Origin: Streptomyces roseoverticillatus | Lineage (GTDB): Bacteria > Actinomycetota > Actinomycetes > Streptomycetales > Streptomycetaceae | Direction of reading: 5' to 3' | Assembly (NCBI RefSeq): GCF_000719265.1 | Contig: NZ_JOFL01000001.1 | Coordinates: 186,001-250,000, forward strand | DNA length: 64,000 nucleotides | Shown here: positions 1-64,000 of the stretch, in pieces | How positions within the stretch are numbered: position 1 is the stretch's first letter | Layout of the letters: each line of letters opens with the position of its first letter | The notes under the pieces: generated by a model | Databases searched by the model: none | Seen by the model: the letters and a program-made list of their open reading frames with translations, nothing else | Told to the model about the DNA's origin: nothing | Translations under genes and position numbers: made by a program

Positions 1-137
1 GTACCCAATCCCACAGCCACCACCCCAACCAGCGAGCACGGGTACACACGTTCGCACCCCCGGCGGCACCCGACAGCGATACGGGCGCTCCGCGCCCTGA
101 ACCGGATACGGCGACGCTCCGCGCCGCAACACCCGGA

Positions 138-181
138 TGCGATTCCTCCCCGGCGTGAACGCCGGGGCCTCCTCGCAAGAA
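138..181 (+). mobile_element. Probable IS200/IS605-type (TnpB element) right-end hairpin
   Basis: An 8-bp perfect stem (CCCCGGCG / CGCCGGGG, 148-167) with a TGAA tetraloop is flanked by ATTCCTC and CCTCCTCGCAAGAA. From memory this layout resembles the conserved right end, and 3' end of the omega RNA, of streptomycete TnpB elements; I could not check it against a database. No tnpB reading frame is visible in bases 1-137, so the transposase would lie upstream of the window or be lost. The coding sequence of the neighbouring LuxR-type remnant begins immediately after this end, which fits insertion or decay at that point. Confidence 0.42.
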
Positions 182-185
182 ACAG

Positions 186-806
186 GTGGAGGCCGTCGCC
201 CTCGCCGTCGCCGGACTCCCGGCCCCGGCGCGGAAGCGGGCCTGCCGTCAGGCGCGGCTGATCCTGCGGACCCTGGAGGAGTGGGCGGAGGCGACCGGCG
301 ACCAGCGCGCCCGGGCCACGGTCCTGCACTGCCGGGCCGTGCTGGCCGCCACCGCGGCGCCCGCCTGCGCGGACCCGTGCTTCGGACGGGCCCTGGCGCT
401 GGTGGAGCGCGTGGGCTCCGAGTTCGCCCAGGCCCGTACGAAGCTGGCGTTCGGCATGGCGCTGCGGCGCCTGCGGCGGCCCGGGGACGCCCGCGCGCAC
501 CTGCGGGGCGCGATGCTGCTGTTCGAGGCGTGCGGGGCGGAGGTGTGGACGGAGCGGGCCCGCGACGAGATGCGCGCCGCCGGGCAGGCCGAACCGGGCG
601 GCCGGCCCCGGCCCGCGGCCTCACTCACCCCGCAGCAGCTGCGGGTGGCGCGGCACGTCGCCGAGGGCCGCACGAACCGCGAGGTCGCCGCCCTCCTCGC
701 CGTCAGCCACCGGACCGTCGACCACCACCTGCGCAACGTCTTCGCCGCGCTCGGGATCCGCTCCCGCGTCGAGCTGGTCCACGTGCTGACGGCGCATCAG
801 CCGTGA
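186..806 (+). CDS. LuxR-family regulator, C-terminal remnant of a large (LAL-type) protein
   Basis: The 206-residue product has a helical, TPR-like N-terminal part (about 1-130) and a clear LuxR/GerE helix-turn-helix at about 145-200 (LTPQQLRVARHVAEGRTN, then VSHRTVDHHLRNVFAALGI). LAL regulators usually run to about 900 residues with an N-terminal AAA ATPase, which is absent here. The assigned GTG start has no convincing Shine-Dalgarno and lies five bases after a putative insertion-sequence end. I therefore read it as the 3' end of a truncated gene that may be untranslated. A genuine short LuxR regulator is the alternative. Confidence 0.6.
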   Translation: MEAVALAVAGLPAPARKRACRQARLILRTLEEWAEATGDQRARATVLHCRAVLAATAAPACADPCFGRALALVERVGSEFAQARTKLAFGMALRRLRRPGDARAHLRGAMLLFEACGAEVWTERARDEMRAAGQAEPGGRPRPAASLTPQQLRVARHVAEGRTNREVAALLAVSHRTVDHHLRNVFAALGIRSRVELVHVLTAHQP

Positions 807-820
807 GGTTCCGTGCCCGC

Positions 821-2065
821 TCAGTGCGCCGGCAGGTGCCGGGCGAAGAACGAGCGCAGGTGGTGGCGCACCGCAGGCACCGCTGCGGCCGGGTCCGCCG
901 TCCCGACCATCTTCGCGCGGTCGGCGGCCGTCACCAGCCCGGCGGTCTGCAACTGCGGCACCAGGGCCGCGTAGTCGGTGAACACCCAGTGCGCGGCGTG
1001 GTCGAGCTGCCGGCGGCAGGCGCGTCCCCGCGAGTGGGCGAGCACCGCGGGCCACGAGCGCTCCAGGGCCTTGCGGTCGCGGAAGCCGTCCGTGCCCAGC
1101 AGGAGCAGCGGCCGGGCGGCTCCGTACCGGGCGACCGGGTACAGCTCGCCCTGGCCGCCGGGCGTATCGGGAGCCCGGTCGAGGTAGCCCTCCAGGTCGG
1201 CAGCCGCACTGATGCGCCGGTCCTCGTACATCGCCAGGGCCGCCGCGGTGCCGCCCGCCGAGTGGCCGTAGACGCCGATGCTCCGCAGGTCCAGCGCCCG
1301 GCCGAGGTGTTCCGGCAGGGGGCGGCCCGCCGCGTCCGGGTTCCGCCCGGCGGCCAGTTCCTCCAGCCGGCCGATCACGAACCGGAGGTCGGCGACGCGG
1401 GTGTCGATCAGGGTGCGGAAGAGGCCCGGGTCCGTCCTCGGGTCGTAGCGCAGCACCGTCGGGCGGACGGTGTCCCGGCCGGTCATGGCGACGGGGAACT
1501 CCACTTCGCAGGCGTCGCCCGGGTGGTCGACGGTCACCACCACATAGCCGTGGCTCGCCAGTTCCTCCGCGGGGCCGGTGCCCATGGTGCGCGCGTCGCC
1601 GCCTCCCGGGCTGTACAGCAGGACGGGCCGCCGGCGCGCGGCGTCCGCGGGGGCGCCCGTGTACGAATGGGTGGTGGTCGCCGCCCAGTTCACGCCCGAG
1701 GCGGGCAGCTCCGGGTGGCTCCTGCGGCCGTCCGCGCCGAAGTCCGCGGCGGCGCCCGCGGTCATCTGCGGTGCGCGGCGGCAGCCGCGTACGGTGCGGG
1801 CCGGGTAGAACACGGACGCCATCACCTCGCGGACGGGGATCTCCGGCTCCAGCGGGTCGCGCCGGGAGCGGTCGACGAGGTAGAGGGTGGTGACCCCGGT
1901 CCAGTACGGGCCCGTCGGCGCCGGCAGCCGCAACGTGATGCCGTCCGCGGTCCCCCGCGCCTGCGCGGCGGCCGGGGTGGCGGTGCCGCCCGCGAGCAGC
2001 ACCCCCGCAGTGGCCGCCAGGGCCGACTTGGTGACGGCCCGTCGGCCGACGTGACGATGAAGCAT
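821..2065 (-). CDS. Secreted alpha/beta hydrolase, PAF-acetylhydrolase/lipase-like
   Basis: The 414-residue product begins with a twin-Arg-like export signal (GRRAVTKSALAATAGVLLAGG, cleavage probably after the Ala-rich stretch near 35). The nucleophile elbow is GHSAGG (Ser about 269), an acid candidate lies in AADLEG (about 290), and the catalytic His is in the LDHAAHWVF segment (about 350). This arrangement fits the PAF-AH p/II-like or dienelactone-type secreted esterases of actinomycetes. GGGGAG stands just upstream of the ATG. The gene is convergent with the LuxR remnant (14-bp gap) and divergent from the next regulator. The substrate is unknown, probably a short-chain ester or phospholipid. 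Confidence 0.85.
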   Translation of the reverse strand: MLHRHVGRRAVTKSALAATAGVLLAGGTATPAAAQARGTADGITLRLPAPTGPYWTGVTTLYLVDRSRRDPLEPEIPVREVMASVFYPARTVRGCRRAPQMTAGAAADFGADGRRSHPELPASGVNWAATTTHSYTGAPADAARRRPVLLYSPGGGDARTMGTGPAEELASHGYVVVTVDHPGDACEVEFPVAMTGRDTVRPTVLRYDPRTDPGLFRTLIDTRVADLRFVIGRLEELAAGRNPDAAGRPLPEHLGRALDLRSIGVYGHSAGGTAAALAMYEDRRISAAADLEGYLDRAPDTPGGQGELYPVARYGAARPLLLLGTDGFRDRKALERSWPAVLAHSRGRACRRQLDHAAHWVFTDYAALVPQLQTAGLVTAADRAKMVGTADPAAAVPAVRHHLRSFFARHLPAH

Positions 2066-2223
2066 GGCGCTCCCCTTACCTGCGGTGATGTAGGTCCTTG
2101 TGCCACCCGGCGGCCGTTTGAGTGAATGCCGTGGGCACGGCCTGCATGCTGGTGCCCGGCGGCGGCCCCGGGCGAAGGTTCAGGCCCTGCCCGAAACGAT
2201 GGCGCGGTGCCGGCGGGAGTGCA

Positions 2224-3207
2224 GTGATACGGATCCGGTTCTCGGCCGCGGACTTCGCGCGCGTGAGGTTCGCGCCGCGGCCCGTGCCGCTGCAGGCGCT
2301 CAACACGGCCTTCATGATGCTGTTCCGCGGCGACGACCACCTGCTCTTCGGCCGCTGGCGGCAACGGCTGCTCCGTAACCTGCCGGCGGCTGTGGAGCCC
2401 CTGGGCGACCTGGTCACCGCGGCCGGAGCCCCGCTCTTCCTCGACGAGTTCGGCGAGGAGTCCGGCGATGCACCGGAGCACGGCCTGGACGCCGTGCGGG
2501 CCGCTCCCCCGGGCCTGGTCCGTACGGAGCTGGAGCGCGTGTACGCCGGCCATCCGGCGCCGCCCCCGCCGTGGGTCCGCGACCTGCACCGGGGTGATGC
2601 CGGTGCCTGGCAGGTCCTCCGGCGCGCCCAGCACGCGGCGTTCGAGACGGCCGTGCGGCCGGTGTGGCCCCTCGTGCAGGACCTGCACCGGGCGGAGTTC
2701 ACCCGCCACGCCCTGGCCGTGGCCGAGCACGGAGTCGGCGCGGCCCTCGCCGCGCTCGTGCCCGGCGGCCGGCTGCGGGGGGACGTCTGGGAGCTCCCGG
2801 CGCCCGGCGAGCGGGACCTCGCGCTGCGCGGCCGGGGCGTGCTGCTCCTGCCCGCGTTCCAGTGGACCGGCCATCCGCTCGTCGCCGACCTGCCCGGCCG
2901 GCCCCTCGTCCTGAGCTACGCGGCCGGCCCGGGCCTGCCCCTCTCCCCAAAGGGAGCGGGCGGCAGGGAAGGGTCCCTGGCCGAGGTGCTCGGGCGGACC
3001 CGCGTCGACGTGCTGGCCGTGCTCGCGCAGGAGCACACCACGAGCGGCCTGGCCCGGCGGCTCGGCGTCAGCAACGCCACCGCTTCCGCCCACGCCGCCG
3101 CGCTGCGCGGCGCGGGACTGGTCACCTCGGCGCGCGCGGGACGAGCGGTGCTGCACCGGCGCACGGACCTGGGGAGCCTGCTGCTGCGGGGGCGGGAGCA
3201 CGGCTGA
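2224..3207 (+). CDS. ArsR-type winged-helix regulator with long N-terminal domain
   Basis: I chose GTG at 2224 because GGGAG lies a few bases upstream and the protein then opens with IRIRFSAADFARVRFAPRP, a start typical of this streptomycete family; an upstream in-frame ATG at 2122 would add 34 unlikely residues. The 327-residue protein has a long N-terminal region of unknown role and a C-terminal winged helix at about 255-320 (VDVLAVLAQEHTTSGLARRL, then VSNATASAHAAALRGAGLV). It probably acts as a cytoplasmic DNA-binding regulator, possibly of the divergent hydrolase. The effector is unknown and no metal-binding Cys motif is seen. Confidence 0.82.
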   Translation: MIRIRFSAADFARVRFAPRPVPLQALNTAFMMLFRGDDHLLFGRWRQRLLRNLPAAVEPLGDLVTAAGAPLFLDEFGEESGDAPEHGLDAVRAAPPGLVRTELERVYAGHPAPPPPWVRDLHRGDAGAWQVLRRAQHAAFETAVRPVWPLVQDLHRAEFTRHALAVAEHGVGAALAALVPGGRLRGDVWELPAPGERDLALRGRGVLLLPAFQWTGHPLVADLPGRPLVLSYAAGPGLPLSPKGAGGREGSLAEVLGRTRVDVLAVLAQEHTTSGLARRLGVSNATASAHAAALRGAGLVTSARAGRAVLHRRTDLGSLLLRGREHG

Positions 3208-3399
3208 CGCCGGCGCGGGAGCGCACGGAGCGGACGGAGCGGACGGTCAGCAGCGGGACGCCTGAAGAGCAGCTTGCCGCGAAGGGGCCGTATGCGCCGC
3301 GGGGCGGGCACCGCCGGCCGCTGCCGGGCTGGCGGGCGAGTGACCGGCGACGGCGCGACCGTCTCTGCCCGGCCGGGCGCCGGCGCGCGCCCTCTTCCC

Positions 3400-4674
3400 C
3401 TACGGCTGCGGCGAGCGCGCGTCGTAGCGCGCGAAGTTGCGCCACTGGACGGCGATGAGCGCGGTCGCCGCCAGGCAGGCGAGCCCGCCGCCGACGACCG
3501 CCCAGGACGGTGAGGCGAGGTCCGCGGCGGATCCCGCGAGGAAGTCGCCCAGGCGCGGCCCGCCCGCTACCACGACGATGAAGACGCCCTGGAGCCGGCC
3601 CCGCATGTCGTCGGGGGTGGCCGCCTGGAGCATGGTGGTGCGGAAGACCGCCGAGATGCTGTCGGCGCATCCGGCGAGCCCGAGGAAGAGCAGGCCGAGC
3701 CAGAGGTTGCGGCTCAGCCCGAAGACGGTGACGGCGGCGCCCCAGCCGCCGACGGAGAGCAGCACGGCGAGCCCGTGCCGGTGGATGCGGCCGAGCCAGC
3801 CGGAGAACAGCCCGCCCAGCACCGCCCCGACGGCGGGCGCGGCGACCAGCAGGCCGACGGTCTTGGTGTCCCCGCCGTACCAGAGCCCGGCTATGGCCGG
3901 GAAGAGCGCCCTGGGCTGGGCCAGGACCATGGCGGCCAGGTCGGCGAGGAAGGTGATGCGCAGGTTGGGGCGGGTGACGAGGAAGCGCAGGCCGCCCCGG
4001 ACGGAGGCGCGTCCCTTCCCCGGCCGGCCGTCGCTCTTCTCGGGGCGCATGGAGGGCAGGCGCCACATCGCGTACAGGGCGAAGGCGAACGAGACCACGT
4101 CGACCAGGTAGGCGGCCTGGAAGCCCCAGAGGCCGACGACGGCGCCGCCGAGCATGGGGCCGCCCATGAGCCCGAGGTTCGTGGTCAGGGAGGTCAGGGC
4201 GTTCGCCGCGGGAAGCTGCTCCGGGGACAGGAGCTTGGGGATCATCGCGCTGCGGGCCGGGCTGTTCATGGCGAAGCAGACCGACTGCAGGGCGACGACC
4301 GTGTAGAGCAGCCACACCTGCCGCAGGTCGAGCAGCGCGGCGGCGGCCAGCACGACGGACAGCAGTGTGGCGCCGGAGGCGCTGGCCAGGCCGAGGGTCC
4401 GGCGGTCGACGGTGTCGGCGACGGCTCCGCCGTACAGGCCGGCGGCTATCAGCGGGACGAGGGAGCACAGGCCGACCAGGCCCACGGAGAACGTGGAGCC
4501 GGTGATCGCGTAGACCTGCAGGGAGACCGCGAGGGCGGTCATCTGCTGGCCCACCCAGGACACGGTGTTCCCGGCCCACAGGCGGCGGAAGTCCGCGGAG
4601 CGGCGCAGAGGGGTGATGTCGGCGAGGTAGCGGGTGCGCTGCGCGGGCCGGGCGGCGGGGGGAGCTTCGGGCAC
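3400..4674 (-). CDS. MFS transporter, EntS/MFS_3-like exporter
   Basis: The 424-residue protein has about 12 hydrophobic segments and the MFS loop motif in GGAVADTVDRRTLGL. The sequence fits the EntS/MefA-like drug or siderophore exporter branch. I chose GTG at 4674 (VPEAPPAARPAQR) because GGAG lies about seven bases upstream; a longer frame to 4743 is Arg-rich and unlikely. It lies 88 bp downstream of an XRE-cupin regulator on the same strand, so the two are probably cotranscribed, with the regulator controlling export. The substrate cannot be inferred. Confidence 0.86.
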   Translation of the reverse strand: MPEAPPAARPAQRTRYLADITPLRRSADFRRLWAGNTVSWVGQQMTALAVSLQVYAITGSTFSVGLVGLCSLVPLIAAGLYGGAVADTVDRRTLGLASASGATLLSVVLAAAALLDLRQVWLLYTVVALQSVCFAMNSPARSAMIPKLLSPEQLPAANALTSLTTNLGLMGGPMLGGAVVGLWGFQAAYLVDVVSFAFALYAMWRLPSMRPEKSDGRPGKGRASVRGGLRFLVTRPNLRITFLADLAAMVLAQPRALFPAIAGLWYGGDTKTVGLLVAAPAVGAVLGGLFSGWLGRIHRHGLAVLLSVGGWGAAVTVFGLSRNLWLGLLFLGLAGCADSISAVFRTTMLQAATPDDMRGRLQGVFIVVVAGGPRLGDFLAGSAADLASPSWAVVGGGLACLAATALIAVQWRNFARYDARSPQP

Positions 4675-4762
4675 GGGACGTCTCCGGGGATGGGCACAAG
4701 GGCGGCAGCCCACAACATCGCCACGGAGGTCCGCCTGCGGCAACAGGAATTTTGAGCGAGTG

Positions 4763-5332
4763 TCAGGTCTCGTCCGCCGGCCGGGCGCGGACGTGCATGC
4801 GCTCGCCCTGGGGGCCGAACAGGCTGATGATCTCCACGGGGCCGTCGCCGGTGGAGCCGAACCAGTGCGGCAGCCGGGTGTCGAACTCGGCGACCTCTCC
4901 CGTCTGGAGCACGATGTCGTGGTCGGCGAGCACCATCCGCAGCCGGCCGCTGAGCACGTACAGCCACTCGTAGCCCTCGTGGGTGCGCGGCTCGGGCGTG
5001 CTCCGGGTGGGGCCGATGACCATCTTGAAGGCCTGCAGCCCGCCCGGCTGCTGGGTCAGCGGCACCACGGTCGAGTCTCCGCGGCGGACCGGTTTGAGGC
5101 GGACCCGCGGGTCGCCGACCGGGGGCGCGCCGACCAGCTCGTCGAGGGGCACCTGGTGGGCGTGCGCGATCGGCAGCAGCAGCTCCAGGCTCGGCTTCCG
5201 CTGCCCGGACTCCAGCCGGGACAGCGTGCTGACGGAGATCCCTGTGACCTCCGACAGCGCGGCGAGGGTGCACTGGCGCTGCCTGCGGATGCGTTTGAGC
5301 CGCGGTCCGACGGCGGCGAGCACTTCTTCCAT
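4763..5332 (-). CDS. XRE-family regulator with C-terminal cupin domain
   Basis: The 189-residue protein has an N-terminal XRE helix-turn-helix (about 8-62; LSEVTGISVSTLSRLESGQ) and a C-terminal cupin_2 barrel (about 105-180) containing the THEGYEWLYVLSGRL segment. This two-domain form usually binds a small effector in the cupin and represses its own operon and neighbours. GAGG precedes the ATG. It sits between the MFS gene (downstream, same strand) and a methyltransferase (divergent), with an inverted repeat directly upstream, so it probably autoregulates and controls both sides. Confidence 0.88.
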   Translation of the reverse strand: MEEVLAAVGPRLKRIRRQRQCTLAALSEVTGISVSTLSRLESGQRKPSLELLLPIAHAHQVPLDELVGAPPVGDPRVRLKPVRRGDSTVVPLTQQPGGLQAFKMVIGPTRSTPEPRTHEGYEWLYVLSGRLRMVLADHDIVLQTGEVAEFDTRLPHWFGSTGDGPVEIISLFGPQGERMHVRARPADET

Positions 5333-5339
5333 CCCTCTA

Positions 5340-5354
5340 TTGCAGAAACAGCAA
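5340..5354. promoter_or_regulatory. Candidate operator of the XRE-cupin regulator
   Basis: TTGCAGAAACAGCAA is an interrupted inverted repeat (TTGC-N7-GCAA) eight bases upstream of the XRE-cupin start, in the 117-bp divergent gap before the methyltransferase. Its position over the regulator's leader fits autorepression. The assignment rests on symmetry and location only. Confidence 0.4.
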
Positions 5355-5449
5355 CAAGGTTTGTCAAGGAGTCCGGTCAGGCCGCACAGTCTGCGCCAAG
5401 ACGGCACGAACGCGCGCCCGGCACGGGCACGAGACCAGGAGCGGATGAG

Positions 5450-6307
5450 ATGGCGGACGAGACGAACGACTTCGACTGGGCCGCGCTGGCGGGCATGCTG
5501 GAGCTCGAGGGCGAGGCCCACAGCCCCTACGTGCAGCAGGCCTTCGAAGAGCTGGAGCGGCTGGTTCCGGCGCCGGGGCGGATCCTGGACGTCGGCAGCG
5601 GCCCGGGGGTCGCGGCCTGCCGGCTCGCGTCGGTGTTCCCGCGGGCCGAGGTCGTCGCGGTCGACGGCGCGCCGGAGCTGCTGGCCCTGGCGGAGAAGAG
5701 GGCCGCGCGGCTCGGCGTCCGGCTGCGGACGCGGGCGGCGGAGTTCCCGGAGGGGCTCGACGGCCTGGGGACCGCGGACCTGGTGTGGTCCGGGCAGGTG
5801 GTGCACCACGTCGGCGACCAGCAGGGCGCCCTGGACCGGCTCGCCGGGCTGCTCGCGCCCGGCGGCGTGCTGGCCGTCGTCGAGGGCGGGCTGCCGGCCC
5901 GGTGCCTGCCGCGCGACCCGGGCTTCGGACGGCCGGACCTGCACAGCCGCCTGGACGCGGCGATGGCGGGCCGCTTCGCCCGGATGCGCGAGGAGCTGCC
6001 CGGGTCCGTGGCGGTGACCGAGAACTGGTCCGGGATGCTGCGGGCGGCCGGCCTGACCGAGGTGCGGAGCAGGACCTTCCTCGTGGACCGGCCGGCGCCC
6101 CTGGACGAGGAGACACGGAAGTTCGTGCGGCAGACGCTGGAGCGGCAGCGCCGCATCAGCGCCGAGGCGCTGGACGCGGAGGACACGGCGACGCTGGACC
6201 GGCTGCTCGATCCGGCCGACCCCGCGGGGGTCGACCACCGTCCGGACCTGTTCCTGCTGGTCGCGAAGACGGTGCATTTCGGCCGCCGCCCGGCGGCACG
6301 CTCCTGA
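5450..6307 (+). CDS. Class I SAM-dependent methyltransferase
   Basis: The 285-residue protein carries SAM motif I ILDVGSGPGVAACRL (about 45-59), the acidic end of beta-2 in VVAVDGAPELLALA, and a downstream GTADLVWSGQVVHHV motif typical of UbiE/Methyltransf_25 enzymes. ATG at 5450 has AGGAG eight bases upstream. It is divergent from the XRE-cupin regulator and MFS exporter, which suggests a shared response such as modification plus export of a small molecule. The methyl acceptor is not evident. Confidence 0.86.
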   Translation: MADETNDFDWAALAGMLELEGEAHSPYVQQAFEELERLVPAPGRILDVGSGPGVAACRLASVFPRAEVVAVDGAPELLALAEKRAARLGVRLRTRAAEFPEGLDGLGTADLVWSGQVVHHVGDQQGALDRLAGLLAPGGVLAVVEGGLPARCLPRDPGFGRPDLHSRLDAAMAGRFARMREELPGSVAVTENWSGMLRAAGLTEVRSRTFLVDRPAPLDEETRKFVRQTLERQRRISAEALDAEDTATLDRLLDPADPAGVDHRPDLFLLVAKTVHFGRRPAARS

Positions 6308-6351
6308 TCGCCGAGCCGGACTGACGCGGGCTCCCCTTCACGTACCGCCGT

Positions 6352-7140
6352 TCACGTGCCGCGCTCGCACTCCGCGAGGAAGTCCAGCACCAGCGGGCTC
6401 GCCACCGCCCGGAACTCCTCGAAGTAGGCGTGCCGGGCGCCGGGGATCAGGTGCAGCCGGGCGCCCGGGATGCGGTCCGCGAGGAGGCGCGCGTTCGCGG
6501 CGGGGTTGAGGAGGTCGTCGCCGCCGTGCACCACCAGCGTGGGCGCGGAGACGCCGGGCAGCGCGTCCCACGCGTCGTGCCCGTTGCTGGCCGCCAGGTG
6601 CCGGCGCCGGGCGTACGCCGGCATGGCCGGATCGCCCAGCACGCGGGAGGGGCCGCCATGCGCGGCGGGCCAGGCCGGGGTGTACATCAGGGCGCGCAGC
6701 GCCTGCCCCGCAGCGGGCCCGGGCCGGGCCAGGGACCTGCGGACTTCGTCGCTGCGCTCGACCGCGTGCCCGCCGCCCGGCGACGTGCAGCCGAGGACCA
6801 GGGCGCGCACCCGCTCCGGGTGCCGGACGGCGAGCTGCTGCGCGACGCGTCCGCCCATGGAAGTGCCGTAGACGTGGGCGCGCTCGACACCGAGGGCGTC
6901 GAGGACCGCGATCACGTCCTGCGCGAACCCCTCGGTGCTGTACGGCTCGTCGGGCTTATCGCTCGCGCCGGTGCCGCGGTAGTCGAGGGTGACGGTGCGG
7001 TGGGCGGCCCGGAAGTCGTCGCGGACGCCGTCCCACCAGTGGTGGTTGTTGGCCTGGCCCGCCAGCAGCACGAGCGGGGACCCGTCCCCCTCGGTCTGAT
7101 AGGCGATGCGGATCCCGTCCGCGGTCCCGGCGTACGGCAT
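6352..7140 (-). CDS. Alpha/beta-fold hydrolase
   Basis: The 262-residue cytoplasmic protein has the complete fold signature: oxyanion region LVLLAGQANNHHWW, nucleophile elbow GTSMGG (Ser94), acid in VVHGGDDLL (about 210) and His in GARHAYF (about 240). It resembles the 3-oxoadipate enol-lactonase/MhpC-like branch, but the substrate cannot be assigned. It is convergent with the methyltransferase (44-bp gap). Confidence 0.87.
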   Translation of the reverse strand: MPYAGTADGIRIAYQTEGDGSPLVLLAGQANNHHWWDGVRDDFRAAHRTVTLDYRGTGASDKPDEPYSTEGFAQDVIAVLDALGVERAHVYGTSMGGRVAQQLAVRHPERVRALVLGCTSPGGGHAVERSDEVRRSLARPGPAAGQALRALMYTPAWPAAHGGPSRVLGDPAMPAYARRRHLAASNGHDAWDALPGVSAPTLVVHGGDDLLNPAANARLLADRIPGARLHLIPGARHAYFEEFRAVASPLVLDFLAECERGT

Positions 7141-7355
7141 GGGCGCATCCTTCCGGCAGGTTCGTGCTGGTGACGATCAGTCACAGTAAGCATCACAGGC
7201 ACCAGAAGCCGCAGTGACCGGCATCACGGGAACGCGCCGCGGCGAGCGGACGGCGGCAGGATCCGGGCGCCGGGGCCGCCGCGCTCCTTGCCCCCGCGGC
7301 CGCGCACCGGGAGGATCCTCTGGGACGTTCCGGACCCTCCCGACGAGGAGGCACC

Positions 7356-8162
7356 ATGCCTGCCCCTGTTCCGCACGCCGGCCGGTGGGGACTGCGCGTG
7401 ATGACGTTCAACCTGCGGTACGCCTCGGAGAACGACCCCCATCCGTGGTCGCGGCGCCGGCCCGTGATGCGGCGGCTGCTGCGCCACGAGAGACCCCACG
7501 TGCTGGGGACACAGGAGGGCCTGCACCGGCAGCTGCGCGACATCGCCGAGGACCTCGGCCCCCGCTACGCCTGGCTCGGACTGGGCCGGCACGGCGGCAG
7601 CCACGACGAGTTCGGGGCCGTCTTCTACGACGCCCTGCGGCTCGCGCCGGAGGAGTTCGACCACTTCTGGCTGTCCGGCACCCCGTCCCTCATCGGCTCG
7701 GCCACCTGGGGAAACACGGTCGTCCGCATGGCGAGCTGGATCCGATTCACGGACCGGCACTCCGGTGCGGGCTTCTACCTCCTCAACACCCACCTCGACC
7801 ACGCCCACCAGTACGCGCGGGAGCGCAGCGCGGAGCTGATCACCGAGCGGCTGCGGGCCCTGGACCCGGCGCTCCCCCGCATCGTCACGGGCGACTTCAA
7901 CGTCCCGGCCCACGCCAACCCCGTCTACGACGCGCTGCTCGGCGGCGGCGCCCTGGCCGACACCTGGGACACCGCGGCCGAACGCGGCCCGCAGTACGCG
8001 ACGTTCCACGGCTACCGGCCGCTGGTCCCGGACGGGGACCGCATCGACTGGATCCTGGCGTCTCCGCCGGTCCGTACGCTGCAGGCCGCCGTCAACACGT
8101 ACTCCCTCGACGGCCGCTTCCCGAGCGACCACCTCCCGGTGCAGGCGCTCGTCGAGCTGTGA
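7356..8162 (+). CDS. Endonuclease/exonuclease/phosphatase-family protein
   Basis: The 268-residue protein shows the EEP fold motifs in order: TFNLRY (Asn19), TQEGL (Glu54), the NTHLDH segment, GDFNVPA and the C-terminal SDHLPV. These are the metal and catalytic residues of the exonuclease III/DNase I/sphingomyelinase fold. No signal peptide is seen, so it is probably cytoplasmic. Length and motif spacing fit the metal-dependent hydrolases of actinomycetes rather than DNA-repair ExoIII. The substrate could be a phosphodiester or sugar phosphate. Confidence 0.87.
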   Translation: MPAPVPHAGRWGLRVMTFNLRYASENDPHPWSRRRPVMRRLLRHERPHVLGTQEGLHRQLRDIAEDLGPRYAWLGLGRHGGSHDEFGAVFYDALRLAPEEFDHFWLSGTPSLIGSATWGNTVVRMASWIRFTDRHSGAGFYLLNTHLDHAHQYARERSAELITERLRALDPALPRIVTGDFNVPAHANPVYDALLGGGALADTWDTAAERGPQYATFHGYRPLVPDGDRIDWILASPPVRTLQAAVNTYSLDGRFPSDHLPVQALVEL

Positions 8163-8507
8163 GCGGGCACGGGGTCAGCCGCGGGGGGCGGTCCCGGCCG
8201 CGCGGGTGAGCAGGCAGGGGACCACCGCGTGGTGGACGGGGGCGGCGGCGCGGCGTAGCCGGGCGCCGTGAACGCGCCGACGCCCGGGACGTCGCGCGGG
8301 ACCCGGACGCGCCGGACACGTGAAGTGGTCATGTTCCAGGGCTCCTTCGGCGTCGGCTGATGTGAACATTCCGTGCGCGCGCGGAACGGTAGCAGCGTAG
8401 GACGGCCCGGGACGGGGGTTTGTCACCGGGGGCGAATCCTCGTCCGCCGCGTTCGCGCGGCGATTAGCGTCCGTGGGCGTTCAGCCGAGTCGAGCGAAGA
8501 AGGTGCC
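8163..8507. other. Intergenic region with a possible decayed minus-strand ORF
   Basis: No intact gene is supported. On the minus strand, an ATG at 8332 opens a frame starting MTTSRVRRVRVPRDVPGVGA, and a second frame ending near 8175 (PVHHAVVPCLLTR) looks like its continuation after a frameshift around 8240. Together they may be a degraded small gene, but I do not recognise the family. The right-hand part probably holds the promoter of the DUF4142 gene. Confidence 0.3.
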
Positions 8508-9230
8508 ATGCGACCGGTACGTCCCTTGCGATCCGCACGCCCCTTGCGGTCCGTGTCCTCCCTGCGATCCGTGTCTTCCCTGCGGGCGCTGTCGCCCGCG
8601 TCCCGGCGGACCCTCGGCACCGGGCTCGTCGTCTTCTCGCTCGCCGCGACCCTGCTGGCACTGCTGATCCCCGTATACCTCTTCGGCGGTGCCGGGACCG
8701 CGGCGGCCAGTGCGCGCACCGCGTGGACCGACGACGGCGAGGGCACCCGGCAGACGCCGTCGGGGCCGCTGACCGCGCTGGACCGGGACTTCGTCCGGCG
8801 GGTCCGCCTCGCCGGGCTCTGGGAGAAGCCCGCGGGGAAGCTCGCCCTGGAGCGCGGCACCACGGACGCCGTGCGGATGGCCGGCGAGCACCTCGTGGAC
8901 GGCCACACCGAGCTCGACCAGCGGTCCGCGGACACGGCCCGCTCCCTGGGCGTGAGCCTGCCGGAGCGGCCGAGCGCCGAGCAGCAGGGGTGGCTGGACC
9001 AGTTGCAGGGCTCCCGGGGCGCGGCCTTCGACCGGCTCTTCGCGAACCTCGTGCGCACCGCCCACGGCAAGGTCTTCGGCCTGGTGGCCCTCGTACGCGA
9101 CCGCACTTCCAACGCGCTGGTACGGGCCCTGGCGACGCGCGCCAACACCGTCGTCCTCGACCACATCACCGTCCTCGAGAACACCGGACTCGTCGACTTC
9201 CCCCACCCAGGCGACAATGAAAAGAAGTGA
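8508..9230 (+). CDS. DUF4142 (ferritin-like) exported or membrane-anchored protein
   Basis: The 240-residue protein has an Arg/Ser-rich N-terminus built from short repeats (RPLRSARPLRSVSSLRSVSS), one membrane or signal segment at about 41-60 (GLVVFSLAATLLALLIPVYLF), and a DUF4142 helical domain (about 80-232). DUF4142 is a four-helix ferritin-like fold of unknown function. ATG at 8508 is preceded by GAAGAAGG. Six bases separate it from the DUF1996 gene, so the two form an operon of exported proteins. Confidence 0.82.
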   Translation: MRPVRPLRSARPLRSVSSLRSVSSLRALSPASRRTLGTGLVVFSLAATLLALLIPVYLFGGAGTAAASARTAWTDDGEGTRQTPSGPLTALDRDFVRRVRLAGLWEKPAGKLALERGTTDAVRMAGEHLVDGHTELDQRSADTARSLGVSLPERPSAEQQGWLDQLQGSRGAAFDRLFANLVRTAHGKVFGLVALVRDRTSNALVRALATRANTVVLDHITVLENTGLVDFPHPGDNEKK

Positions 9231-9236
9231 CCCCAC

Positions 9237-10673
9237 ATGATGCGACAGGCCCACAAACGCTCGAAGTTGAGGACCCGGGCGGTGGTCGCGGCCGCGGCGC
9301 TGCTGCTCGGCGGAGGCGGTACGGCGATCGTCGCCAACCACGCCTCGGCCGGGGCCGCCCGGGACGCCGGCGGAAGCGAGCGGCAGAACGTCTCACCGGC
9401 GGCGACGACCATCTCCTGCCCCGACGTCGGCGACCGGCTGCGGGACGTCCCCGCCGCCGCGCAGCCCGCCGTCTCCCGGGGGCTGTCCCAGCTCGACGCC
9501 CAGGTGGCCCAGGCCTACGGGCGGCTGACGGGCGCCGGTCACGACTCCGGCGGCCACGACTCCGGCGGCCACGGCGGGGCGGACGCGGGTGCCGGCGCGG
9601 TGCTCGGCGACCTCCAGCAGCAGCGCACCGAGACCATAGGCCGCATCGCCGGCTCCATGCGCGCCGCGGGGAACACCGGCTCCGCCACGGACGGGCTCAC
9701 CGGGCTGAGCCGCTGCACCACCAGCGAGGTCAGCACGGCAGCGGCCGACGACTCCTCCCGGCCCCTCAGCTCCCAGCTGGGCGACCGGGGCATGCCGGGC
9801 GGCCCGTCCCGCGCCGACTTCGCCGACATCAGGAACGCCCCCGTGAAGCGCACCCCCGCCGCCGGCCGGGCCGGCTCGACCGGCACGTTCACCACTGTTT
9901 GCGGACGCAATGAAAATGGGCACTTCAACCCCGACAACGTCATCGTGACGCCCGGGGTGCGCAACGGCGCACACCACATGCACGATTACGTGGGCAACAA
10001 ATCCACCGACGCCTTTTCCACCGACGCGAGCCTCGCCGCCGCAGACACGACCTGCACCAACGGGGACAAGTCGACGCACTACTGGCCCGTGCTGCGCGTC
10101 CTCAACGGAAAGGCCGCGCCGGACGCGAATGCGCCCGGCGGCGGGCACGACGGGAACATGGGAACCATCCTGCGGCCCGCGTCCGTGACCCTGCAGTTCC
10201 GCGGCAGCCCGGCGACGAAAGTGACCGCGATGCCGCGATTCCTCCGCATCATCACAGGAGACGCCAAAGCACTCACGAACGGGCTCGCCAACGCGAATGC
10301 CTCGTGGAGTTGCACCGGCTTCGAGAACCGGCAGCTGAAGGACAAATACCCGATCTGCCCGGACGGCTCGGACGTGGTCCGCACCTTCGCCTTCCAGAAC
10401 TGCTGGGACGGGCGCAGCACCGACAGCGCCAACCACCGCACCCACGTCGCCTTCGCCCGCGCGGACGGCTCCTGCCCGCGGGGCTTCCGGGCCGTGCCGC
10501 AGCTGGTGCAGCGCATCACCTACGACGTGCCCGCCGGCGTCCCGTTCGCCGTGGACAGCTTCCCCGAGCAGCTGCACAAGCCCGTCACCGACCACGGGGA
10601 CTTCATCAACGTGATGCAGGACGCCCTGATGGCGAAGGCGGTGTCCTGCATCAACTCCGGCCGGACCTGCTGA
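9237..10673 (+). CDS. Secreted DUF1996-domain protein
   Basis: The 478-residue protein has a signal peptide (about 1-42), a Gly/His/Ser-rich linker (HDSGGHDSGGHGG, about 102-114) and a C-terminal DUF1996 domain from about residue 220, with the MHDYVGN motif near 246. DUF1996 proteins are secreted in fungi and actinomycetes and have no agreed function. The N-terminal part (CPDVGDRLRDVP, then helical) is an extra module. It follows the DUF4142 gene in one operon and is followed by two strong hairpins. Confidence 0.85.
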   Translation: MMRQAHKRSKLRTRAVVAAAALLLGGGGTAIVANHASAGAARDAGGSERQNVSPAATTISCPDVGDRLRDVPAAAQPAVSRGLSQLDAQVAQAYGRLTGAGHDSGGHDSGGHGGADAGAGAVLGDLQQQRTETIGRIAGSMRAAGNTGSATDGLTGLSRCTTSEVSTAAADDSSRPLSSQLGDRGMPGGPSRADFADIRNAPVKRTPAAGRAGSTGTFTTVCGRNENGHFNPDNVIVTPGVRNGAHHMHDYVGNKSTDAFSTDASLAAADTTCTNGDKSTHYWPVLRVLNGKAAPDANAPGGGHDGNMGTILRPASVTLQFRGSPATKVTAMPRFLRIITGDAKALTNGLANANASWSCTGFENRQLKDKYPICPDGSDVVRTFAFQNCWDGRSTDSANHRTHVAFARADGSCPRGFRAVPQLVQRITYDVPAGVPFAVDSFPEQLHKPVTDHGDFINVMQDALMAKAVSCINSGRTC

Positions 10674-10685
10674 CACCCCCAGCCC

Positions 10686-10726
10686 CCGGCGCGGGTGCGC
10701 TCACCCCCCACTGCCACCCGCGCCGG
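10686..10726 (+). terminator. Perfect 12-bp stem-loop after the DUF1996 gene
   Basis: CCGGCGCGGGTG and CACCCGCGCCGG form a perfect 12-bp stem around a 17-nt loop, 12 bp after the stop codon. There is no U-tract, as is usual for streptomycete terminators. Confidence 0.6.
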
Positions 10727-10732
10727 GAAGGC

Positions 10733-10764
10733 GGCGGCCCCGAACTGCCGGATTCGGGGCCGCC
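10733..10764 (+). terminator. Second stem-loop terminator
   Basis: GGCGGCCCCGAA and TTCGGGGCCGCC form a perfect 12-bp stem with an 8-nt loop, six bases after the first hairpin. The two form a tandem terminator. Confidence 0.65.
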
Positions 10765-10844
10765 GTGTGCCGTTCCGGCGGATCAGTTGTGTCTCCGGTT
10801 GCGGTCGGCTGACCTTCCGCCGGACTCTCGCCGCTGCGGCTTCT

Positions 10845-10879
10845 CGCCGTTGCGGCGGGTCTTTTTTGCCGCAACGGCG
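10845..10879. terminator. Third stem-loop with T-rich loop, between convergent genes
   Basis: CGCCGTTGCGGC and GCCGCAACGGCG form a perfect 12-bp stem; the loop contains a T6 run. It lies 58 bp beyond the stop of the convergent PucR-type gene and probably terminates that transcript or blocks read-through from either side. Confidence 0.5.
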
Positions 10880-10937
10880 GCGCCGTCCGGCGCGGGGCAC
10901 GTCCGCACGTGCCCGTTCCACGGCGCCACGCCACGGC

Positions 10938-12083
10938 TCACAGGCCGTTGACCCGGGCCGCCCGGCCCGCCGCCCCGAGAGGGTGTACCGCGGCGCCGAG
11001 GGCCCGGGCGGAGCCGTGGGCCCGGGAGCGCAGCAGCCGGGCCCTGGCCATGAGCCGCCGGCTGCGGAGGGCGAGCTCCAGCTCGAAGCGGCTGTGCGGC
11101 TCGCGCATCGCGGGCCCGAAGAGCTTCTCGATCTGGCGGAGGCGGTAGCGGACCGTCTGCGGGTGCACGTTGAGCGTGCGGGCCGCCTCCGGGGCGCCGC
11201 CGCTCTCCAGCCAGGCCAGGAGCGTCACTTCCAGGCGCTCGCTCTGCCGCGGGGTGAGGTCGTCCAGCGGGCGCAGCCACCGCGCCGACAGGGCCCGCGC
11301 CAGGGACTCGTCCTGCAGCACGAGCAGGTCGGACAGGTGGTCGTCGACGAAGGTGATGCGTTCGGCCGGGCCGGTCACCGCTCCCGCGAGCCCCAGCAGC
11401 CGGCGCGCCCAGCGCAGCGACGCGGCGGCCTCCGCGACGGGCACGGAGTGGCCGACGGCGGCCGGGCGGCCGCCGAGCGCCGCGTCCAGGGCCGCCTCCA
11501 GGGCGGGGCGGGCGCGCGGCCCGGGGTCGGGGATCAGCAGGCACAGGTCGGCCTCGACCGTGCCGGGCAGGCCCTGGCCGAGCGCCGCCGCCAGCTGGGA
11601 GGTGAGCTGCGGGGAGGGCGGGGGCACGAGGTGGGGCGCGGGCACCGGCGCGTCCGCGGTGCCGGCGCCGGCGAGGACGACGGCCCGGACCCGGCGCGGC
11701 AGCGGCCAGGCCGCCTGGGCGGCGAGTTCGGCGAGCACGTCGGCGGGGATGCACCGGTCGTCGGCGAGGGCGGCGAAGAGGGCCTGGCGCGCCCGGGTGC
11801 CGGGCATGGGGGTGACGACGCGGGCCGGTTTTCGCCGCTGCTGCGGTATGCGGGGTTGCTGCGGGTCCGGCGCGGGCCGCAGCCCGAGGGTCAGCAGCAG
11901 CGCCTGCTCGACGGCGGCCTGTGTCGCTTCCGTGCCGATGCGCCGGGAGACCGCCGCGAACGCCGGTGTGCTGCGCTGCAGTTCCTCGACCACCTGGGCG
12001 GCGACCGCGGGGAGCTCCTTTCTCACCACCCGGGTCCACTCGCCGCGCGGTCGTGACCAGATGCGGTTAAGGATTTCGCACAT
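10938..12083 (-). CDS. PucR/CdaR-type helix-turn-helix regulator
   Basis: The 381-residue protein ends with a PucR C-terminal helix-turn-helix (HTH_30) at about 285-345 (LEVTLLAWLESGGAPEAART, then LNVHPQTVRYRLRQIEKLFG). Upstream is a GGDEF-like/RsbRD_N-type region of the streptomycete PucR family. A Pro/Gln-rich linker lies near 70-90. It is divergent from the ferric-reductase-like gene across 338 bp, making it a candidate regulator of that redox group. No TTA codon was noticed. The effector is unknown. Confidence 0.88.
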   Translation of the reverse strand: MCEILNRIWSRPRGEWTRVVRKELPAVAAQVVEELQRSTPAFAAVSRRIGTEATQAAVEQALLLTLGLRPAPDPQQPRIPQQRRKPARVVTPMPGTRARQALFAALADDRCIPADVLAELAAQAAWPLPRRVRAVVLAGAGTADAPVPAPHLVPPPSPQLTSQLAAALGQGLPGTVEADLCLLIPDPGPRARPALEAALDAALGGRPAAVGHSVPVAEAAASLRWARRLLGLAGAVTGPAERITFVDDHLSDLLVLQDESLARALSARWLRPLDDLTPRQSERLEVTLLAWLESGGAPEAARTLNVHPQTVRYRLRQIEKLFGPAMREPHSRFELELALRSRRLMARARLLRSRAHGSARALGAAVHPLGAAGRAARVNGL

Positions 12084-12421
12084 CGTCTACCTCCGGACTT
12101 CCGTACCGGGCGCGAGGGACGGGAAGCCGTGCATTGCGGTCCGGGCCCTCTCGCCTGAGTGGGCATCATCAGCAGTCGGCGGCCGCCGGGGGGACAGCCG
12201 TACGGGAATTTGTCACAGCGCGATAAACCTTATGAAGATCCTGCGGAGATGGACGATGCTTCTGCACATTCGGCCGCCGGACCTCCGGTGGCCGGCCGGT
12301 CACACCGCGTGAATTCAACAAGGGCCCTCCCGGCGGACAACGCCGATGCGAGGGATTTCCGGATTTCTCAGGAACACGGGCGGTTGCCGGAAGCACCGGC
12401 GGCCACCTGTCGGAGACCCGC
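12084..12421. other. Divergent promoter region between the PucR-type and redox genes
   Basis: No gene is supported. The middle part is relatively A/T-rich (GGGAATTTGTCACAGCGCGA, then TAAACCTTATGAAGATC, near 12203-12240), as expected for promoters on both strands. I could not define -35/-10 boxes with confidence. Confidence 0.35.
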
Positions 12422-13198
12422 ATGCACATGTCGCGAATGCAAACCATCCCGCCGCCGCCCCGACCGCGGCCACGGCCGCGCCCACGGGCCCGGCCCCGCG
12501 GCCGGTCCCGCCCCGCCGCCGGGAGCCGGGCCGGCAGGGCGCGGGGCCGGCCGCAGATGCGGCCCTCGGCCCGCCCGGCCCTGCCCGCGGCGATCCTGCT
12601 GCTCCTCGCCGTCGCCGCACAGGCCGGCGTGGCCGAACGGACGCAGGAGTTCCTCGACTTCGGCGCGGGAGTGCTCGCGCTCGTCTCGCTCACCTCCACG
12701 GTGCTGTGGGGTCTGGCGGCGACCGACCGGCGCCTGCTGGGCTCGGCCCACCGCCTCCTCGCCCAGGGCGTGCACCGCGGACTGGCCGTGGCCGGGCTCG
12801 GCTTTCTCGCCCTGCACATCTGGGTCAAGGTTGCCGAGGACCGTACCAGCCCGGCGGCCGCGGCCGTTCCGTTCGCCGACAACGGGCAGCCGTTCCTGAT
12901 CGGCCTGGGCACGATGGCGGGTTACCTCTTCGTCGCGGTGGCCGTCAGCGGTGCCTTCCGCAGCGCGTTCAGCAGCGTCGGCGGCTCGCGCCGGTGGCGG
13001 GCTCTGCACATGGCGGCCTACCCGGCCTGGGGCGCGGCCCTGGTGCACGGCCTGCACGCGGGCCGGCCGGCGGCCGGCTGGGCCACCGCGGCGTACGCGC
13101 TGTGCCTGGCAGGAGTGGCCGCCGCCCTGACCCTGCGCCTGCGCGCACGGCTGCGCGAGGAGCGCGCGGAGCGCACCGGCGCCGGGGGGCAGTCATGA
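12422..13198 (+). CDS. Ferric-reductase-like transmembrane b-haem protein
   Basis: The 258-residue protein has an unusual Pro/Arg-rich cytoplasmic N-terminus (about 10-45) followed by about six membrane helices. His118 and His132 sit in one helix and His196 and His209 in another; the 13-14-residue spacing is that of bis-haem ferric-reductase/NOX-type domains. It should pass electrons across the membrane from a cytoplasmic donor. The next gene, a flavin/Fe-S protein, overlaps by ATGA and is the obvious partner. It is divergent from the PucR-type regulator. Confidence 0.78.
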   Translation: MHMSRMQTIPPPPRPRPRPRPRARPRGRSRPAAGSRAGRARGRPQMRPSARPALPAAILLLLAVAAQAGVAERTQEFLDFGAGVLALVSLTSTVLWGLAATDRRLLGSAHRLLAQGVHRGLAVAGLGFLALHIWVKVAEDRTSPAAAAVPFADNGQPFLIGLGTMAGYLFVAVAVSGAFRSAFSSVGGSRRWRALHMAAYPAWGAALVHGLHAGRPAAGWATAAYALCLAGVAAALTLRLRARLREERAERTGAGGQS

Positions 13199-14709
13199 AC
13201 CGGACCGCACCCGGGCCCGTGCCCTCCCTGGCCACCGTCGGACCGCCGCGGCTGCTGGCGGGGCTGGACGAGACGGCGTGGATGGACCGCGAGGCCCACC
13301 TGGCCGCGCACGGCCCCGCCCCCGGCCCGGACGTGGACGAACTCGCCGCGCTCGCCGAGGACATCGGGCTGCGCGGCCGGGGCGGCGCGGGCTTCCTGTT
13401 CGCCCGCAAGCTGCGCGCCGTCGCCGCGGCGCAGCGCCGCAAGGGCTCCTCCGCGTCCGTCGTCGTCAACGGCAGCGAGGGCGAGCCCGGCTGCCTCAAG
13501 GACACGGCCTTGCTGCTCTACGCGCCCCACCTGGTCCTTGACGGCGCGCTCATGGCGGCGCGGGCCCTCGGCGCCGACCGCGTGGCCGTCGGCGTGACCC
13601 GGCCCGACGTCGAGCGGTCGGTGCGGCGCGCCCTCGCCGAGCGCGGGCCGGAGCCCGGGCCGCAGGCCGACGTGACCCTGCTGCCCGAGCGCTTCGTCAC
13701 CGGCGAGAGCTCCGCGCTCGTCCGCGGCATCGAGGGCGGCCCGGCCCTGCCGTCCGGGCGCAGGGTCCGCACGAGCGAGAGCGGACTCGGCGGCGCCCCC
13801 ACCCTGCTCTCCAACACCGAGACGTTCGCCCAGCTCGCCGCCGCGGCGCGGCTCGGGGCCACGGGCTACGGAGCCTGCGGGCTGCCCACCGAGCCCGGCA
13901 CCGTGATGCTGACGGTGGCCGGCACCCACGTCGTGGAGACGCCGACCGGCGTGCCCCTGACGTACATCCTCGACCTGTGCGGGACCGCACCGGGCCAGGG
14001 TGTGCTGGTCGGCGGCTACCACGGCAGCTGGCTGCCGCCCGAGGCGGCCCGCGCGGCCACGGTCTCCCGCGACTCGCTCGCCGCGGCCGGCGGCGTCCTC
14101 GGGGCCGGCGCGGTGCTGCCGCTGCCCGAGACGACCTGCCCCGTGGGCGAGGTCGTGCGGATGGCCCGGTGGCTGGCGGCGCAGTCGGCCGGGCAGTGCG
14201 GGCCGTGCGCCCTCGGCCTGCCCTCCCTGGCGGACGCGCTCGCCGAGGCGGCGGACGGCGGCGGGCAGCGTGCCCTGGACGCCGCGCGCGCCCGGATGTC
14301 GGCGGTGGAGCAGCGCGGCGCGTGCGGGCACCCCGACGGCAGCGCCCGCTTCGTGGCGTCCGCCCTCGCGGTCTTCGCCGACGAGTTCGCGGCCCACGCC
14401 CTCGGGCACGGCTGCGCCCGCCCGGTGCTCGGCGCCCTGCCGCTGCCCGAGGGGGAGCTGCACACCGCCGTGTCCGGGGCCCGTACGGACTCCTCCGCGC
14501 AGGCCCCGGCCGAACAGCTGCTGGTGGACTGGACGCTGTGCCGGGGGCACGGCCTGTGCGCGGACCTGCTCCCCGGGCTGCTGCGGCTCGGCGCGGACGG
14601 CTATCCCGAACGGGCCGTGATGCCCCTGCCCGCACGGATGCGCGGACGGGCCCTGCGAGCGGTGCGGCGCTGTCCCGCCCTCGCCCTGCGCATCGCGGCC
14701 GCCGGCTGA
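13195..14709 (+). CDS. NuoF-like flavoprotein fused to a C-terminal ferredoxin
   Basis: The 504-residue protein has the NuoF NADH/FMN-binding motif RGRGGAGFLFARKL (about 60-73), an NGSEGEPGCLKD segment (about 92) and the 51-kDa Fe-S region. Where the canonical motif is SCGxCxPC this protein reads SAGQCGPC (Cys335, Cys338), so the first cluster ligand is Ala; a later Cys is in GACGHP. The C-terminal 62 residues form a small ferredoxin (Cys449, Cys455, Cys493 followed by Pro), probably [3Fe-4S] or [4Fe-4S]. It is translationally coupled to the b-haem membrane protein. I infer NAD(P)H-to-membrane electron transfer. Confidence 0.82.
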   Translation: MNRTAPGPVPSLATVGPPRLLAGLDETAWMDREAHLAAHGPAPGPDVDELAALAEDIGLRGRGGAGFLFARKLRAVAAAQRRKGSSASVVVNGSEGEPGCLKDTALLLYAPHLVLDGALMAARALGADRVAVGVTRPDVERSVRRALAERGPEPGPQADVTLLPERFVTGESSALVRGIEGGPALPSGRRVRTSESGLGGAPTLLSNTETFAQLAAAARLGATGYGACGLPTEPGTVMLTVAGTHVVETPTGVPLTYILDLCGTAPGQGVLVGGYHGSWLPPEAARAATVSRDSLAAAGGVLGAGAVLPLPETTCPVGEVVRMARWLAAQSAGQCGPCALGLPSLADALAEAADGGGQRALDAARARMSAVEQRGACGHPDGSARFVASALAVFADEFAAHALGHGCARPVLGALPLPEGELHTAVSGARTDSSAQAPAEQLLVDWTLCRGHGLCADLLPGLLRLGADGYPERAVMPLPARMRGRALRAVRRCPALALRIAAAG

Positions 14710-14833
14710 ACACCTCGTGCCGCTTTCTGTCACCGGATGACAAGTTTCCGGCCCCGCTGAGCGTACGGCGGGCCGGCCCCGTATCTCCCCTGCAACGGCG
14801 GACCACCGCCGGCACACGAGCAAAGGACGATTC

Positions 14834-15811
14834 ATGAACAAGCTGCGTCACGCCTCCCTCGCGGGAACGGCGATCACGGTCATGGTGCTCACGGCGGCCT
14901 GCGGCGGCAGCGGCTCGTCGGCGAAGGACGACTACGGCAAGGCCCCGGCCGGGAGCTCCTCGAAGATCGGCGAGGGGTACGGGGCGGGCCCGGCCGGCTC
15001 CTACGGCTCCGGCGGCTCCTCGCAAACACAGGCCAAGAACGCCCCGGCCAAGGAGATGACGGTGCGTGAGGCCCCGGGGATCGGCTCCGTCGTCGCGGAC
15101 AGCGCCGGCATGACCCTCTACCGCTTCGACAAGGACACGGCCCAGCCGCCCGCTTCCATGTGCGACGGCGACTGCGCGAAGGCCTGGCCGCCCGTGCCCG
15201 CCGGCGACGCGACCGCCGCGTCCGGGATCGGGGCGGCGGTCGGGGAGGTGCAGCGCACCGACGGCACGAAGCAGCTCACCCTCGCGGGGTGGCCCGTCTA
15301 CCGCTACGCCAAGGACACCGCGCCCGGCGACACCAAGGGGCAGGGCGTCGGCGGCACGTGGAGCGCCTTCGCTCCCGACGGCAAGAAGGCCGGCGGCGGC
15401 AAACAGGACGGATCACAGGGCGGGAAGCCGGACGCGCAGGCCCCCGCCGGCGTCTCGGTGGCGGACAACCCCGCCCTCGGCAAGATCGTCGTCGACGGTA
15501 AGGGCCGTACGCTCTACCGGTTCAACAAGGACAGCGCCTGGCCCATGAAGTTCGCCTGCACCGGCACCTGCCTGGACACGTGGAAGCCGGCGGAGCCCGT
15601 CGAGAAGAGCGCCGTGCGCGGGGTGCCCGACAAGCTGATCGGCACGGTCACGCGGCCGGACGGCACGAAGCAGCTGGCGGTCGACTGCTGGCCGGTGTAC
15701 TGGTTCACGGGCGACAAGAAGCCCGGCGACACCGCGGGGCAGGGCAAGCAGGGGCTGTGGTTCGCCGTGAACGACCAGGGCAAGAAGGTCACCTCGGCAC
15801 CGCAGGGCTGA
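14834..15811 (+). CDS. Lipoprotein with two YxFxxD-type repeat pairs (SCO0930-like)
   Basis: A lipobox (LTAAC) ends the signal peptide at about residue 22, followed by a Gly/Ser-rich linker. Two copies of the secreted-repeat module follow (about 75-185 and 205-320), each with a LYRFDKD or LYRFNKD motif, a conserved Cys pair and a WPVY motif. This is the COG4315/PF03640 family, function unknown. A 124-bp gap separates it from the NuoF-like gene, so it may have its own promoter. As a surface lipoprotein beside a transmembrane electron-transfer pair, it could be the outer partner; this is inference. Confidence 0.85.
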   Translation: MNKLRHASLAGTAITVMVLTAACGGSGSSAKDDYGKAPAGSSSKIGEGYGAGPAGSYGSGGSSQTQAKNAPAKEMTVREAPGIGSVVADSAGMTLYRFDKDTAQPPASMCDGDCAKAWPPVPAGDATAASGIGAAVGEVQRTDGTKQLTLAGWPVYRYAKDTAPGDTKGQGVGGTWSAFAPDGKKAGGGKQDGSQGGKPDAQAPAGVSVADNPALGKIVVDGKGRTLYRFNKDSAWPMKFACTGTCLDTWKPAEPVEKSAVRGVPDKLIGTVTRPDGTKQLAVDCWPVYWFTGDKKPGDTAGQGKQGLWFAVNDQGKKVTSAPQG

Positions 15812-15947
15812 CGCGGGGCGTCCCCGGGGCGGCGGACACGTGTGTGCTCCTTACGGGTGCGCCGCCGGGGAGGTCACGCCCGTGCCCCGCTCCGCGCGCA
15901 GGACGCTCTCTCCGTAACCCGCCCCACGCACATCCCCGGAGGAAGAG

Positions 15948-16304
15948 ATGATCGCGTCCCGCGTCCGTGCGTCCCTCGTTCTTGCAGCCGCGGCGGCCCT
16001 GTGCCTGCCCTGCGCCCCGCCGGCCTCCGCCGCCGCGGCCCCCGCGTGCCCGGGAGGGTCGGTCTGCTTCTACAGCGCCGAGAACTTCGGCGGAAAGGCC
16101 TGGGAGTGGACCGCCAACAGCGGCTACCGCGACCTGCCGCCGGTGCTCCACGACCACGTCGGCTCGTTCGTCGCCTCCACCGACGCCTGCTTCAAGGGCT
16201 ACGAGCCCAGTGAGAAGCGCGTGACGCACAACGGCGACTGGCGTTCCACCTACCTCAGGGACTTCGGAGGCAGGATGGACGGGGTCGGCCCGGGCAGGTG
16301 CTGA
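15948..16304 (+). CDS. Secreted peptidase-inhibitor family I36 protein
   Basis: The 118-residue protein has a Sec signal (about 1-34, ending ASAAAA) and a compact Cys-containing domain with the GSVCFYSAENFGG motif. This fits family I36 (Streptomyces metalloproteinase-inhibitor-like, beta/gamma-crystallin-type fold). It probably acts outside the cell on a metallopeptidase. GGAGG precedes the ATG. Length is normal for the family. Confidence 0.82.
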   Translation: MIASRVRASLVLAAAAALCLPCAPPASAAAAPACPGGSVCFYSAENFGGKAWEWTANSGYRDLPPVLHDHVGSFVASTDACFKGYEPSEKRVTHNGDWRSTYLRDFGGRMDGVGPGRC

Positions 16305-16378
16305 GCACTGCCGGCGCCCCGGCCACGCGCGCACTGACGTAGCGCCACGCCGCACGACGGACCGCGCGTCCCCCCGGA

Positions 16379-17464
16379 TCACGCGGTCCGTACGGCCGCC
16401 TCCCGGGCCAGGCCGCGCAGCGCCGTGCGCGCGGCGGGCGGGAAGGCGTCGTGGTCGAGGGCCTGTTCGGCCTGGGCGCAGCGGGACTGGATGAGCTGCT
16501 CGACGGTCGCGTGGGCGCCGGTCTCGGCGAGCAGGCGGCGGATGCGGTCGGCGCCCCGCTCGTCCAGGTCGGGGTTGCCGAGCAGGGTGTGCAGGACCCG
16601 CCGCTGAGCGCGGTCGGCGCGTTCGAGGGCCAGGGCGACGAGGGTGGTGTGCTTGCCGTCCCTGAGGTCGTCCAGGCGGGACTTGCCGGTGACGGCCGGG
16701 TCGCCGAAGACGCCGAGGAGGTCGTCGCGGAGCTGGAAGGCGTCGCCCAGCGGCAGGGCGTAGTCGCTGAGCAGGGCGCGGAAGGCCGGGCCGGCGCCGG
16801 CGAGGGCGGCGCCGATGTGCAGAGGGCGCTCCACCGTGTACTTGGCGGTCTTGCAGCGGGCGATCGCGAGCGCGTAGGAGGTGCTCGCCGTGGGCCGGCC
16901 GGTGGCCAGCAGGTCGAGGCACTGGCCGTACATCACCTCGGTGCGCATCGCGTCGATCAGCGGAAGGAGGTGCGCGAGGCGGCCGGGGCGCAGCCCGGCG
17001 GTGTGCAGGAGCTCGTCGGACCAGACGAGGGCGACGTCGCCGATGAGGACGGCGGCGCTGCGGCCCAGCCGGTCGGCGCAGGCGCTGCTGCGGCCGGTGC
17101 GGTGGCGGTCGGCGAAGGCCCGGTGGACGGTGGGCCGCCCGCGGCGGGTGTCCGAGTCGTCCATGAGGTCGTCGTGGATGAGGGCGAACGCGTGGAACAT
17201 CTCCAGCGAGGCCGCCACTCTCACGGTGGGGGCGGGGATGCCGTGGCCGCCCGCCGCGTGCCAGCCGATGACGCACAGCAGGGGCCGCAGGCGTTTGCCG
17301 CCGGAGAAGAGGAAGTTCCGGAGGAACGCCGTGACCACCGCCGGATGGCTGTCCGCGGCGGCCTCGCGGGCCTTCTCCTCCAGGAATGCGGACAGCACGA
17401 CATCGACCCGGCCCCGTATGGCGGGCAGGTCCAAGGGCGTGGTCGCGAGATCAGGGGTCGACAT
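16379..17464 (-). CDS. Polyprenyl (probably geranylgeranyl) diphosphate synthase
   Basis: The 361-residue protein has FLFSGGKRLRPLL (about 51-63), the first Asp-rich motif DDLMD (98-102) and the second as LRDDLLGVFGD. The latter ends in Gly rather than the canonical Asp, a form I recall from streptomycete GGPP synthases. It condenses isopentenyl diphosphate with allylic diphosphates in the cytoplasm. No cyclase, phytoene synthase or other terpene gene is adjacent, so it is an orphan synthase here. Chain length cannot be fixed from sequence alone. Confidence 0.88.
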   Translation of the reverse strand: MSTPDLATTPLDLPAIRGRVDVVLSAFLEEKAREAAADSHPAVVTAFLRNFLFSGGKRLRPLLCVIGWHAAGGHGIPAPTVRVAASLEMFHAFALIHDDLMDDSDTRRGRPTVHRAFADRHRTGRSSACADRLGRSAAVLIGDVALVWSDELLHTAGLRPGRLAHLLPLIDAMRTEVMYGQCLDLLATGRPTASTSYALAIARCKTAKYTVERPLHIGAALAGAGPAFRALLSDYALPLGDAFQLRDDLLGVFGDPAVTGKSRLDDLRDGKHTTLVALALERADRAQRRVLHTLLGNPDLDERGADRIRRLLAETGAHATVEQLIQSRCAQAEQALDHDAFPPAARTALRGLAREAAVRTA

Positions 17465-17630
17465 GAGGCGGTTCCCTCCAGTGTCGCGTCCCGTCGCGAA
17501 TATACCGCCGGGCGGGTCCCGTTCATCAGCAGCGCTCGGGGAGCGAACGGAGCACCGCGCGCCGTCGTACCTACGGGGAGACCCCGGGGGCGCCCCCGGG
17601 GCCGCCTGTGGTGCCTGCCGTGCCGTGGTG

Positions 17631-18128
17631 TCAGGTCCGCGCGGGCACGCTGGAGCCGACGGGGCGCAGGACGCCCTGCAGGTGGACCAGGCCGGCGCCG
17701 GGCTCGCCCGGCTCCGCGTGCTCGACGGCGGCCACGACCAGGTGGTGGTCGCCGACGCGGATCACCTCGCGGCGCGAACAGACGAGCCGCGCCCGGCAGC
17801 CCTCCAGGAGCGGTACGTGGTGGGGGCCTCCGGTCCAGCGCGTTGGCGGCGCGAACCGGTCGGTTCCCCGGGCGGCGAATCGTTCCGCCAGATCGGTCTG
17901 GCCGGCCCCCAGGACGTGGATGCCGTACCAGCGCGCGTCCTTGACGCGCGCCCAGGTGGACGAGGAGTCGGCGAGCGCGAAGGAGACCAGGGCGGGTTCG
18001 GCGCTGAGCGAGGTGAAGGAGGTGATGGTCACCCCGGCCGGACCGGCCGGGGTGGGCGCCGTGAGGACCGCCACGCCCGACGCGTGGGCCCGGAGCACCG
18101 AGCGCAGGGTGGCCGCGTCGACGGTCAC
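17631..18128 (-). CDS. Flavin reductase (FMN-binding split-barrel) domain protein
   Basis: GTG at 18128 overlaps the stop of the upstream dehydrogenase gene (GTGA), giving a 165-residue protein. It has the flavin-reductase pattern: HASGVAVLTAP near the N-terminus, GVTITSFTSLSAEPALVSFAL, then HVLGAGQTDLAERFA. It likely reduces FMN/FAD with NAD(P)H for a partner monooxygenase; no monooxygenase is adjacent. Translational coupling implies function with the 2-hydroxyacid dehydrogenase. Confidence 0.85.
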   Translation of the reverse strand: MTVDAATLRSVLRAHASGVAVLTAPTPAGPAGVTITSFTSLSAEPALVSFALADSSSTWARVKDARWYGIHVLGAGQTDLAERFAARGTDRFAPPTRWTGGPHHVPLLEGCRARLVCSRREVIRVGDHHLVVAAVEHAEPGEPGAGLVHLQGVLRPVGSSVPART

Positions 18129-19135
18129 TGCCCGGCCCCGGTCCGGGCGAGGTCCGGGCGGGCCGGCCCCGGGTGCCCGCCGAGGAGCCGGACCGGCGTC
18201 CCCGCGAGGTACGCCCGGATGTCCTCGACGGCCTGGCCGTAGTACGTCGCGTAGTTGGCGCGGGACACGTAGCCGAGGTGCGGGGTCGCGAGGAGGCGCG
18301 GCGAAGTGCGCATCGGGTGGTCCACGGGCAGCGGCTCGATGTCGAACACGTCGATGCCCGCGCCCGCGATGGTCCCGGTGTGCAGGGCCTCCACGAGCGC
18401 GTCCTGGTCGACGATCGCGGCCCGCGAGGTGTTGATCAGGTAGCTGGTGGGCTTCATCAGACCGAGCTCCGCGGCACCGAGAAGACCGTGGGTCCGGTCG
18501 CTCAGCGCGAGGTGGACGGATACGAAGTCGCTGGTCCGAAGGAGCTCTTCCTTCGACGCCGCGAGGCCGACGCCCACCTCGTCGGCCCGCTCCTCGGTGA
18601 GGTTTTGGCTCCAGGCCACCACGTCCATGCCGAACGCGAGGCCGACCTGGGCGACCCGGCCGCCGATCTTCCCCAGGCCGAGCAGGCCGAGGCGGCGGCC
18701 GTACAGGTCGACGCCGACGGTGGACTGCCAGGGGCCGCCCAGGCGCAGGGCGGTGGCCTCGGGCACGATGCCGCGGGCCAGGCCGAGGAGCAGCGCCCAC
18801 GTCAGCTCGGCGGGCGGAGTGGAGGAGCTGGCCGTGCCGCACACGGTGACGCCGTGCCGCTCGGCGGCGGCGTAGTCGATGACGGAGTTGCGCATGCCGG
18901 AGGCGACGATCAGCTTCAGCCGGGGCAGCCGGGCGAACAGCGACGCCGGGAAGGCGACGCGCTCGCGCAGGGTGACGGCGATGTCGAAGCCGGCGAGGGC
19001 GGCGGCGAGGGCGTCCTCGGTGCCGAAGTGACCGGGGAAGGAGACGACGTCGACGTCATCGGCGACGGGCGACCAGTCGGCGGCGGTGGTGGCGACGGAC
19101 TGGAAGTCGTCGAGCACGGCGCAGCGGAGTTTCAT
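18125..19135 (-). CDS. D-2-hydroxyacid dehydrogenase family protein
   Basis: The start at 19135 (MKLRCAVLDDFQ) is preferred because AAGGGA lies about ten bases upstream; an earlier ATG at 19171 would add 12 residues. The 336-residue protein has the NAD-binding GLGKIGGRVAQVGLAFGM motif, INTSRAAIVDQDAL with the catalytic Arg, FDIEPLP with the Glu, and TPHLGYVS with the His. All signature residues of the D-isomer-specific family are present. It should interconvert a 2-oxoacid and a D-2-hydroxyacid; the substrate is unknown. The flavin reductase gene follows with a 4-bp overlap. Confidence 0.88.
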   Translation of the reverse strand: MKLRCAVLDDFQSVATTAADWSPVADDVDVVSFPGHFGTEDALAAALAGFDIAVTLRERVAFPASLFARLPRLKLIVASGMRNSVIDYAAAERHGVTVCGTASSSTPPAELTWALLLGLARGIVPEATALRLGGPWQSTVGVDLYGRRLGLLGLGKIGGRVAQVGLAFGMDVVAWSQNLTEERADEVGVGLAASKEELLRTSDFVSVHLALSDRTHGLLGAAELGLMKPTSYLINTSRAAIVDQDALVEALHTGTIAGAGIDVFDIEPLPVDHPMRTSPRLLATPHLGYVSRANYATYYGQAVEDIRAYLAGTPVRLLGGHPGPARPDLARTGAGQ

Positions 19136-19169
19136 GTCAGCGCTTTCCCTTGGGGTGTGGATGGCGGTC

Positions 19170-19440
19170 ACGTGTCGGTGCGATGGGGCTTTGCAGCCGG
19201 GCGGCCCAGTCGTGTCGGGTGCCGGTCGGGGCTTCGCAGCCGGGCGGCCGTGTCATGCCGGATGCCGGTCGGGGCCTTGTTCGCGTCGGGTGTCGGTCGG
19301 GTGGTTACAGCCGGGTGCCCCTGTCATGTCGGGTGCCGGTCGGGGCTTCGCAGCCGGGCGGCCCTGTCACGGCGGTGCCGGACAGGTCTTCGCAATCGGG
19401 CGCCCACGTCGTGCTGGTCGGGTTCGCGGGAATGCGGGCG
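19170..19440. repeat. Tandem repeat of about 43 bp, six to seven degenerate copies
   Basis: The unit GCCGGTCGGGGCTTCGCAGC, plus CGGGCGGCC and a GTGTCGGGT-type spacer, recurs at 19221, 19264, 19292 (after a copy shortened by about 15 bp), 19335 and 19377. A diverged copy begins near 19178 and a partial one lies near 19420. Full steps are 42-43 bp. Copies 2 and 5 are nearly identical. The array lies upstream of the dehydrogenase gene and covers no convincing reading frame. Confidence 0.8.
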
Positions 19441-20087
19441 GCCCGTGGACGTCCGGATCATCCGGCCGCGGGCAGGGCGTCGAGCCGGGCGCGCCCGGGT
19501 CTCCAGGCCGACCGTGTCGCGAGCGGGGACCGGGGCCCGGACGGTGCCGCGCCCGCCCGCTGCCCGGCGCGCCGCCGGGGCCCGATGGCGCGCCGGGCGG
19601 GTGACGGTCGTCGGGGGCAGCGTCGCGGGCCGGCGACGAACAGCGGGCCCGGAGACCCGGGCAGCGAATCCGTAGCGGCGGCGACCGGCGAGGCTGACGG
19701 GTCGTGCCCGCACGGAAGTTGACCGCGCCCCGGCGGCATCCGGGTCGGCTGCGGCGGATGCAGCCGGGACACCCGCGGCGGCGATGACGCCGACGGCGCC
19801 CGCGCAGATGACGCCGTACCCGCCGGAGGCGGCCCCGTGCCCGGATCGCGATGCGCCATGTCGGAACTCACGCCCATCCCCCAAAGGCCTGGTTTTTGAT
19901 CATCCTGGCCAAGGCGGCCGATGGAGGTCAATGGAGGCCGGACAGGCCGGTGGAGTGATCCGGGACACAAGAGCCCGGGGGCTCCGCGAGGAGCTCCGCC
20001 GCGCCTGCCGCCCGCAGCGGCGGAGCCGACGCATACTGCGATCAAGTGTCCGGGTGGGGAACCGGTGACCAGGAGGACCTGCCCGTC
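19441..20087. other. Intergenic region with a doubtful minus-strand secreted-protein ORF
   Basis: A minus-strand frame opening with TTG at 19884 contains a hydrophobic, signal-like stretch (GVICAGAVGVIAAAGVPAAS) but then becomes Arg/Pro-rich and runs into the tandem repeat. An overlapping frame starts with ATG at 19877. No good Shine-Dalgarno is seen for either. It may be a decayed small secreted protein. The segment 19895-20087 probably holds the GH47 promoter. Confidence 0.3.
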
Positions 20088-21605
20088 ATGACGTACGCAT
20101 CGCTCGGCGCCCGGACGGCCCGGCTCGGGCCCACGACCCGCCGCAGCCTGCTCCGCGCGCTCGCCGTCACGGGCGGGCTCGCGGCGAGCGCCGGGCCCGG
20201 TCTCCTGGCGGAGCCGGGCGGCGGGCGGCGCGCCGTGGCGCCGCTGCCCGGCGGCACGTCCCGTTCGCTGCCCCGGGCCGCGCCGCCCGGCGCGCGGCGG
20301 CGGGCGGCGCGGCCGGACCGGGCGAAGGCGCAGGAGATCCGCGCCGAGTTCGGCCACGCGTGGGAGGGGTACAAGCGCTTCGCCTGGGGGCACGACGAGG
20401 TGCTCCCGGTGTCGGGCCGCCACCGCGAGTTCTTCGCGAAGAACCACCCGGTGGGCCTGTCGATCGTCGAGGCGGTCGACACGCTGCACCTGATGGAGCT
20501 CGACGACGAGGTCGACCGCTGCGTCGACTGGATCAAGGATCACCTGGACTTCGACGTGAACGCCGACTTCCAGGTGTTCGAGTCCACCATCCGGCTGGTG
20601 GGAGGCCTCCTCTCGGGCTATCTCGCCACCGGCGAGAAGGAGCTGCTCAGCCGCTGCACGGACCTCGCGGACCGGCTGCTGCCCGCCTTCACCGCGTCGC
20701 CCACCGGCATGCCCTACCGGTACGTCAATCTTCGGACGGGGCACGTCCGGGGCGCCACGCTGCCGCTGGCCGAGATCGGCACCAACGTGCTGGAGTTCGG
20801 GGCGCTGTCCCGGCTCACCGGCGACGCCCGGTACCGGCGGGCGGCCGAGGGGGCCCTGCGCGCGATCGTCGAGCGGCGGTCGTCGCTCGACCTGCTCGCC
20901 ACCCGGATGAACGTGGAGACCGGCCGGTGGGCCGACCGGGAGAGCGTCGCCGTGAACCCGCCTGCGGACTCGTTCTACGAGTACCTGTGGGGCGCGTGGG
21001 TGATGTTCGGCGACAAGGAGTGCCGGGACTGGTTCCGCATGTTCGCGGCCGCCATGCGCCGGCACCAGGCCGAACACGTGGACGGGCGGCTCTGGTTCAA
21101 GCACGTCGACTTCGCCACCGGGGAGCTCATCAGCCGCAGGGCGTCCGCGCTGTCCGTCGCCGTGCTGCCGGTCGGCGGGGACAACGAGCTGGCCGCCGGC
21201 CACTACCGCTCCTGGACGGCCGTCCTCGACAAGTACGAGGTCGTCCCCGAGGAGATCGACTACGGCCGCGGGCTGAAGGTCCTCAGCCCGCGGAACGACC
21301 TGCGCCCCGAATACGCCAACTGCGCCTTCCAGATGTACTGGCAGACCGGGGACCCGTACTACCGGACGACGGCGTGGCGCTACTTCCAGAACCTGAAGCG
21401 GCACCACCGCGTGCCGGGCGGCTACACGGTGCTCACCGACGTCACCAAACGGCCGATGGCCAAGGGCGACCACTGCCCGGCGTACGTGTTCGCCGAGAAC
21501 TTCAAGTGGCTCTACCTCACCTTCGCCGAGCCTCCGCGCTTTGACTACGAGCGGGGCTGGCTCAGCACGGAGGGGAAGGTCCTCGACGGCTTCCGGGACG
21601 CGTGA
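20088..21605 (+). CDS. Secreted glycoside hydrolase family 47 (alpha-mannosidase-type)
   Basis: The 505-residue protein has a Tat-type signal (TTRRSLLRALAVTGGLAAS) and an Ala/Arg/Pro-rich linker, then an almost complete GH47 pattern. This comprises AWEGYKRFAWGHDEVLP (about 91-107), VEAVDTLHLMELDDE (about 127), FESTIRLVGGLLSGYLATGE (about 164), AEIGTNVLEFGALSRLTGD, DSFYEYLWGAW, LRPEYANC (about 405), YVFAENFKWLYLTF and a terminal STEG matching the family's NTEA loop. GH47 enzymes are Ca-dependent alpha-1,2-mannosidases, mainly eukaryotic; bacterial members are few. AGGAGG lies 11 bp upstream of the ATG. The final Thr-Glu is kept. The substrate is probably a mannosylated glycan outside the cell. 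Confidence 0.87.
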   Translation: MTYASLGARTARLGPTTRRSLLRALAVTGGLAASAGPGLLAEPGGGRRAVAPLPGGTSRSLPRAAPPGARRRAARPDRAKAQEIRAEFGHAWEGYKRFAWGHDEVLPVSGRHREFFAKNHPVGLSIVEAVDTLHLMELDDEVDRCVDWIKDHLDFDVNADFQVFESTIRLVGGLLSGYLATGEKELLSRCTDLADRLLPAFTASPTGMPYRYVNLRTGHVRGATLPLAEIGTNVLEFGALSRLTGDARYRRAAEGALRAIVERRSSLDLLATRMNVETGRWADRESVAVNPPADSFYEYLWGAWVMFGDKECRDWFRMFAAAMRRHQAEHVDGRLWFKHVDFATGELISRRASALSVAVLPVGGDNELAAGHYRSWTAVLDKYEVVPEEIDYGRGLKVLSPRNDLRPEYANCAFQMYWQTGDPYYRTTAWRYFQNLKRHHRVPGGYTVLTDVTKRPMAKGDHCPAYVFAENFKWLYLTFAEPPRFDYERGWLSTEGKVLDGFRDA

Positions 21606-21635
21606 CCCCTCGGTCAGGGCCCCGGCTGACGGTCA

Positions 21636-22307
21636 TCAGGGCTTGAGCTGCTGCTTGACCTCCGCGACCTGCGGCCCGGTGTCCACGGCCGGGACCTTCC
21701 AGCGGTCGTCGCTCTTCGTCCCGTCCGTGTAGACGATCGTGCCGCCCCTGGCCTGTGCTGGCGTGAGGTCGAAGACCTTGGCGCGCACCTGCGACGCCCC
21801 CGGTGCGATGCCGCCGGAGTGCCGGTACTTCTCCAGGACCACCTCGGCGGCGTTGCCGTTGCCCGCCGGGACGGACTGCCCGTCCGCGGCGACCCAGCGC
21901 CAGCCGCCGCCCTTGGCGGGCGCCTCCTCGTCGGCGGGGTTGGCGCTCAGCGACTTCTCCAGCAGCGTCACCACGGCGAACGTGCCGTGCTGCGGTGTCA
22001 CGCGGCCGGCCGCCCGCGCGTAGACGACAGTCGCCGGGGTGATCTCCAGGATGCCGACCGTGCCCGCTCCGACGGTCCGCGAGGGCTCGCCGAAGGCGAG
22101 TGCGGCGCCCTTGGGGCCGCTGTCGGAGGCGGTGGGGACGGAGGGGACGGTGGGCCGTGGCGTCGCCGGTGACGTGGCCGGTTTGCCGGTGGTGACCTGC
22201 GACGGGCTGGTGCCGCCGCTCTTCGCGTCGTCGTCGTTGCAGGCGGTGAGGGTGAGGCAGCCGACGGCGGTGACGACGGCAGCGGCGGCGAGCAGGTTCT
22301 TGCGCAT
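21636..22307 (-). CDS. Putative lipoprotein, unknown function
   Basis: The 223-residue protein starts MRKNLLAAAAVV with GGGGGAA upstream and has a lipobox ending LTAC at about residue 23. A Thr/Pro/Ser-rich linker (about 27-60) precedes a beta-rich domain carrying VGILEITPATVVYA and GTFAVVTLLEKSL. This resembles the streptomycete DUF4352-like or immunoglobulin-like lipoproteins, but I do not recognise a named family. It is convergent with the GH47 gene (30-bp gap). Confidence 0.8.
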   Translation of the reverse strand: MRKNLLAAAAVVTAVGCLTLTACNDDDAKSGGTSPSQVTTGKPATSPATPRPTVPSVPTASDSGPKGAALAFGEPSRTVGAGTVGILEITPATVVYARAAGRVTPQHGTFAVVTLLEKSLSANPADEEAPAKGGGWRWVAADGQSVPAGNGNAAEVVLEKYRHSGGIAPGASQVRAKVFDLTPAQARGGTIVYTDGTKSDDRWKVPAVDTGPQVAEVKQQLKP

Positions 22308-22518
22308 GGATTCCCCCCAAGGCTTCGGCGCGCACGGGGACCGTACTGCCGCCGGGACGACCGCGGAGGGCCGTTGACCGAGCCGGTACCAACAGGATGC
22401 TTCCGTGACGAACACCCACTCATCGGATCCGTTGATTGGTAACGGAACCAGCAGGTATGTCGCTCTCGTCTAGCACGTCGGTTCGAAGACGAGTGGTGAC
22501 GATCTGGAGGAGGCACCG

Positions 22519-24480
22519 GTGGCAGGCGAGTCCCCCGGCATGGCGGAGCGGAAGAAGGAGCCGGCGGAGACCGCCCAGTCCTCGCCGGAAGCTCCGGAGC
22601 GGTCCACCGGTATCCCGGCGCGTCCGGGAGGACTTCCGGACCAGTCGCCGGAAACTCCGGAACAGCCGGCGAAGACTCCGGAGTGGGCACTGGAGCCCCG
22701 GAAGCAGCCGGCAGAGGCTCCCGAGCGGCCCGCCGACGCCCCGGCACAGCCGCGGACGGCTCCCGGCCGGTCGGCGGAGGCTCCGGCACAGCCGGAGGAG
22801 ACTCGGAAGCCTTCAGCGGAGACTCCCGGGCAGCCGGCACATGTTCCGGCGCAGCCGCAGGCGGCGCCGGAGCCGCCGGAGGGCGCTCCGAAGCCGTCAG
22901 CAGAGCCTCCCCGGCAACCGGCCCGGGCCCCGGCACAGCCGGGGGACGCTCTGACGCAGCGAGCCGACGCTCCCGTGCGGCCCGCCGACACCTCGGCACA
23001 GCCGCAGGCGGCTACCGAGCAGCCGCCGGAGGGTGCTCCGGCGCCGCCGGCAGAGGCTCCCCCGCAGCCGGCTCAGGGCCCGGCGCAGCCGAAACCGCAG
23101 CCGGACGCTCCGGCAAACCCCCGGCCGGAGGCTGCCCCGCACGCCCCGTCGACCCCCCGGCCGGAGGCTGCCCCGCCTTCGGCGGACACCCCGCCCCTCG
23201 CCCTGCTGGCGCAGCTGACGAACCGCCCCGCGCCCCCGCCCACCGCGGCCCGCACCGTGGCGCGGCGGCTGAAGATCTGGTCACCGCTCGTCCTGCTGCT
23301 CGCCGTCCTCCTCGGCACCGTCCAGCTGCTCCGGCCCCTGCCGGACCCGAAGTTCGTGGTGGCGGGAGACCCGTACACCTTCACGGGTGACGCGTTCGCG
23401 ATGCCCTGGCCGGGCGAGGGGCAGGCCGCGGCCGAGGTCGTGGGCGTCGGCAGCCTGGGCACGTACGGCGAGCAGAAGCCCGTACCGACGGCGAGCGTCG
23501 CCAAGGTCATGACCGCGTACGTGATCCTCAAGGACCACCCGCTCAAGGCCGGCGAGGAGGGCGACCGGATCGCGATCGACGCCACGGCGGCCAAGGAGGC
23601 GGGCGCCGAGGAGGAGTCGCGGGTGGACGTGTCGCAGGGGCAGAGCTACACCCTGTTCCAGATGCTGCAGATGCTGCTGATCCCGTCCGGCAACAACATC
23701 GCCCGGCAGCTCGCCCGCTGGGACGCGGGGTCCGAGGACGCCTTCGTGAAGAAGATGAACGAGGCGGCGAAGGAGCTCGGCATGGACGACACGACGTACA
23801 CCGACCCGAGCGGCCTGGACGCGTCGACCGTGAGCACCGCCGTGGACCAGGTCGAGCTGGCCCGGGAGGTCATGAAGAACGACGTCCTCCGCAAGATCGT
23901 CAAGATGCCCAACGCCGACGTCCCCGGCCTCCCCGGCCGCATCTACAACAACAACGACGACCTGCTCGTCAGCAACCCGGGCGGGCTCGGCATCAAGACC
24001 GGGTCGAGCGGCCCGGCGGGCGGTGCGCTGATGTGGGCGGCGAAGCGGACGATCGACGGCAAGGAGCGCCTGATCGTCGGCGCCACCATGGCCCAGCGAC
24101 AGGCGGGCAGCAACGACGCCAACGCCCACCTGAAGGTCGTCAAGGAGCGCAGCTACAAGATGATCAAGGCGGTGCAGGACGCCCTGGTTCCCGCGACCGT
24201 CGTCCGTAAGGGTGATGTCGTCGGGCACGTGGACGACGGGCTCGGCGGCCGGACGCCGGTCGTCGCGACCAAGGACCTGCAGGCCGTGGGCTGGGGCGGC
24301 CTGAAGGCGAAGCTGGAGCTCACCGGCGGCGGCAAGCTCGTCCCGCACGAGGCCAAGGCCGGTACGGAGATCGGCGCGCTCGCCGTCGGGACCGGGCCGG
24401 GCCGGGCGCAGGTGCCGGTCGCGCTCCAGCGGGACCTGGCGGCGCCGGGCGCGGGGGCCAAGCTGACCCGCCTCGGGTGA
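22519..24480 (+). CDS. D-alanyl-D-alanine carboxypeptidase (S11) with long Pro-rich cytoplasmic tail
   Basis: The GTG start has GGAGGAGG upstream. The first 235 or so residues are low-complexity Pro/Ala/Glu (PEAPERPADAPAQ-type repeats), followed by one membrane helix (about 254-274) and an extracytoplasmic S11 domain. The penicillin-binding motifs are SVAK (Ser326, Lys329), SGN (390-392) and KTG (493-495). It should trim stem-peptide D-Ala or act as a low-Mr PBP. A leader hairpin (CTCGTCT/AGACGAG, 22465-22493) lies upstream. The tail could tether cytoplasmic partners; this is inference. Confidence 0.9.
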   Translation: MAGESPGMAERKKEPAETAQSSPEAPERSTGIPARPGGLPDQSPETPEQPAKTPEWALEPRKQPAEAPERPADAPAQPRTAPGRSAEAPAQPEETRKPSAETPGQPAHVPAQPQAAPEPPEGAPKPSAEPPRQPARAPAQPGDALTQRADAPVRPADTSAQPQAATEQPPEGAPAPPAEAPPQPAQGPAQPKPQPDAPANPRPEAAPHAPSTPRPEAAPPSADTPPLALLAQLTNRPAPPPTAARTVARRLKIWSPLVLLLAVLLGTVQLLRPLPDPKFVVAGDPYTFTGDAFAMPWPGEGQAAAEVVGVGSLGTYGEQKPVPTASVAKVMTAYVILKDHPLKAGEEGDRIAIDATAAKEAGAEEESRVDVSQGQSYTLFQMLQMLLIPSGNNIARQLARWDAGSEDAFVKKMNEAAKELGMDDTTYTDPSGLDASTVSTAVDQVELAREVMKNDVLRKIVKMPNADVPGLPGRIYNNNDDLLVSNPGGLGIKTGSSGPAGGALMWAAKRTIDGKERLIVGATMAQRQAGSNDANAHLKVVKERSYKMIKAVQDALVPATVVRKGDVVGHVDDGLGGRTPVVATKDLQAVGWGGLKAKLELTGGGKLVPHEAKAGTEIGALAVGTGPGRAQVPVALQRDLAAPGAGAKLTRLG

Positions 24481-24610
24481 GGCACGCGCGCACCGTGTGA
24501 AGTTCTGCTGTTGGCCCGCTTAAGAAAACCTCGATGGACTTCACGGTCATCACTGGGCACATTGGTGCGCGCACGTAAAAGATCGCCCCACCACGCCTGG
24601 AGCCGCAGCC

Positions 24611-25639
24611 ATGAAGGCACTCGTCAAGCACAAGGCCGAGCCCGGGCTGTGGCTCATGGACGTCCCGGAGCCGGAGTACGGCCCTGGCGACGTCATGATC
24701 AAGGTGCTGCGCACCGGCATCTGCGGCACCGACCTGCACATCCGCTCCTGGGACGGCTGGGCCCAGGGCGCGGTGCGCACCCCGCTGGTGCTCGGCCACG
24801 AGTTCGTGGGCGAGGTCGCGGCCGTCGGCGCGGACGTCCGCGACATCGAGGTCGGCGACCTGGTCAGCGGCGAGGGCCACCTGGTCTGCGGCAAGTGCCG
24901 CAACTGCCTGGCGGGCCGCCGCCACCTGTGCCGCAGCACGGTCGGCCTCGGCGTGGGCCGCGACGGCGCGTTCGCCGAGTACGTCGTGATGCCCTCCTCC
25001 AACGTGTGGGTGCACCGCACGAAGGTCGACCTCGACGTCGCCGCGATCTTCGACCCGTTCGGCAATGCCGTGCACACCGCGCTCTCCTTCCCGCTCGTCG
25101 GCGAGGACGTGCTGATCACGGGCGCGGGCCCGATCGGCATCATGGCCGTGGCCGTCGCCAAGCACGCCGGCGCCCGCAACGTCGTCATCACCGACGTCAG
25201 CGAGCCGCGCCTGGAGATCGCCCGCAAGGCCGGCGCGACCCTGGCCCTCAACGTCTCCGGCGCCTCGATCGCGGACGCGCAGCGCACGCTGGGCCTGCGC
25301 GAGGGCTTCGACATCGGCCTGGAGATGTCGGGCCGGCCCGAGGCCATGCGCGACATGATCGCGAACATGACGCACGGCGGCCGGATCGCCATGCTGGGCC
25401 TGCCGGCCCAGGAGTTCCCCGTCGACTGGGCGAAGGTCGTCACCTCGATGATCACTGTCAAGGGGATCTACGGCCGGGAGATGTACGAGACCTGGTACGC
25501 GATGACGGTGCTGCTGGAGGCCGGCCTCGACCTCAGCCCGGTGATCACGGGCAAGTACTCGTACAAGGACTTCGACGCGGCCTTCGACGAGGCCGCCACC
25601 GCCCGCAGCGGCAAGATCATCCTCGACTGGACCGCCTGA
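24611..25639 (+). CDS. tdh: L-threonine 3-dehydrogenase
   Basis: The 342-residue zinc medium-chain dehydrogenase has the catalytic zinc ligands Cys38 (GICGTDLH) and His63/Glu64 (GHEFVGE). The structural zinc site is [15 protein letters not shown], and the NAD motif is [14 protein letters not shown]. It oxidises L-threonine to 2-amino-3-ketobutyrate. The kbl gene follows 79 bp downstream, the classic pair converting threonine to glycine and acetyl-CoA. Upstream, GTGAAGT and ACTTCAC (24497-24544) form a spaced inverted repeat that could be a regulatory site. Confidence 0.95.
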
Positions 25640-25718
25640 CCCCGCCCGGCCGCCCCTCCCGCCGGGCGGCCGCCCCCGGCCAGGCAGTCACCGCTTTCTT
25701 CCGTAAGGAGTCCCCCGC

Positions 25719-26918
25719 ATGTACGCGTCCGTCCGCGACGACCTCCGCGCCACCCTCGACGAGATCCGCGAGGCCGGTCTCTTCAAGCCCGAGCGCGTGA
25801 TCGGCACCCCGCAGAGCGCCTCCGTCAACGTCACCGCCGGCGGCGCCCCCGGCGACGTCCTGAACTTCTGCGCGAACAACTACCTGGGCCTCGCCGACCA
25901 CCCCGAGGTCGTCTCCGCCGCCAAGGACGCCCTCGACCGCTGGGGCTACGGCATGGCGTCGGTCCGCTTCATCTGCGGCACGCAGGACGTCCACAAGGAG
26001 CTGGAGGCGCGGCTGTCGGCGTTCCTCGGCCAGGAGGACACGATCCTCTACTCCTCCTGCTTCGACGCGAACGGCGGCGTCTTCGAGACCCTGCTCGGCG
26101 CCGAGGACGCGGTGATCTCCGACGCCCTCAACCACGCGAGCATCATCGACGGCATCCGCCTGTCCAAGGCCCGCCGCTTCCGCTACGCCAACCGCGACCT
26201 GGCCGACCTGGAGAAGCAGCTGCAGGCGGCGAACGAGGGCGGCGCCCGCCGCAAGCTGATCGTCACCGACGGCGTCTTCTCCATGGACGGCTACGTCGCG
26301 CCGCTCCGCGAGATCTGCGACCTGGCCGACCGCTACGACGCGATGGTGATGGTCGACGACTCGCACGCCGTCGGCTTCGTCGGCGCGGGCGGCCGCGGCA
26401 CCCCCGAGCTGCACGGCGTCATGGACCGCGTCGACATCATCACGGGCACCCTCGGCAAGGCCCTCGGCGGCGCCTCCGGCGGCTACGTCGCCGCGCGCGC
26501 CGAGATCGTCGCCCTGCTGCGCCAGCGCTCGCGCCCGTACCTCTTCTCCAACTCCCTCGCGCCGGTCATCGCCGCCGCCTCCCTGAAGGTCCTCGACCTG
26601 CTGGAGTCCGCGGGCGACCTGCGGGAGAAGCTGAAGGCCAACACCGAGCTGTTCCGCACAAAGATGACCGAGGCGGGCTTCGAGATCCTGCCCGGCGACC
26701 ACGCCATCGCCCCCGTCATGATCGGTGACGCGGCGGAGGCCGGCCGGATGGCCGAGCTGCTGCTGGAGCGCGGCGTGTACGTCATCGGCTTCTCGTACCC
26801 GGTGGTGCCGATGGGCGCGGCCCGCATCCGCGTCCAGCTGTCCGCGGCGCACTCGACCGAGGACGTCGAGCGGGCAGTCGCCGCGTTCATCGACGCGCGC
26901 AAGGCGCTCCGGGGCTGA
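25719..26918 (+). CDS. kbl: Glycine C-acetyltransferase (2-amino-3-ketobutyrate CoA ligase)
   Basis: The 399-residue PLP enzyme of the alpha-oxoamine synthase family has [15 protein letters not shown] near the N-terminus, [11 protein letters not shown] and the PLP-lysine motif [14 protein letters not shown]. Length is normal for Kbl. It cleaves 2-amino-3-ketobutyrate with CoA to glycine and acetyl-CoA. It is paired with tdh and followed by a strong palindromic terminator. Confidence 0.95.
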
Positions 26919-26923
26919 TCCCC

Positions 26924-26968
26924 GGTATCCCCGGCGGGGGCCCGGGCCGGGCCCCCGCCGGGGATACC
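26924..26968 (+). terminator. Strong palindromic terminator after kbl
   Basis: GGTATCCCCGGCGGGGGCCC and its complement form a near-continuous palindrome of about 20-22 bp centred at 26946, directly after the kbl stop. It ends 24 bp before the LysR gene, so it insulates that gene. Confidence 0.85.
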
Positions 26969-26992
26969 GCCCGTTCCTGGCAAAATGGCGGG

Positions 26993-27907
26993 GTGATCGA
27001 CCCCCGGCGGCTGCGCGTCCTGCGGGCCGTGGCGGACCACCGTACGGTGACCGCCGCGGCCGCCGCGCTGTACCTGACCCCCTCGGCCGTCTCCCAGCAG
27101 CTCGCCGCGCTGGAACAGGAGACCGGCCACGCCCTGCTGACCCGCAGCGGGCGGGGGGTGCGGCTGACCGCGGCGGGCGAGATCCTGCTGACCCACGCCC
27201 ACGAGGTCCTCGCCCAGCTGGAGCGGGCCGAGGCCGAGCTCGCCGCGTACGCGGGCGGCACGGCCGGGGAGCTCACCGTCGCGGCGTTCGCCACAGGCAT
27301 CGCCGAGGTGCTGGCCCCCGTCATCGCCCTCCTCGCCGGCCGCCACCCCGGCATCCGGCTGCGGGTGCGCGACGCGGAGGGCGACGCGAGCCTGCCGATG
27401 GTGCTGGACGGGGAGGCCGACGTTGCCCTCGCCGTCGAGTACCGGGGCGCGCCGCGCGAGGACGACCGGCGGCTCGTGCGCGTACCGCTCTACGCCGAGC
27501 CGTTCGACGCCGTCCTGCACGCGTCCCACCCGCTGGCGCGGAGCCCCCGCGTGGGCCTGGACCAGCTGGCCGACTGCGACTGGATCGGCCCCTACCCGGG
27601 CAACCCGTGCCACGACGTGGTGGTCCTGGCCTGTGAGCTGGCCGGCTTCCAGCCCCGGCTGGTGCACTCCTCCGACGACTTCCGCGCCGTGGTGGCCCTG
27701 GCCGGCGCCGGGGCCGGGGTGGCGCTCGTGCCGCGCTCGGCGCTGCGCGGCATGGAGCTGAAGGACACCGTCGTCCGCCCCGTGGGGGGCCTGGCCGCGA
27801 CGCGCCGCGTGTTCGCCGCGGTGCGGCGGGGCTCCGAGGACCACCCGCTGTTCCGGCCGGTCCTCGACGCGCTCACGGAAGTCGCGGGCTCGCTGTCGAC
27901 GAACTGA
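26993..27907 (+). CDS. LysR-family transcriptional regulator
   Basis: The GTG start gives 304 residues with an N-terminal LysR helix-turn-helix (about 3-62; LRVLRAVADHRTVTAAAAAL, then TPSAVSQQLAALE) and a LysR substrate-binding domain (about 88-295). It lies just beyond the tdh-kbl terminator on the same strand. The family often controls neighbouring genes, but LysR regulators are usually divergent from their targets, so control of tdh-kbl is only possible. It is convergent with the DUF4352 lipoprotein gene. Confidence 0.9.
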   Translation: MIDPRRLRVLRAVADHRTVTAAAAALYLTPSAVSQQLAALEQETGHALLTRSGRGVRLTAAGEILLTHAHEVLAQLERAEAELAAYAGGTAGELTVAAFATGIAEVLAPVIALLAGRHPGIRLRVRDAEGDASLPMVLDGEADVALAVEYRGAPREDDRRLVRVPLYAEPFDAVLHASHPLARSPRVGLDQLADCDWIGPYPGNPCHDVVVLACELAGFQPRLVHSSDDFRAVVALAGAGAGVALVPRSALRGMELKDTVVRPVGGLAATRRVFAAVRRGSEDHPLFRPVLDALTEVAGSLSTN

Positions 27908-27920
27908 CGGGCGTCGCTGC

Positions 27921-27981
27921 CTCAGGACTTCCTCAGGACTTCCTCAGTAACTTCCTCCGGACTTCTTCAGGACTTCTTCAG
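27921..27981. repeat. Tandem 11-12-bp repeat overlapping the end of the DUF4352 gene
   Basis: CTCAGGACTTC-like units occur five to six times in a row between convergent genes. The rightmost copy encodes the last codons and stop of the DUF4352 gene (LKKS-stop), so the array duplicates the gene's 3' end. Confidence 0.75.
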
Positions 27982-28602
27982 GGTCCACTCGCCCGTCTCG
28001 TTGGCGAAGCCGCCGTCCATCGTGAACTGCACCTTGGCCGTCTTGGAGTTCTCGGGGACGGAGAAGACGACCCAGCCGAGGGCCTTGGCGCCCTGGGCGA
28101 GGTTCACGGTGACCGGGAACTTCGGGCCCTCGGTGACGCCGCCCATGGTCTGGGTGAAGGCCTGGCCCTGCTCGTCGATGACCTTGGCCCCGCTGGAGGG
28201 GCTGTCCGAGTAGGCGACCGTGCCGGTGTTGACGAGCTCGAACTGGGCGGCGACGAAGCGCTTGCCGGCGGACGGCTTGTTGTACTTGTTGTCGCTGTGG
28301 GCCGGGTCGGCGAAGCCCTTCAGGGTGACGTCGAGCTGCTCGCCCGCCTTCTTGCCCTTGAGGGTGAGCTTGCCGCCGACGGCGTGGGCGTCGCCGCCCT
28401 GGCCCTTGTCCTGACCCTGACCCTTGTCCTGGCCCTGGCCCTTGTCCTGGCCTCCGCCCTGGCCTCCGTTGCCCTGGGCCGCGGGGCTCTGGTCCGCCGA
28501 GGCGCTGGCGTCGGCCGCGGGGTCGGTGCCGTCGCCGTTGCAGGCGGTGGCGGTGGTCGCGAGCACGATGACGGCCGCGGCGGTGAGGAGCTGACGACGC
28601 AT
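27967..28602 (-). CDS. DUF4352-domain lipoprotein
   Basis: The 211-residue protein starts MRRQLLTAAAVIV with GGGGGA upstream and has a lipobox at about residue 21 (TATAC). A Gln/Gly/Lys/Asp linker repeats GQDKGQ three times (about 50-70), then an immunoglobulin-like DUF4352 domain follows (about 75-205; GKRFVAAQFELVNTGTVAY, WVVFSVPENSKTAKVQF). Such proteins sit on the membrane outer face; function is unknown. Confidence 0.86.
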   Translation of the reverse strand: MRRQLLTAAAVIVLATTATACNGDGTDPAADASASADQSPAAQGNGGQGGGQDKGQGQDKGQGQDKGQGGDAHAVGGKLTLKGKKAGEQLDVTLKGFADPAHSDNKYNKPSAGKRFVAAQFELVNTGTVAYSDSPSSGAKVIDEQGQAFTQTMGGVTEGPKFPVTVNLAQGAKALGWVVFSVPENSKTAKVQFTMDGGFANETGEWTLKKS

Positions 28603-28806
28603 GATGAATCCCCCGTGATGAATGCGTTGCATGTTTTGACGTGCACATTTCCGTGCTTGACGTGCACATTCTTACCGCGCCACCGGGCGGGTTCCGGCCA
28701 ATCGGGGGGTCGATGGGGCTCCTGTGACAATTGAGTGATCAAATCGTGGCATCGGAACAGCGGGCCGGACCATCGGGCCGGACCATCGGGAGCGAACGGA
28801 GGCGCC

Positions 28807-29244
28807 GTGAGCCGTCACCCGCGGCGTACGCCTGTACCGGTCGCCCTGTGGGCCCTGCTCGTCCTCCTGCTCGGTGCGGTCTGCGGAACAGCCGCCGGCA
28901 GTACGGGCAGCAGCAGCGCCGCCCTTCCTCCCGCCGTCTCCGTCACCGGTTCCGCCGGACAGGCCGGACAGGCCGGACAGGTCCGCGCCGCCGTCCGCGC
29001 GCCCGGCGCGCACCTCGCGGCGGCGGACCATGCCCTCGCCGCCCACGGCCTCCACGCGTCCGCGGCGATCCAGCACATGCGGCTGCCCGGGCTCCCCGGA
29101 GCGGTGCCCGGCCCGGTGGCGGGGCCGCTCGGCGTCCCCCTGCCGCCCGGCGAGCTCGCCGGCCCGCGCCAGGAGCGCGCGCCGCCCGCCGCGGCCCCCT
29201 CTTCCCGCAGCACTCGCGGTCCTCCCTCCCCACGGAGCAGCTGA
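28807..29244 (+). CDS. Small exported or membrane-anchored protein upstream of secDF
   Basis: The GTG start at 28807 follows GGAGGCGCC. The 145-residue product has a signal or membrane segment (about 11-32, VALWALLVLLLGAVCGTAAG) and a Gly/Ala/Pro-rich remainder with no recognised domain. It lies 98 bp before the SecDF gene on the same strand, so the two may be cotranscribed. I do not recognise the family, and the C-terminal low complexity leaves some doubt. Confidence 0.6.
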   Translation: MSRHPRRTPVPVALWALLVLLLGAVCGTAAGSTGSSSAALPPAVSVTGSAGQAGQAGQVRAAVRAPGAHLAAADHALAAHGLHASAAIQHMRLPGLPGAVPGPVAGPLGVPLPPGELAGPRQERAPPAAAPSSRSTRGPPSPRSS

Positions 29245-29342
29245 CGCCACGAGCGCGGCCCCTCCACCCTCCCGGCCCCCGGCCGGAGCGGGCGGCACGG
29301 CGGCCGGCGCTCCGCCTCCGTATGCCGTGAAGTGGAGAACCC

Positions 29343-31682
29343 ATGCCATCCCGGACATCCCGGAAACCCCGGCCTCGCCGTGCCCCGCTGTGGCGCGCGC
29401 TGTTCGCCCTGGCCGCCGTCGCCGCCTCGCTGTACTTCGCCCTGACCACCCCGCCCCGGCTCGGCCTGGACCTGCGCGGCGGCACCCAGATCGTGCTGGA
29501 GACCCGTAACGGGCCCGCCACCCGTGCCGATGCCGCCGCCACCGACCGGGCCCTGGAGGTGCTGCGGCAGCGGGTCGACGCGCTCGGCGTGGCCGAGCCG
29601 TCGCTGGCCCGCTCCGGCGAACGCCGCATCGTCGTCGAGCTGCCCGGCGTCCAGGACCCCCGCAAGGCCGCCGAGGTCGTCGGGCGCACCGCGCAGCTCA
29701 CCTTCCACCCCGTACTCGCCGCGTCCGCACCGGACGGCGGCGTAGCGCGCACGCTGCCCGACCCCGACGCGCCGGGGCAGCACCTGCGCCTCGGGCCTCC
29801 GGCCCTGACCGGCAAGGAGGTCAAGGACGCCCGGGCCGTCCTCGACACGCAGACCGGCGGCGGCTGGACGGTCGCCCTCTCGTTCCGGGGCGGCGGGGAG
29901 AAGAACTGGGCCCGCGTCACGGGCGAGGCCGCCTGCGCCGCGCCCGGGGACACCGCCCGGCGCGTCGCGATCGTCCTCGACGACCGCGTCGTGTCGGCAC
30001 CGGCGATGCAGCAGAGCGTGCCGTGCCGCAGCGGCATCCAGGGCGGCAGCGCGCAGATCACCGGTGGGTTCGGCGACGCCGAGGCCCGTGACCTGGCGGC
30101 GCTCGTCAAGGGCGGCGCCCTGCCTGTGCCGGTCGAGGTCGTCGAACAGCGCACCGTCGGGCCGACGCTGGGCGCCGAGGCGATCCGGGCAAGCGCGGCC
30201 GCGGCCGTCATCGGCCTCGTGTGCACGGCGGTGTTCGTCGTCGCCGTCTACCGGCTGCTGGGCGTCCTGGCCACGGTGGCGCTCGCACTCTACGGCCTCA
30301 TCTCGTACGCCGCGCTGGTCGCGCTCGGGGCCACGCTCACCCTCCCGGGGCTGGCCGGCTTCGTGCTCGCGATCGGCATGGCCGTGGACGCGAACGTCCT
30401 GGTCTTCGAGCGGACCCGCGAGGAGTACGCGCGCCGCCCGGCGGCCCCGTCCGACCTCCGCGGACCGCTGAGCAAGGGCTCCGGCAAGGCGTGGAGCGCC
30501 GTCGTCGACTCGAACGTCACCACGCTGCTGGCCGCCGCTCTGCTGTTCTTCTTCGCCACCGGCCCGGTGAAGGGCTTCGGCGTCACCCTGTCCGTGGGCG
30601 TCGTGGCCTCCATGGTCTCCGCCCTCGTCATCACGCGGGTGCTCGCCGACCGGGCGCTACGGCTCCGCGGCGTCCGGCGCCGGCCGCGGCTCGCGGGCGT
30701 CGCGTCGGCCGACCGCATCCGGGCCCTCCTCGCCCGCCGCGGGCCGCGCCTGATGCGCCGCCGGCGCACCTGGCTGGCCGTCAGCGGCGCGCTGCTGGCG
30801 CTCGCCGTCACCGGGATCGGGGTGCGCGGGCTGCAGCTGGGCGTCGAGTTCACCGGCGGCCGGCTGGTGGAGTACGGCACGAGCCGCCCCGTGGACGTGG
30901 AGCGGGCACGGGCCGCGGTCGGGGACGCCGGGTTCCCCCGCGCCGTCGTCCAGAAGGCGGGCAACGGGGACGTCGTCGTCCGCTCAGGCGATCTCTCGGA
31001 CCGCGACCAGCAGCGCATCAGGACGGCCTTGGAGGAGCACGGCGGAACCGTCACCGTCGAGCGCGACGAACGGATCGGGCCGAGCCTGGGCAGCGAGCTG
31101 CGCGACAAGGCGCTGCTGGCCCTGGGCGCGGCGGTGGCGGCCCAGCTCCTGTACCTGAGCGTGCGGTTCCGCTGGACCTTCGCGACCGCGGCGGTGGCTG
31201 CGATGGTCCAGGACGTGCTGCTGGTGACCGGGCTGTTCGCGTGGCTGGGCAGGCCGGCCGACAGCGTCTTCCTGGCCGCGCTGCTCACCGTGGTCGGCTA
31301 CTCCGTCAATGACACAGTGGTCGTCTTCGACCGGATCCGGGAGACGCACCGGATCCGGGAGACGCACCGCCGGCCGGGTGCCGGACGCGCCTCGCTCGCG
31401 TCGGCCGTCGACAGCGCGATCCTGCAGACGGTGCCGCGCACGCTCAACACGGGCATGGGGGTGCTGTTCGTGCTCACCGCGCTCGCGGTCCTGGGCGGCG
31501 ACTCGCTCGCCGACTTCTCGCTGGCGCTCCTCGCCGGGGTGCTGTTCGGCATCGCCTCGACCGTCCTGACGGCGGCACCGCTCGCGGTGGTCCTCGAAGG
31601 ACGTCATCCCGGAGCCGTGGTGGCATCGCCGGCGCCCCGCGCCGGGACGAAGGCCGGGCGGGGCTCGGGCGCGGTGGTCTGA
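29343..31682 (+). CDS. secDF: Protein translocase subunit SecDF (fusion)
   Basis: The 779-residue protein joins SecD (about 1-440) and SecF (about 470-770). The SecD part has one N-terminal TM, a periplasm-facing P1 region (DLRGGTQIVLE at about 40, GRTAQLTFHPV) and five more TM helices with DANVLVFERTREE near 349. The SecF part has NDTVVVFDRIRET near 655. It uses the proton-motive force to aid Sec export. As I recall, streptomycetes usually carry separate secD and secF as well, making this the accessory fusion copy. An 18-bp tandem duplication at 31332-31367 repeats RIRETH right after the SecF motif. Confidence 0.93.
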   Translation: MPSRTSRKPRPRRAPLWRALFALAAVAASLYFALTTPPRLGLDLRGGTQIVLETRNGPATRADAAATDRALEVLRQRVDALGVAEPSLARSGERRIVVELPGVQDPRKAAEVVGRTAQLTFHPVLAASAPDGGVARTLPDPDAPGQHLRLGPPALTGKEVKDARAVLDTQTGGGWTVALSFRGGGEKNWARVTGEAACAAPGDTARRVAIVLDDRVVSAPAMQQSVPCRSGIQGGSAQITGGFGDAEARDLAALVKGGALPVPVEVVEQRTVGPTLGAEAIRASAAAAVIGLVCTAVFVVAVYRLLGVLATVALALYGLISYAALVALGATLTLPGLAGFVLAIGMAVDANVLVFERTREEYARRPAAPSDLRGPLSKGSGKAWSAVVDSNVTTLLAAALLFFFATGPVKGFGVTLSVGVVASMVSALVITRVLADRALRLRGVRRRPRLAGVASADRIRALLARRGPRLMRRRRTWLAVSGALLALAVTGIGVRGLQLGVEFTGGRLVEYGTSRPVDVERARAAVGDAGFPRAVVQKAGNGDVVVRSGDLSDRDQQRIRTALEEHGGTVTVERDERIGPSLGSELRDKALLALGAAVAAQLLYLSVRFRWTFATAAVAAMVQDVLLVTGLFAWLGRPADSVFLAALLTVVGYSVNDTVVVFDRIRETHRIRETHRRPGAGRASLASAVDSAILQTVPRTLNTGMGVLFVLTALAVLGGDSLADFSLALLAGVLFGIASTVLTAAPLAVVLEGRHPGAVVASPAPRAGTKAGRGSGAVV

Positions 31683-31727
31683 CGGACTGCCGTGCGCTGC
31701 TTCCCGGACGGGACGCGGCGCACGACG

Positions 31728-31772
31728 GGGCGGGCGGCGGCAGCGCGTCCGCGCGCGGGCCGCCGCCCGCCC
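31728..31772. terminator. Bidirectional terminator between secDF and the convergent gene
   Basis: GGGCGGGCGGCGGC and GCCGCCGCCCGCCC form a perfect 14-bp stem with a 17-nt loop, between convergent stop codons at 31682 and 31774. Confidence 0.75.
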
Positions 31773-31773
31773 T

Positions 31774-32844
31774 TCACGTCCGGGTGACCGTCCCGCACCC
31801 CTCGCCCCTGCCGGTGTCCAGGTCCCGGCTGCGGTCGTAGGGGTCGACGGCGGGGCCGGAGGGGGCCTTGCCGGAGGGGCGTCCCTCGTCGAAGACAGGG
31901 TGCAGGAACCCGTCGTGGACGCCGCAGGCGGAGTTGGCGATGTCCACGTCGTAGGAGCGGACGGTCAGCCTGCCCGGCGTCACCCGGAACCGCTCGGGGT
32001 CGAGGAGATCGGTGTCCAGGACGCGCCGCACGATCGTGCGCTCGACCGCCCGGGAGCCCTGCGCCTTCTTGGCGAGCGGATAGACGAAGGTGACGTCGGC
32101 GTGGATGCCCACGGAGCCGTCCTTGTGCTCCGCGAAGGTCAGCCGGCCGCGGGTCTTCACGGTCTCCCCCACCATGCGCACCTCCTTGGCGTCGAAGCGG
32201 CTGAAGAGGGTAACCGGGTCGTGGTCCCGGTCCGGCTTGCCGAGGGCAGTGTTGGTGTGGGTGACGAGGTCGTCCTGGTACGGGTCGAGCAGGGCGAGGG
32301 CCGCCGCCGGGCGCTCGCCCCGGATGACCGCCGGGTCCAGGTTGGCGGCGACGAGGAAGTCCTTGGCCAGCTTCAGGCCCGCGGCGACCTGCTCCTGCGA
32401 CATCGTCCCCACTGCCTGCGCCTCGGGCAGGACGATGCCCGCCGCGCCGTCGGCGTACTGCTCGGCCGGCGATCCGGCGAAGGGCCGGTCGGGGGTGGCG
32501 ACACCCTCCGTGCTGCCGGGGGCACCGCTGGGGCGCGCGGTCTCGGGGGCCATGGGCGCCGGGGTGCCGTGGGAGGCCGTCTTCGCGTCGCTCTTCCCGC
32601 CGTCCCACGCGCCCGGTATCCGGGAGAGGACCAGCTCGGGCCGGAGCACGGCCAGGGTGGCCGCGGCGGCGGCCACGACACCGACGGCACCGAGGATCCG
32701 CCGCTTGCGGGCCGCCCGCCCGTTCATCTCCCGCCAGGCGGGACCGGTGCGCCAGCCTTCGGGCTCCTGGGAGGAAACGTTCTTGCTGCGTCTCCCGGAC
32801 GCAGGCCTCTCGACTGACACGCACGCTCTCGCTTTATCTCGCAC
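31774..32844 (-). CDS. Single-pass membrane protein with extracytoplasmic domain, unknown function
   Basis: The frame gives up to 356 residues; a GTG near 32820 is an alternative start. A Lys/Arg-rich cytoplasmic part is followed by one membrane helix (about 49-66, ILGAVGVVAAAAATLAVL), a Thr/Pro-rich linker and a soluble domain (about 130-340). The domain includes GRLTFAEHKDGSVGIHADVTFVYPL and a Cys pair near the end. I do not recognise a named domain. The layout is that of a streptomycete membrane-anchored lineage-specific protein. Confidence 0.78.
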   Translation of the reverse strand: MRDKARACVSVERPASGRRSKNVSSQEPEGWRTGPAWREMNGRAARKRRILGAVGVVAAAAATLAVLRPELVLSRIPGAWDGGKSDAKTASHGTPAPMAPETARPSGAPGSTEGVATPDRPFAGSPAEQYADGAAGIVLPEAQAVGTMSQEQVAAGLKLAKDFLVAANLDPAVIRGERPAAALALLDPYQDDLVTHTNTALGKPDRDHDPVTLFSRFDAKEVRMVGETVKTRGRLTFAEHKDGSVGIHADVTFVYPLAKKAQGSRAVERTIVRRVLDTDLLDPERFRVTPGRLTVRSYDVDIANSACGVHDGFLHPVFDEGRPSGKAPSGPAVDPYDRSRDLDTGRGEGCGTVTRT

Positions 32845-33039
32845 TTACCTGTTCGAAGCGGCAACTGTAGACGTGCCCACGCCAGGCCCTTCGGGCACCC
32901 CGCGCCCCGGGAGGCACAGCACGTGACACCACCAAAAATGGCCGGATTTAACCCCTGCCCTGTTCCCTTTTCGGCCCCGGAGGCTCTACCTGTAGCGGGG
33001 CGGCCTCCGGCCGGCCCCAGGGGCGAGAGGATTTGTACG

Positions 33040-33882
33040 ATGACCTCCGGGATGACCTCGTTCGACAAGATCTACGACCAGCCCGACCCCCGGGCGTACT
33101 TCACGGTGCTGGGACCTCTGGAGTACCAGACACCGCATCATGCCCAGGCCGTCTTCCGGCGTATGGCCGAGACCCGCAGGGCCACGGCCACGACCGAGCC
33201 GCTGACGGTCGTCGACATCTGCTGCTCCTACGGCATCAACGCGGCACTCCTCAACCACGACGTCACACTGGACGAGCTCTACACGCGCTACACCTCCCCG
33301 CAGGTCGCGCCGCTCACCACCGCCGAGCTCATCGAGGACGACCGGGCGTACTTCGCGGCACGGCGGCGGCCCGGGGCCGCACGGGTCATCGGCATCGACG
33401 TGGCCTCTCAGGCCGTCTCCTACGCCCGGGCCGTCGGCCTGCTGGCCGAGGGCTTCGCCGAGAACCTGGAGACCGCCGAGCCCAGCCCCGAGCTGCTGCG
33501 GCAGACCCGGCGGGCCCGGCTCATCACCATCACCGGCGGCACCACGTTCCTGTCGGCCAGAACCCTCAAAGCACTCACGGCGGACACGGACGAACCGGCC
33601 TGGGTGGCCTCGTTCGTGCTCCGCACCGCCTCGTACGCCCCGATCTCCGACGCCCTGGCCGCACACGGCCTCCACACCGAGAAGTACACGGCCCGCACGT
33701 TCCCCCAGCGGCACTTCAGCGGCCCGGAGGAGCAGGGCTACGCGGTCGCGGCCGTCGAAGCCGCGGGCGAGGACCCCTGGGGCAAGGAGACCGAGGGCTA
33801 CTTCCACACGACGCTCTACGTCTCCCGCCCCGCGGAGGACGCCGCGGCCCAGCCCCTCGCGGAGCTCCTGGCGGACATCTGA
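33040..33882 (+). CDS. SAM-methyltransferase-like protein with split nucleotide-binding motifs
   Basis: ATG at 33040 has GAGAGG nine bases upstream; the 280-residue product starts MTSGMTSFDKIYDQPDPRAYF. VVDICCSYGINAALLNHDVT (about 59-78) resembles SAM motif I, but the next strand (RVIGIDVASQAVSYARAVG, about 117-135) comes only after an insertion of about 40 residues containing a YTRYTSPQ segment. A C-terminal segment has ITITGGTTFLSARTLKAL. The fold is probably class I methyltransferase-like; whether it methylates anything is unclear. It is convergent with the split DUF4291 gene. Confidence 0.72.
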   Translation: MTSGMTSFDKIYDQPDPRAYFTVLGPLEYQTPHHAQAVFRRMAETRRATATTEPLTVVDICCSYGINAALLNHDVTLDELYTRYTSPQVAPLTTAELIEDDRAYFAARRRPGAARVIGIDVASQAVSYARAVGLLAEGFAENLETAEPSPELLRQTRRARLITITGGTTFLSARTLKALTADTDEPAWVASFVLRTASYAPISDALAAHGLHTEKYTARTFPQRHFSGPEEQGYAVAAVEAAGEDPWGKETEGYFHTTLYVSRPAEDAAAQPLAELLADI

Positions 33883-33907
33883 CCGCCGGGCACACGCGCG
33901 AGCAACG

Positions 33908-33953
33908 GCGGGTTCATGGCAGGGCGACGGACGTCTTCCGGCCATGAACCCGC
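33908..33953. terminator. 13-bp stem-loop between convergent genes
   Basis: GCGGGTTCATGGC and GCCATGAACCCGC form a perfect 13-bp stem. Its right arm touches the stop codon of the DUF4291 3' fragment, so it can serve as terminator for both convergent genes. Confidence 0.7.
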
Positions 33954-34402
33954 TACGGGCGCCCGGCGCCGCCGGCCGGCTCGTAGGGGCGTTCCTGCGG
34001 CAGTCTGCTGCGGGCCTCGTCCAGGTCGCCCGCGATGACCAGGCCGTGGATCTCGCGGGCCAGCGGGGTCACATCCGTGATGGAGACCGTCCACTCATCG
34101 GCGTACCGGCGCGCCGCCTCGCCCGCGAGACCGAGCTGCAGAGAGCGGTGGGGCAGGGCCTGCAAGTGCAGGTCGCGTTCGGGGTCCCACTGCACGCGGG
34201 CCGGTGACGCCTTCAATTCGCGCCGCCAGGCGGCCTGGTCGGCGTGGGCGTCCCGGTCGTAGTGAGACAGACAGGCATTGGCCAGAGCCCAGTCGAAGCC
34301 GGCGCGGTCGATCTCGATCGCGAGGACGCACTCCTGATCGGCCTTGGTACCCCACCCACAGCGGTACATCATCCAGAGGAAGGAGGGCTTGATCCAAGTC
34401 AA
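33953..34402 (-). pseudogene. DUF4291 gene, C-terminal fragment split by the integrative element
   Basis: From the TGG codon at 34396 this reads WIKPSFLWMMYRCGWGTK, the family's most conserved block, and continues to residue 149 of the fragment. The first two codons (TTG ACT) belong to the element. The missing N-terminal 56 codons lie 7.57 kb away at 42138-41968. Rejoined, the protein would be about 203 residues, normal for DUF4291. A short product could start at the TTG, but it would lack the N-terminal strand set. Confidence 0.9.
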
Positions 34403-34416
34403 GCGGTGTTCGTAGG
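34376..34416. other. attL of the serine-integrase element
   Basis: The left half (to 34394) is DUF4291 coding sequence, the core dinucleotide CA is at 34395-34396, and the right half AGTCAAGCGGTGTTCGTAGG (34397-34416) is an attP arm. Its reverse complement matches the arm at the other end in 18 of 20 bases. Confidence 0.9.
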
Positions 34417-34445
34417 CCTTTTAGGCTTAGCTGTATTCACGCAGG

Positions 34446-35195
34446 TCAGGGCACAGCTATCGCGTCCAGGTGAGCGCGTGCCGAACGGGAGAAGCTGTCC
34501 AAGAGCGCCTTCCCCTTGGCAGCAGTGGCCAGCGACGGCTGGCCGATGATGCCGTTGGCGGTGTAGCCCGCCATGCCCAGGGTGAGCAAGTGAGGGCGCT
34601 TGGGGGCTGAATGGTCGTCTTGCTCGAAGCCCTCGTGTACGAGATGCGGCGCGCCGTGGAGGAGTAGAGAGACCTCGAACTCCCCGCCGTGCATGTCCTC
34701 GGCGCTGCTGCTCTCCAGCTCGGCCTCGGCGCGGGCCCGGGCCCGGTCTTCACTGACGGGGAAGAGGGCGACGCGGGGGCCGCTGACGTTGAGTTCCTGG
34801 ACGACGTTCGACAGGACGTAGTTGCCGCCGTGGCCGTTGACGATGATCAGCCCGGGGTGCCCCGATGCTTCGAGCGATCTCCAGATGTCGTTGACCATGG
34901 CGTACAGCGTCCCAGCGCTGATGCTGACCGTGCCAGCCATCGGGGCGTGCTCGTGAGAACACGCCATAGTGATCGGCGGCAGCAGGAACAGGCCGTGGTC
35001 ATCGGCCAGCCGACGAGCGATCAGGCAGGCAATGACCGTGTCGGTGATCAGGGGCAAGTGATCGCCGTGTTGCTCGAAGCTCCCGATGGGTAGGACGGCG
35101 ACGGCGGGACCTCGGCGGCGCTCGTCGCCGGTGGTGGCTTGCGTGATCAATTCGTCCATGACCCCAGCATCTCTCATCACTTCCGGCCCAGTCAT
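34446..35195 (-). CDS. Creatininase-family amidohydrolase
   Basis: The 249-residue protein has the family's metal-site motifs: PIGSFEQHGDHLPLITDT (about 36-53), SHEHAPMAGTVSI, NGHGGNYVL and DMHGGEFEVSLLL. All expected Glu, His and Asp ligands look intact. Members include creatinine amidohydrolase and MftE-like peptidases, acting on cyclic amides or C-terminal peptides. Its ATG overlaps the stop of the XRE-TPR gene (ATGA), so the two are translationally coupled. No creatine-pathway or mycofactocin gene is nearby; its role in a mobile element is unknown. Confidence 0.88.
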   Translation of the reverse strand: MTGPEVMRDAGVMDELITQATTGDERRRGPAVAVLPIGSFEQHGDHLPLITDTVIACLIARRLADDHGLFLLPPITMACSHEHAPMAGTVSISAGTLYAMVNDIWRSLEASGHPGLIIVNGHGGNYVLSNVVQELNVSGPRVALFPVSEDRARARAEAELESSSAEDMHGGEFEVSLLLHGAPHLVHEGFEQDDHSAPKRPHLLTLGMAGYTANGIIGQPSLATAAKGKALLDSFSRSARAHLDAIAVP

Positions 35196-36475
35196 GCCGC
35201 GAACTGGTCACGAACGGCCGCAAAGCGTTCAAGAAAGGCCGCTACGGTCGGTAGTCGCCGCTCTCCTGTCAGGGAGTCCGCCACTGCCGAGAGCACGCCG
35301 AATGTACGGGCGGACCCTGTGTGCCGGACGACCCCGAGTGACTTCGTCGCGGCCTCGGCCCCACGCTCCAACTCGCCGGCGCGGACGTAAGCGCGAGCGA
35401 GCCGCGCGAGATAGACGCCGCGGTCGTTGCGGTAGACCTGCGGCAACTCTGCCAAGTGCCCTTCGAACAGCTCGATTGCCTGTTGAGGCTTGCCGAGATC
35501 GATCCAGCAGTTCGCGCGCTGCATCTCGATGTACGTCGGTGTGCAGTACGAGGTGTCGAGCCCGGAAACCGTCCCGGCCGCGGCGGGATCAGCCACGAGT
35601 GCACGTGCTTCGTCGAACCTGGCCAGCGCCGCCTTCGGGTTCCGCATCAACGCGTACCCCTGGGCCTCCTGCTGAGCGGCAAGCGCCACGATCTGAGGCG
35701 AGAGTCCGGGCAGGCGCTGCGCCGCCTTGGCCAGCCCGACCGCCCTGTCTGCGCTGGCGCGCGCAGTGGCCTGGTTGCTCTTGCGGAAGAGAATGTACGA
35801 CTGCATGTGATCGTCTGCGGCCTCTTGTGCCCACTCCATCGCGCGGTCGGACCAGAGCGCCGCGCGCCGGAAATCGCCCAGGTCCTGGTACAGCCATCCG
35901 ACGAATTCGGCAACTCGTCCGCCGGTCTGCAGAAGCGCTTCCCGCGGCGCCCCGGTGTTGCCGCTTTCCAGCAGCCTCGTGATGGTCTGAGCGTGCTGCA
36001 CGACGGCAGGGATGGTGTGACGGGCACCGAAAAAGTTCGAGCTCTTGTAGTGCTGGGGCAGTTGGCTCTCGATGAGCGTGGCAACGAACTCGGGGTCGGT
36101 GAGATCGTCGTCCGGCCCAGTGTCGGCCAAGCAACCGAACGGGTCCACGTCGCCAGACGCCACCGGAACGGCCACCGGGGCATCATCTGCCTCCCAGCCA
36201 CGGCGGGCGAGGCCGAGCATGCTGCCCGGGATCCGCAGGCCATCGGCCACGCGCTCAACGACGCTGATGTTGGTGATCTCGCGGTTCCCCTTGATGATCT
36301 CTCCGACAGCACTCGGCGTCATCTCCACGCACCGCGCGAGGCGCGAAGGGTAGAGACCTGCCCGCCTCGCCAACTGGAAGATCGCGGAGAAGTCGCGGAC
36401 GCGACACGCCTCGATCACCGCTTCTTCTCGCAGCAAGCGTGCCGGGAAGCCTTGGTGGGGCTCGGACTTGGGCAT
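35192..36475 (-). CDS. XRE-family regulator with TPR-like repeats
   Basis: The 427-residue protein starts MPKSEPHQGFPARLL. It has an N-terminal helix-turn-helix (about 25-80; LYPSRLARCVEMTPSAVGEI, then IKGNREITNISVVERVADGL) and a long C-terminal run of TPR-type helices (about 150-420). This architecture is common in streptomycete regulators that sense a peptide or small ligand through the TPR. A perfect palindrome lies 64 bp upstream of its start, between it and the divergent HATPase gene, and is the likely operator. It leads the creatininase gene. Confidence 0.86.
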   Translation of the reverse strand: MPKSEPHQGFPARLLREEAVIEACRVRDFSAIFQLARRAGLYPSRLARCVEMTPSAVGEIIKGNREITNISVVERVADGLRIPGSMLGLARRGWEADDAPVAVPVASGDVDPFGCLADTGPDDDLTDPEFVATLIESQLPQHYKSSNFFGARHTIPAVVQHAQTITRLLESGNTGAPREALLQTGGRVAEFVGWLYQDLGDFRRAALWSDRAMEWAQEAADDHMQSYILFRKSNQATARASADRAVGLAKAAQRLPGLSPQIVALAAQQEAQGYALMRNPKAALARFDEARALVADPAAAGTVSGLDTSYCTPTYIEMQRANCWIDLGKPQQAIELFEGHLAELPQVYRNDRGVYLARLARAYVRAGELERGAEAATKSLGVVRHTGSARTFGVLSAVADSLTGERRLPTVAAFLERFAAVRDQFAA

Positions 36476-36538
36476 GAGCGGGGCTCCGGGGAGGGACGGA
36501 ATCCGCGGTGGAGGCCATGCGGTCGGGTTACCGGCGAT

Positions 36539-36557
36539 GTTACCCATCATGGGTAAC
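36539..36557. promoter_or_regulatory. Palindromic operator between the XRE-TPR and HATPase genes
   Basis: GTTACCCAT and ATGGGTAAC form a perfect 9-bp inverted repeat separated by one base. It abuts the first possible ATG (36559) of the HATPase gene, so binding would block that gene's initiation or leader. The match to the divergent layout suggests the XRE-TPR protein binds here. Confidence 0.65.
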
Positions 36558-36558
36558 C

Positions 36559-37065
36559 ATGCCGGGCTCGTTTCTCGAACTGTCACCCGTGATGCTGCTT
36601 GGCATGGAGAGACGACAGGAAGACGCGAACGGCGAAGAGGTGAAGCGGCGTTGGCCCCGACACCCGCGCTGCGTCGGCCTGGCGCGCGCCGAGTTGCGCA
36701 GAGCACTTGAGGCCTGGGGGCTGACATCGATCGAGGACGAGGCGCTCCTGGTCCTCTCCGAGCTGCTGACCAATGCCGTGGTGCATGCGCGCGTCTCACC
36801 TGGCCGGGAGATCGAGACCTGGTTCCGGCTGGAGGCGGGCGCTCTCCGCATCAGGGTCGATGACGCCTGCGAGGGGTGGCCTTCCGCCCGCCCCCGGAGC
36901 GTTGAGGGAGGCCGGGGACTTTCTCTGGTGGCCGCGCTGTCGACCTCGTGGGGTGTGAGCAACCGGGTGGGCGTCGGCAAATCAGTTTGGGCGGTGCTGG
37001 CAGTACCGGCCGTGAAGGGAGATCACAGTGGCACGCATCAGTGCGTCACAACTGCAGCACGGTGA
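36559..37065 (+). CDS. Anti-sigma-factor-type ATP-binding protein (HATPase_c_2)
   Basis: The protein is 168 residues from the ATG at 36559. The family usually begins nearer ATG 36604 (MERRQEDANGEEV), which would place the operator upstream of the leader. The N-box is LVLSELLTNAVVHARV, the Asp motif is RIRVDDACEGWP and the G-box is GRGLSLVAALSTSWGV. These are features of RsbW-like serine kinase/anti-sigma proteins, abundant and mostly uncharacterised in Streptomyces. It overlaps the next gene by 38 bp. The partner sigma factor or antagonist is not in the element. Confidence 0.85.
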   Translation: MPGSFLELSPVMLLGMERRQEDANGEEVKRRWPRHPRCVGLARAELRRALEAWGLTSIEDEALLVLSELLTNAVVHARVSPGREIETWFRLEAGALRIRVDDACEGWPSARPRSVEGGRGLSLVAALSTSWGVSNRVGVGKSVWAVLAVPAVKGDHSGTHQCVTTAAR

Positions 37066-37231
37066 CATGGTGAGCATCCGCGGCGACATCCGCGAGATCA
37101 AGGCCATCCGCAACATCGAGACGTCGCACGGTACAGAGCTGGTGCTGGTCTTCAAGACCGGATCATCCTTGCGTCTGCAGCCGACGGACGAAGTGCAGAC
37201 GTCGCTGCACTGGCGTCAGCTGAGGCGATGA
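37028..37231 (+). CDS. Small (67-residue) protein of unknown function
   Basis: GTG at 37028 has AGGGAGA upstream and lies inside the 3' end of the HATPase gene. The product (MARISASQLQHGDMVSIRGD, then IREIKAIRN...) looks like a small all-beta, SH3/KOW-like barrel. Translational overlap on both sides (ATGA with the next gene) supports a real gene. Its size would suit an excision factor or DNA-binding accessory, but no motif proves it. Confidence 0.7.
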   Translation: MARISASQLQHGDMVSIRGDIREIKAIRNIETSHGTELVLVFKTGSSLRLQPTDEVQTSLHWRQLRR

Positions 37232-37392
37232 CCGCGGCCCGGCGGCGCATCTCGGATCAGAGGCTGGACGAGGCGCTGAAAGGCCTGCGTCTGCGCCTGC
37301 CACCGGTGGCGCCGGAGAAGAGCGAAGCTGTGTTGCGACGGATCCTTGATCGTGTAGCGCGGCGGCAACGGGAAGGGCAGGCGCCCCCATAG
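37228..37392 (+). CDS. Small (54-residue) basic helical protein
   Basis: ATG at 37228 overlaps the previous stop (ATGA). The product MTAARRRISDQRLDEALKGL, then RLRLPPVAPEKSEAVLRRIL, is strongly basic and predicted helical, ending at TAG 37390-37392. Coupling to two upstream genes is the main evidence that it is expressed. I do not recognise the family; a recombination directionality factor is one possibility. Confidence 0.6.
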   Translation: MTAARRRISDQRLDEALKGLRLRLPPVAPEKSEAVLRRILDRVARRQREGQAPP

Positions 37393-37755
37393 ACGGGGCG
37401 GGGGCTGCCCCGCCTGGGAGGGTCCGGCAGCCTTCGCCCTCTGATTCCCTCGGGGGCAGCGCTCGCAGCGGTCACTGTTCCGCTGCTGTGAGCGCTGCGG
37501 ATCCCCGCACTCCGAGGGGAGGCGGCGTACTGAAGATCCGCCGCCTGCGGCCCTGCTCCACTCACGGGACTGATCGGAGCAGGGCCGCGCACAACAACCG
37601 CACACGCAAAACCGGACCACCCCTGAGCCTGGAAGCAAGAGAGGTGGTCCGGCAGGAGACCTTCAAGATCCCCGGTGCCGATGGTACCGGGGTGGTCGCC
37701 GTGTGTCAGTGCGATGAACCCCACGTGGTGCCAGTCCAGTTCGCAATGAAGGGAT
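37393..37755 (+). terminator. Non-coding stretch with two perfect stem-loops (37547-37588, 37612-37652)
   Basis: No gene is supported here. GCGGCCCTGCTCC/GGAGCAGGGCCGC gives a perfect 13-bp stem and CCGGACCACC/GGTGGTCCGG a perfect 10-bp stem. Together they likely terminate the HATPase operon. The second hairpin could also act in the leader of the next gene. Confidence 0.55.
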
Positions 37756-38034
37756 ATGGGGCAGATGGAGTTCGACGTCGAGGAGTTCGACCCGGACGAC
37801 GTGACGTGGGTCCGCGGGGTGAACTACGTAGCAGGCTGGCGTGAGGCGACGAACGCGGCCTCGGACTTAGTGGCGGCGCTGACCGCGGCTGGGGTGCCGC
37901 TGGACGGTGCGAGGGCTACGGCGCGCTCGGCGGCGGACGGGTCGGGGGTGGTGCGCCTGATGTGGCCGGTTGAGACCGTGCGGGCGGTGGCGGAGCTGGT
38001 ACGCAGGAACGGCCCTGGCTCGCTGGCTGCGTGA
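37756..38034 (+). CDS. Small acidic protein of unknown function (TTA codon)
   Basis: The 92-residue product starts MGQMEFDVEEFDPDDVTWVR; the second ATG, three codons on, is an alternative start. It is predicted helical (about 25-90) with no known motif. A TTA leucine codon occurs at 37867-37869, so translation may depend on the bldA tRNA or simply reflect foreign origin. It stands between two terminator hairpins and the CPCC gene. Confidence 0.65.
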   Translation: MGQMEFDVEEFDPDDVTWVRGVNYVAGWREATNAASDLVAALTAAGVPLDGARATARSAADGSGVVRLMWPVETVRAVAELVRRNGPGSLAA

Positions 38035-38092
38035 CCTACGGGGGAGTCCGGTAGGTCACCCATGACCCGCCGGACTGTTCCAGTGGGGTTTC

Positions 38093-38374
38093 ATGCACTA
38101 TGGCCAGGTGACTGTGCCATTCATCAACAACCACGGCGTTCCGGAGGACGGCTCCTACGCCTGTCCCTGCTGCTTCCACATGACCCTCAGGGAGCGTGGC
38201 GGCTTCGAGATGTGCTACGTCTGCTCGTGGGAAGACGACGGCCAGGACGACCACGATGCCGCGATTGTCAAAGGCGGACCGAACGGTGACCACAGTCTGA
38301 CCGAGGCGCGCCGCCACTTCCAACTCCGGCAAACCTGCGACAGCCGTTGCTCTCCCGTACGCCAACCCGGGTAG
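38093..38374 (+). CDS. CPCC-family cysteine-rich protein
   Basis: The 93-residue product has the complete Cys_rich_CPCC signature: SYACPCCFHMTLRERGGFEM, then CYVCSWEDDGQDD, and the GGPNGDHSLTEAR tail. The four clustered Cys suggest a zinc knuckle. The family is frequent near polymorphic-toxin and accessory loci and has been proposed to act as immunity proteins; no toxin is seen in this element. A GTG 15 bases into the gene is a possible alternative start. Confidence 0.82.
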   Translation: MHYGQVTVPFINNHGVPEDGSYACPCCFHMTLRERGGFEMCYVCSWEDDGQDDHDAAIVKGGPNGDHSLTEARRHFQLRQTCDSRCSPVRQPG

Positions 38375-39586
38375 GCCCCGGCCCGGAGTCAGCCGGACGC
38401 GCAACCACGATGGCGCCAAGGCGAGTGGAACGCCCATGACGGGCTCAGCCACGGCCGGAGGGCGCGGTCTCCTCACGCGCCCGCATCCGCGACGGCAGGA
38501 GTACGGCGCCCGGCCTCCCGGCCGCACGGCTCGACCACCGAAGCCGCGCCCCCCACCTCTCTCCCCCCGCTGCCAGCCTCCTTGACGCGCGCAACGACGA
38601 TGCCGTCGGACGGCGGATCACCCGCCACGTGTGCCGCCGTGCGTAACCGTGCCACCCGGAAGGCTGCAGTCAGCGGGGCCGGGGCGGTGGCGGATGGCTT
38701 AGCCGTGGCCCTTGTCGGCCTGTGCCACCGACAGTCAGCCACGATGGCGGGGCGGCCGGACGATCACCTGCCACGTGTGCACCTGCGCCATATTCCGGTC
38801 TCAGCCATACTGACATGGCTTTTCCCCACGTCACGGCCGGTACCACCCGAGACTCCGCGGCGATGCTGCTGTCCCCCTCCTGCAGACAGCGACGGTGCCG
38901 ACGCGCGAAGCGAGCCAAGCCACGACCGTCAGCCCCCGCCGGTCCGCGGTCGACGATCAGCCGGCTCCCGGTCTGCTCTTGCTGACCGCAACTGGTAACC
39001 GTCGGGAAGTCGAAGTGCCCGGCGTTGTACCGCCGGGGCCGGGGTGCTCGCCGTCTCGTCACGCCACGGCGGGCTCGTGGTGTGCGTGGGCGGTGGGGCG
39101 TCCGGCGGGACCGGCCGCCAGGCCGCAGCCCGCCGGGGCGCCCCGGCCGCCCGGCGCGCCAACGGCGCGCCCTTGAGGAAGTGAAGAAGATTTCGACCGA
39201 TTGCCGGTTCTCGGCATCCGCTCGGCTGCGACTCGTCGCCGCCTTTCTGTGACACACGAGGTACCCACGCTGGCACTCAGGTTGGGCTGCTGCTGGGGAA
39301 CAAGGTAATTCGTTGGTAGGCCGCCGCACCGCTTGAGAGCATGTAAGGACGAGTGACAACAGCGCCTGCGCCAGGCGCATCACCCGCTGACGAAAGTCAG
39401 CCGAAGAGATTGAGCTGCTTATGAACTGCCGCGCCCCACCACTCACGCGATGCCCTCGGAGGCCCGCCGATTGCTTGCCGAACTTGGCACCCCCTTCTCT
39501 CGAATAGTCACCCCCACCACCTCGACCAACGTCAACGTAGACGTCGCTTCCCGTCACGGCGCCGCCCCCATCGCGGGAGCCGCCTG
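38375..39586. other. 1.2-kb stretch of the element without a convincing gene
   Basis: No frame shows both a ribosome-binding site and codon bias. A GATCAC-CCACGTGTG segment occurs twice (near 38616 and 38761) followed by unrelated sequence, suggesting an old duplication. Small inverted repeats occur at 39150-39175 (GGCGCGCC twice) and near 39363-39380 (GCGCCT/AGGCGC). The part 39180-39480 is visibly less GC-rich. It may be decayed DNA or hold cis-acting sites or a non-coding RNA. Confidence 0.45.
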
Positions 39587-39727
39587 GTGACCAAGCCTGA
39601 CCGTGAGGCCGAACTGGCCCGGCACTTGGATCGTGTCTGCAGGAAGTTCTCTACGAAGATCAGCCCGGAGGCCGCAAGACGCCTGGCTCGGCTTCTGGAG
39701 CGTCAGCCCGGCGGGCAGATCGAATGA
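39587..39727 (+). CDS. Small (46-residue) protein of unknown function
   Basis: GTG at 39587 has GGGAG seven bases upstream and encodes MTKPDREAELARHLDRVCRK, then FSTKISPEAARRLARLLERQ, a charged helical peptide ending at TGA 39725-39727. It lies 63 bp before the next gene on the same strand. The good ribosome-binding site and amphipathic pattern support it; the function is unknown. Confidence 0.5.
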   Translation: MTKPDREAELARHLDRVCRKFSTKISPEAARRLARLLERQPGGQIE

Positions 39728-39790
39728 GGCAGCGCTCGCCTTGGTTACGCTGCACGGGCCGCCAACCAGGACTTCCAGCACGAGGACACG

Positions 39791-40372
39791 ATGTTCACCG
39801 AGTACCAGCAGGAACTGAGAGAGCGCTTCCTCTCCGCCCCCGTCGTGCCTGCGCCGGAACCCTGGCGTCCGGCCGCACGACTGATACCCGTCGGCGGCCT
39901 CCTCGGGGTCGGCTTCGCGCCTGACCCGGTCAGCGGGAAAGACCTGCTGATGGTCGTGTCCAGCAGCGGCCACGGCCTCTTCGACGCGTCCACGGGAGAG
40001 AAACTCGCACGGGACTACGATCCCGACCCGGAGACGTGCACGCCCACCGGGCCCGATCTGTCCTGCCCGGGGATCGGCCCCCTCGCGGGCACACAGGTTC
40101 GGATTGCCGGATTGTTCGGCGGAGGCTTGCATACCACCACGGATGACGGCTGGACTGTCCAGGTCTTCAGCCCCGACTGGCCCCACCACCGGGTACTGCT
40201 CTCAGCCGATGGCGGTCTCTGCCGCGGGCCCGCCGGGGAGAAGTGGTGGCACATCTTCCACGCCTCCTGGTCCGAACTGCGCGTCGCGGGATTCTCTCCG
40301 TCCGGACGTACCCTGGCCGTCGCCACCAGCAGTGACATCACGCTCCTGACCAGGTCCGAACCCAACCCCTGA
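39791..40372 (+). CDS. Conserved hypothetical protein of the element
   Basis: The 193-residue product starts MFTEYQQELRERFLSAPVVP. It is Trp/Gly-rich and apparently all-beta (GGLLGVGFAP, LLMVVSSSGHGLFDASTGEKL, LRVAGFSPSGRTLAVATSSD), resembling WD40/PQQ-like propeller blades in miniature. No signal peptide is present. I cannot assign a function. It is convergent with the integrase gene (50-bp gap). Confidence 0.75.
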   Translation: MFTEYQQELRERFLSAPVVPAPEPWRPAARLIPVGGLLGVGFAPDPVSGKDLLMVVSSSGHGLFDASTGEKLARDYDPDPETCTPTGPDLSCPGIGPLAGTQVRIAGLFGGGLHTTTDDGWTVQVFSPDWPHHRVLLSADGGLCRGPAGEKWWHIFHASWSELRVAGFSPSGRTLAVATSSDITLLTRSEPNP

Positions 40373-40422
40373 ACGGCATACGGAGGGGCCCAGGCCATGG
40401 CCCCTCCTTCGCAGTACCTTGG

Positions 40423-41940
40423 TCAGAGCCAGATCGGGCTCTGGTCGATGTCGATCCTGCCGTAGTCGAACTGGCGGCCCTTCTTCGCGGCTTCCTTGAT
40501 CTTCACGGCCTCGAAAAGGAACCGCATGACGGCATTCATGCGCTGGTGGTTCCCCGCCTTCTCCAGCGACTCCCAGCTCTCACGGGCGTCCGGACCGACG
40601 AGCCCCTTCAAGACGTCTGCGGCAGGGCGGACGATCATCTTGCGTTCGACCTCAGCGATGCGCGCCTCGACCTTCTTGCGCATCTCGCGGTACTCCCTCG
40701 TCCTGAGCTCTTGGCTCTCCCACATGTCCTTGAGGTCTTCGAGCTCTTGACGGTCGGCATCAATGGCGGCCTGGTCCTCTTCCGACAACGTTGACGGCGT
40801 GGGGGCGTTGGCGAGATCGAGGCGTTCCAGGAGATAGATCGCGGCCTTGGTCACGAAGTCCTCCAGGATGGGTGCGGACACGGCCCGGTTGCAGCGCGGG
40901 ACGTCAAGCCGGTGGGTGTGGCCGTTGCAGATGTACTTCCCTCCGGCTCCGCCCATGGGCTTGCTGCACCCCGTGCAGATGACGATGCCGCGCAGGAGAT
41001 AGAACCTGCCCGCTTGGTCACTGGTCTTCCGCGCCGCGGCCCGGTACGCACGGCGCTCCCTGACCTCCAACCACATGCCCCGGTCAATGATCGCGGGCCA
41101 TTCGCCATCGCCGATCTCCTCGCCCCGGAAGACACGAATGCCTGCGACATGGCGGTTGTCGAGGAGATCACGCACTCGGGGTGCGTTCCAGTAGCGCCCT
41201 TCCGCGGTCTTCTCACCACGGTCGTACAGGTCCTTGGCCAGTTGGACCGGGCTCTCCCCGTCCAAGTAGCGGGTGAAGACCTCCCGGACGATGGCGGCTT
41301 CCTCGGGGATGATCTCCATGCCGGTCTTGTCGTACCCGTACCGGCGCCTGCCCGTGTGCGGCCTTCCGTCCTTCGCCCGGTCCACCATGGCGTCGATCAG
41401 CCGGCGTGAGGTGTCATCGCTGGAGCGACAGGCGTGCGCCACCTCGATCCGGAGGAAGAACCGGTCGTCGGGGTCCGAGAGATCGCGCCGATTCGCCTGC
41501 CCGTGCAGGGTGATGTCGTGGTCATCGGCAATCTGCAACAGCTCTTCCAGATCGCGCGGCTGCCGCATCAGACGGTCAGGGTGGTACGTCAGGACGTGGC
41601 GCACGCGCCCTTTGCCCGCCTCGGCAAGCAGCGCCTCCCACCCCGGGCGTTTCCGCTTGCGCTGCCACGCAGACCTGTTGTTGTCCACGAACACTTGGTC
41701 CTCGGACACGGTGAGACCGAGACGCTCGGCAACTTCCCGGCAGATCCTCTCCTGGCGGTCCACCCCGGTCTGATCGTCGTCGTTCACGTGGGAGATCCGG
41801 CAGTAGATCGCCGCTGACTCTCCCTGCCAGTTGGCGCGACCGCCGACCTTCCTGGCCCGTTGCGCACCTGCTGTCTGACTTGCGCGCAGGGCCCTACGTA
41901 ACCGCGCGTCGGCCCTCTCGTCCTTCTCGTCTGCCGTCAT
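40423..41940 (-). CDS. int: Large serine recombinase (site-specific integrase)
   Basis: The 505-residue protein has a resolvase catalytic domain (about 42-190) with YCRIS (Arg48, nucleophile Ser50), a recombinase domain (about 205-300; GRRRYGYDKTG, then DLLDNRHVAGIRVF) and a zinc-ribbon (CTGCSKPMGG then CNGH and C, about 320-355). A coiled coil follows at about 385-430. This is the phiC31/TG1-type integrase architecture. An extra 40-residue basic N-terminus precedes the catalytic fold. It reads away from attR, eight bases inside the attP arm. It should integrate attP into attB inside the DUF4291 gene. Confidence 0.94.
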   Translation of the reverse strand: MTADEKDERADARLRRALRASQTAGAQRARKVGGRANWQGESAAIYCRISHVNDDDQTGVDRQERICREVAERLGLTVSEDQVFVDNNRSAWQRKRKRPGWEALLAEAGKGRVRHVLTYHPDRLMRQPRDLEELLQIADDHDITLHGQANRRDLSDPDDRFFLRIEVAHACRSSDDTSRRLIDAMVDRAKDGRPHTGRRRYGYDKTGMEIIPEEAAIVREVFTRYLDGESPVQLAKDLYDRGEKTAEGRYWNAPRVRDLLDNRHVAGIRVFRGEEIGDGEWPAIIDRGMWLEVRERRAYRAAARKTSDQAGRFYLLRGIVICTGCSKPMGGAGGKYICNGHTHRLDVPRCNRAVSAPILEDFVTKAAIYLLERLDLANAPTPSTLSEEDQAAIDADRQELEDLKDMWESQELRTREYREMRKKVEARIAEVERKMIVRPAADVLKGLVGPDARESWESLEKAGNHQRMNAVMRFLFEAVKIKEAAKKGRQFDYGRIDIDQSPIWL

Positions 41941-41948
41941 GGAAAGAG

Positions 41949-41990
41949 CCTATGAACACTGCTTGACTCACGTCATCCGGTCGCGCTTCC
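41949..41990. other. attR of the serine-integrase element
   Basis: The attP arm CCTATGAACACTGCTTGACT (41949-41968) is followed by core CA (41969-41970) and DUF4291 coding sequence (CGTCATCCGGTCGCGC, read on the opposite strand as RDRMT). With attL it defines both element ends. Confidence 0.9.
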
Positions 41991-42138
41991 ACGCAGGCGG
42001 GAAGCGGCCGTCCCGGGCAGCCGGCAGGCCGAGGCGGGGCGCGTACGCCTGGTAGACGGTGATGGTGGTGTCGGTGTACGCCGCCCGGATACGGCGGTAG
42101 GGCTCTTGCACGTCTTGCATGTCTTGCACGTCTTGCAT
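41968..42138 (-). pseudogene. DUF4291 gene, N-terminal fragment (56 codons)
   Basis: ATG at 42138 (or 42120) opens a frame reading EPYRRIRAAYTDTTITVYQA, then YAPRLG...WKRDRMT and a stop made by the attR junction (TGA 41970-41968). This is the expected N-terminus of DUF4291, up to the MT that precedes WIKPS. The first codons are a 9-bp tandem repeat (QDVQDMQDVQ), possibly a local expansion near the start. Confidence 0.88.
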
Positions 42139-42231
42139 GGGGTCAGTCTCGGCGGGCGGTGGTGTGCGGCCAAACGATTTACGGCGGGCGGGGCCGGGCC
42201 GACGGCTCCGGCCCGGGCCCGCCGCACCGCG

Positions 42232-42897
42232 CTACCGCCGCACCACCGCCGTGTCCAGCAGGTCCGTGACGAACTTCCGCAGCCGTCCGGCGCGTACCGG
42301 CTGGACGCCGTGGAGGACCTGCGCGCCGTAGGCGAGGCCGGTGCCGGGCCCGGCGGGGGTGACCCAGCGGGTGCTGGGGACCTCCTCCAGCCACGTGGGC
42401 ACGGCGGCGTGGTCGGGCACGTGCGGCAGCCGGTGCGTCAGGGGCGTGCCGGGGGCGTAGCCCTCGGGCTCGCCGACGAGTTCCCCGGTCCAGACGGCGG
42501 GGCTGGCGGTGGTCTCGATGTAGAACTCGCCTCCCTCCTCGGCCTGTTCGATGACCACCCCGATCCGCCCGATGCGCCGGGGCGCGGTGGCCGGGTCGGG
42601 GATGCCGTCGATGTGCGTCGGGATGTACTGACCCGCCGTCAGTTCCGTGTAGTCCCAGCGGGCGTCGGCCGCCACCGAGGGCAGGGCCCGCTGCAGGGCG
42701 TGCAGCGAGCGGGCCGTGGCGGCGCGCAGGATCTCCTGGGCGGGCGCGGGCGCCCGGAGGACGTCGGCCTGGTGCCGGGGCCGCCATCCGGTCGCCGCGA
42801 GCTCACTGTCCATGATCTTGATCAGGTGCTCCCGCTCCGCCGCCGTCAGGAAGTCCTCGACGCTCTGCAGGGCCAGGGTCTCGGTCAGCTGGATCAC
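42232..42897 (-). CDS. 2-oxoglutarate/Fe(II)-dependent oxygenase-like protein
   Basis: GTG at 42897 has GAGGGGA upstream; the product is 221 residues. The iron triad is His95 and Asp97 (THIDG) with His196 (LHGVQP), and the 2-oxoglutarate Arg is in GRLRKF (about 205-207), as in prolyl-4-hydroxylase-type 2OG oxygenases. GGEFYIET supplies the core strand. It is last in a minus-strand operon after the AsnB-type and MFS genes. It probably hydroxylates or otherwise oxidises the cluster product or a precursor. Confidence 0.8.
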   Translation of the reverse strand: MIQLTETLALQSVEDFLTAAEREHLIKIMDSELAATGWRPRHQADVLRAPAPAQEILRAATARSLHALQRALPSVAADARWDYTELTAGQYIPTHIDGIPDPATAPRRIGRIGVVIEQAEEGGEFYIETTASPAVWTGELVGEPEGYAPGTPLTHRLPHVPDHAAVPTWLEEVPSTRWVTPAGPGTGLAYGAQVLHGVQPVRAGRLRKFVTDLLDTAVVRR

Positions 42898-43012
42898 CAG
42901 TCGTCCCCTCGCTCGACGTGCGCGGTACTTGCCATGGGATTCATCCGGCAGTGTCCCGGCACGGCGTGCCCTCGGGCAGTCGACAACTGGCCGACTTGGC
43001 CGCGGCCTCCGG

Positions 43013-44866
43013 TCAGAACTCCAGGGACACGTCGTGCGTGCGCAGCCAGAAGTCCAGGGCGAGGACGAGTTCGGTGCCGGTGCGGTAGCCCGGCTGCGGG
43101 TCGCCGGCGGTGGCCGCCGCCAGCGAGGGGCCGTCGAGGAGCGGGCGGACGAGCGAGTCCGGGCCCTCGGTGACGCGTTTGAGCGCGGCGCGCAGGCCGT
43201 CGAGGTAGTGCGGGTCGCGCGTGGTCGGGTAGGGGGCCTTGACGCGGTCGGCGATCTCGGGCGGGAGGAGGTCGCGGGTGGCGGCACGCAGGAGGGACTT
43301 CTCGCGGCCGTCGAAGGTCTTCATGGCCCAGGGCGTGTTGAAGACGTAGTCGACGAGGCGGTGGTCGCAGAAGGGGACGCGGACCTCCAGGCCGACGGCC
43401 ATGCTGGCGCGGTCCTTGCGGTCGAGCATCCACTGGACGAAGCGGGTGAGGTGCAGGTGGCCGATCTCGCGCATGCGGCGCTCCACCGGGGAGGCGCCGG
43501 CCACATGGGGCACTTCGGCGAGCGCGTCGTGGTAGCGCTGGGCCCGGTACCCCTGCAGGTCGATCTTCTCCAGCAGGCCGCGGTCCAGCAGGGCCTCGCC
43601 GGGGCCGCTGCCGGGGCCTGAGATGCCGGTGCCGAAGGGCGGGGCGAGCCAGGGGAAGGTGTCGGCGGCGACGGAGTCGGGGTGGTGGAACCAGCGGTAG
43701 CCGCCGAAGACCTCGTCGGCGGACTCCCCGGACAGGGCGACGGTGCACTGCTCCCGGACGGCCTTGAACAGCAGGTAGAGGGAGGTGTCGCCGTCGCCGA
43801 GGTCGAAGGGCAGGTCGCGGGCGCGCATGACGGCCTCGCGGGCCGCGGGGTCGAGCAGTGCGGACGGCGGGAGGGTGACGACCCGGTGGTCCGCGCCGGC
43901 GTGCCGGGCGAGGAGGTCGGCGTAGGGCGAGTCGCGGGTGCCGCGCCAGTCGTCGGCCGTGAAGTTCTCGGCGTGGCGGGCGAAGTCGAGGGCGAACGAC
44001 TTGACGGGGGCGCCGCCTTCGGCGGTGCGCTGCCGGGCGCCGAGCGCGGTGATGACGCTGGAGTCGAGGCCGCCGGAGAGGAGGGTGCCGAGGGGGACGT
44101 CGGCGACCATCTGCCGGGCGATGATGTCTTCCAGGAGCTCGCGGATGCGGGCGACGGTGGTGTCGAGGTCGTCGGTGTGCTCGCGGGCTTCGAGCGCCCA
44201 GTAGCGGCGCAGGAGGGTGCCGCCGCGCCGGACGCGGAGGGTGTGCCCGGGCGGGAGTTCGTACATGCCCTTGTAGACGGCGTGGCCGGGGGTCTTGGTG
44301 AAGGCGACGAGTTCGGCGAGGCCCTCGGCGTCGACGGCGGGCCGGACGGCCGGGTGGGCGAGGATCGCCTTCGGCTCGGAGCCGAAGAGGACGCCGCCGG
44401 GGAGCGGGAAGTAGTACAGCGGCTTGATGCCCATGCGGTCGCGGACCAGCAGCAGTTCCCGGGTCCGGGCGTCCCACAGGGCGAAGGCGTACATGCCGTT
44501 GAGGCGCTCGGTGAAGTCCTCGCCCCACTCGAGGTAGGCGTGCAGGACGACCTCGGTGTCGCTCCGGGTGCGGAACGCGTGGCCGCGTCTCTCCAGCTCG
44601 GCGCGCAACTCGCGGAAGTTGAACACTTCGCCGCTGTAGGTGAGGGCGACGGCCACCCGGCCGGCGTGGTCGAAGGTCATGGGCTGCTTGCCGCCGTCGG
44701 GGTCGATGACGGCGAGGCGGCGGTGGCCGAGGGCGACCCTGTCGTCCAGCCAGAGGCCGTGCGCGTCCGGGCCGCGGCACGCCATGGTGTGCGTCATCGC
44801 GTCGGCGGTGTCGGCGGTGACGGGGTGTGCCGGGTCGTACGAGACCCATCCTGCTATTCCGCACAT
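43013..44866 (-). CDS. asnB: Glutamine-hydrolysing asparagine synthase (AsnB-type amidotransferase)
   Basis: The 617-residue protein begins MCGIAGW with the class II glutaminase Cys2 and carries the synthetase PP-loop LLSGGLDSSVI (about 267) and the GESADEVFGGYRW motif. Start ATG 44866 has GGAGA upstream. In secondary-metabolite clusters such AsnB homologues often amidate a pathway carboxylate (as OxyD does for malonamate) rather than make asparagine. Its place between an exporter and an oxygenase supports that reading, but a simple asparagine supply is possible. Confidence 0.9.
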   Translation of the reverse strand: MCGIAGWVSYDPAHPVTADTADAMTHTMACRGPDAHGLWLDDRVALGHRRLAVIDPDGGKQPMTFDHAGRVAVALTYSGEVFNFRELRAELERRGHAFRTRSDTEVVLHAYLEWGEDFTERLNGMYAFALWDARTRELLLVRDRMGIKPLYYFPLPGGVLFGSEPKAILAHPAVRPAVDAEGLAELVAFTKTPGHAVYKGMYELPPGHTLRVRRGGTLLRRYWALEAREHTDDLDTTVARIRELLEDIIARQMVADVPLGTLLSGGLDSSVITALGARQRTAEGGAPVKSFALDFARHAENFTADDWRGTRDSPYADLLARHAGADHRVVTLPPSALLDPAAREAVMRARDLPFDLGDGDTSLYLLFKAVREQCTVALSGESADEVFGGYRWFHHPDSVAADTFPWLAPPFGTGISGPGSGPGEALLDRGLLEKIDLQGYRAQRYHDALAEVPHVAGASPVERRMREIGHLHLTRFVQWMLDRKDRASMAVGLEVRVPFCDHRLVDYVFNTPWAMKTFDGREKSLLRAATRDLLPPEIADRVKAPYPTTRDPHYLDGLRAALKRVTEGPDSLVRPLLDGPSLAAATAGDPQPGYRTGTELVLALDFWLRTHDVSLEF

Positions 44867-44895
44867 GGCGTGCTGTCTCCTGTCGGTGTGCCGGG

Positions 44896-44937
44896 GTGTG
44901 CCTCTTGGCGTGTGCCTCTTGGCGTGTGCCTCTTCGG
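44896..44937. repeat. Three tandem 14-bp repeats upstream of asnB
   Basis: GTGTGCCTCTTGGC occurs twice exactly and a third time with TTCGG at its end. The array fills the leader between the MFS and asnB genes. Confidence 0.7.
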
Positions 44938-45002
44938 GGGTGAGAGAGGGGGTGCGGCCCTCCTGGCGGAAGGGCCGCACCCCTGCGGTGCCGTGGTGGT
45001 GG

Positions 45003-46481
45003 TCAGACGTGCGCGGCGGGCACCTCGGCAGGCCGCTCGCCGCCGGTGAAGCGGCGGAACGTCCAGGTCATCCACATCACGACGAGGACCATCAGCACGC
45101 TGATCGCAGTGGCCCAGGCCATGGCGTCGGCCCAGCTCGCGTCGGTGGCGTGCTGGCCGGCGACGGCGAAGAACACCGCGCCGATGACGGCGACGCCGGC
45201 GGCGCTGGCGAACTGCTGGGTGGTGGTGAGGATGCCCGAGGCGATGCCGGCGTCCTGGGGCCGGACCCGCATCAGCGCCGCGCCGAACAGGGCGGGCAGC
45301 ACGACGCCGTTGCCGGCGCCGATCAGGCACAGGCACGCCACGATCCACGGCAGGCCGGTGTCGGGCCCGGCCGCGTACAGCCGTACGGCCAGGGCCACCA
45401 GGCCCAGGGCGATCACCGCGCTGCTGACGACGAGGGCGCTCATGCCCCAGCGGTTGGTGAGCCTGCCGCCGATCATCGAGGTGGCGGTGAAGAGGATGCC
45501 CATCGGGGAGAACACGAGGCCCGCCTGGAACGGCCCGAACCCCAGGCCCGACTGCAGCAGCAGGGTGAGGGTGAACATGAAGCTGCCGAAGTAGACCATG
45601 AACGCGACGCTCGCGATCACGCCGCCGCGGAAGGACGGGCTGCGGAACAGCGGGAAGACGAGCACCGGGTCGCCGCCGCGGCGCCGGAGGGTCTGCTCCC
45701 AGCGCAGGGTGACGGCCGCGACGGGAATCGCCAGGGCCATGCAGACCCAGGTCCACGCCGGCCAGTCGGCGCTGTGACCCATGGTCAGCGGTACGAGCAG
45801 CAGGGCGAGGGAGAGGGAGACGCCGAACGCCCCTACGGGGTCCAGGCCGATGCTGCGGCGCTGCGTCTGCGCGGGCAGGACGCGCAGTGCGGCGGCGGCG
45901 ATGACCACGCAGAACGGGACGTTGATGAGGAAGATGGTGCGCCAGCCGAGACCTGCGAAGTCGGCGGCGATCAGGGCGCCGCCGAAGACCTGGCCGGCGA
46001 TGGAGCCGAGGCCGGCGGCGGCCCCGTACCAGGCCATGGCCTTGGGCTTGCGCTCGTCGGGGAAGTGCGCCGTGATCACGGCGAGCACCTGCGGGACCAT
46101 GATCGCGCCGGACAGGCCCTGGGCCAGGCGGGCGGCGACGAGCTGCTCGGGGTTGGCGGCGATGCCGCAGAGCAGCGAGGTGATGCCGAAGGCGATCGTG
46201 CCGATGACGAACAGCCTGCGGTAGCCGTACTTGTCGCCGAGCCGCCCTCCCGTGATCATGCCGGCCGCGTAGGCGAAGGCGTAGCCGCCGACGACGAGTT
46301 CGAGGGCGGCGGGCCCCGCGTGGATGCTCTCCTCCAGCGACGGCGCGGCGACGTTCACCACGAAGAAGTCGAACTGGGCGAAGAACATGGCGGACAGCAG
46401 GACGAGGAGGATAGGTCCGGTGCGTACGGTCGGTTTGGTCGAGGCCTCCGCCACGGCGGGCGGGGCGAGCTGGTCGGTCAT
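45003..46481 (-). CDS. MFS transporter, DHA2 (14-TM) drug-exporter type
   Basis: The 492-residue protein has about 14 membrane helices, the MFS loop GGRLGDKYGYRRLFVIG (about 78-94) and the DHA2 feature FDFFVVNVAAPSLEE near the N-terminus (about 38-52). It probably exports the product of the surrounding cluster and gives self-resistance. It is on the same strand as asnB (downstream, 136 bp) and the thioesterase (upstream, 126 bp). Confidence 0.9.
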   Translation of the reverse strand: MTDQLAPPAVAEASTKPTVRTGPILLVLLSAMFFAQFDFFVVNVAAPSLEESIHAGPAALELVVGGYAFAYAAGMITGGRLGDKYGYRRLFVIGTIAFGITSLLCGIAANPEQLVAARLAQGLSGAIMVPQVLAVITAHFPDERKPKAMAWYGAAAGLGSIAGQVFGGALIAADFAGLGWRTIFLINVPFCVVIAAAALRVLPAQTQRRSIGLDPVGAFGVSLSLALLLVPLTMGHSADWPAWTWVCMALAIPVAAVTLRWEQTLRRRGGDPVLVFPLFRSPSFRGGVIASVAFMVYFGSFMFTLTLLLQSGLGFGPFQAGLVFSPMGILFTATSMIGGRLTNRWGMSALVVSSAVIALGLVALAVRLYAAGPDTGLPWIVACLCLIGAGNGVVLPALFGAALMRVRPQDAGIASGILTTTQQFASAAGVAVIGAVFFAVAGQHATDASWADAMAWATAISVLMVLVVMWMTWTFRRFTGGERPAEVPAAHV

Positions 46482-46570
46482 GGGGCTCCTCGGCGCGGGC
46501 GCGTGCGGCGCCGGCGCGGTTCGCGGACCTGTGGTCGGGACGGGGTGGACTCGAAGGGACGGATCCCTGC

Positions 46571-46609
46571 GTGTACGGGGGTGTCTACGGGGGGCGTCTA
46601 CGGGGTGTC
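46571..46609. repeat. Short GTCTACGGGG tandem repeats
   Basis: GTGTACGGGG, GTGTCTACGGGG and CGTCTACGGGG follow each other between the MFS and thioesterase genes; the last unit reaches the thioesterase stop codon. Confidence 0.5.
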
Positions 46610-47066
46610 AGCGGTCCCCGCGCCGGCCGTGGACGGCGCAGGTGATGCGGGCGGTGCACACGCGCCGCCCCGCCTCGTCCGAGATGACGACCTCGTAGGT
46701 CGCCGTCGTACGGCCGAGGTGGAGCGCGGTGGCGACGCCGGTGACCGTGCCGGTGCGGACGGCCCGGTGGTGGGTGGCGTTGAGGTCGACGCCGACGGCG
46801 ATGTGGCCCTCGCCGGCGTGCAGCACGGCGCCGATCGAGCCCAGCGACTCGGCGAGGACGGCCGAGGCGCCGCCGTGGAGCATGCGGTAGAGCTGGGTGT
46901 TCCCGGCGACGGGCATGGTGGCGACGAGCCGCTGCGGGGTGGCTTCCTGGAAGGTGATGCCCATCCGGTCGGCGAGGGTGTGCTCCCCCGCCGCGTTGAT
47001 CCAGGCGACGGGGTCCTCGGGGGGCGCGTCGAGGATGCCCGGGGTCCGGGGCGCGGCCGTGGTCAT
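46608..47066 (-). CDS. Hotdog-fold thioesterase (PaaI-like)
   Basis: The 152-residue protein has the PaaI/YbdB-type hotdog motif MLHGGASAVLAESLGSIGA (about 62-80), including His, Gly-Gly and the Glu nucleophile or base. VGVDLNATHHRAV and a C-terminal EVVISDEAGRRVCTARITC strand complete the fold. It hydrolyses acyl-CoA or acyl-ACP thioesters. Its ATG overlaps the stop of the ligase gene (ATGA), so an acyl ligase and a thioesterase are made together, suggesting release or proofreading of acyl intermediates. Confidence 0.88.
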   Translation of the reverse strand: MTTAAPRTPGILDAPPEDPVAWINAAGEHTLADRMGITFQEATPQRLVATMPVAGNTQLYRMLHGGASAVLAESLGSIGAVLHAGEGHIAVGVDLNATHHRAVRTGTVTGVATALHLGRTTATYEVVISDEAGRRVCTARITCAVHGRRGDR

Positions 47067-48805
47067 CGGGTGGTCACCGCCTCGGCGACGGGAGCCTCAG
47101 CGGCGGGCGGAGCGGCGGGCGCCGTGGCGACGGCCGCGGGGTCCGCCGGCCGGTAGGTGCGCAGGGCCAGGTACTTCTCGCGCAGCTGCCGCTTGAGGAC
47201 CTTTCCGGTGGGGCCGAGGGGGATGTCGCCCGGGGACGCGGCGATCTCCAGGAGGGCGAGCCGGGGCTGGCCGATCCGGTCGAGGACTGTGTTGGCCCTG
47301 CGCAGGAGGTCCGCGGCGTCCCCGCCGCCGCCGAACAGCCGGACGAGGGCGACGGGCACCGTGCGGTCCTGGTCGTGCCCGGCGACGACCGCGCAGTCGG
47401 CGACCTCCGGAAGGCTCAGCAGGATCTCCTCCTCCATCAGGGCCGAGTAGCCGTCGCCGGCGTCGGTGCGGATGCGGTCGACGGCGCGGTCGACGTGGAA
47501 GTACTCGCCGTCCTCGGTGCGGTGGACGAGGTCGCCGGAGAGCCAGTAGCCGGCGAGGGTGGAGCGGTAGGTGGTGTCGGAGTCGTTCCAGTAGCCGCGG
47601 GCGATGGAGTCGCCGCGGACGCCGAGCAGGCCGACCTCGCCGGGGTCCGCGTGGCTGCCGTCCTCGCGCAGGACGGCGACCTCGGAGAGCGGGACGCGGC
47701 GGCCGAGGTGGCGGGCGCGGGGCGGGCTGTCCGGGGTGATCTCGCGGCGCAGGGCCGCCCAGCCGAGCTCGGAGGAGCCGAGTCCGTCGTCGATGACCGA
47801 ACCGGGGACGGTGCGGCCGTCGGGGGTGACGGTGTGGCCCAGCTCCATCAGGCGCCGCATGTGGGCGTCGTGACCGCAGTCGCCGAGGTTGACCCACACC
47901 TGTACGGAGGTGAAGTCCGCCGGGTCGGGGTGGTGGTGGGTCGCCAGGTGGGCGAGGGCCTCGTTGAAGGCGAGGACGACGCCGGGCCGGTAGGTGGCGC
48001 AGCCGCGTGCGAGGCCGGGCCCGGTGGGGTCGGACCAGGCGACGGTGGGCAGGCCGCCGAGGACGGAGAGGAAGGTGAAGGCGATGGCGCTGGAGTGGGA
48101 CTGGGGGTAGGCGGCCAGGACGACGGAGTCTTCGGGGCCGGGCGGGTTGACGAGCCGGTAGCGGGCGCCGGCGACGCTCTGCGCGTGGGTCCACACGACC
48201 GGCTTGGGGTTGCCGGTGGTGCCCGACGAGTGGCAGATGACGACCGGGTCGTCGGCGCCGTGGCGGTACTCGGCCCCGGCGGGCAGGGTGCGTTTGCCGA
48301 GGATGCCGGCGTCCTGGCGGGTGCAGGTCCAGCGGACGACGGGCAGTTCGCGCTCGCGGCCGGCGAAGAGGGCCAGCCGGGGTGCGTCGGTGTAGATGCC
48401 GACGGGGGCGGTGCGGCGGATGAGGCCGAGGGCGAGTTCCGGTTTCATCCGGCCGTTGATGAGGACGGCGATCGCCCCGATGCGGGCGAGGGCGGCGAGG
48501 TGGAGGTGGTCCTCGAAGGAGTCCTCGATGTAGACGGCGACGCGGTCGCGGGGCCGTACGCCCCGGTCGTGGTACCAGGCCGCCCACGCCTCGGCGAGGT
48601 CGTCGAGCTGGCGGAGGCTGAACTCGCTCTGCTGCCAGCCGTCCGTGTTGAGCAGCGGCACGTCGGCGGCGATGAGCGGCAGGTCGGCGGCGGGGTTGGC
48701 CGCGGCGGCGACGCGCCAGGCGTTCCCGCCGCCGAGGCCGGGGTGGTCCACGAGGCGCAGGCGGGCCTCCGGGGGGAGCAGCGTGTGCGGAGTGAGCGGC
48801 ATCAT
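47063..48805 (-). CDS. Class I adenylate-forming enzyme (acyl-CoA/ACP ligase)
   Basis: The 580-residue protein has the AMP-binding P-loop CHSSGTTGNPKPVVW (about 192), the mid motif DGLGSSELGW, GYWLSGDLVHR (hinge region, with the ATP-ribose Asp) and the C-terminal lysine region PTGKVLKR. About 30 Ala/Pro-rich residues follow the ligase fold. It activates a carboxylic acid for thioesterification; the acid is not deducible. It is divergent from the ACP-ligase operon across 333 bp. Confidence 0.87.
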   Translation of the reverse strand: MMPLTPHTLLPPEARLRLVDHPGLGGGNAWRVAAAANPAADLPLIAADVPLLNTDGWQQSEFSLRQLDDLAEAWAAWYHDRGVRPRDRVAVYIEDSFEDHLHLAALARIGAIAVLINGRMKPELALGLIRRTAPVGIYTDAPRLALFAGRERELPVVRWTCTRQDAGILGKRTLPAGAEYRHGADDPVVICHSSGTTGNPKPVVWTHAQSVAGARYRLVNPPGPEDSVVLAAYPQSHSSAIAFTFLSVLGGLPTVAWSDPTGPGLARGCATYRPGVVLAFNEALAHLATHHHPDPADFTSVQVWVNLGDCGHDAHMRRLMELGHTVTPDGRTVPGSVIDDGLGSSELGWAALRREITPDSPPRARHLGRRVPLSEVAVLREDGSHADPGEVGLLGVRGDSIARGYWNDSDTTYRSTLAGYWLSGDLVHRTEDGEYFHVDRAVDRIRTDAGDGYSALMEEEILLSLPEVADCAVVAGHDQDRTVPVALVRLFGGGGDAADLLRRANTVLDRIGQPRLALLEIAASPGDIPLGPTGKVLKRQLREKYLALRTYRPADPAAVATAPAAPPAAEAPVAEAVTTR

Positions 48806-49138
48806 TCACCTGGCCTCGGGATTCGGGACGGAACGGAGCGTGCGGGGGTCCGAGTTCGCCGGAACATGGCAGTCCGCTGAGGGGGCCCGCCGGTAGGCGA
48901 CGCTAGGCGCGCCGTCGGGGGGCCCGCCAACCGCCGGACGATAGACCGTCAAGTCGCCTTGCGGGAACGGGAGTCGGGGCCGGACCGGCGGCGTGAAAGG
49001 CAAGCCGGTTCCACTTGACGGACTCCCCCGCGGCCGGTTCGGGCGTCACAGGCGCGTGGCTATGTTCGGGAAAGTCCTCCGGCGTGCTCCGGGATCCGCA
49101 GTGACCGGTAGCCGTACGTTCCCGAGAAGGAGTACACA
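48806..49138. other. Divergent promoter region of the biosynthetic cluster
   Basis: No gene is supported. This 333-bp gap separates the two divergent biosynthetic operons and must carry both promoters. A TTGACGG at 49015-49021 is a possible -35 for the rightward operon, but a matching -10 is not clear. AAGGAG lies just upstream of the GTG at 49139. Confidence 0.4.
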
Positions 49139-50968
49139 GTGCCACCTGTCCGGAAATCCGATGCCGGCGACCGGCTTCGCGAAATAGTGGCGTTCGTCCT
49201 CGACGTCGACGTGGCGGACGTACGGACCGACGCCTCCTTCCACCAGGAGCTCAAGGTCGACTCCCTGGAGAAGGTGGAGATCGCGGCGCGCATCGAGCAG
49301 ACCTTCGGGATCGTGCTCGGCGACGACGAGACGGCGGCCGTGGACAGCGTCCGGGACGCACTGGAGTTACTGGCCGCGAAGAGCTGCCGGAGCTCCGAGG
49401 TCTCCGCGGGCGGCGATGCCCCGGCGGGCGCGGCGCCCCCGGCCGCGGAGGGCGGCGCCCTGGTGGACCGCCTGCTCGGCACCCACGTCGCCGCCGGGCA
49501 CGGCGAGCGGACCGCGTACACGGACCCGGAGGCCGGCACCGTCTCGTACGCCCGCCTCCACGCGGCGGCGCAGGGTTATGCCCGGGCCCTGGCAGCTCGG
49601 GGCGTGCCGGCCGGCAGCCGCGGGCTGGTCGTCGCCGAGGACTCCGTGGCCACGGTCGCGGCCGTCCTCGGGCTGTGGTGGCACGGGTGCGTGCCGGTGC
49701 CGGTGAGCCCGATGCTCGGCGACGACGACATCCGGTTCGTCGCCGCCGACTGCGGCGCGGCCGTCGTCCACCTCGACACCGCCCCGGCCCAGCAGGCCGC
49801 CCTGCAGGAGGCCTTCGCCCGCCTCCCCCTGCTGACGGGAGATCAGGTGCGGGAGGAGCTGGCGGGCGCCCCTCTCGCCGGCCCGCCCGTCCCGCTCGCG
49901 CACCGCCCCGCGGGCGCCGAGTCGCTCATCCAGTACACCTCCGGCTCCACCGGCCGGCCCAAGGGCGTGCGGCACTCCGCCGCGGGGATCCACGCCATGC
50001 TCGACGGGTACGGCGCCGTGCTCGGGCTGCGGCCCGACGACGTCGTGCTGTCCACCGCCCGGATGTCCTTCGGCTACGGCTTCGGCAGCTCGGTGCTGTG
50101 CACGCTGGCGGCCGGCGCGAGCGCCGTCGTCCTGCGCGGGGCCGTGGACCCGCTGTCGGTGAGCGCCGCCCTGCGCCGCCACCGGCCGACCGTGCTGTGC
50201 TCGGTGCCGCGCCTGTACGCGGGCCTCCTCGACGCCGCCGGCCGCCCGGACGACGGCGCCCTGTCGTCCCTGCGCCTGTGCCTGACCGCCGGCGAGCACT
50301 GCCCGGCCGCCCTGAGCCAGCGCATCGAAGCGGCCTTCGGCGCGCACGTCATGAACTGCCTGGGGGCGACCGAGGTCATGCACGTCGCCATCGCGACGCC
50401 CGCGGACCGCCCGCTGCACGGACTGGCCGGCCTGCCCGTCCCCGGCGTGACCGTGACCGTCCGCGACGACCTGGGCCGGCCGGTGCCCGACGGCACCGAC
50501 GGCCGGCTGCACATCGCCGGACCGACCGTCTCCCTCGGCTACGTCGACCGCCCGGACGCCGACGCGGTCACGTTCGGCGCGGGCGGCGCGTACACCGGCG
50601 ACATCGTCCGACGGAACCCCGACGGCAGCATCTCGTACCTGTGCCGCGCCGACGACATCCTCAACCTCGGCGGCTACAAGGTCGTGCCCCGCGAGATCGA
50701 GGACGTGGTCCGCTCGATCGACGGCGTCACCGACTGCGTCGTGGTCGGCGCCCCGGACCCCGACGGCCTGCAGCGCTCGGTCGCGTTCACCGTGACCGCG
50801 GAGGGCACCGACCGGGACAGGGTCCGGCGCGCCATCCGCGCCTGCGTCCGCAGCCGCCTCGCCCCGTACAAGCGGCCCAGTCGCTTCGAGTTCGTGGACG
50901 TCCTGCCGGCGACGGCCACCGGCAAGCTCGCCGCCTACCGGCTGCGCGAGCGGATGGGACAGTCATGA
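49139..50968 (+). CDS. ACP-AMP ligase fusion (acyl-carrier domain plus benzoate-CoA-ligase-like domain)
   Basis: The GTG start gives 609 residues. Residues 10-82 form an acyl carrier domain with phosphopantetheine Ser42 (VDSLEKVEIA). A short Ala/Pro linker leads to an adenylation domain (about 105-605) with the P-loop YTSGSTGRPKGVRHS, MSFGYGFGSSVLCTLAAGAS and SYLCRADDILNLGGYKVVP. The latter resembles benzoyl-CoA-ligase-type enzymes. The enzyme may activate a starter acid and load it onto its own ACP. A TTA codon (Leu77, 49367-49369) lies in the ACP part, giving probable bldA dependence. The next gene overlaps by ATGA. Confidence 0.88.
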   Translation: MPPVRKSDAGDRLREIVAFVLDVDVADVRTDASFHQELKVDSLEKVEIAARIEQTFGIVLGDDETAAVDSVRDALELLAAKSCRSSEVSAGGDAPAGAAPPAAEGGALVDRLLGTHVAAGHGERTAYTDPEAGTVSYARLHAAAQGYARALAARGVPAGSRGLVVAEDSVATVAAVLGLWWHGCVPVPVSPMLGDDDIRFVAADCGAAVVHLDTAPAQQAALQEAFARLPLLTGDQVREELAGAPLAGPPVPLAHRPAGAESLIQYTSGSTGRPKGVRHSAAGIHAMLDGYGAVLGLRPDDVVLSTARMSFGYGFGSSVLCTLAAGASAVVLRGAVDPLSVSAALRRHRPTVLCSVPRLYAGLLDAAGRPDDGALSSLRLCLTAGEHCPAALSQRIEAAFGAHVMNCLGATEVMHVAIATPADRPLHGLAGLPVPGVTVTVRDDLGRPVPDGTDGRLHIAGPTVSLGYVDRPDADAVTFGAGGAYTGDIVRRNPDGSISYLCRADDILNLGGYKVVPREIEDVVRSIDGVTDCVVVGAPDPDGLQRSVAFTVTAEGTDRDRVRRAIRACVRSRLAPYKRPSRFEFVDVLPATATGKLAAYRLRERMGQS

Positions 50969-52125
50969 CCTGGGACATCACCGGCATGGGGGCGGTCGCC
51001 AGCATCGGCGGCACCCCGCAGGAGATCTTCGCCGCGCTCTGCGCGGGCCGCAGCGGACTCGCCGGGCTGCGCGCCTTCGACACCGAAAAGTACCGGGCCC
51101 GGCAGGCCTACGAGATCGACGACCGCGCCCGCCCGGGAACCGACGAGCCGGGCCGGGCCACCCGCTGGCTGCGGCAGGCCGTCGCCCAGGCCCTCACCGA
51201 CGCGGGTCTCCCCCACGACCTCGCGGACGTCCCCGTCCTGGTCGGCACCACCCTCCAGGAGCAGCGCAGCGCCGAGCTGTGGTGGCGCCAGGGCAGCCGG
51301 CTGGCCCCTTCGGACCTGCACTTCGGCACCGCCCTGCGGGCGGCCTTCGGCGCCACCCGCACGTACACCTTCGCCAACGCCTGCGCCGCCTCCCTCTACG
51401 CGCTGGCCATGGCCACCGACCTCATCGAGGTGGGGGCCGCGGACACCGTCGTGGTGGCGGGCACGGACGCGATCGGCGAGAGCGCCTTCGGGACGCTGGA
51501 CCGGGTGCAGAACGACGTCCCCGACGCGCTGCGCCCCTTCGACCGCTCCCACAAGGGCATGCTGATGGGCGAGGGCGCGGTGGCGGTGGTCGTGCGGCGC
51601 GCCCCGGCCGAGCCCGCACCCGGGCGGCGCGTGCACGCGCGCGTGCGGGCCGTCGGCATCAACTGCGACGCCCACCACCCCACGGCCCCCGACCCCGACG
51701 GCATCACCCGCGTGGTGCGCGACGCCCACCGGCGCGCCGGGGTCGCCCCCGGGGACATCGACCTGGTCATGCTGCACGGCAGCGGCACCCCCAAGAACGA
51801 CACGACCGAGGCCGGCGTGCTCGCGCGGGTCTTCGCGGCCGGCCCCGGTGGCGGTGACGGAAGCGGGCCGCTGATGACGGCCGTCAAGTCGATGACCGGC
51901 CACACGCTGGGCGGCTCCGGGCTGCTGAGCCTCGTGGTCGCCGCGCTCGCCCTCCGGCAGGGCACGGTGCCGCCGGTGCTCGGGCTCACCGACCCGGTCG
52001 AGGAGGCCGCCGGGCTGCGGCTCGTCCAGGACACGGCGGCCACGGCCGACCTCGGCCTCGCCCAGATCGACGCGTTCGGCTTCGGCGGGATCAACGCCGC
52101 GGCGATAGTGGAGGCGGTCCGATGA
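50965..52125 (+). CDS. Beta-ketoacyl-ACP synthase (ketosynthase, catalytically complete)
   Basis: The 386-residue protein has all three KS catalytic residues: Cys140 (NACAASLYALA), His271 (HGSGTPKNDTTE) and His313 (KSMTGHTLGGSG), plus the FGFGGINAA C-terminal signature. It is slightly shorter than FabF (about 410). The start ATG overlaps the ligase stop, and its own stop region overlaps the next, KS-like gene. The pair resembles the KSalpha/KSbeta arrangement of type II PKS, so it should extend an ACP-bound acyl chain with malonyl-ACP. Confidence 0.9.
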   Translation: MTWDITGMGAVASIGGTPQEIFAALCAGRSGLAGLRAFDTEKYRARQAYEIDDRARPGTDEPGRATRWLRQAVAQALTDAGLPHDLADVPVLVGTTLQEQRSAELWWRQGSRLAPSDLHFGTALRAAFGATRTYTFANACAASLYALAMATDLIEVGAADTVVVAGTDAIGESAFGTLDRVQNDVPDALRPFDRSHKGMLMGEGAVAVVVRRAPAEPAPGRRVHARVRAVGINCDAHHPTAPDPDGITRVVRDAHRRAGVAPGDIDLVMLHGSGTPKNDTTEAGVLARVFAAGPGGGDGSGPLMTAVKSMTGHTLGGSGLLSLVVAALALRQGTVPPVLGLTDPVEEAAGLRLVQDTAATADLGLAQIDAFGFGGINAAAIVEAVR

Positions 52126-53069
52126 GCAGTGCGTCCAGTACGTCCGCGCAGCCCGAGGTCGTCGTCTCCGGCGTGGGCCTCGCCGTCCCCGGCGTCACCT
52201 TCCCCGACGAACTCCTCGGCGCCGTCCGCGAGGGCGGCTTCGACCCGCACACGGGCCTCACGGGCCGCGAGATGCGGCACAAGGACCGCGCCTCGCGCCT
52301 GGCCCTGCGCGCCGCCGAACCGGCCCTGCGCGACGCGGGCCTGCACGACGGCAAGGCCTTCACCGGCGACGGCGACACCACCGCGGTGGTCGTCAGCTCC
52401 AACTTCGGCATCCTCGACAGCGTCTGCGCGTTCGCCGACGTCATCGCCCGCGACACCGTGAAGGGCCTGAGCCCCCTCGGCCTGCCGCAGACGTCCAGCA
52501 ACGTCATCGCCGGGTCCGTGGCCATGCGCCACGGACTGCGCGGCCCCAGCATCACCCTGTGCAACGGGCCCACCAGCGGGCTCGACGCCGTGTACTGGGC
52601 GCGCGGGCTCATCGCGTCGGGCCGCGCGGAGACCGCCGTCGTCATCGGCGTCGAACCGTCCGGCGACGCCGTCACCAAGCTCCTGGGCGAGCCGGTGTTC
52701 GACGGCGCCGCCGCCCTCGTCCTGGAGGCCCGCGACCGCGGCGCCCGGCCCCGGGCCGTCGTCGGCGCGGGAGCGTACGCGCGCGGCGCGGACCCGTCGG
52801 CCGCGGTGGCCGCGGCCCTGGGCAGCCGCTCCCCCGGCGCCGTGGGCCTGTGGCTGCCCGGCGAGGACGCCTGCGGCGCTCCCGGCGGCGGGCCGGCCTT
52901 CGACCTCACGGCGCGGCTCGGCCGGTGTTCCGGCGCCCTGGGCGTGCTCCAGTGCGCGGCGGCCGTCGCGTACTTCGACCGCCGCGCGAACGAGGACACC
53001 GCCGTCCTGGCCTCGGCCGGGGGCCCGGCGGACGACGCCGCCGCGGCGCTCCTGCTCACCGCTCCCTGA
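52122..53069 (+). CDS. Ketosynthase-like protein lacking active-site Cys and His (chain-length-factor-like)
   Basis: The 315-residue protein has the thiolase fold (VVVSGVGLAVPG at the start, SSNFGILDSVCAF, GPSITLCNGPTSGLDAV). The position of the KS nucleophile is Pro150 (Cys147 is three residues earlier), and the GH of the second His motif is GR (LTARLGRCSGALG). It therefore cannot act as a decarboxylating KS alone. Coupling to an active KS by ATGA overlap suggests a heterodimer like KS-CLF. It is much shorter than usual CLFs (about 400). Alternatively it is a divergent partner in fatty-acyl assembly. Confidence 0.82.
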   Translation: MSSASSTSAQPEVVVSGVGLAVPGVTFPDELLGAVREGGFDPHTGLTGREMRHKDRASRLALRAAEPALRDAGLHDGKAFTGDGDTTAVVVSSNFGILDSVCAFADVIARDTVKGLSPLGLPQTSSNVIAGSVAMRHGLRGPSITLCNGPTSGLDAVYWARGLIASGRAETAVVIGVEPSGDAVTKLLGEPVFDGAAALVLEARDRGARPRAVVGAGAYARGADPSAAVAAALGSRSPGAVGLWLPGEDACGAPGGGPAFDLTARLGRCSGALGVLQCAAAVAYFDRRANEDTAVLASAGGPADDAAAALLLTAP

Positions 53070-53142
53070 ACTTCCCGTTCCCGCTCCGCACTTCCCTCCC
53101 CGTACAACCAGCCCTGACATCCCCCGAACCGGAGGCACCGCC

Positions 53143-53415
53143 ATGACCGCTCAGCCCACGATCAACACCCTCGACGTCGAAGAGCTCCGCGCCGTGGTCG
53201 CCGACGCCCTCGAACTGCCCGTCGAGGAGGTCACCGACGACGCCCGCTTCAAGGAGGACCTCGACGTGGACTCGCTGATCTCCCTGGAGATCGCGGTGCG
53301 CATCGAGGAGCAGTACGGCATCCGCATCGACGACTCCGACCTCGCGGACCTGGGATCCTTCCGGCTGATCAGCGAACTGGTGGCGGACCGGGTCGCGGGG
53401 CGGTCCGCGGCATGA
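53143..53415 (+). CDS. Acyl carrier protein
   Basis: The 90-residue ACP has the phosphopantetheine motif DVDSLISLEI (Ser44) and a normal four-helix length. GGAGG precedes the ATG. It overlaps the ketoreductase gene by 4 bp (ATGA). With the ACP domain of the ligase fusion this makes two carrier proteins in one operon, plausibly one for the starter and one for chain extension. Confidence 0.92.
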   Translation: MTAQPTINTLDVEELRAVVADALELPVEEVTDDARFKEDLDVDSLISLEIAVRIEEQYGIRIDDSDLADLGSFRLISELVADRVAGRSAA

Positions 53416-54197
53416 GCGCGGCGGCCCGCGCCGTGCGCGGCGAGGCGGCGGACGGCGCCGCGCGGCGGCCGGTGGCCCTGGTCACCGGCGGCTCGCGCGG
53501 CATCGGCCGGGCGGTGGTGGTGCGGCTGGCCGAGGACGGCCACGACGTCGCCTTCTGCTACCGGTCCGACGCGGACGCCGCGGAGACCACCGCGAAGGCG
53601 GCCCGGGCGGCGGGCGCCCGGGTGCTCGCCCGGCGGGTGGACGTGGCGGAGGCCGGCGCGGCCCGGGAGTTCGTCACCGAGGCCGTCCGCGAACTGGGGC
53701 CGCCCGACGCGGTGGTCACGTGCGCGGGCATCACCCGCGACCGGCCGCTGGCGCTGATGACCGACGAGGAGTGGCGGGAGGTCATCGACACCAACCTGCA
53801 CGGCACGTACCACGTCTGCCGCGCGGCCGTCTTCCCGCTGATGAAGCGCCGCAAGGGGGCGATCGTCACGCTGTCCTCCGTCGCCGGCGTCCACGGCAGC
53901 GCGGCGCAGACCAACTACGCCGCTTCGAAGGCCGGCATCATCGGCTTCACCCGCTCGCTCGCCAGGGAGGGCGGGAAGTACGGCGTCCGCGCCAACGTCG
54001 TCGCGCCGGGCCTGATCACGACGGACATGACGGCGGCCCTGCCCGAGGCGGTGACGAAGCGTCACCTGGAGCAGATTCCGCTCGGCCGGGCGGGGACCCC
54101 GAAGGAGGTGGCCGACTTGGTCGCGTACCTCGTGTCCGACCGCGCCGCGTACATCACCGGGCAGGTCGTCGAGATCAACGGAGGGCTGCCGGGATAA
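53412..54197 (+). CDS. 3-oxoacyl-ACP reductase (FabG-type ketoreductase)
   Basis: The 261-residue SDR has the NADPH motif TGGSRGIG (25-32), NAG-type CAGITRD, catalytic Ser156, Tyr169 and Lys173 (YAASK) and a C-terminal EINGGL. It reduces the beta-keto group made by the ketosynthase. About 18 extra N-terminal residues precede the Rossmann fold. No dehydratase or enoyl reductase is seen in the operon, so the expected intermediate is a beta-hydroxyacyl chain unless host FAS enzymes act. Confidence 0.92.
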   Translation: MSAAARAVRGEAADGAARRPVALVTGGSRGIGRAVVVRLAEDGHDVAFCYRSDADAAETTAKAARAAGARVLARRVDVAEAGAAREFVTEAVRELGPPDAVVTCAGITRDRPLALMTDEEWREVIDTNLHGTYHVCRAAVFPLMKRRKGAIVTLSSVAGVHGSAAQTNYAASKAGIIGFTRSLAREGGKYGVRANVVAPGLITTDMTAALPEAVTKRHLEQIPLGRAGTPKEVADLVAYLVSDRAAYITGQVVEINGGLPG

Positions 54198-54259
54198 CGC
54201 CCGTCCGGGGCCGCGCAGAGCACGGCCGCTAAAGATCGAACGGATATATCTATGGGTTT

Positions 54260-54300
54260 CTCCTGAGCTCCTCATAGCTCCTCCTGAGCTTCTCCTGAGC
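54260..54300. repeat. Short CTCCTGAGC repeats before the Hsp70 operon
   Basis: CTCCTGAGC occurs at 54260, 54281 and 54292 within the 253-bp gap between the ketoreductase and the Hsp70 gene. An A/T-rich GGATATATCTATGGG just before it may be part of a promoter for the following operon. Confidence 0.5.
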
Positions 54301-54450
54301 CTTCGCCAATAGATGCCGCCACCAAGGAAATCCATTCCCGGCCCCGCGCCGGACGGCGGCGGAACTCATTCCGCGAATGGTCTCCCCGCAACCCACGGTG
54401 ACGTGTACCCTCATGCACCTGTCGGCAACTGTGCGGAGCTCGGGGGACCC

Positions 54451-56319
54451 ATGACGCCGTCAACACCACGTGGTGCGACTTTCAAACCCAAGGTGATCGT
54501 CGCGATCGATTTCGGGACGCACGGCACCGGTTTTGCCTGGGCGACCGTTTCTGCACTGCAGGACGCGGCGGGGCACCGGGTCGTGGTCTACCAGCCGTTC
54601 ACACAGTCGGGGGGCCACACCTACCCGAAGGACCTCAGCGCCGTCCTCGTGAACCGGTCCGGCGCCCCGGTGAAGTTCGGGGAAAAGGCGCGCAATGCCT
54701 GGGACCGTGAACTCGCCCGCGGAAACCCCCAGGGTTTCGGCTACGCCGGCAAGTTCAAGATGGCAATTCACGGGCGCGAGGGAAAGTCCGACATCCCGGA
54801 ATTCCTGGGCAGCCTGGCGGGCGCCCGGCGGAACACCGTGAAAGCTCTTGTCACCGCCACGCTCACACACGTGCGCGGGGCCGCGCTGGACCAGATCGGC
54901 CGTTATGCCGTCGGCGGCGCCGCCTATACCGCCGACGAAATCCGCTGGTGCCTCACCATTCCGGCCATGTGGACCGAGGCGGACCGCCAGTTCATGCGGA
55001 CGGCGGCCGTCTCCGCCGGGCTGCCGGGGGACGTCGAGCGGCTGCTGCTGGTGCAGGAGCCCGAGGCCGCGGCCGTCTACTGCGCGCTCAACGCGGGCAC
55101 GGTGCTCGGCCCGGACCGCCCGGAAGGGCAGTTAGAGGTCGACACCCCCGGCAGCCGGTTCATGGTGGTGGACTGCGGCGGCGGCACCGTCGACATCACC
55201 AGCTACCAGATCCGCGCCGAGGGCGTCGGCCCGGGCCAGCTCAAGGAGACCCGTGTCGCCGACGGCGACCGCCTCGGCTCCGCCTACGTCAATCACGCCT
55301 TCGTGACGGACATCCTCGCCGACCGCTTCGGCGAACAGCAGCTCAAACAGCTGATCGCGGCCTGTCCCAAGGAAGTCGGGCAGCTGGAGACGGAATGGGA
55401 GACCGAAAAGGTCCGGCTCGTCTCCGAAACCGCCGGCGACGGCACCCCCGTGATCACGGACACGGTGCTCATCAGCATTCCCGGCAAGATCTGGGACGCC
55501 CTCGACGCGGGAACCCGGACCCGGCTCACGGTGCTCGCCTCCGGCGAGACCCACTACATCGAGATCACCGCGCACGAGGTCACCAAGCTCTTCGAATCCG
55601 TGGTGCACCCGATCCTCTCCACCATCGAGCGGCAACGGGCCGCCGCGGCCGGCGACGGCCCGGCCGTCGGGCGGGAACAAATGCTGCTGGTGGGCGGATT
55701 CGCGCGCTCGACGTACCTCCGGGACCGCATCGCCCAGCGCTTCGGCCACGAAGTGCGCGTGATCACGCCGATGGACCCGGCGGTCGCCGTGCTCGGCGGC
55801 GCCGTGCACTTCGCCTACGACCCGTCCATCATCTGGGGCCGCCGCTCCAAATACACCTACGGATTCGGGTGCAGCATGCCGTTCCGGCACGGCATCGACC
55901 CGCAGGAGAAGTTCTTCATCGACGACGACGGCAACGAGAAGTGCAACGACCGCTTCGTCGTCATGGCCCGGCGCGGCGACCTCGTGCCGACGGACCACAA
56001 GGCGGTGAGCACCGTCGCGGTGTTCCCGAAATGGACGTCGGTCCAGGTGACGATCCACGCCACGTACGCGCACGACCCCGACTACACGGACGAGGAAGGC
56101 TGCGAGGCCATCGGAAAGGTCATCCCCGACATCTCGGGGTCGGTGGGACTCCCCACGAGCGAGCGCTCCCTGGACGTCGCCTTCTCGTTCGGGACCACCG
56201 AGATCGAAGTGGAGGTCTGCGACCGCCGGTCGGGGGCCGCCCGCCGCGCCGAGGTCGCCTTCGACGACCTGTACGGCCGCGGCAGCACCGACCGGCCCGA
56301 CACCCCGCAGGGAAGGTGA
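54451..56319 (+). CDS. Hsp70-family (HSPA12-like) ATPase
   Basis: ATG at 54451 has GGGGGA upstream; the product is 622 residues. The actin-like ATPase motifs are phosphate-1 VIVAIDFGTHGTGFAWA (15-31), phosphate-2 FMVVDCGGGTVDIT (about 238-251) and the adenosine motif LLVGGFARSTYL (about 412-423). The C-terminal region has no classical DnaK substrate-binding domain, as in HSPA12-type proteins. A TTA codon (55132-55134, in GQLEV) suggests bldA-dependent translation. It leads a compact operon with two helical proteins and lipid hydrolases and could be the sensor or switch of that group. Confidence 0.88.
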   Translation: MTPSTPRGATFKPKVIVAIDFGTHGTGFAWATVSALQDAAGHRVVVYQPFTQSGGHTYPKDLSAVLVNRSGAPVKFGEKARNAWDRELARGNPQGFGYAGKFKMAIHGREGKSDIPEFLGSLAGARRNTVKALVTATLTHVRGAALDQIGRYAVGGAAYTADEIRWCLTIPAMWTEADRQFMRTAAVSAGLPGDVERLLLVQEPEAAAVYCALNAGTVLGPDRPEGQLEVDTPGSRFMVVDCGGGTVDITSYQIRAEGVGPGQLKETRVADGDRLGSAYVNHAFVTDILADRFGEQQLKQLIAACPKEVGQLETEWETEKVRLVSETAGDGTPVITDTVLISIPGKIWDALDAGTRTRLTVLASGETHYIEITAHEVTKLFESVVHPILSTIERQRAAAAGDGPAVGREQMLLVGGFARSTYLRDRIAQRFGHEVRVITPMDPAVAVLGGAVHFAYDPSIIWGRRSKYTYGFGCSMPFRHGIDPQEKFFIDDDGNEKCNDRFVVMARRGDLVPTDHKAVSTVAVFPKWTSVQVTIHATYAHDPDYTDEEGCEAIGKVIPDISGSVGLPTSERSLDVAFSFGTTEIEVEVCDRRSGAARRAEVAFDDLYGRGSTDRPDTPQGR

Positions 56320-56328
56320 CCCAGGACC

Positions 56329-57237
56329 ATGTACGACTACGGGTGGAACGATCACGAGGCACCGAAGGAACCGCACCCCGCCGCCCCCTCCATGCGGGCG
56401 GCGACCAGCGGCCAGTACTCGCAGGAGTGGTGGCTCGGCCAGCTGCACGACCTCCAGCAGCGGCTGGCGGCGGTGGAGTCCTGGCAGCACGCCGTGGACG
56501 CGAGGGCGGAGCAGCAGGCCGCGAAGGCGAGAAGGGGCGGCGGCTCCACGCAGACCGACCTCACCCGCCTGCGGGAGACGGTGGTCCGGGTGTCGGACGG
56601 CGTGACGGCCATGGCCCACCGGGTGGACCACCTGGAGACGAGGCTGCGGCAGGCCGAGGTCCTGCTCGACCGGCTGCGCTCCGCGGGCGTCCGGGACGCC
56701 ATCGCCACCGGCGAGGCACCCAGCGACATGCACCGCCGGCACTCCCAGATCAAGGAGCGCTACCAGCGCCTCGTCGACCAGGACCTGCGCAACCTCGCCC
56801 GCGAGCTGTGCCCCGCCGACGCCCGGCAGTGGGACCAGATATCCGGCGGCCTGCCGGCCGCGCGGGCCCGGGCCGTCGGCGAGACCGTGCTCATGCTGTT
56901 CACGGCGGCCCAGCAGGGCGCGCCCGCCACGGCCGAGGGCGTGCAGTCCACGCTGGCGCACCGCGGCTACGCGACGGAGGGCATCGACCCCCGGCTCCGC
57001 AAGGTCGTGGACGGGGCCAATGGCATCGTCCGCGACATGGCCGACGTCGACCTGCCCGCGTCCCTGCTGTTCGACGTCGACGTCACCACCCTCACCGAGG
57101 GCGAGTACCAGGCCTACAACCGGCAGGACACCGGGGTCCCCGGCTTCCTCGTCGCACCGGCCTACGCCGTCCAGGGCGAGGCCCCGGAGAACCACCTGAA
57201 GGCGTTCGTCTTCCTGGCCCCCGGCGAGGCCCCATGA
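56329..57237 (+). CDS. Coiled-coil protein of the Hsp70 operon
   Basis: The 302-residue product has an N-terminal coiled coil (about 32-115; heptad-like LHDLQQRLAAVESW, DHLETRLRQAEVLLDRL) and a C-terminal globular half (about 140-300) ending VPGFLVAPAYAVQGEAPENH. No known domain is recognised. It follows the Hsp70 gene by 9 bp and overlaps the next gene (ATGA). The conserved linkage I infer would make it an adaptor or client of the Hsp70. Confidence 0.8.
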   Translation: MYDYGWNDHEAPKEPHPAAPSMRAATSGQYSQEWWLGQLHDLQQRLAAVESWQHAVDARAEQQAAKARRGGGSTQTDLTRLRETVVRVSDGVTAMAHRVDHLETRLRQAEVLLDRLRSAGVRDAIATGEAPSDMHRRHSQIKERYQRLVDQDLRNLARELCPADARQWDQISGGLPAARARAVGETVLMLFTAAQQGAPATAEGVQSTLAHRGYATEGIDPRLRKVVDGANGIVRDMADVDLPASLLFDVDVTTLTEGEYQAYNRQDTGVPGFLVAPAYAVQGEAPENHLKAFVFLAPGEAP

Positions 57238-58301
57238 CCCCCCGGGACGACTCGCTCAGCCTGGAGATCGTGGCCCGGGGCGTGCCGCTCGTCGACGACC
57301 GGCTGCTCCTCGAGCTGACCAACGACCTCCACACCGCGAACGACCTCACCCGCGCCGCGGCCCGCGAGGGCTTCTTCGCCCGCCTGCTCGGCCGGGCGAC
57401 GGGCCGCGACCGGATCCGCGAACGGACCGTCCGGGACCGGATGCTGAGCTCCCAGCAGCTCACCCTGCGCTGGCTGACGCACCTGAGCGAGCGGATGACG
57501 GTGACCGACCTCGTGGTGGCCGAGGTCTCCGAAGAGGTGCACGACGCGAAGAAGCGCATCGAGCGCGTCGAGGCCGCCGGCCGGTGGTCGGCCGCCGCGA
57601 TCGGCGAACTCGGGGCGATCCTCGGCAGGCTGGCCAGCGACACCGGCCGCTTCCTCTCCGACCACGAGCGCCGGCTCGCGGCGCTGGAGGCCCAGCTGGC
57701 GCTGGACCGCGCGGCCCGGCGCTGGCGCCACCCCCGGCCCGACCCGGAGCTGCCCTGGCTCGTGGGAGCGGTGCTGCTGGCCCGCGAGGTGGCCTCCGGG
57801 CCGGCCGGCACGTACGCCTTCACGGGCGGCGAGGCGCTCATGCAGCGGCAGCTGGTCGAACGCATGCTGCAGGATCCGCCGGCGCCCTGGTTCGAGGGCG
57901 TGAAATCGGTGCCCGCCATGCTCACCGCCGTCGTGCGCGACCTGCCCAGCGAGAACCACCGGCTGATGGTGGCCGAGCTCCTCGGCCTCGGCGTGGCCGA
58001 CGAACTGTCGGACGCCGTCGGCCCGCTGACCTCCGCGCTGGCGCGGGCGACGGAGCTGGCCGTGGCCGGTGCCGACCCCGACGACGCCGCGCGGGCCGCC
58101 CTGCGGGACAGCAGCGGCAGCGGCGACCTCTTCCTCCCGTCCAGCCTGAGCGTCGAACAGCTCGTGCGGCGCATCGTGGCCGAGCAGTTCGCGGAGGCGC
58201 GGCAGCGGCGGATCCGGCTCCGCAAGCACGCGGAACCCGATGACGATGCCGCCGCCGCTGGCGGCGGCGGACAGGACGGTGCGGGGCGTGATGCACGGTG
58301 A
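57234..58301 (+). CDS. Helical protein of the Hsp70 operon, unknown function
   Basis: The 355-residue product starts MTPRDDSLSLEIVARGVPLV. It is mostly helical, with an amphipathic N-terminal region (LLELTNDLHTANDLTRAA), a coiled-coil centre (about 85-160) and an acidic low-complexity tail. No catalytic motif is seen. ATGA and GTGA overlaps on both sides indicate balanced synthesis with its neighbours. It may form a complex with the upstream coiled-coil protein. I do not recognise the family with confidence. Confidence 0.78.
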   Translation: MTPRDDSLSLEIVARGVPLVDDRLLLELTNDLHTANDLTRAAAREGFFARLLGRATGRDRIRERTVRDRMLSSQQLTLRWLTHLSERMTVTDLVVAEVSEEVHDAKKRIERVEAAGRWSAAAIGELGAILGRLASDTGRFLSDHERRLAALEAQLALDRAARRWRHPRPDPELPWLVGAVLLAREVASGPAGTYAFTGGEALMQRQLVERMLQDPPAPWFEGVKSVPAMLTAVVRDLPSENHRLMVAELLGLGVADELSDAVGPLTSALARATELAVAGADPDDAARAALRDSSGSGDLFLPSSLSVEQLVRRIVAEQFAEARQRRIRLRKHAEPDDDAAAAGGGGQDGAGRDAR

Positions 58302-59614
58302 GTGACACGCAGGACATGGGGGAGGCACCGGACACCGGTGCCCCGCGGTGCACGAGCCAGGCACCGGACACCGGCGATCCGCGAGACACGGGCGAGGTGC
58401 CGGGCACCGGTGGCCCGCCGTACGTGGGCGAGGCACCAGGCATCGGTGACCCGCCGTACCTGGGCAACGCGCAGGACATCGCGCGCACCTTCGCCGGCTG
58501 GGCGGCCCGCGCCGACAGCGTGGCCGCCGGGCACGCCGCCCCCGTGCCCAGGGCGCGCCCGGCCCCCGAGGAGCCGGGCACGGCACCGGCGGCCCGGCCG
58601 GCGTTCCCGTCACCCGGATCGCTGCGCATCGGGCTCGTGCTGGCCGGCGGAGGCGCCAAGGGGGCCTACGAACTGGGCGTCTGCGACTACCTCGCGGAGA
58701 TGGGCCTGGAGATCGCGGCCATCGCCGGGACCAGCATCGGCGCCCTCAACGGCGCCGTGCTGGTCGGCGCCCCGGACCTGCCGACCGGCACCCGGCGCCT
58801 GGCCGGGTTCTGGGAGCGCTTCTCCACCCGCTCGGGCGTGACGCCCTTCGCCGACCAGGGCCTCCCGCTCGACGCGGCCGGGGCGGCGGCGGAGGGCACC
58901 GCCCGGCAGGCCCGGCTGCTCGCGCCCAGGCTGCTGGGCCTGCGTCGCCGGGTCGGCCTGCTGGAGGAGCTCGTCGGCGAGGCGGTGGACGCGGCGGCGA
59001 TCCGGGCCGGCCGCCCCCTGTGGGTGGCCGCGTACCCGCTCGTGCGCACGCCCGCCCTCCCCGTGCGGATGCGCCACCTCGTGGAGGTCCTGCGGTGGCT
59101 GGGCGGCGCGAAGGGCGCCATCCTGCGCCTCAACGGCTATCCGGAGCACCAGATCCGGGAAGCCGTCCTTGCGAGCGCCGCGCTGCCGTTCATCTTCCCG
59201 TCCCGCGTGGTCGACGGCTGCGCCTACCTCGACGGCGGGCTGGGCGGGCCCGGCGACCGCACCCCGGTGCGCGCCTTCGCCGAGCAGGAGCACTGCGAGG
59301 TCGTGGTGGTCGTCCACCTGCACCCGGACGCCGTCGTGAGCTCGCACCCCGCGGGCCCCGTCACCCGGATCGACATCCGGCCCAGCGTCCCCATCGTCCC
59401 GCCCGGCCCGCTGGGCCCGCTCACCGGCCTGCTGTCGTTCTCCCCGGACCGGGTCCAGGCGCTGCGCAGGCTCGGATACCGCGACGCCTGGGTACGCTTC
59501 GAGGAGCTCCGCCATCTGCTCGGTGTGCACAACTCCCTCTCGCGGGCCGAGACGCGCATGCTCGCGGCGTTCCAGCGGCTGTGCGACGCGCCCCGGCCCG
59601 CGGCTCCGTCGTGA
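58298..59614 (+). CDS. Patatin-like phospholipase
   Basis: The 438-residue protein has the patatin catalytic set: oxyanion motif GGGAKG (117-122), nucleophile GTSIG (Ser146) and catalytic Asp in DGG (312-314). The first 55 or so residues are degenerate repeats of TGDP/GEAPGTG type, probably disordered. No signal peptide is seen, so it acts inside the cell, presumably on membrane phospholipids. GTG overlaps the previous stop. Its position in one operon with a GDPD and a two-TM protein suggests stepwise lipid breakdown at the membrane. Confidence 0.9.
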   Translation: MSDTQDMGEAPDTGAPRCTSQAPDTGDPRDTGEVPGTGGPPYVGEAPGIGDPPYLGNAQDIARTFAGWAARADSVAAGHAAPVPRARPAPEEPGTAPAARPAFPSPGSLRIGLVLAGGGAKGAYELGVCDYLAEMGLEIAAIAGTSIGALNGAVLVGAPDLPTGTRRLAGFWERFSTRSGVTPFADQGLPLDAAGAAAEGTARQARLLAPRLLGLRRRVGLLEELVGEAVDAAAIRAGRPLWVAAYPLVRTPALPVRMRHLVEVLRWLGGAKGAILRLNGYPEHQIREAVLASAALPFIFPSRVVDGCAYLDGGLGGPGDRTPVRAFAEQEHCEVVVVVHLHPDAVVSSHPAGPVTRIDIRPSVPIVPPGPLGPLTGLLSFSPDRVQALRRLGYRDAWVRFEELRHLLGVHNSLSRAETRMLAAFQRLCDAPRPAAPS

Positions 59615-59634
59615 CATCCGTCCTGGAGGCCATC

Positions 59635-60378
59635 GTGCGAGATCTCCCCTGGCACCTGAGCCGGCCGATCGCGCACCGTGGCCTGCACGGCGGCCCGGAC
59701 GGCCCGCCGGAGAACTCGATGGCGGCGTTCCGGCGCGCCGCCGCGCACGGCGTGCCCTTCGAGCTCGACGTGCAGCTGACCAGGGACGGTGCGCTCGCCG
59801 TCGTGCACGACGCGGTGGTCCGCCTGCCGTCCGGGCGCGAACGGCCCGTCACGTCCCTGACCCTGGGCGAACTGCGCGCGGTGGCCTCGTCGGTGCCGGG
59901 CGCCGCCGTGCCGGTCACGCTGCCCGAGGTGTTCGCGGCGGTGGCCGGGCGCGTGCCCGTCATGGTGGACGTCCGCCGCTGGGGGGTGGCGGGGGCGGCC
60001 GGCCTGGAGCGGGCCGTGACGACGGCGGTCCGCCGTTACGGCGGCCCGGTCGCCGTGCAGTCCTTCGATCCGCGCACGGTGTACCGGCTGCGGCGCGCGC
60101 TTCCCGGTGTGCCGGTGGGGCAGATCGCGGGGGCCCTGAGGTCCGCGCCGCCCGTCCTGCGTCCGATCGGCCGGTCCATGGCCACCAACGCCGTCTCCCG
60201 CCCCGGCTTCCTCAGCTTCGAGCTGGACGCCCTGCCGTCGCGGGCCCTGCGCTTCTGGCAGCGGCGGGGGCTGCCCGTCATCGGGTGGACCGTCCATTCG
60301 CCGGAGCAGGAGCGGGCCGCGCGCGAATCGGTGTCGAACGTCTTCTTCTCCGGATACCTGCCGTCGGCGTACGCGTAA
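59635..60378 (+). CDS. Glycerophosphodiester phosphodiesterase family protein
   Basis: GTG at 59635 has GGAGG six bases upstream; GTG at 59611 (overlapping the patatin stop) is an alternative adding eight residues. The 247-residue TIM barrel has HRG (His14), EN (26-27), ELD (43-45) and HD (His58), the metal and catalytic residues. The usual third metal Glu (vEiK) is Asp-Val-Arg here (VMVDVRR), a conservative change. It lacks a signal peptide. It would cleave glycerophosphodiesters to glycerol-3-phosphate and alcohol, logically the step after the patatin. Confidence 0.87.
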   Translation: MRDLPWHLSRPIAHRGLHGGPDGPPENSMAAFRRAAAHGVPFELDVQLTRDGALAVVHDAVVRLPSGRERPVTSLTLGELRAVASSVPGAAVPVTLPEVFAAVAGRVPVMVDVRRWGVAGAAGLERAVTTAVRRYGGPVAVQSFDPRTVYRLRRALPGVPVGQIAGALRSAPPVLRPIGRSMATNAVSRPGFLSFELDALPSRALRFWQRRGLPVIGWTVHSPEQERAARESVSNVFFSGYLPSAYA

Positions 60379-60392
60379 CGTCCGCCGGCGCC

Positions 60393-60419
60393 GGTCCGGT
60401 GATCCGCCGTCACCGGACC
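60393..60419 (+). terminator. Stem-loop between the GDPD and SLATT genes
   Basis: GGTCCGGTG and CACCGGACC form a perfect 9-bp stem with a 9-nt loop, 15 bp after the GDPD stop and 20 bp before the SLATT start. It may attenuate transcription so that the last gene is made at a lower level, or act as processing signal. Confidence 0.5.
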
Positions 60420-60438
60420 TGTGAGTGAGTGAGCGCGA

Positions 60439-60984
60439 GTGAGTGCGAGGAAGAGTGTGCTGAGGAAACTGGGTCTGAGATTCTCCGCGCCCCGCTGGCG
60501 GAACTCCGACAAGGGGTTCACCGCCGCGACCGAGCGCTACGTCCTGGACGTCATAGATTTCTACGACATCCGCGCCACCTGGCACCGGCGCTTCTACCGC
60601 CTGAGCGGTGCCCTGGTGATCCTGGCCGGCGCGGCCCTACCGGTCCTGACCGCGCTCGACTTCACCGGCAAGAGCGCCGCGATCTCGGGCGCGGGGTTCC
60701 TGGTGGCGGTCACCACCGCTATGAAGAGCCTCTACCGCTGGGACGTCTCCTGGATACTGCTGCGGGAGACGGAGGTCGAGCTCACCCGCGTCTATCTCCA
60801 GTGGTGCGCGGGAGGCCTCGGCCCGGACGGCCCCGACGGCTCGTCCCGCTCGGCGAACGCCCTGCTCGACGCGGTGTTCAAGATCCGCCGCCGGGAGTCC
60901 TCCGAGTTCTTCAAGAACCTCCCGGACCCCGGCCCGGCCGTCCAGCCGGTCAACGGCGGCACGGGGAGCCGCGCGGCGCGCTGA
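60439..60984 (+). CDS. SLATT/DUF4231-type two-TM membrane protein
   Basis: The 181-residue product has the family layout: an N-terminal helix with YVLDVIDFYDIRATWHRRFY (about 34-53), two membrane helices (about 55-73 and 80-98; LSGALVILAGAALPVLTAL) and a C-terminal cytoplasmic helix ending FFKNLPDPGP. SLATT-type proteins are predicted pore-forming effectors in several bacterial conflict systems (for example next to nucleotide synthases or SLOG sensors). Here no such sensor is present; an Hsp70 and lipid hydrolases are. It may be the membrane effector or anchor of this operon. Confidence 0.8.
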   Translation: MSARKSVLRKLGLRFSAPRWRNSDKGFTAATERYVLDVIDFYDIRATWHRRFYRLSGALVILAGAALPVLTALDFTGKSAAISGAGFLVAVTTAMKSLYRWDVSWILLRETEVELTRVYLQWCAGGLGPDGPDGSSRSANALLDAVFKIRRRESSEFFKNLPDPGPAVQPVNGGTGSRAAR

Positions 60985-61011
60985 CGGCAGGCGGGAGGTC
61001 CTTCCGCCGCC

Positions 61012-63981
61012 TCACCGCATCCGTACGGGCGCTCCGGCGAGCAGCTCCCGCACCGGAGCCGCCTCCGGCACCCCCAGCCTCTCGAAGAGGGTGAGAGCCT
61101 CGCGGAGGTGGTCGTGGCCGTGGGAGGGGTCGCCCAGGCGGGTGCGGGCGCGGCCGAGGACGGCCAGGGCCAGGCCCTGGCAGTAGGTCTTGCCGAGTTC
61201 GCGGGCGATGGCCAGGGACTGCTCGGCGCAGGAGACCGCGTCCTCGTCACGCCATTCGGCGAGGCGGCACTCGGCGAGGCGGGCCCAGGCCAGGCCCTCC
61301 CAGCCGCGCTGCTGCTGCTCGATGAAGGAGCCGAGGGCGTTCTGGAGCTGACGGCCCGCCAGGTCCGGTCGGCCGGTCTTGATGAGGACGCAGCCGTGCT
61401 GGTAGAGGGTCAGCGCGATGGTCGGGCCGTTGCCGGTGGCCCCGGCGATGCGGACGGCCTCGGCGGCGTCGCGCTCGGCCTCGCGGGGCCGGTCGAGGGC
61501 GAGGCGGACGCGGGCGGTGTTGGCGAGCACCCTGGCCTCGCTGCCCTTGTCGTCCAAGGCGTCGCACAGGCAGCGGGCCTGCTCCAGGAGGGGCAGGGCG
61601 CGGGCGGGGCGGTCGGTGGCGAAGCAGAGGATGCCGAGGGCGTTGGCGGCGAGGTGGCGGCACATGGGGTCGTCGGCGTCGTCCGCGAGGCGCAGTGCCT
61701 CGGACAGCTCGCGCTCGGCGGCCTCGTACACGTCGGTGAGGTAGTGCAGGTTGCCGAGGGTGTAGCGGGCCCGGGCCCCGACGCGCAGGTCGCCCGCCGC
61801 GTGTGCGGCGAGGGCGGTCAGCTCGGACAGGCGGCGCAGTTCGTCGCGGTGCGCGGGGCCCTCGATCAGGCCCGACCAGGTGAGCAGCAGGTCGCCTGAG
61901 GGGCGCAGCGCGCCGGGCAGTTCGCGGACGGCCTGGGCGAGGCCGGTGGCGAGCGTGATGTGCTCGCGGCGCAGCCACTGGCGGGCCTCGTCGGCGTCGG
62001 CGAAGCCGGTGCCGGGGGTGGTGACGGGGTGGAGGTGGCGGTGCAGGGCGTGGTCGGGTTCGAGGATGCGGGAGGCGTTGCCGACGGTGGCGAGCAGGTG
62101 GTCGAGGAGGCGGGCGACGGCGGCGCGGCGGTCTTCGGGGGCCTCCGTGCGTTCGGCGCGGCGACGCGCGTAGAGCCGCAGGAGGTCGTGGAAGCGGTAG
62201 CGGCCGGGGGCGTACGACTCGAGCATGCCGGCGTCGGCGAGGCCCTCGGCGAGGTCTTCGGCGGTGAAGTCGTCGCAGCCGAGGAGGGCGGCCGCCGCGG
62301 TCAGGGGGAGGTCGGGGGCGTCGGCGAGGGCCAGCAGGCGGAAGGCCCGGGCCTGGTCGGCCGGGAGGTGGGTGTAGCCGAGGCGGAAGGTGGACTCCAC
62401 GGTGAGGTCGCCGGCCTGCAGTTCGTCGAGGCGGCGGCGTTCGTCGTCGAGGCGGGCGACGAGGGAGGCGACGGTCCAGCCGGGCCGGGAGGCGAGGCGG
62501 GAGGCCACGATGCGGACGGCGAGCGGCAGGTGGCCGCACGCGGCGGCCAGGGCCTTCGCGGCGCGCGGCTCGGCGGTGACGCGCTCCTCGCCGGCGATGG
62601 CGGCCAGCAGCGAGAGGGCCTCGGCCTCGCTCGCCACGCCGACGTGGAACTGCCGCGCGCCGCCGAGGGTGACGGCCCGGGAGCGGGTCGTCACGAGCAC
62701 GGCGCTGCCGGCGGTGCCGGGGAGCAGCGGGCGGATCTGGGCGGCGTCGCGGGCGTTGTCGAGGAGGAGCAGGACGCGCCGGTCGGCGAGCACGGAGCGG
62801 TAGAGGGCGGCCCGCTGTTCCAGGTCGTCGGGGATGTCCGGCTCGGGGACGTCGAGGGCCTGGAGGAAGTGGGCGAGGACGCTGCCGCTGTCCGCGGCGT
62901 CGGCGCTGGTGCCGCGCAGGTCGACGTAGAGCTGGCCGTCGGGGAAGCCGGGGCGGGCGAGGTGGGCGGCGTGGACGGCGAGGGTGGTCTTGCCGACGCC
63001 GCCGATGCCGGTGAGCACGGCGATCGGCACGGCGGGGCCGGCGGCCGGGGTGAGCGCGCCGCGCACGTCGCCCAGCAGTTCCTCGCGGCCGGTGAAGTCG
63101 GGTATGCCGGCGGGCAGTTGGAAGGGGGCACCGGCCGGGCGCCGGCCTTCGGCGGGCCCGGCGGCCGCGGTCGCCGTGGGGGCGGGCAGGGCGAGCGCGG
63201 GGTCGCCGGCCAGGACCTGGGCGTGCAGCCGGGTCAGCTCGGGGCCGGGTTCGACGCCGAGTTCCTCGACGAGCAGCCGCCGTGCGTCGGCGTAGGCGGC
63301 GAGGGCGTCGACCTGGCGGCCGCAGCGGTAGAGGGCGAGGATCAGCTGGGCGCGCAGCCGTTCCCGCAGCGGGTGCTCGGCGGTGAGCGAGGTGAGCTCG
63401 GGGACGAGTTCGGCGTGCCGGCCGAGGGCCAGGGCGCAGTCGAAGCGGCCCTCCTGGGCGGCGAGGCGCGCTTCGGAGAGCCGGTCCTGCTGGCGCTCGC
63501 AGTACGGGCCCGGGAGCCCGGCCAGCGGGGTGCCGTTCCACAGCTCCAGGGCGGCGGCGTACGCGTCGTGGGCCGTCGCCGTATCGCCCGTGGCCCGGGC
63601 CGCGGCCGCCTCGGCGAGGAGGCGTTCGAAGACGTGGGCGTCGACGTGCTCGGGCGCCACGCGCAGGGCGTAGCCGCCGGCCACGGAGACGAGGACGGTC
63701 GCGGGGGTGCGGGCGGCGCGGCCGGGTTCGAGGAGGGTGCGCAGGCGGGAGGCGTAGGTGCGGACGGTGCCGAGGGCCTGGGGCGGTGCGTTCTCGCCCC
63801 ACAGGGCGTCGATCAGCTCGTCGCTGGAGACCGTGGCGCCACCGCGGAGCAGGAGGACGGCGAGCATGGCGCGCTGCTGGCGCGCGCCCAGGTCCACGTG
63901 GCGGTCGTCCGCCAGTGCGCGGACCGGGCCGAGCAGCTGGAAATGGAGCCGGCCCGTGGACGGCTCCGTTGTATCCCGCAT
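61012..63981 (-). CDS. AfsR/SARP-family regulator with NB-ARC and TPR domains
   Basis: The 989-residue protein has an OmpR-type winged helix (about 12-98; LGARQQRAMLAVLLLRGGAT), a bacterial transcriptional activation (BTAD) domain (about 105-250), an NB-ARC NTPase with P-loop GIGGVGKTTLA (about 320) and LLLLDNARD, and C-terminal TPR helices (about 680-980). This is the full-length AfsR architecture. SARPs activate secondary-metabolite operons, often nearby, so the cluster at 42-54 kb is a plausible target. It is convergent with the SLATT gene (27-bp gap with a GGCGGGAGG/CCTTCCGCC-type hairpin). Confidence 0.92.
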   Translation of the reverse strand: MRDTTEPSTGRLHFQLLGPVRALADDRHVDLGARQQRAMLAVLLLRGGATVSSDELIDALWGENAPPQALGTVRTYASRLRTLLEPGRAARTPATVLVSVAGGYALRVAPEHVDAHVFERLLAEAAAARATGDTATAHDAYAAALELWNGTPLAGLPGPYCERQQDRLSEARLAAQEGRFDCALALGRHAELVPELTSLTAEHPLRERLRAQLILALYRCGRQVDALAAYADARRLLVEELGVEPGPELTRLHAQVLAGDPALALPAPTATAAAGPAEGRRPAGAPFQLPAGIPDFTGREELLGDVRGALTPAAGPAVPIAVLTGIGGVGKTTLAVHAAHLARPGFPDGQLYVDLRGTSADAADSGSVLAHFLQALDVPEPDIPDDLEQRAALYRSVLADRRVLLLLDNARDAAQIRPLLPGTAGSAVLVTTRSRAVTLGGARQFHVGVASEAEALSLLAAIAGEERVTAEPRAAKALAAACGHLPLAVRIVASRLASRPGWTVASLVARLDDERRRLDELQAGDLTVESTFRLGYTHLPADQARAFRLLALADAPDLPLTAAAALLGCDDFTAEDLAEGLADAGMLESYAPGRYRFHDLLRLYARRRAERTEAPEDRRAAVARLLDHLLATVGNASRILEPDHALHRHLHPVTTPGTGFADADEARQWLRREHITLATGLAQAVRELPGALRPSGDLLLTWSGLIEGPAHRDELRRLSELTALAAHAAGDLRVGARARYTLGNLHYLTDVYEAAERELSEALRLADDADDPMCRHLAANALGILCFATDRPARALPLLEQARCLCDALDDKGSEARVLANTARVRLALDRPREAERDAAEAVRIAGATGNGPTIALTLYQHGCVLIKTGRPDLAGRQLQNALGSFIEQQQRGWEGLAWARLAECRLAEWRDEDAVSCAEQSLAIARELGKTYCQGLALAVLGRARTRLGDPSHGHDHLREALTLFERLGVPEAAPVRELLAGAPVRMR

Positions 63982-64000
63982 GTCTCCCCCGACCGTGCCG

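Follow-up and report, generated by a model that had tools for sequence, protein, structure and literature searches.

The interrupted DUF4291 gene and the inserted element

The window analysed here is a stretch of 64,000 nucleotides from Streptomyces roseoverticillatus (contig NZ_JOFL01000001.1, positions 186,001 to 250,000), in which a DUF4291 gene lies in two parts on the minus strand. Between the two parts, bounded by CA dinucleotides of the plus strand at 34395-34396 and 41969-41970, is an element of 7,574 bp. The features of the locus are as follows.

33953..34396, minus strand: 3' part of the DUF4291 gene, starting W-I-K-P-S (ORF, rejoining, Pfam match)
34395..34396, minus strand: attL core, most likely TG, CA on the plus strand (junction comparison, attL signature, attP dyad)
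34397..41968, no strand: inserted element, 7,574 bp with one core copy (rejoining, base composition)
34446..35195, minus strand: creatininase-family amidohydrolase, PF02633 (Pfam)
35192..36475, minus strand: NsdA-family TPR-like regulator with a weak helix-turn-helix match (Pfam)
36508..37065, plus strand: HATPase_c_2 protein, an anti-sigma-like ATPase (Pfam)
37028..37231, plus strand: small ORF of 67 aa (ORF list, comparison)
37228..37392, plus strand: small ORF of 54 aa (ORF list, comparison)
37756..38034, plus strand: 92-aa protein common to several related elements (comparison with related elements)
38093..38374, plus strand: small Cys-rich CPCC protein, PF14206 (Pfam)
39791..40372, plus strand: 193-aa protein without family match, with relatives also near other DUF4291 scars (Pfam, homologue search)
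40423..41940, minus strand: large serine recombinase (int), 505 aa, with Resolvase and Recombinase domains and a weak zinc ribbon (Pfam, alignment, PHROGs)
41968..42138, minus strand: 5' part of the DUF4291 gene, 56 codons, ending R-D-R-M-T (ORF, rejoining, Pfam match)
41969..41970, minus strand: attR core, most likely TG, CA on the plus strand (junction comparison, attP dyad)

The element is set off by its base composition, with a G+C content of 65–69% per 1-kb window, compared with 70–79% for most other such windows of the 64-kb stretch. The 5' part of DUF4291 runs for 56 codons and is closed by a TGA that the junction itself creates. Joining the halves at the shared TG yields 612 nt in frame, encoding 203 aa plus a stop codon. 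This bears out the initial annotation, which had placed the halves about 7.57 kb apart on one strand and stated that cutting at the CA dinucleotides and joining restores the frame and a 203-residue protein. The rejoined protein contains the full-length PF14124 (DUF4291) domain, covering profile positions 2–180 of 180 at 248 bits (E 5e-74, cut-off 27), and 7,733 of the 7,995 proteins scored match it at E 0.001 or better. Aligned with DUF4291 homologues as the annotation had proposed, it matches across the junction, the best natural homologue being 93% identical over 98%. Furthermore, the junction falls inside R-M-T-W, the most conserved motif of the gene and invariant in all 35 aligned natural DUF4291 proteins. 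Chance is no serious alternative for the split and its clean rejoining.

A Streptomyces hiroshimensis locus (L001) carries most of the cargo of the window's element with the same flanks, at approximately 83% DNA identity. An identity as a defence system was considered for the element and dropped; no match in a PADLOC scan of one natural DUF4291 protein and eight proteins of the element was better than E 0.04.

Attachment sites and core register

On the minus strand, attR reads TGACG-TG-AGTCAAGC and attL reads TGACT-TG-GATCAAGC. The two sites share TGAC, differ in one base, share TG, differ in two bases and then share TCAAGC. The rejoined element ends form an attP in which 22 of 30 positions fit an inverted repeat, and in nine rebuilds from eight elements the attP arms match at 15–24 of 30 positions; the chromosomal attB of the window reaches 9 of 30. 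The attP is near-symmetric, unlike attB. A promoter split between the attP arms, suggested by eye, is not claimed, as TTGAC also belongs to the inverted repeat.

The TG is the dyad centre of attP. For this reason, and because the T preceding TG in the window's attL occurs in none of 31 intact genes (G in 18, A in 7, C in 6), a 2-bp TG core is likely from the sequences; yet the attR of L111 also has T at this position. L001 resembles the window in having different bases before TG in its attL and attR. An attempt to fix the 2-bp core from this base failed, since the counts of the intact genes overlap with those of attR (G 10, A 2, T 1; n = 13) and attL (G 13, A 12, C 2, T 1; n = 28). A crossover in TCAAGC would leave a stop codon within the host gene, whereas one in TGAC would leave no stop and an identical protein, and the base counts do not decide against such a register, up to four bases upstream of TG. 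The earlier statement that both ends are resolved to the base holds for the CA positions, with TG as the likely core, but is too strict for the register, which may be offset upstream by as many as four bases.

The integrase and its relatives

The integrase matches PF00239 (Resolvase, 70.9 bits) and PF07508 (Recombinase, 61 bits) above cut-off, and the zinc ribbon PF13408 at 23.8 bits, below the cut-off of 25.3; it matches the PHROGs integrase family at 284 bits. S50 in the motif YCRIS, which we take to be the catalytic serine near the N terminus, is invariant in all 16 aligned integrases. In the window, int starts 30 bp from the core, and this distance is 30–31 bp in 12 of the 13 elements examined, the exception being L163, where the start is lost.

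Relatives of the integrase were collected at 80 genome loci, and DUF4291 was sought beside each by tblastn. Nine loci, those with at least 77% identity, are at DUF4291 (L001–L006, L012, L073, L080). Eight of them have a DUF4291 5' part ending at the core; in the ninth, L005, inspection by eye shows a short, decayed remnant, and an intact DUF4291 lies 6 kb away. An att-remnant pattern run on the same 80 loci overlooked L073 and L005, both placed at DUF4291 by other evidence. At the other 71 loci, some of which hold little sequence upstream of int, tblastn gave no DUF4291 match. An integrase match at E 1e-100 or better was obtained in 30 of 392 genomes of the genus, and a DUF4291 5' part adjoins the integrase in G279, G094, G315 and G305 (81–84% identity), in the truncated G085 and in the broken G325 (the source of L163). 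With the loci common to both searches counted once (G315 = L004, G305 = L012, G085 = L073), the total is 12 elements with a DUF4291 5' part, the window's included, and 13 with L005. The initial reading of a serine-integrase element in an attB within a DUF4291 gene is supported, as the elements of related integrases sit at the same codon. In the ten loci inspected, integrases of 66% identity or less sit in other genes with a comparable arrangement; judged by eye, the truncated ORFs beside L007 and L009/L010 look like lon and an ABC-2 permease.

DUF4291 as a recurrent landing site

A search of the 392 genus genomes for the attL signature CTTGACNTGGATCAAGCC gave 28 places in 24 genomes, the genome of the window included, and none for the reversed pattern. 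A recognisable DUF4291 C part is present at 24 of the 28 places, measuring at least 100 aa at 17 of these, and is absent at four. In a sample of 150 genus genomes, DUF4291 was matched in 119. Among the matches listed, at least 101 of the 119 have a match spanning at least 180 of the 203 residues, and in at least 15 a piece has its start or its end at residues 51–63 (G000, G011, G013, G024, G063, G080, G085, G094, G101, G118, G125, G130, G139, G140, G142). The site is recurrent and not a single case. DUF4291 pieces with other ends were seen in further genomes.

Two regular forms of attR exist. In the first, int follows directly. The second, found at 12 sites by sequence, has three extra bases and another arm end, with no integrase of the window's family in the stretch fetched. 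With the three extra bases and the missing integrase, the scars of the second form may or may not stem from the same enzyme as the first. The sequence closing the 5' part in G063 and G024 has neither form.

Related genomes do carry the uninterrupted gene, as the near-full-length matches above show, but no clean empty site with flanks like those of the window was found; the closest relative found, G060, was rejected as one since the cargo is still present beside an intact DUF4291 gene. Both G060 and G119 show an intact DUF4291, then cargo, then a C-terminal remnant, with no integrase of the window's family. In G060, the last part of the DUF4291 gene comes after the left end of the element, and this order suggests that the element once sat in the DUF4291 gene of G060.

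Gene content of the related elements

The gene content of the 12 related elements at the DUF4291 site (the 13 less the window's) points to AICEs. RepSA is present in nine (L002–L006, L012, L080, L111, L160), and seven of these nine, all except L002 and L006, also carry an FtsK/SpoIIIE (FtsK/TraB-like) protein. Where scanned, RepSA (five proteins) and FtsK_SpoIIIE (three proteins) score above the Pfam cut-offs; the NCBIfam cut-offs for RepSA or TraB are reached by none of the related-element proteins scanned. Two GntR regulators were tested and found in related elements. Neither RepSA nor an FtsK/TraB-like protein was matched in L001, L073 and L163; the sequence of L073 extends only about 2 kb past the start of int.

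The window's element has the integrase of an AICE and lacks a recognisable replication initiator and FtsK/SpoIIIE-type transfer protein: there is no RepSA match at E 1e-5 with queries from five relatives, no FtsK/TraB-like match with queries from two relatives, and no RepAM or Prim-Pol family in a general Pfam scan of nine element ORFs. Because the relatives carry RepSA, and often an FtsK/TraB-like protein, and the window's copy carries neither, it is best read as a decayed AICE that would have kept int, both att sites and cargo.

Proposed integration and alternative explanations

The locus very probably arose when a circle was integrated by its own large serine recombinase into an attB in DUF4291, the element being of AICE descent. 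The element (34397-41968) would have arrived as a circle, and a presumably active recombinase would have recombined its near-palindromic attP with the attB in the most conserved motif of DUF4291, most likely at the TG core. The gene would thereby have been cut after codon 56 and presumably inactivated. The copy keeps int, the att sites, the 193-aa protein, the NsdA-like regulator, the ATPase and the creatininase of what would have been an ancestral AICE. As the int start codon lies 30–31 bp from the core, int would be read from the side of the host gene in the integrated state, and from attP or the genes to its left in the circle. For excision, a directionality factor would probably be needed as well.

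That the gene was broken by transposition or rearrangement, with the integrase there by chance, is scarcely credible: several loci do hold DUF4291 half-genes without an integrase of the window's family, but many genomes share the codon of the break and have matching att arms, and int starts at a fixed distance from the break in 12 of 13 elements. The presumed inactivation itself might be incomplete if DUF4291 function survived in part through the C part, which is spanned by an open frame of 149 aa from a TTG at 34402. Such survival is unlikely, as the genome has only two DUF4291 pieces and about 40 residues of the Pfam domain lie within the 56 that were lost.

An origin as a temperate phage or phage remnant, in place of an AICE, is very improbable and was rejected. 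Large serine recombinases are common in actinophages; the integrase is matched in 515 phage records and, like the NsdA-like regulator and the ATPase, it matches PHROGs families concerned with integration or the regulation of transcription. However, all 515 phage matches have less than 60% identity, the best among the matches listed being about 29%, and at E 0.001 none of the PHROGs families for structure or packaging is matched by the nine element proteins; moreover, the related elements carry RepSA and FtsK/TraB-like genes. Integration of an AICE-derived circle remains the preferred account of the locus.

Inverted spare copies of DUF4291

Seven genomes (G013, G024, G095, G125, G142, G300, G322) have an extra, near-full-length DUF4291 of 186–197 codons without internal stops. 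These spare copies lie inside the interrupted interval or beside the scar and are inverted with respect to the host pieces in all seven cases. In a tree of 60 rows, whose deep forks are weak, all seven group in a single clade (97/91), separate from the three host C parts included, those of G142, G300 and G322. At the scars other than those with a related int, the spare-copy loci among them, no integrase of the window's family was found in the stretch fetched. G325 has a partial inverted copy, outside the tree, and G226 has a more complex DUF4291 set with one copy in direct orientation.

It is possible, and we put it forward tentatively, that islands without an integrase of their own carry a complete, inverted DUF4291 of a single clade as insurance for the gene destroyed, DUF4291 being a contested site. 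An inverted copy would be safe from deletion through homologous recombination with the host halves; with a copy in direct orientation, recombination may have yielded the intact gene, cargo and C-terminal remnant of G060 and G119. The predicted fold of DUF4291 suggests an ADP-ribosyltransferase-like enzyme, from a fold search that covers the listed families only; among relatives with solved structures, one unconvincing repeat-protein match was obtained by sequence and none by profile. If DUF4291 is such an enzyme, the islands would be preserving an activity on which the host depends. The inverted spare copies are the most surprising part of the case and offer a testable instance of an island compensating for the gene it breaks; together with the recurrence of the site, they lift it above routine annotation. 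In addition, insertions and repairs have left a natural record in the scars of DUF4291.

Comparison with known systems

The literature search found no paper naming DUF4291 or PF14124, supplementary tables lying outside its scope, and the target is not named in the available parts of PMC8749152, PMC12924846, PMC12884075, PMC10083194, PMC9513070 and PMC3218068. The locus draws attention to this widespread protein, on which no paper was found. According to PMC10083194, large serine recombinases of several clusters share one coding target; the conserved coding site seen here is of the same kind, and DUF4291 may already be listed as a target in the supplementary tables of that study.

A survey (PMC3218068) describes AICEs with serine integrases as carrying int, RepSA and an FtsK/SpoIIIE protein. 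The related elements are similar, whereas the window's element lacks matches to RepSA and FtsK/TraB-like proteins and resembles the decayed kind named DAICE in PMC9513070. Some genomic islands rebuild the gene they hit, as described in PMC12884075, and in the spare-copy loci the function of the target gene could likewise be kept. Unlike in those islands, as presented there, the extra DUF4291 is separate, inverted, near-full-length and of another clade, and its carriers lack an integrase of the window's family.

The integration site belongs to a known kind of system, a large serine recombinase with a coding attB, and has a new target as far as the literature found allows. With attP and attB placed by prediction to a few bases, and a target gene matched in 119 of the 150 sampled genomes, the integrase might be used for integration beside the known tools. 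Large serine recombinases with att sites include those of phiC31, Bxb1, phiBT1, TG1 and R4. Similar to the phiC31/Bxb1 type, the present system combines Resolvase and Recombinase domains, a near-symmetric attP, a short core and an attB in a protein-coding gene; it differs from that type in that no phage integrase exceeds 60% identity to the window's and in its DUF4291 target, which was not found named in the literature.

Extra DUF4291 copies and a second kind of attR

Near-full-length additional DUF4291 genes lie within or adjoining the interrupted gene at seven loci (L) of the sampled Streptomyces genomes (G), namely L198 (G013), L116 (G024), L199 (G095), L117 (G125), L121 (G142), L203 (G300), and L207 (G322). 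All seven copies are inverted, and together they form a single clade. A second type of attR, the junction on the side of the DUF4291 5' part, carries three extra bases, GATCATCAAG or similar, and occurs at 12 sites (L112, L113, L117, L120, L121, L123, L198, L201, L203, L207, and L208); within the locus stretches examined, these loci contain no integrase of the family of the 505-aa serine recombinase in the window.

Possible neighbouring, accreted, and immobilised elements

At L203, the DUF4291 C part is closely followed on its downstream side by a distinct serine recombinase, 28% identical, and an adjoining RepSA gene (852-4542), perhaps representing a second element next door. The signature of attL, the junction on the C-part side, is present more than once in G279 (L202) and in G305 (contigs C72, C199, and C223), and G279 contains two C parts in tandem, which suggests accretion of elements. 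An intact DUF4291 gene, followed by element cargo and then a C-terminal DUF4291 remnant, was observed at two loci:

L159 (G060), 4932-9350
L128 (G119), 2560-7127

Neither stretch contains an integrase of the family of the 505-aa recombinase, and the arrangement is perhaps that of an immobilised element with the DUF4291 gene restored.

Features of the window and predicted DUF4291 fold

38375-39790, inside the element: no genes called by the gene picker
25508-25604: called tRNA-Ile (gat), 97 nt, seemingly long for this tRNA

RepSA and FtsK/TraB-like genes were sought in 38375-39790 and neither was matched; the region is perhaps the decayed remains of a place that once held replication and transfer genes, now lost. 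The predicted fold of P0121, a natural DUF4291 homologue, with only one of five models confident, resembles ADP-ribosyltransferase-like domains, with RhsP2 as the best match.
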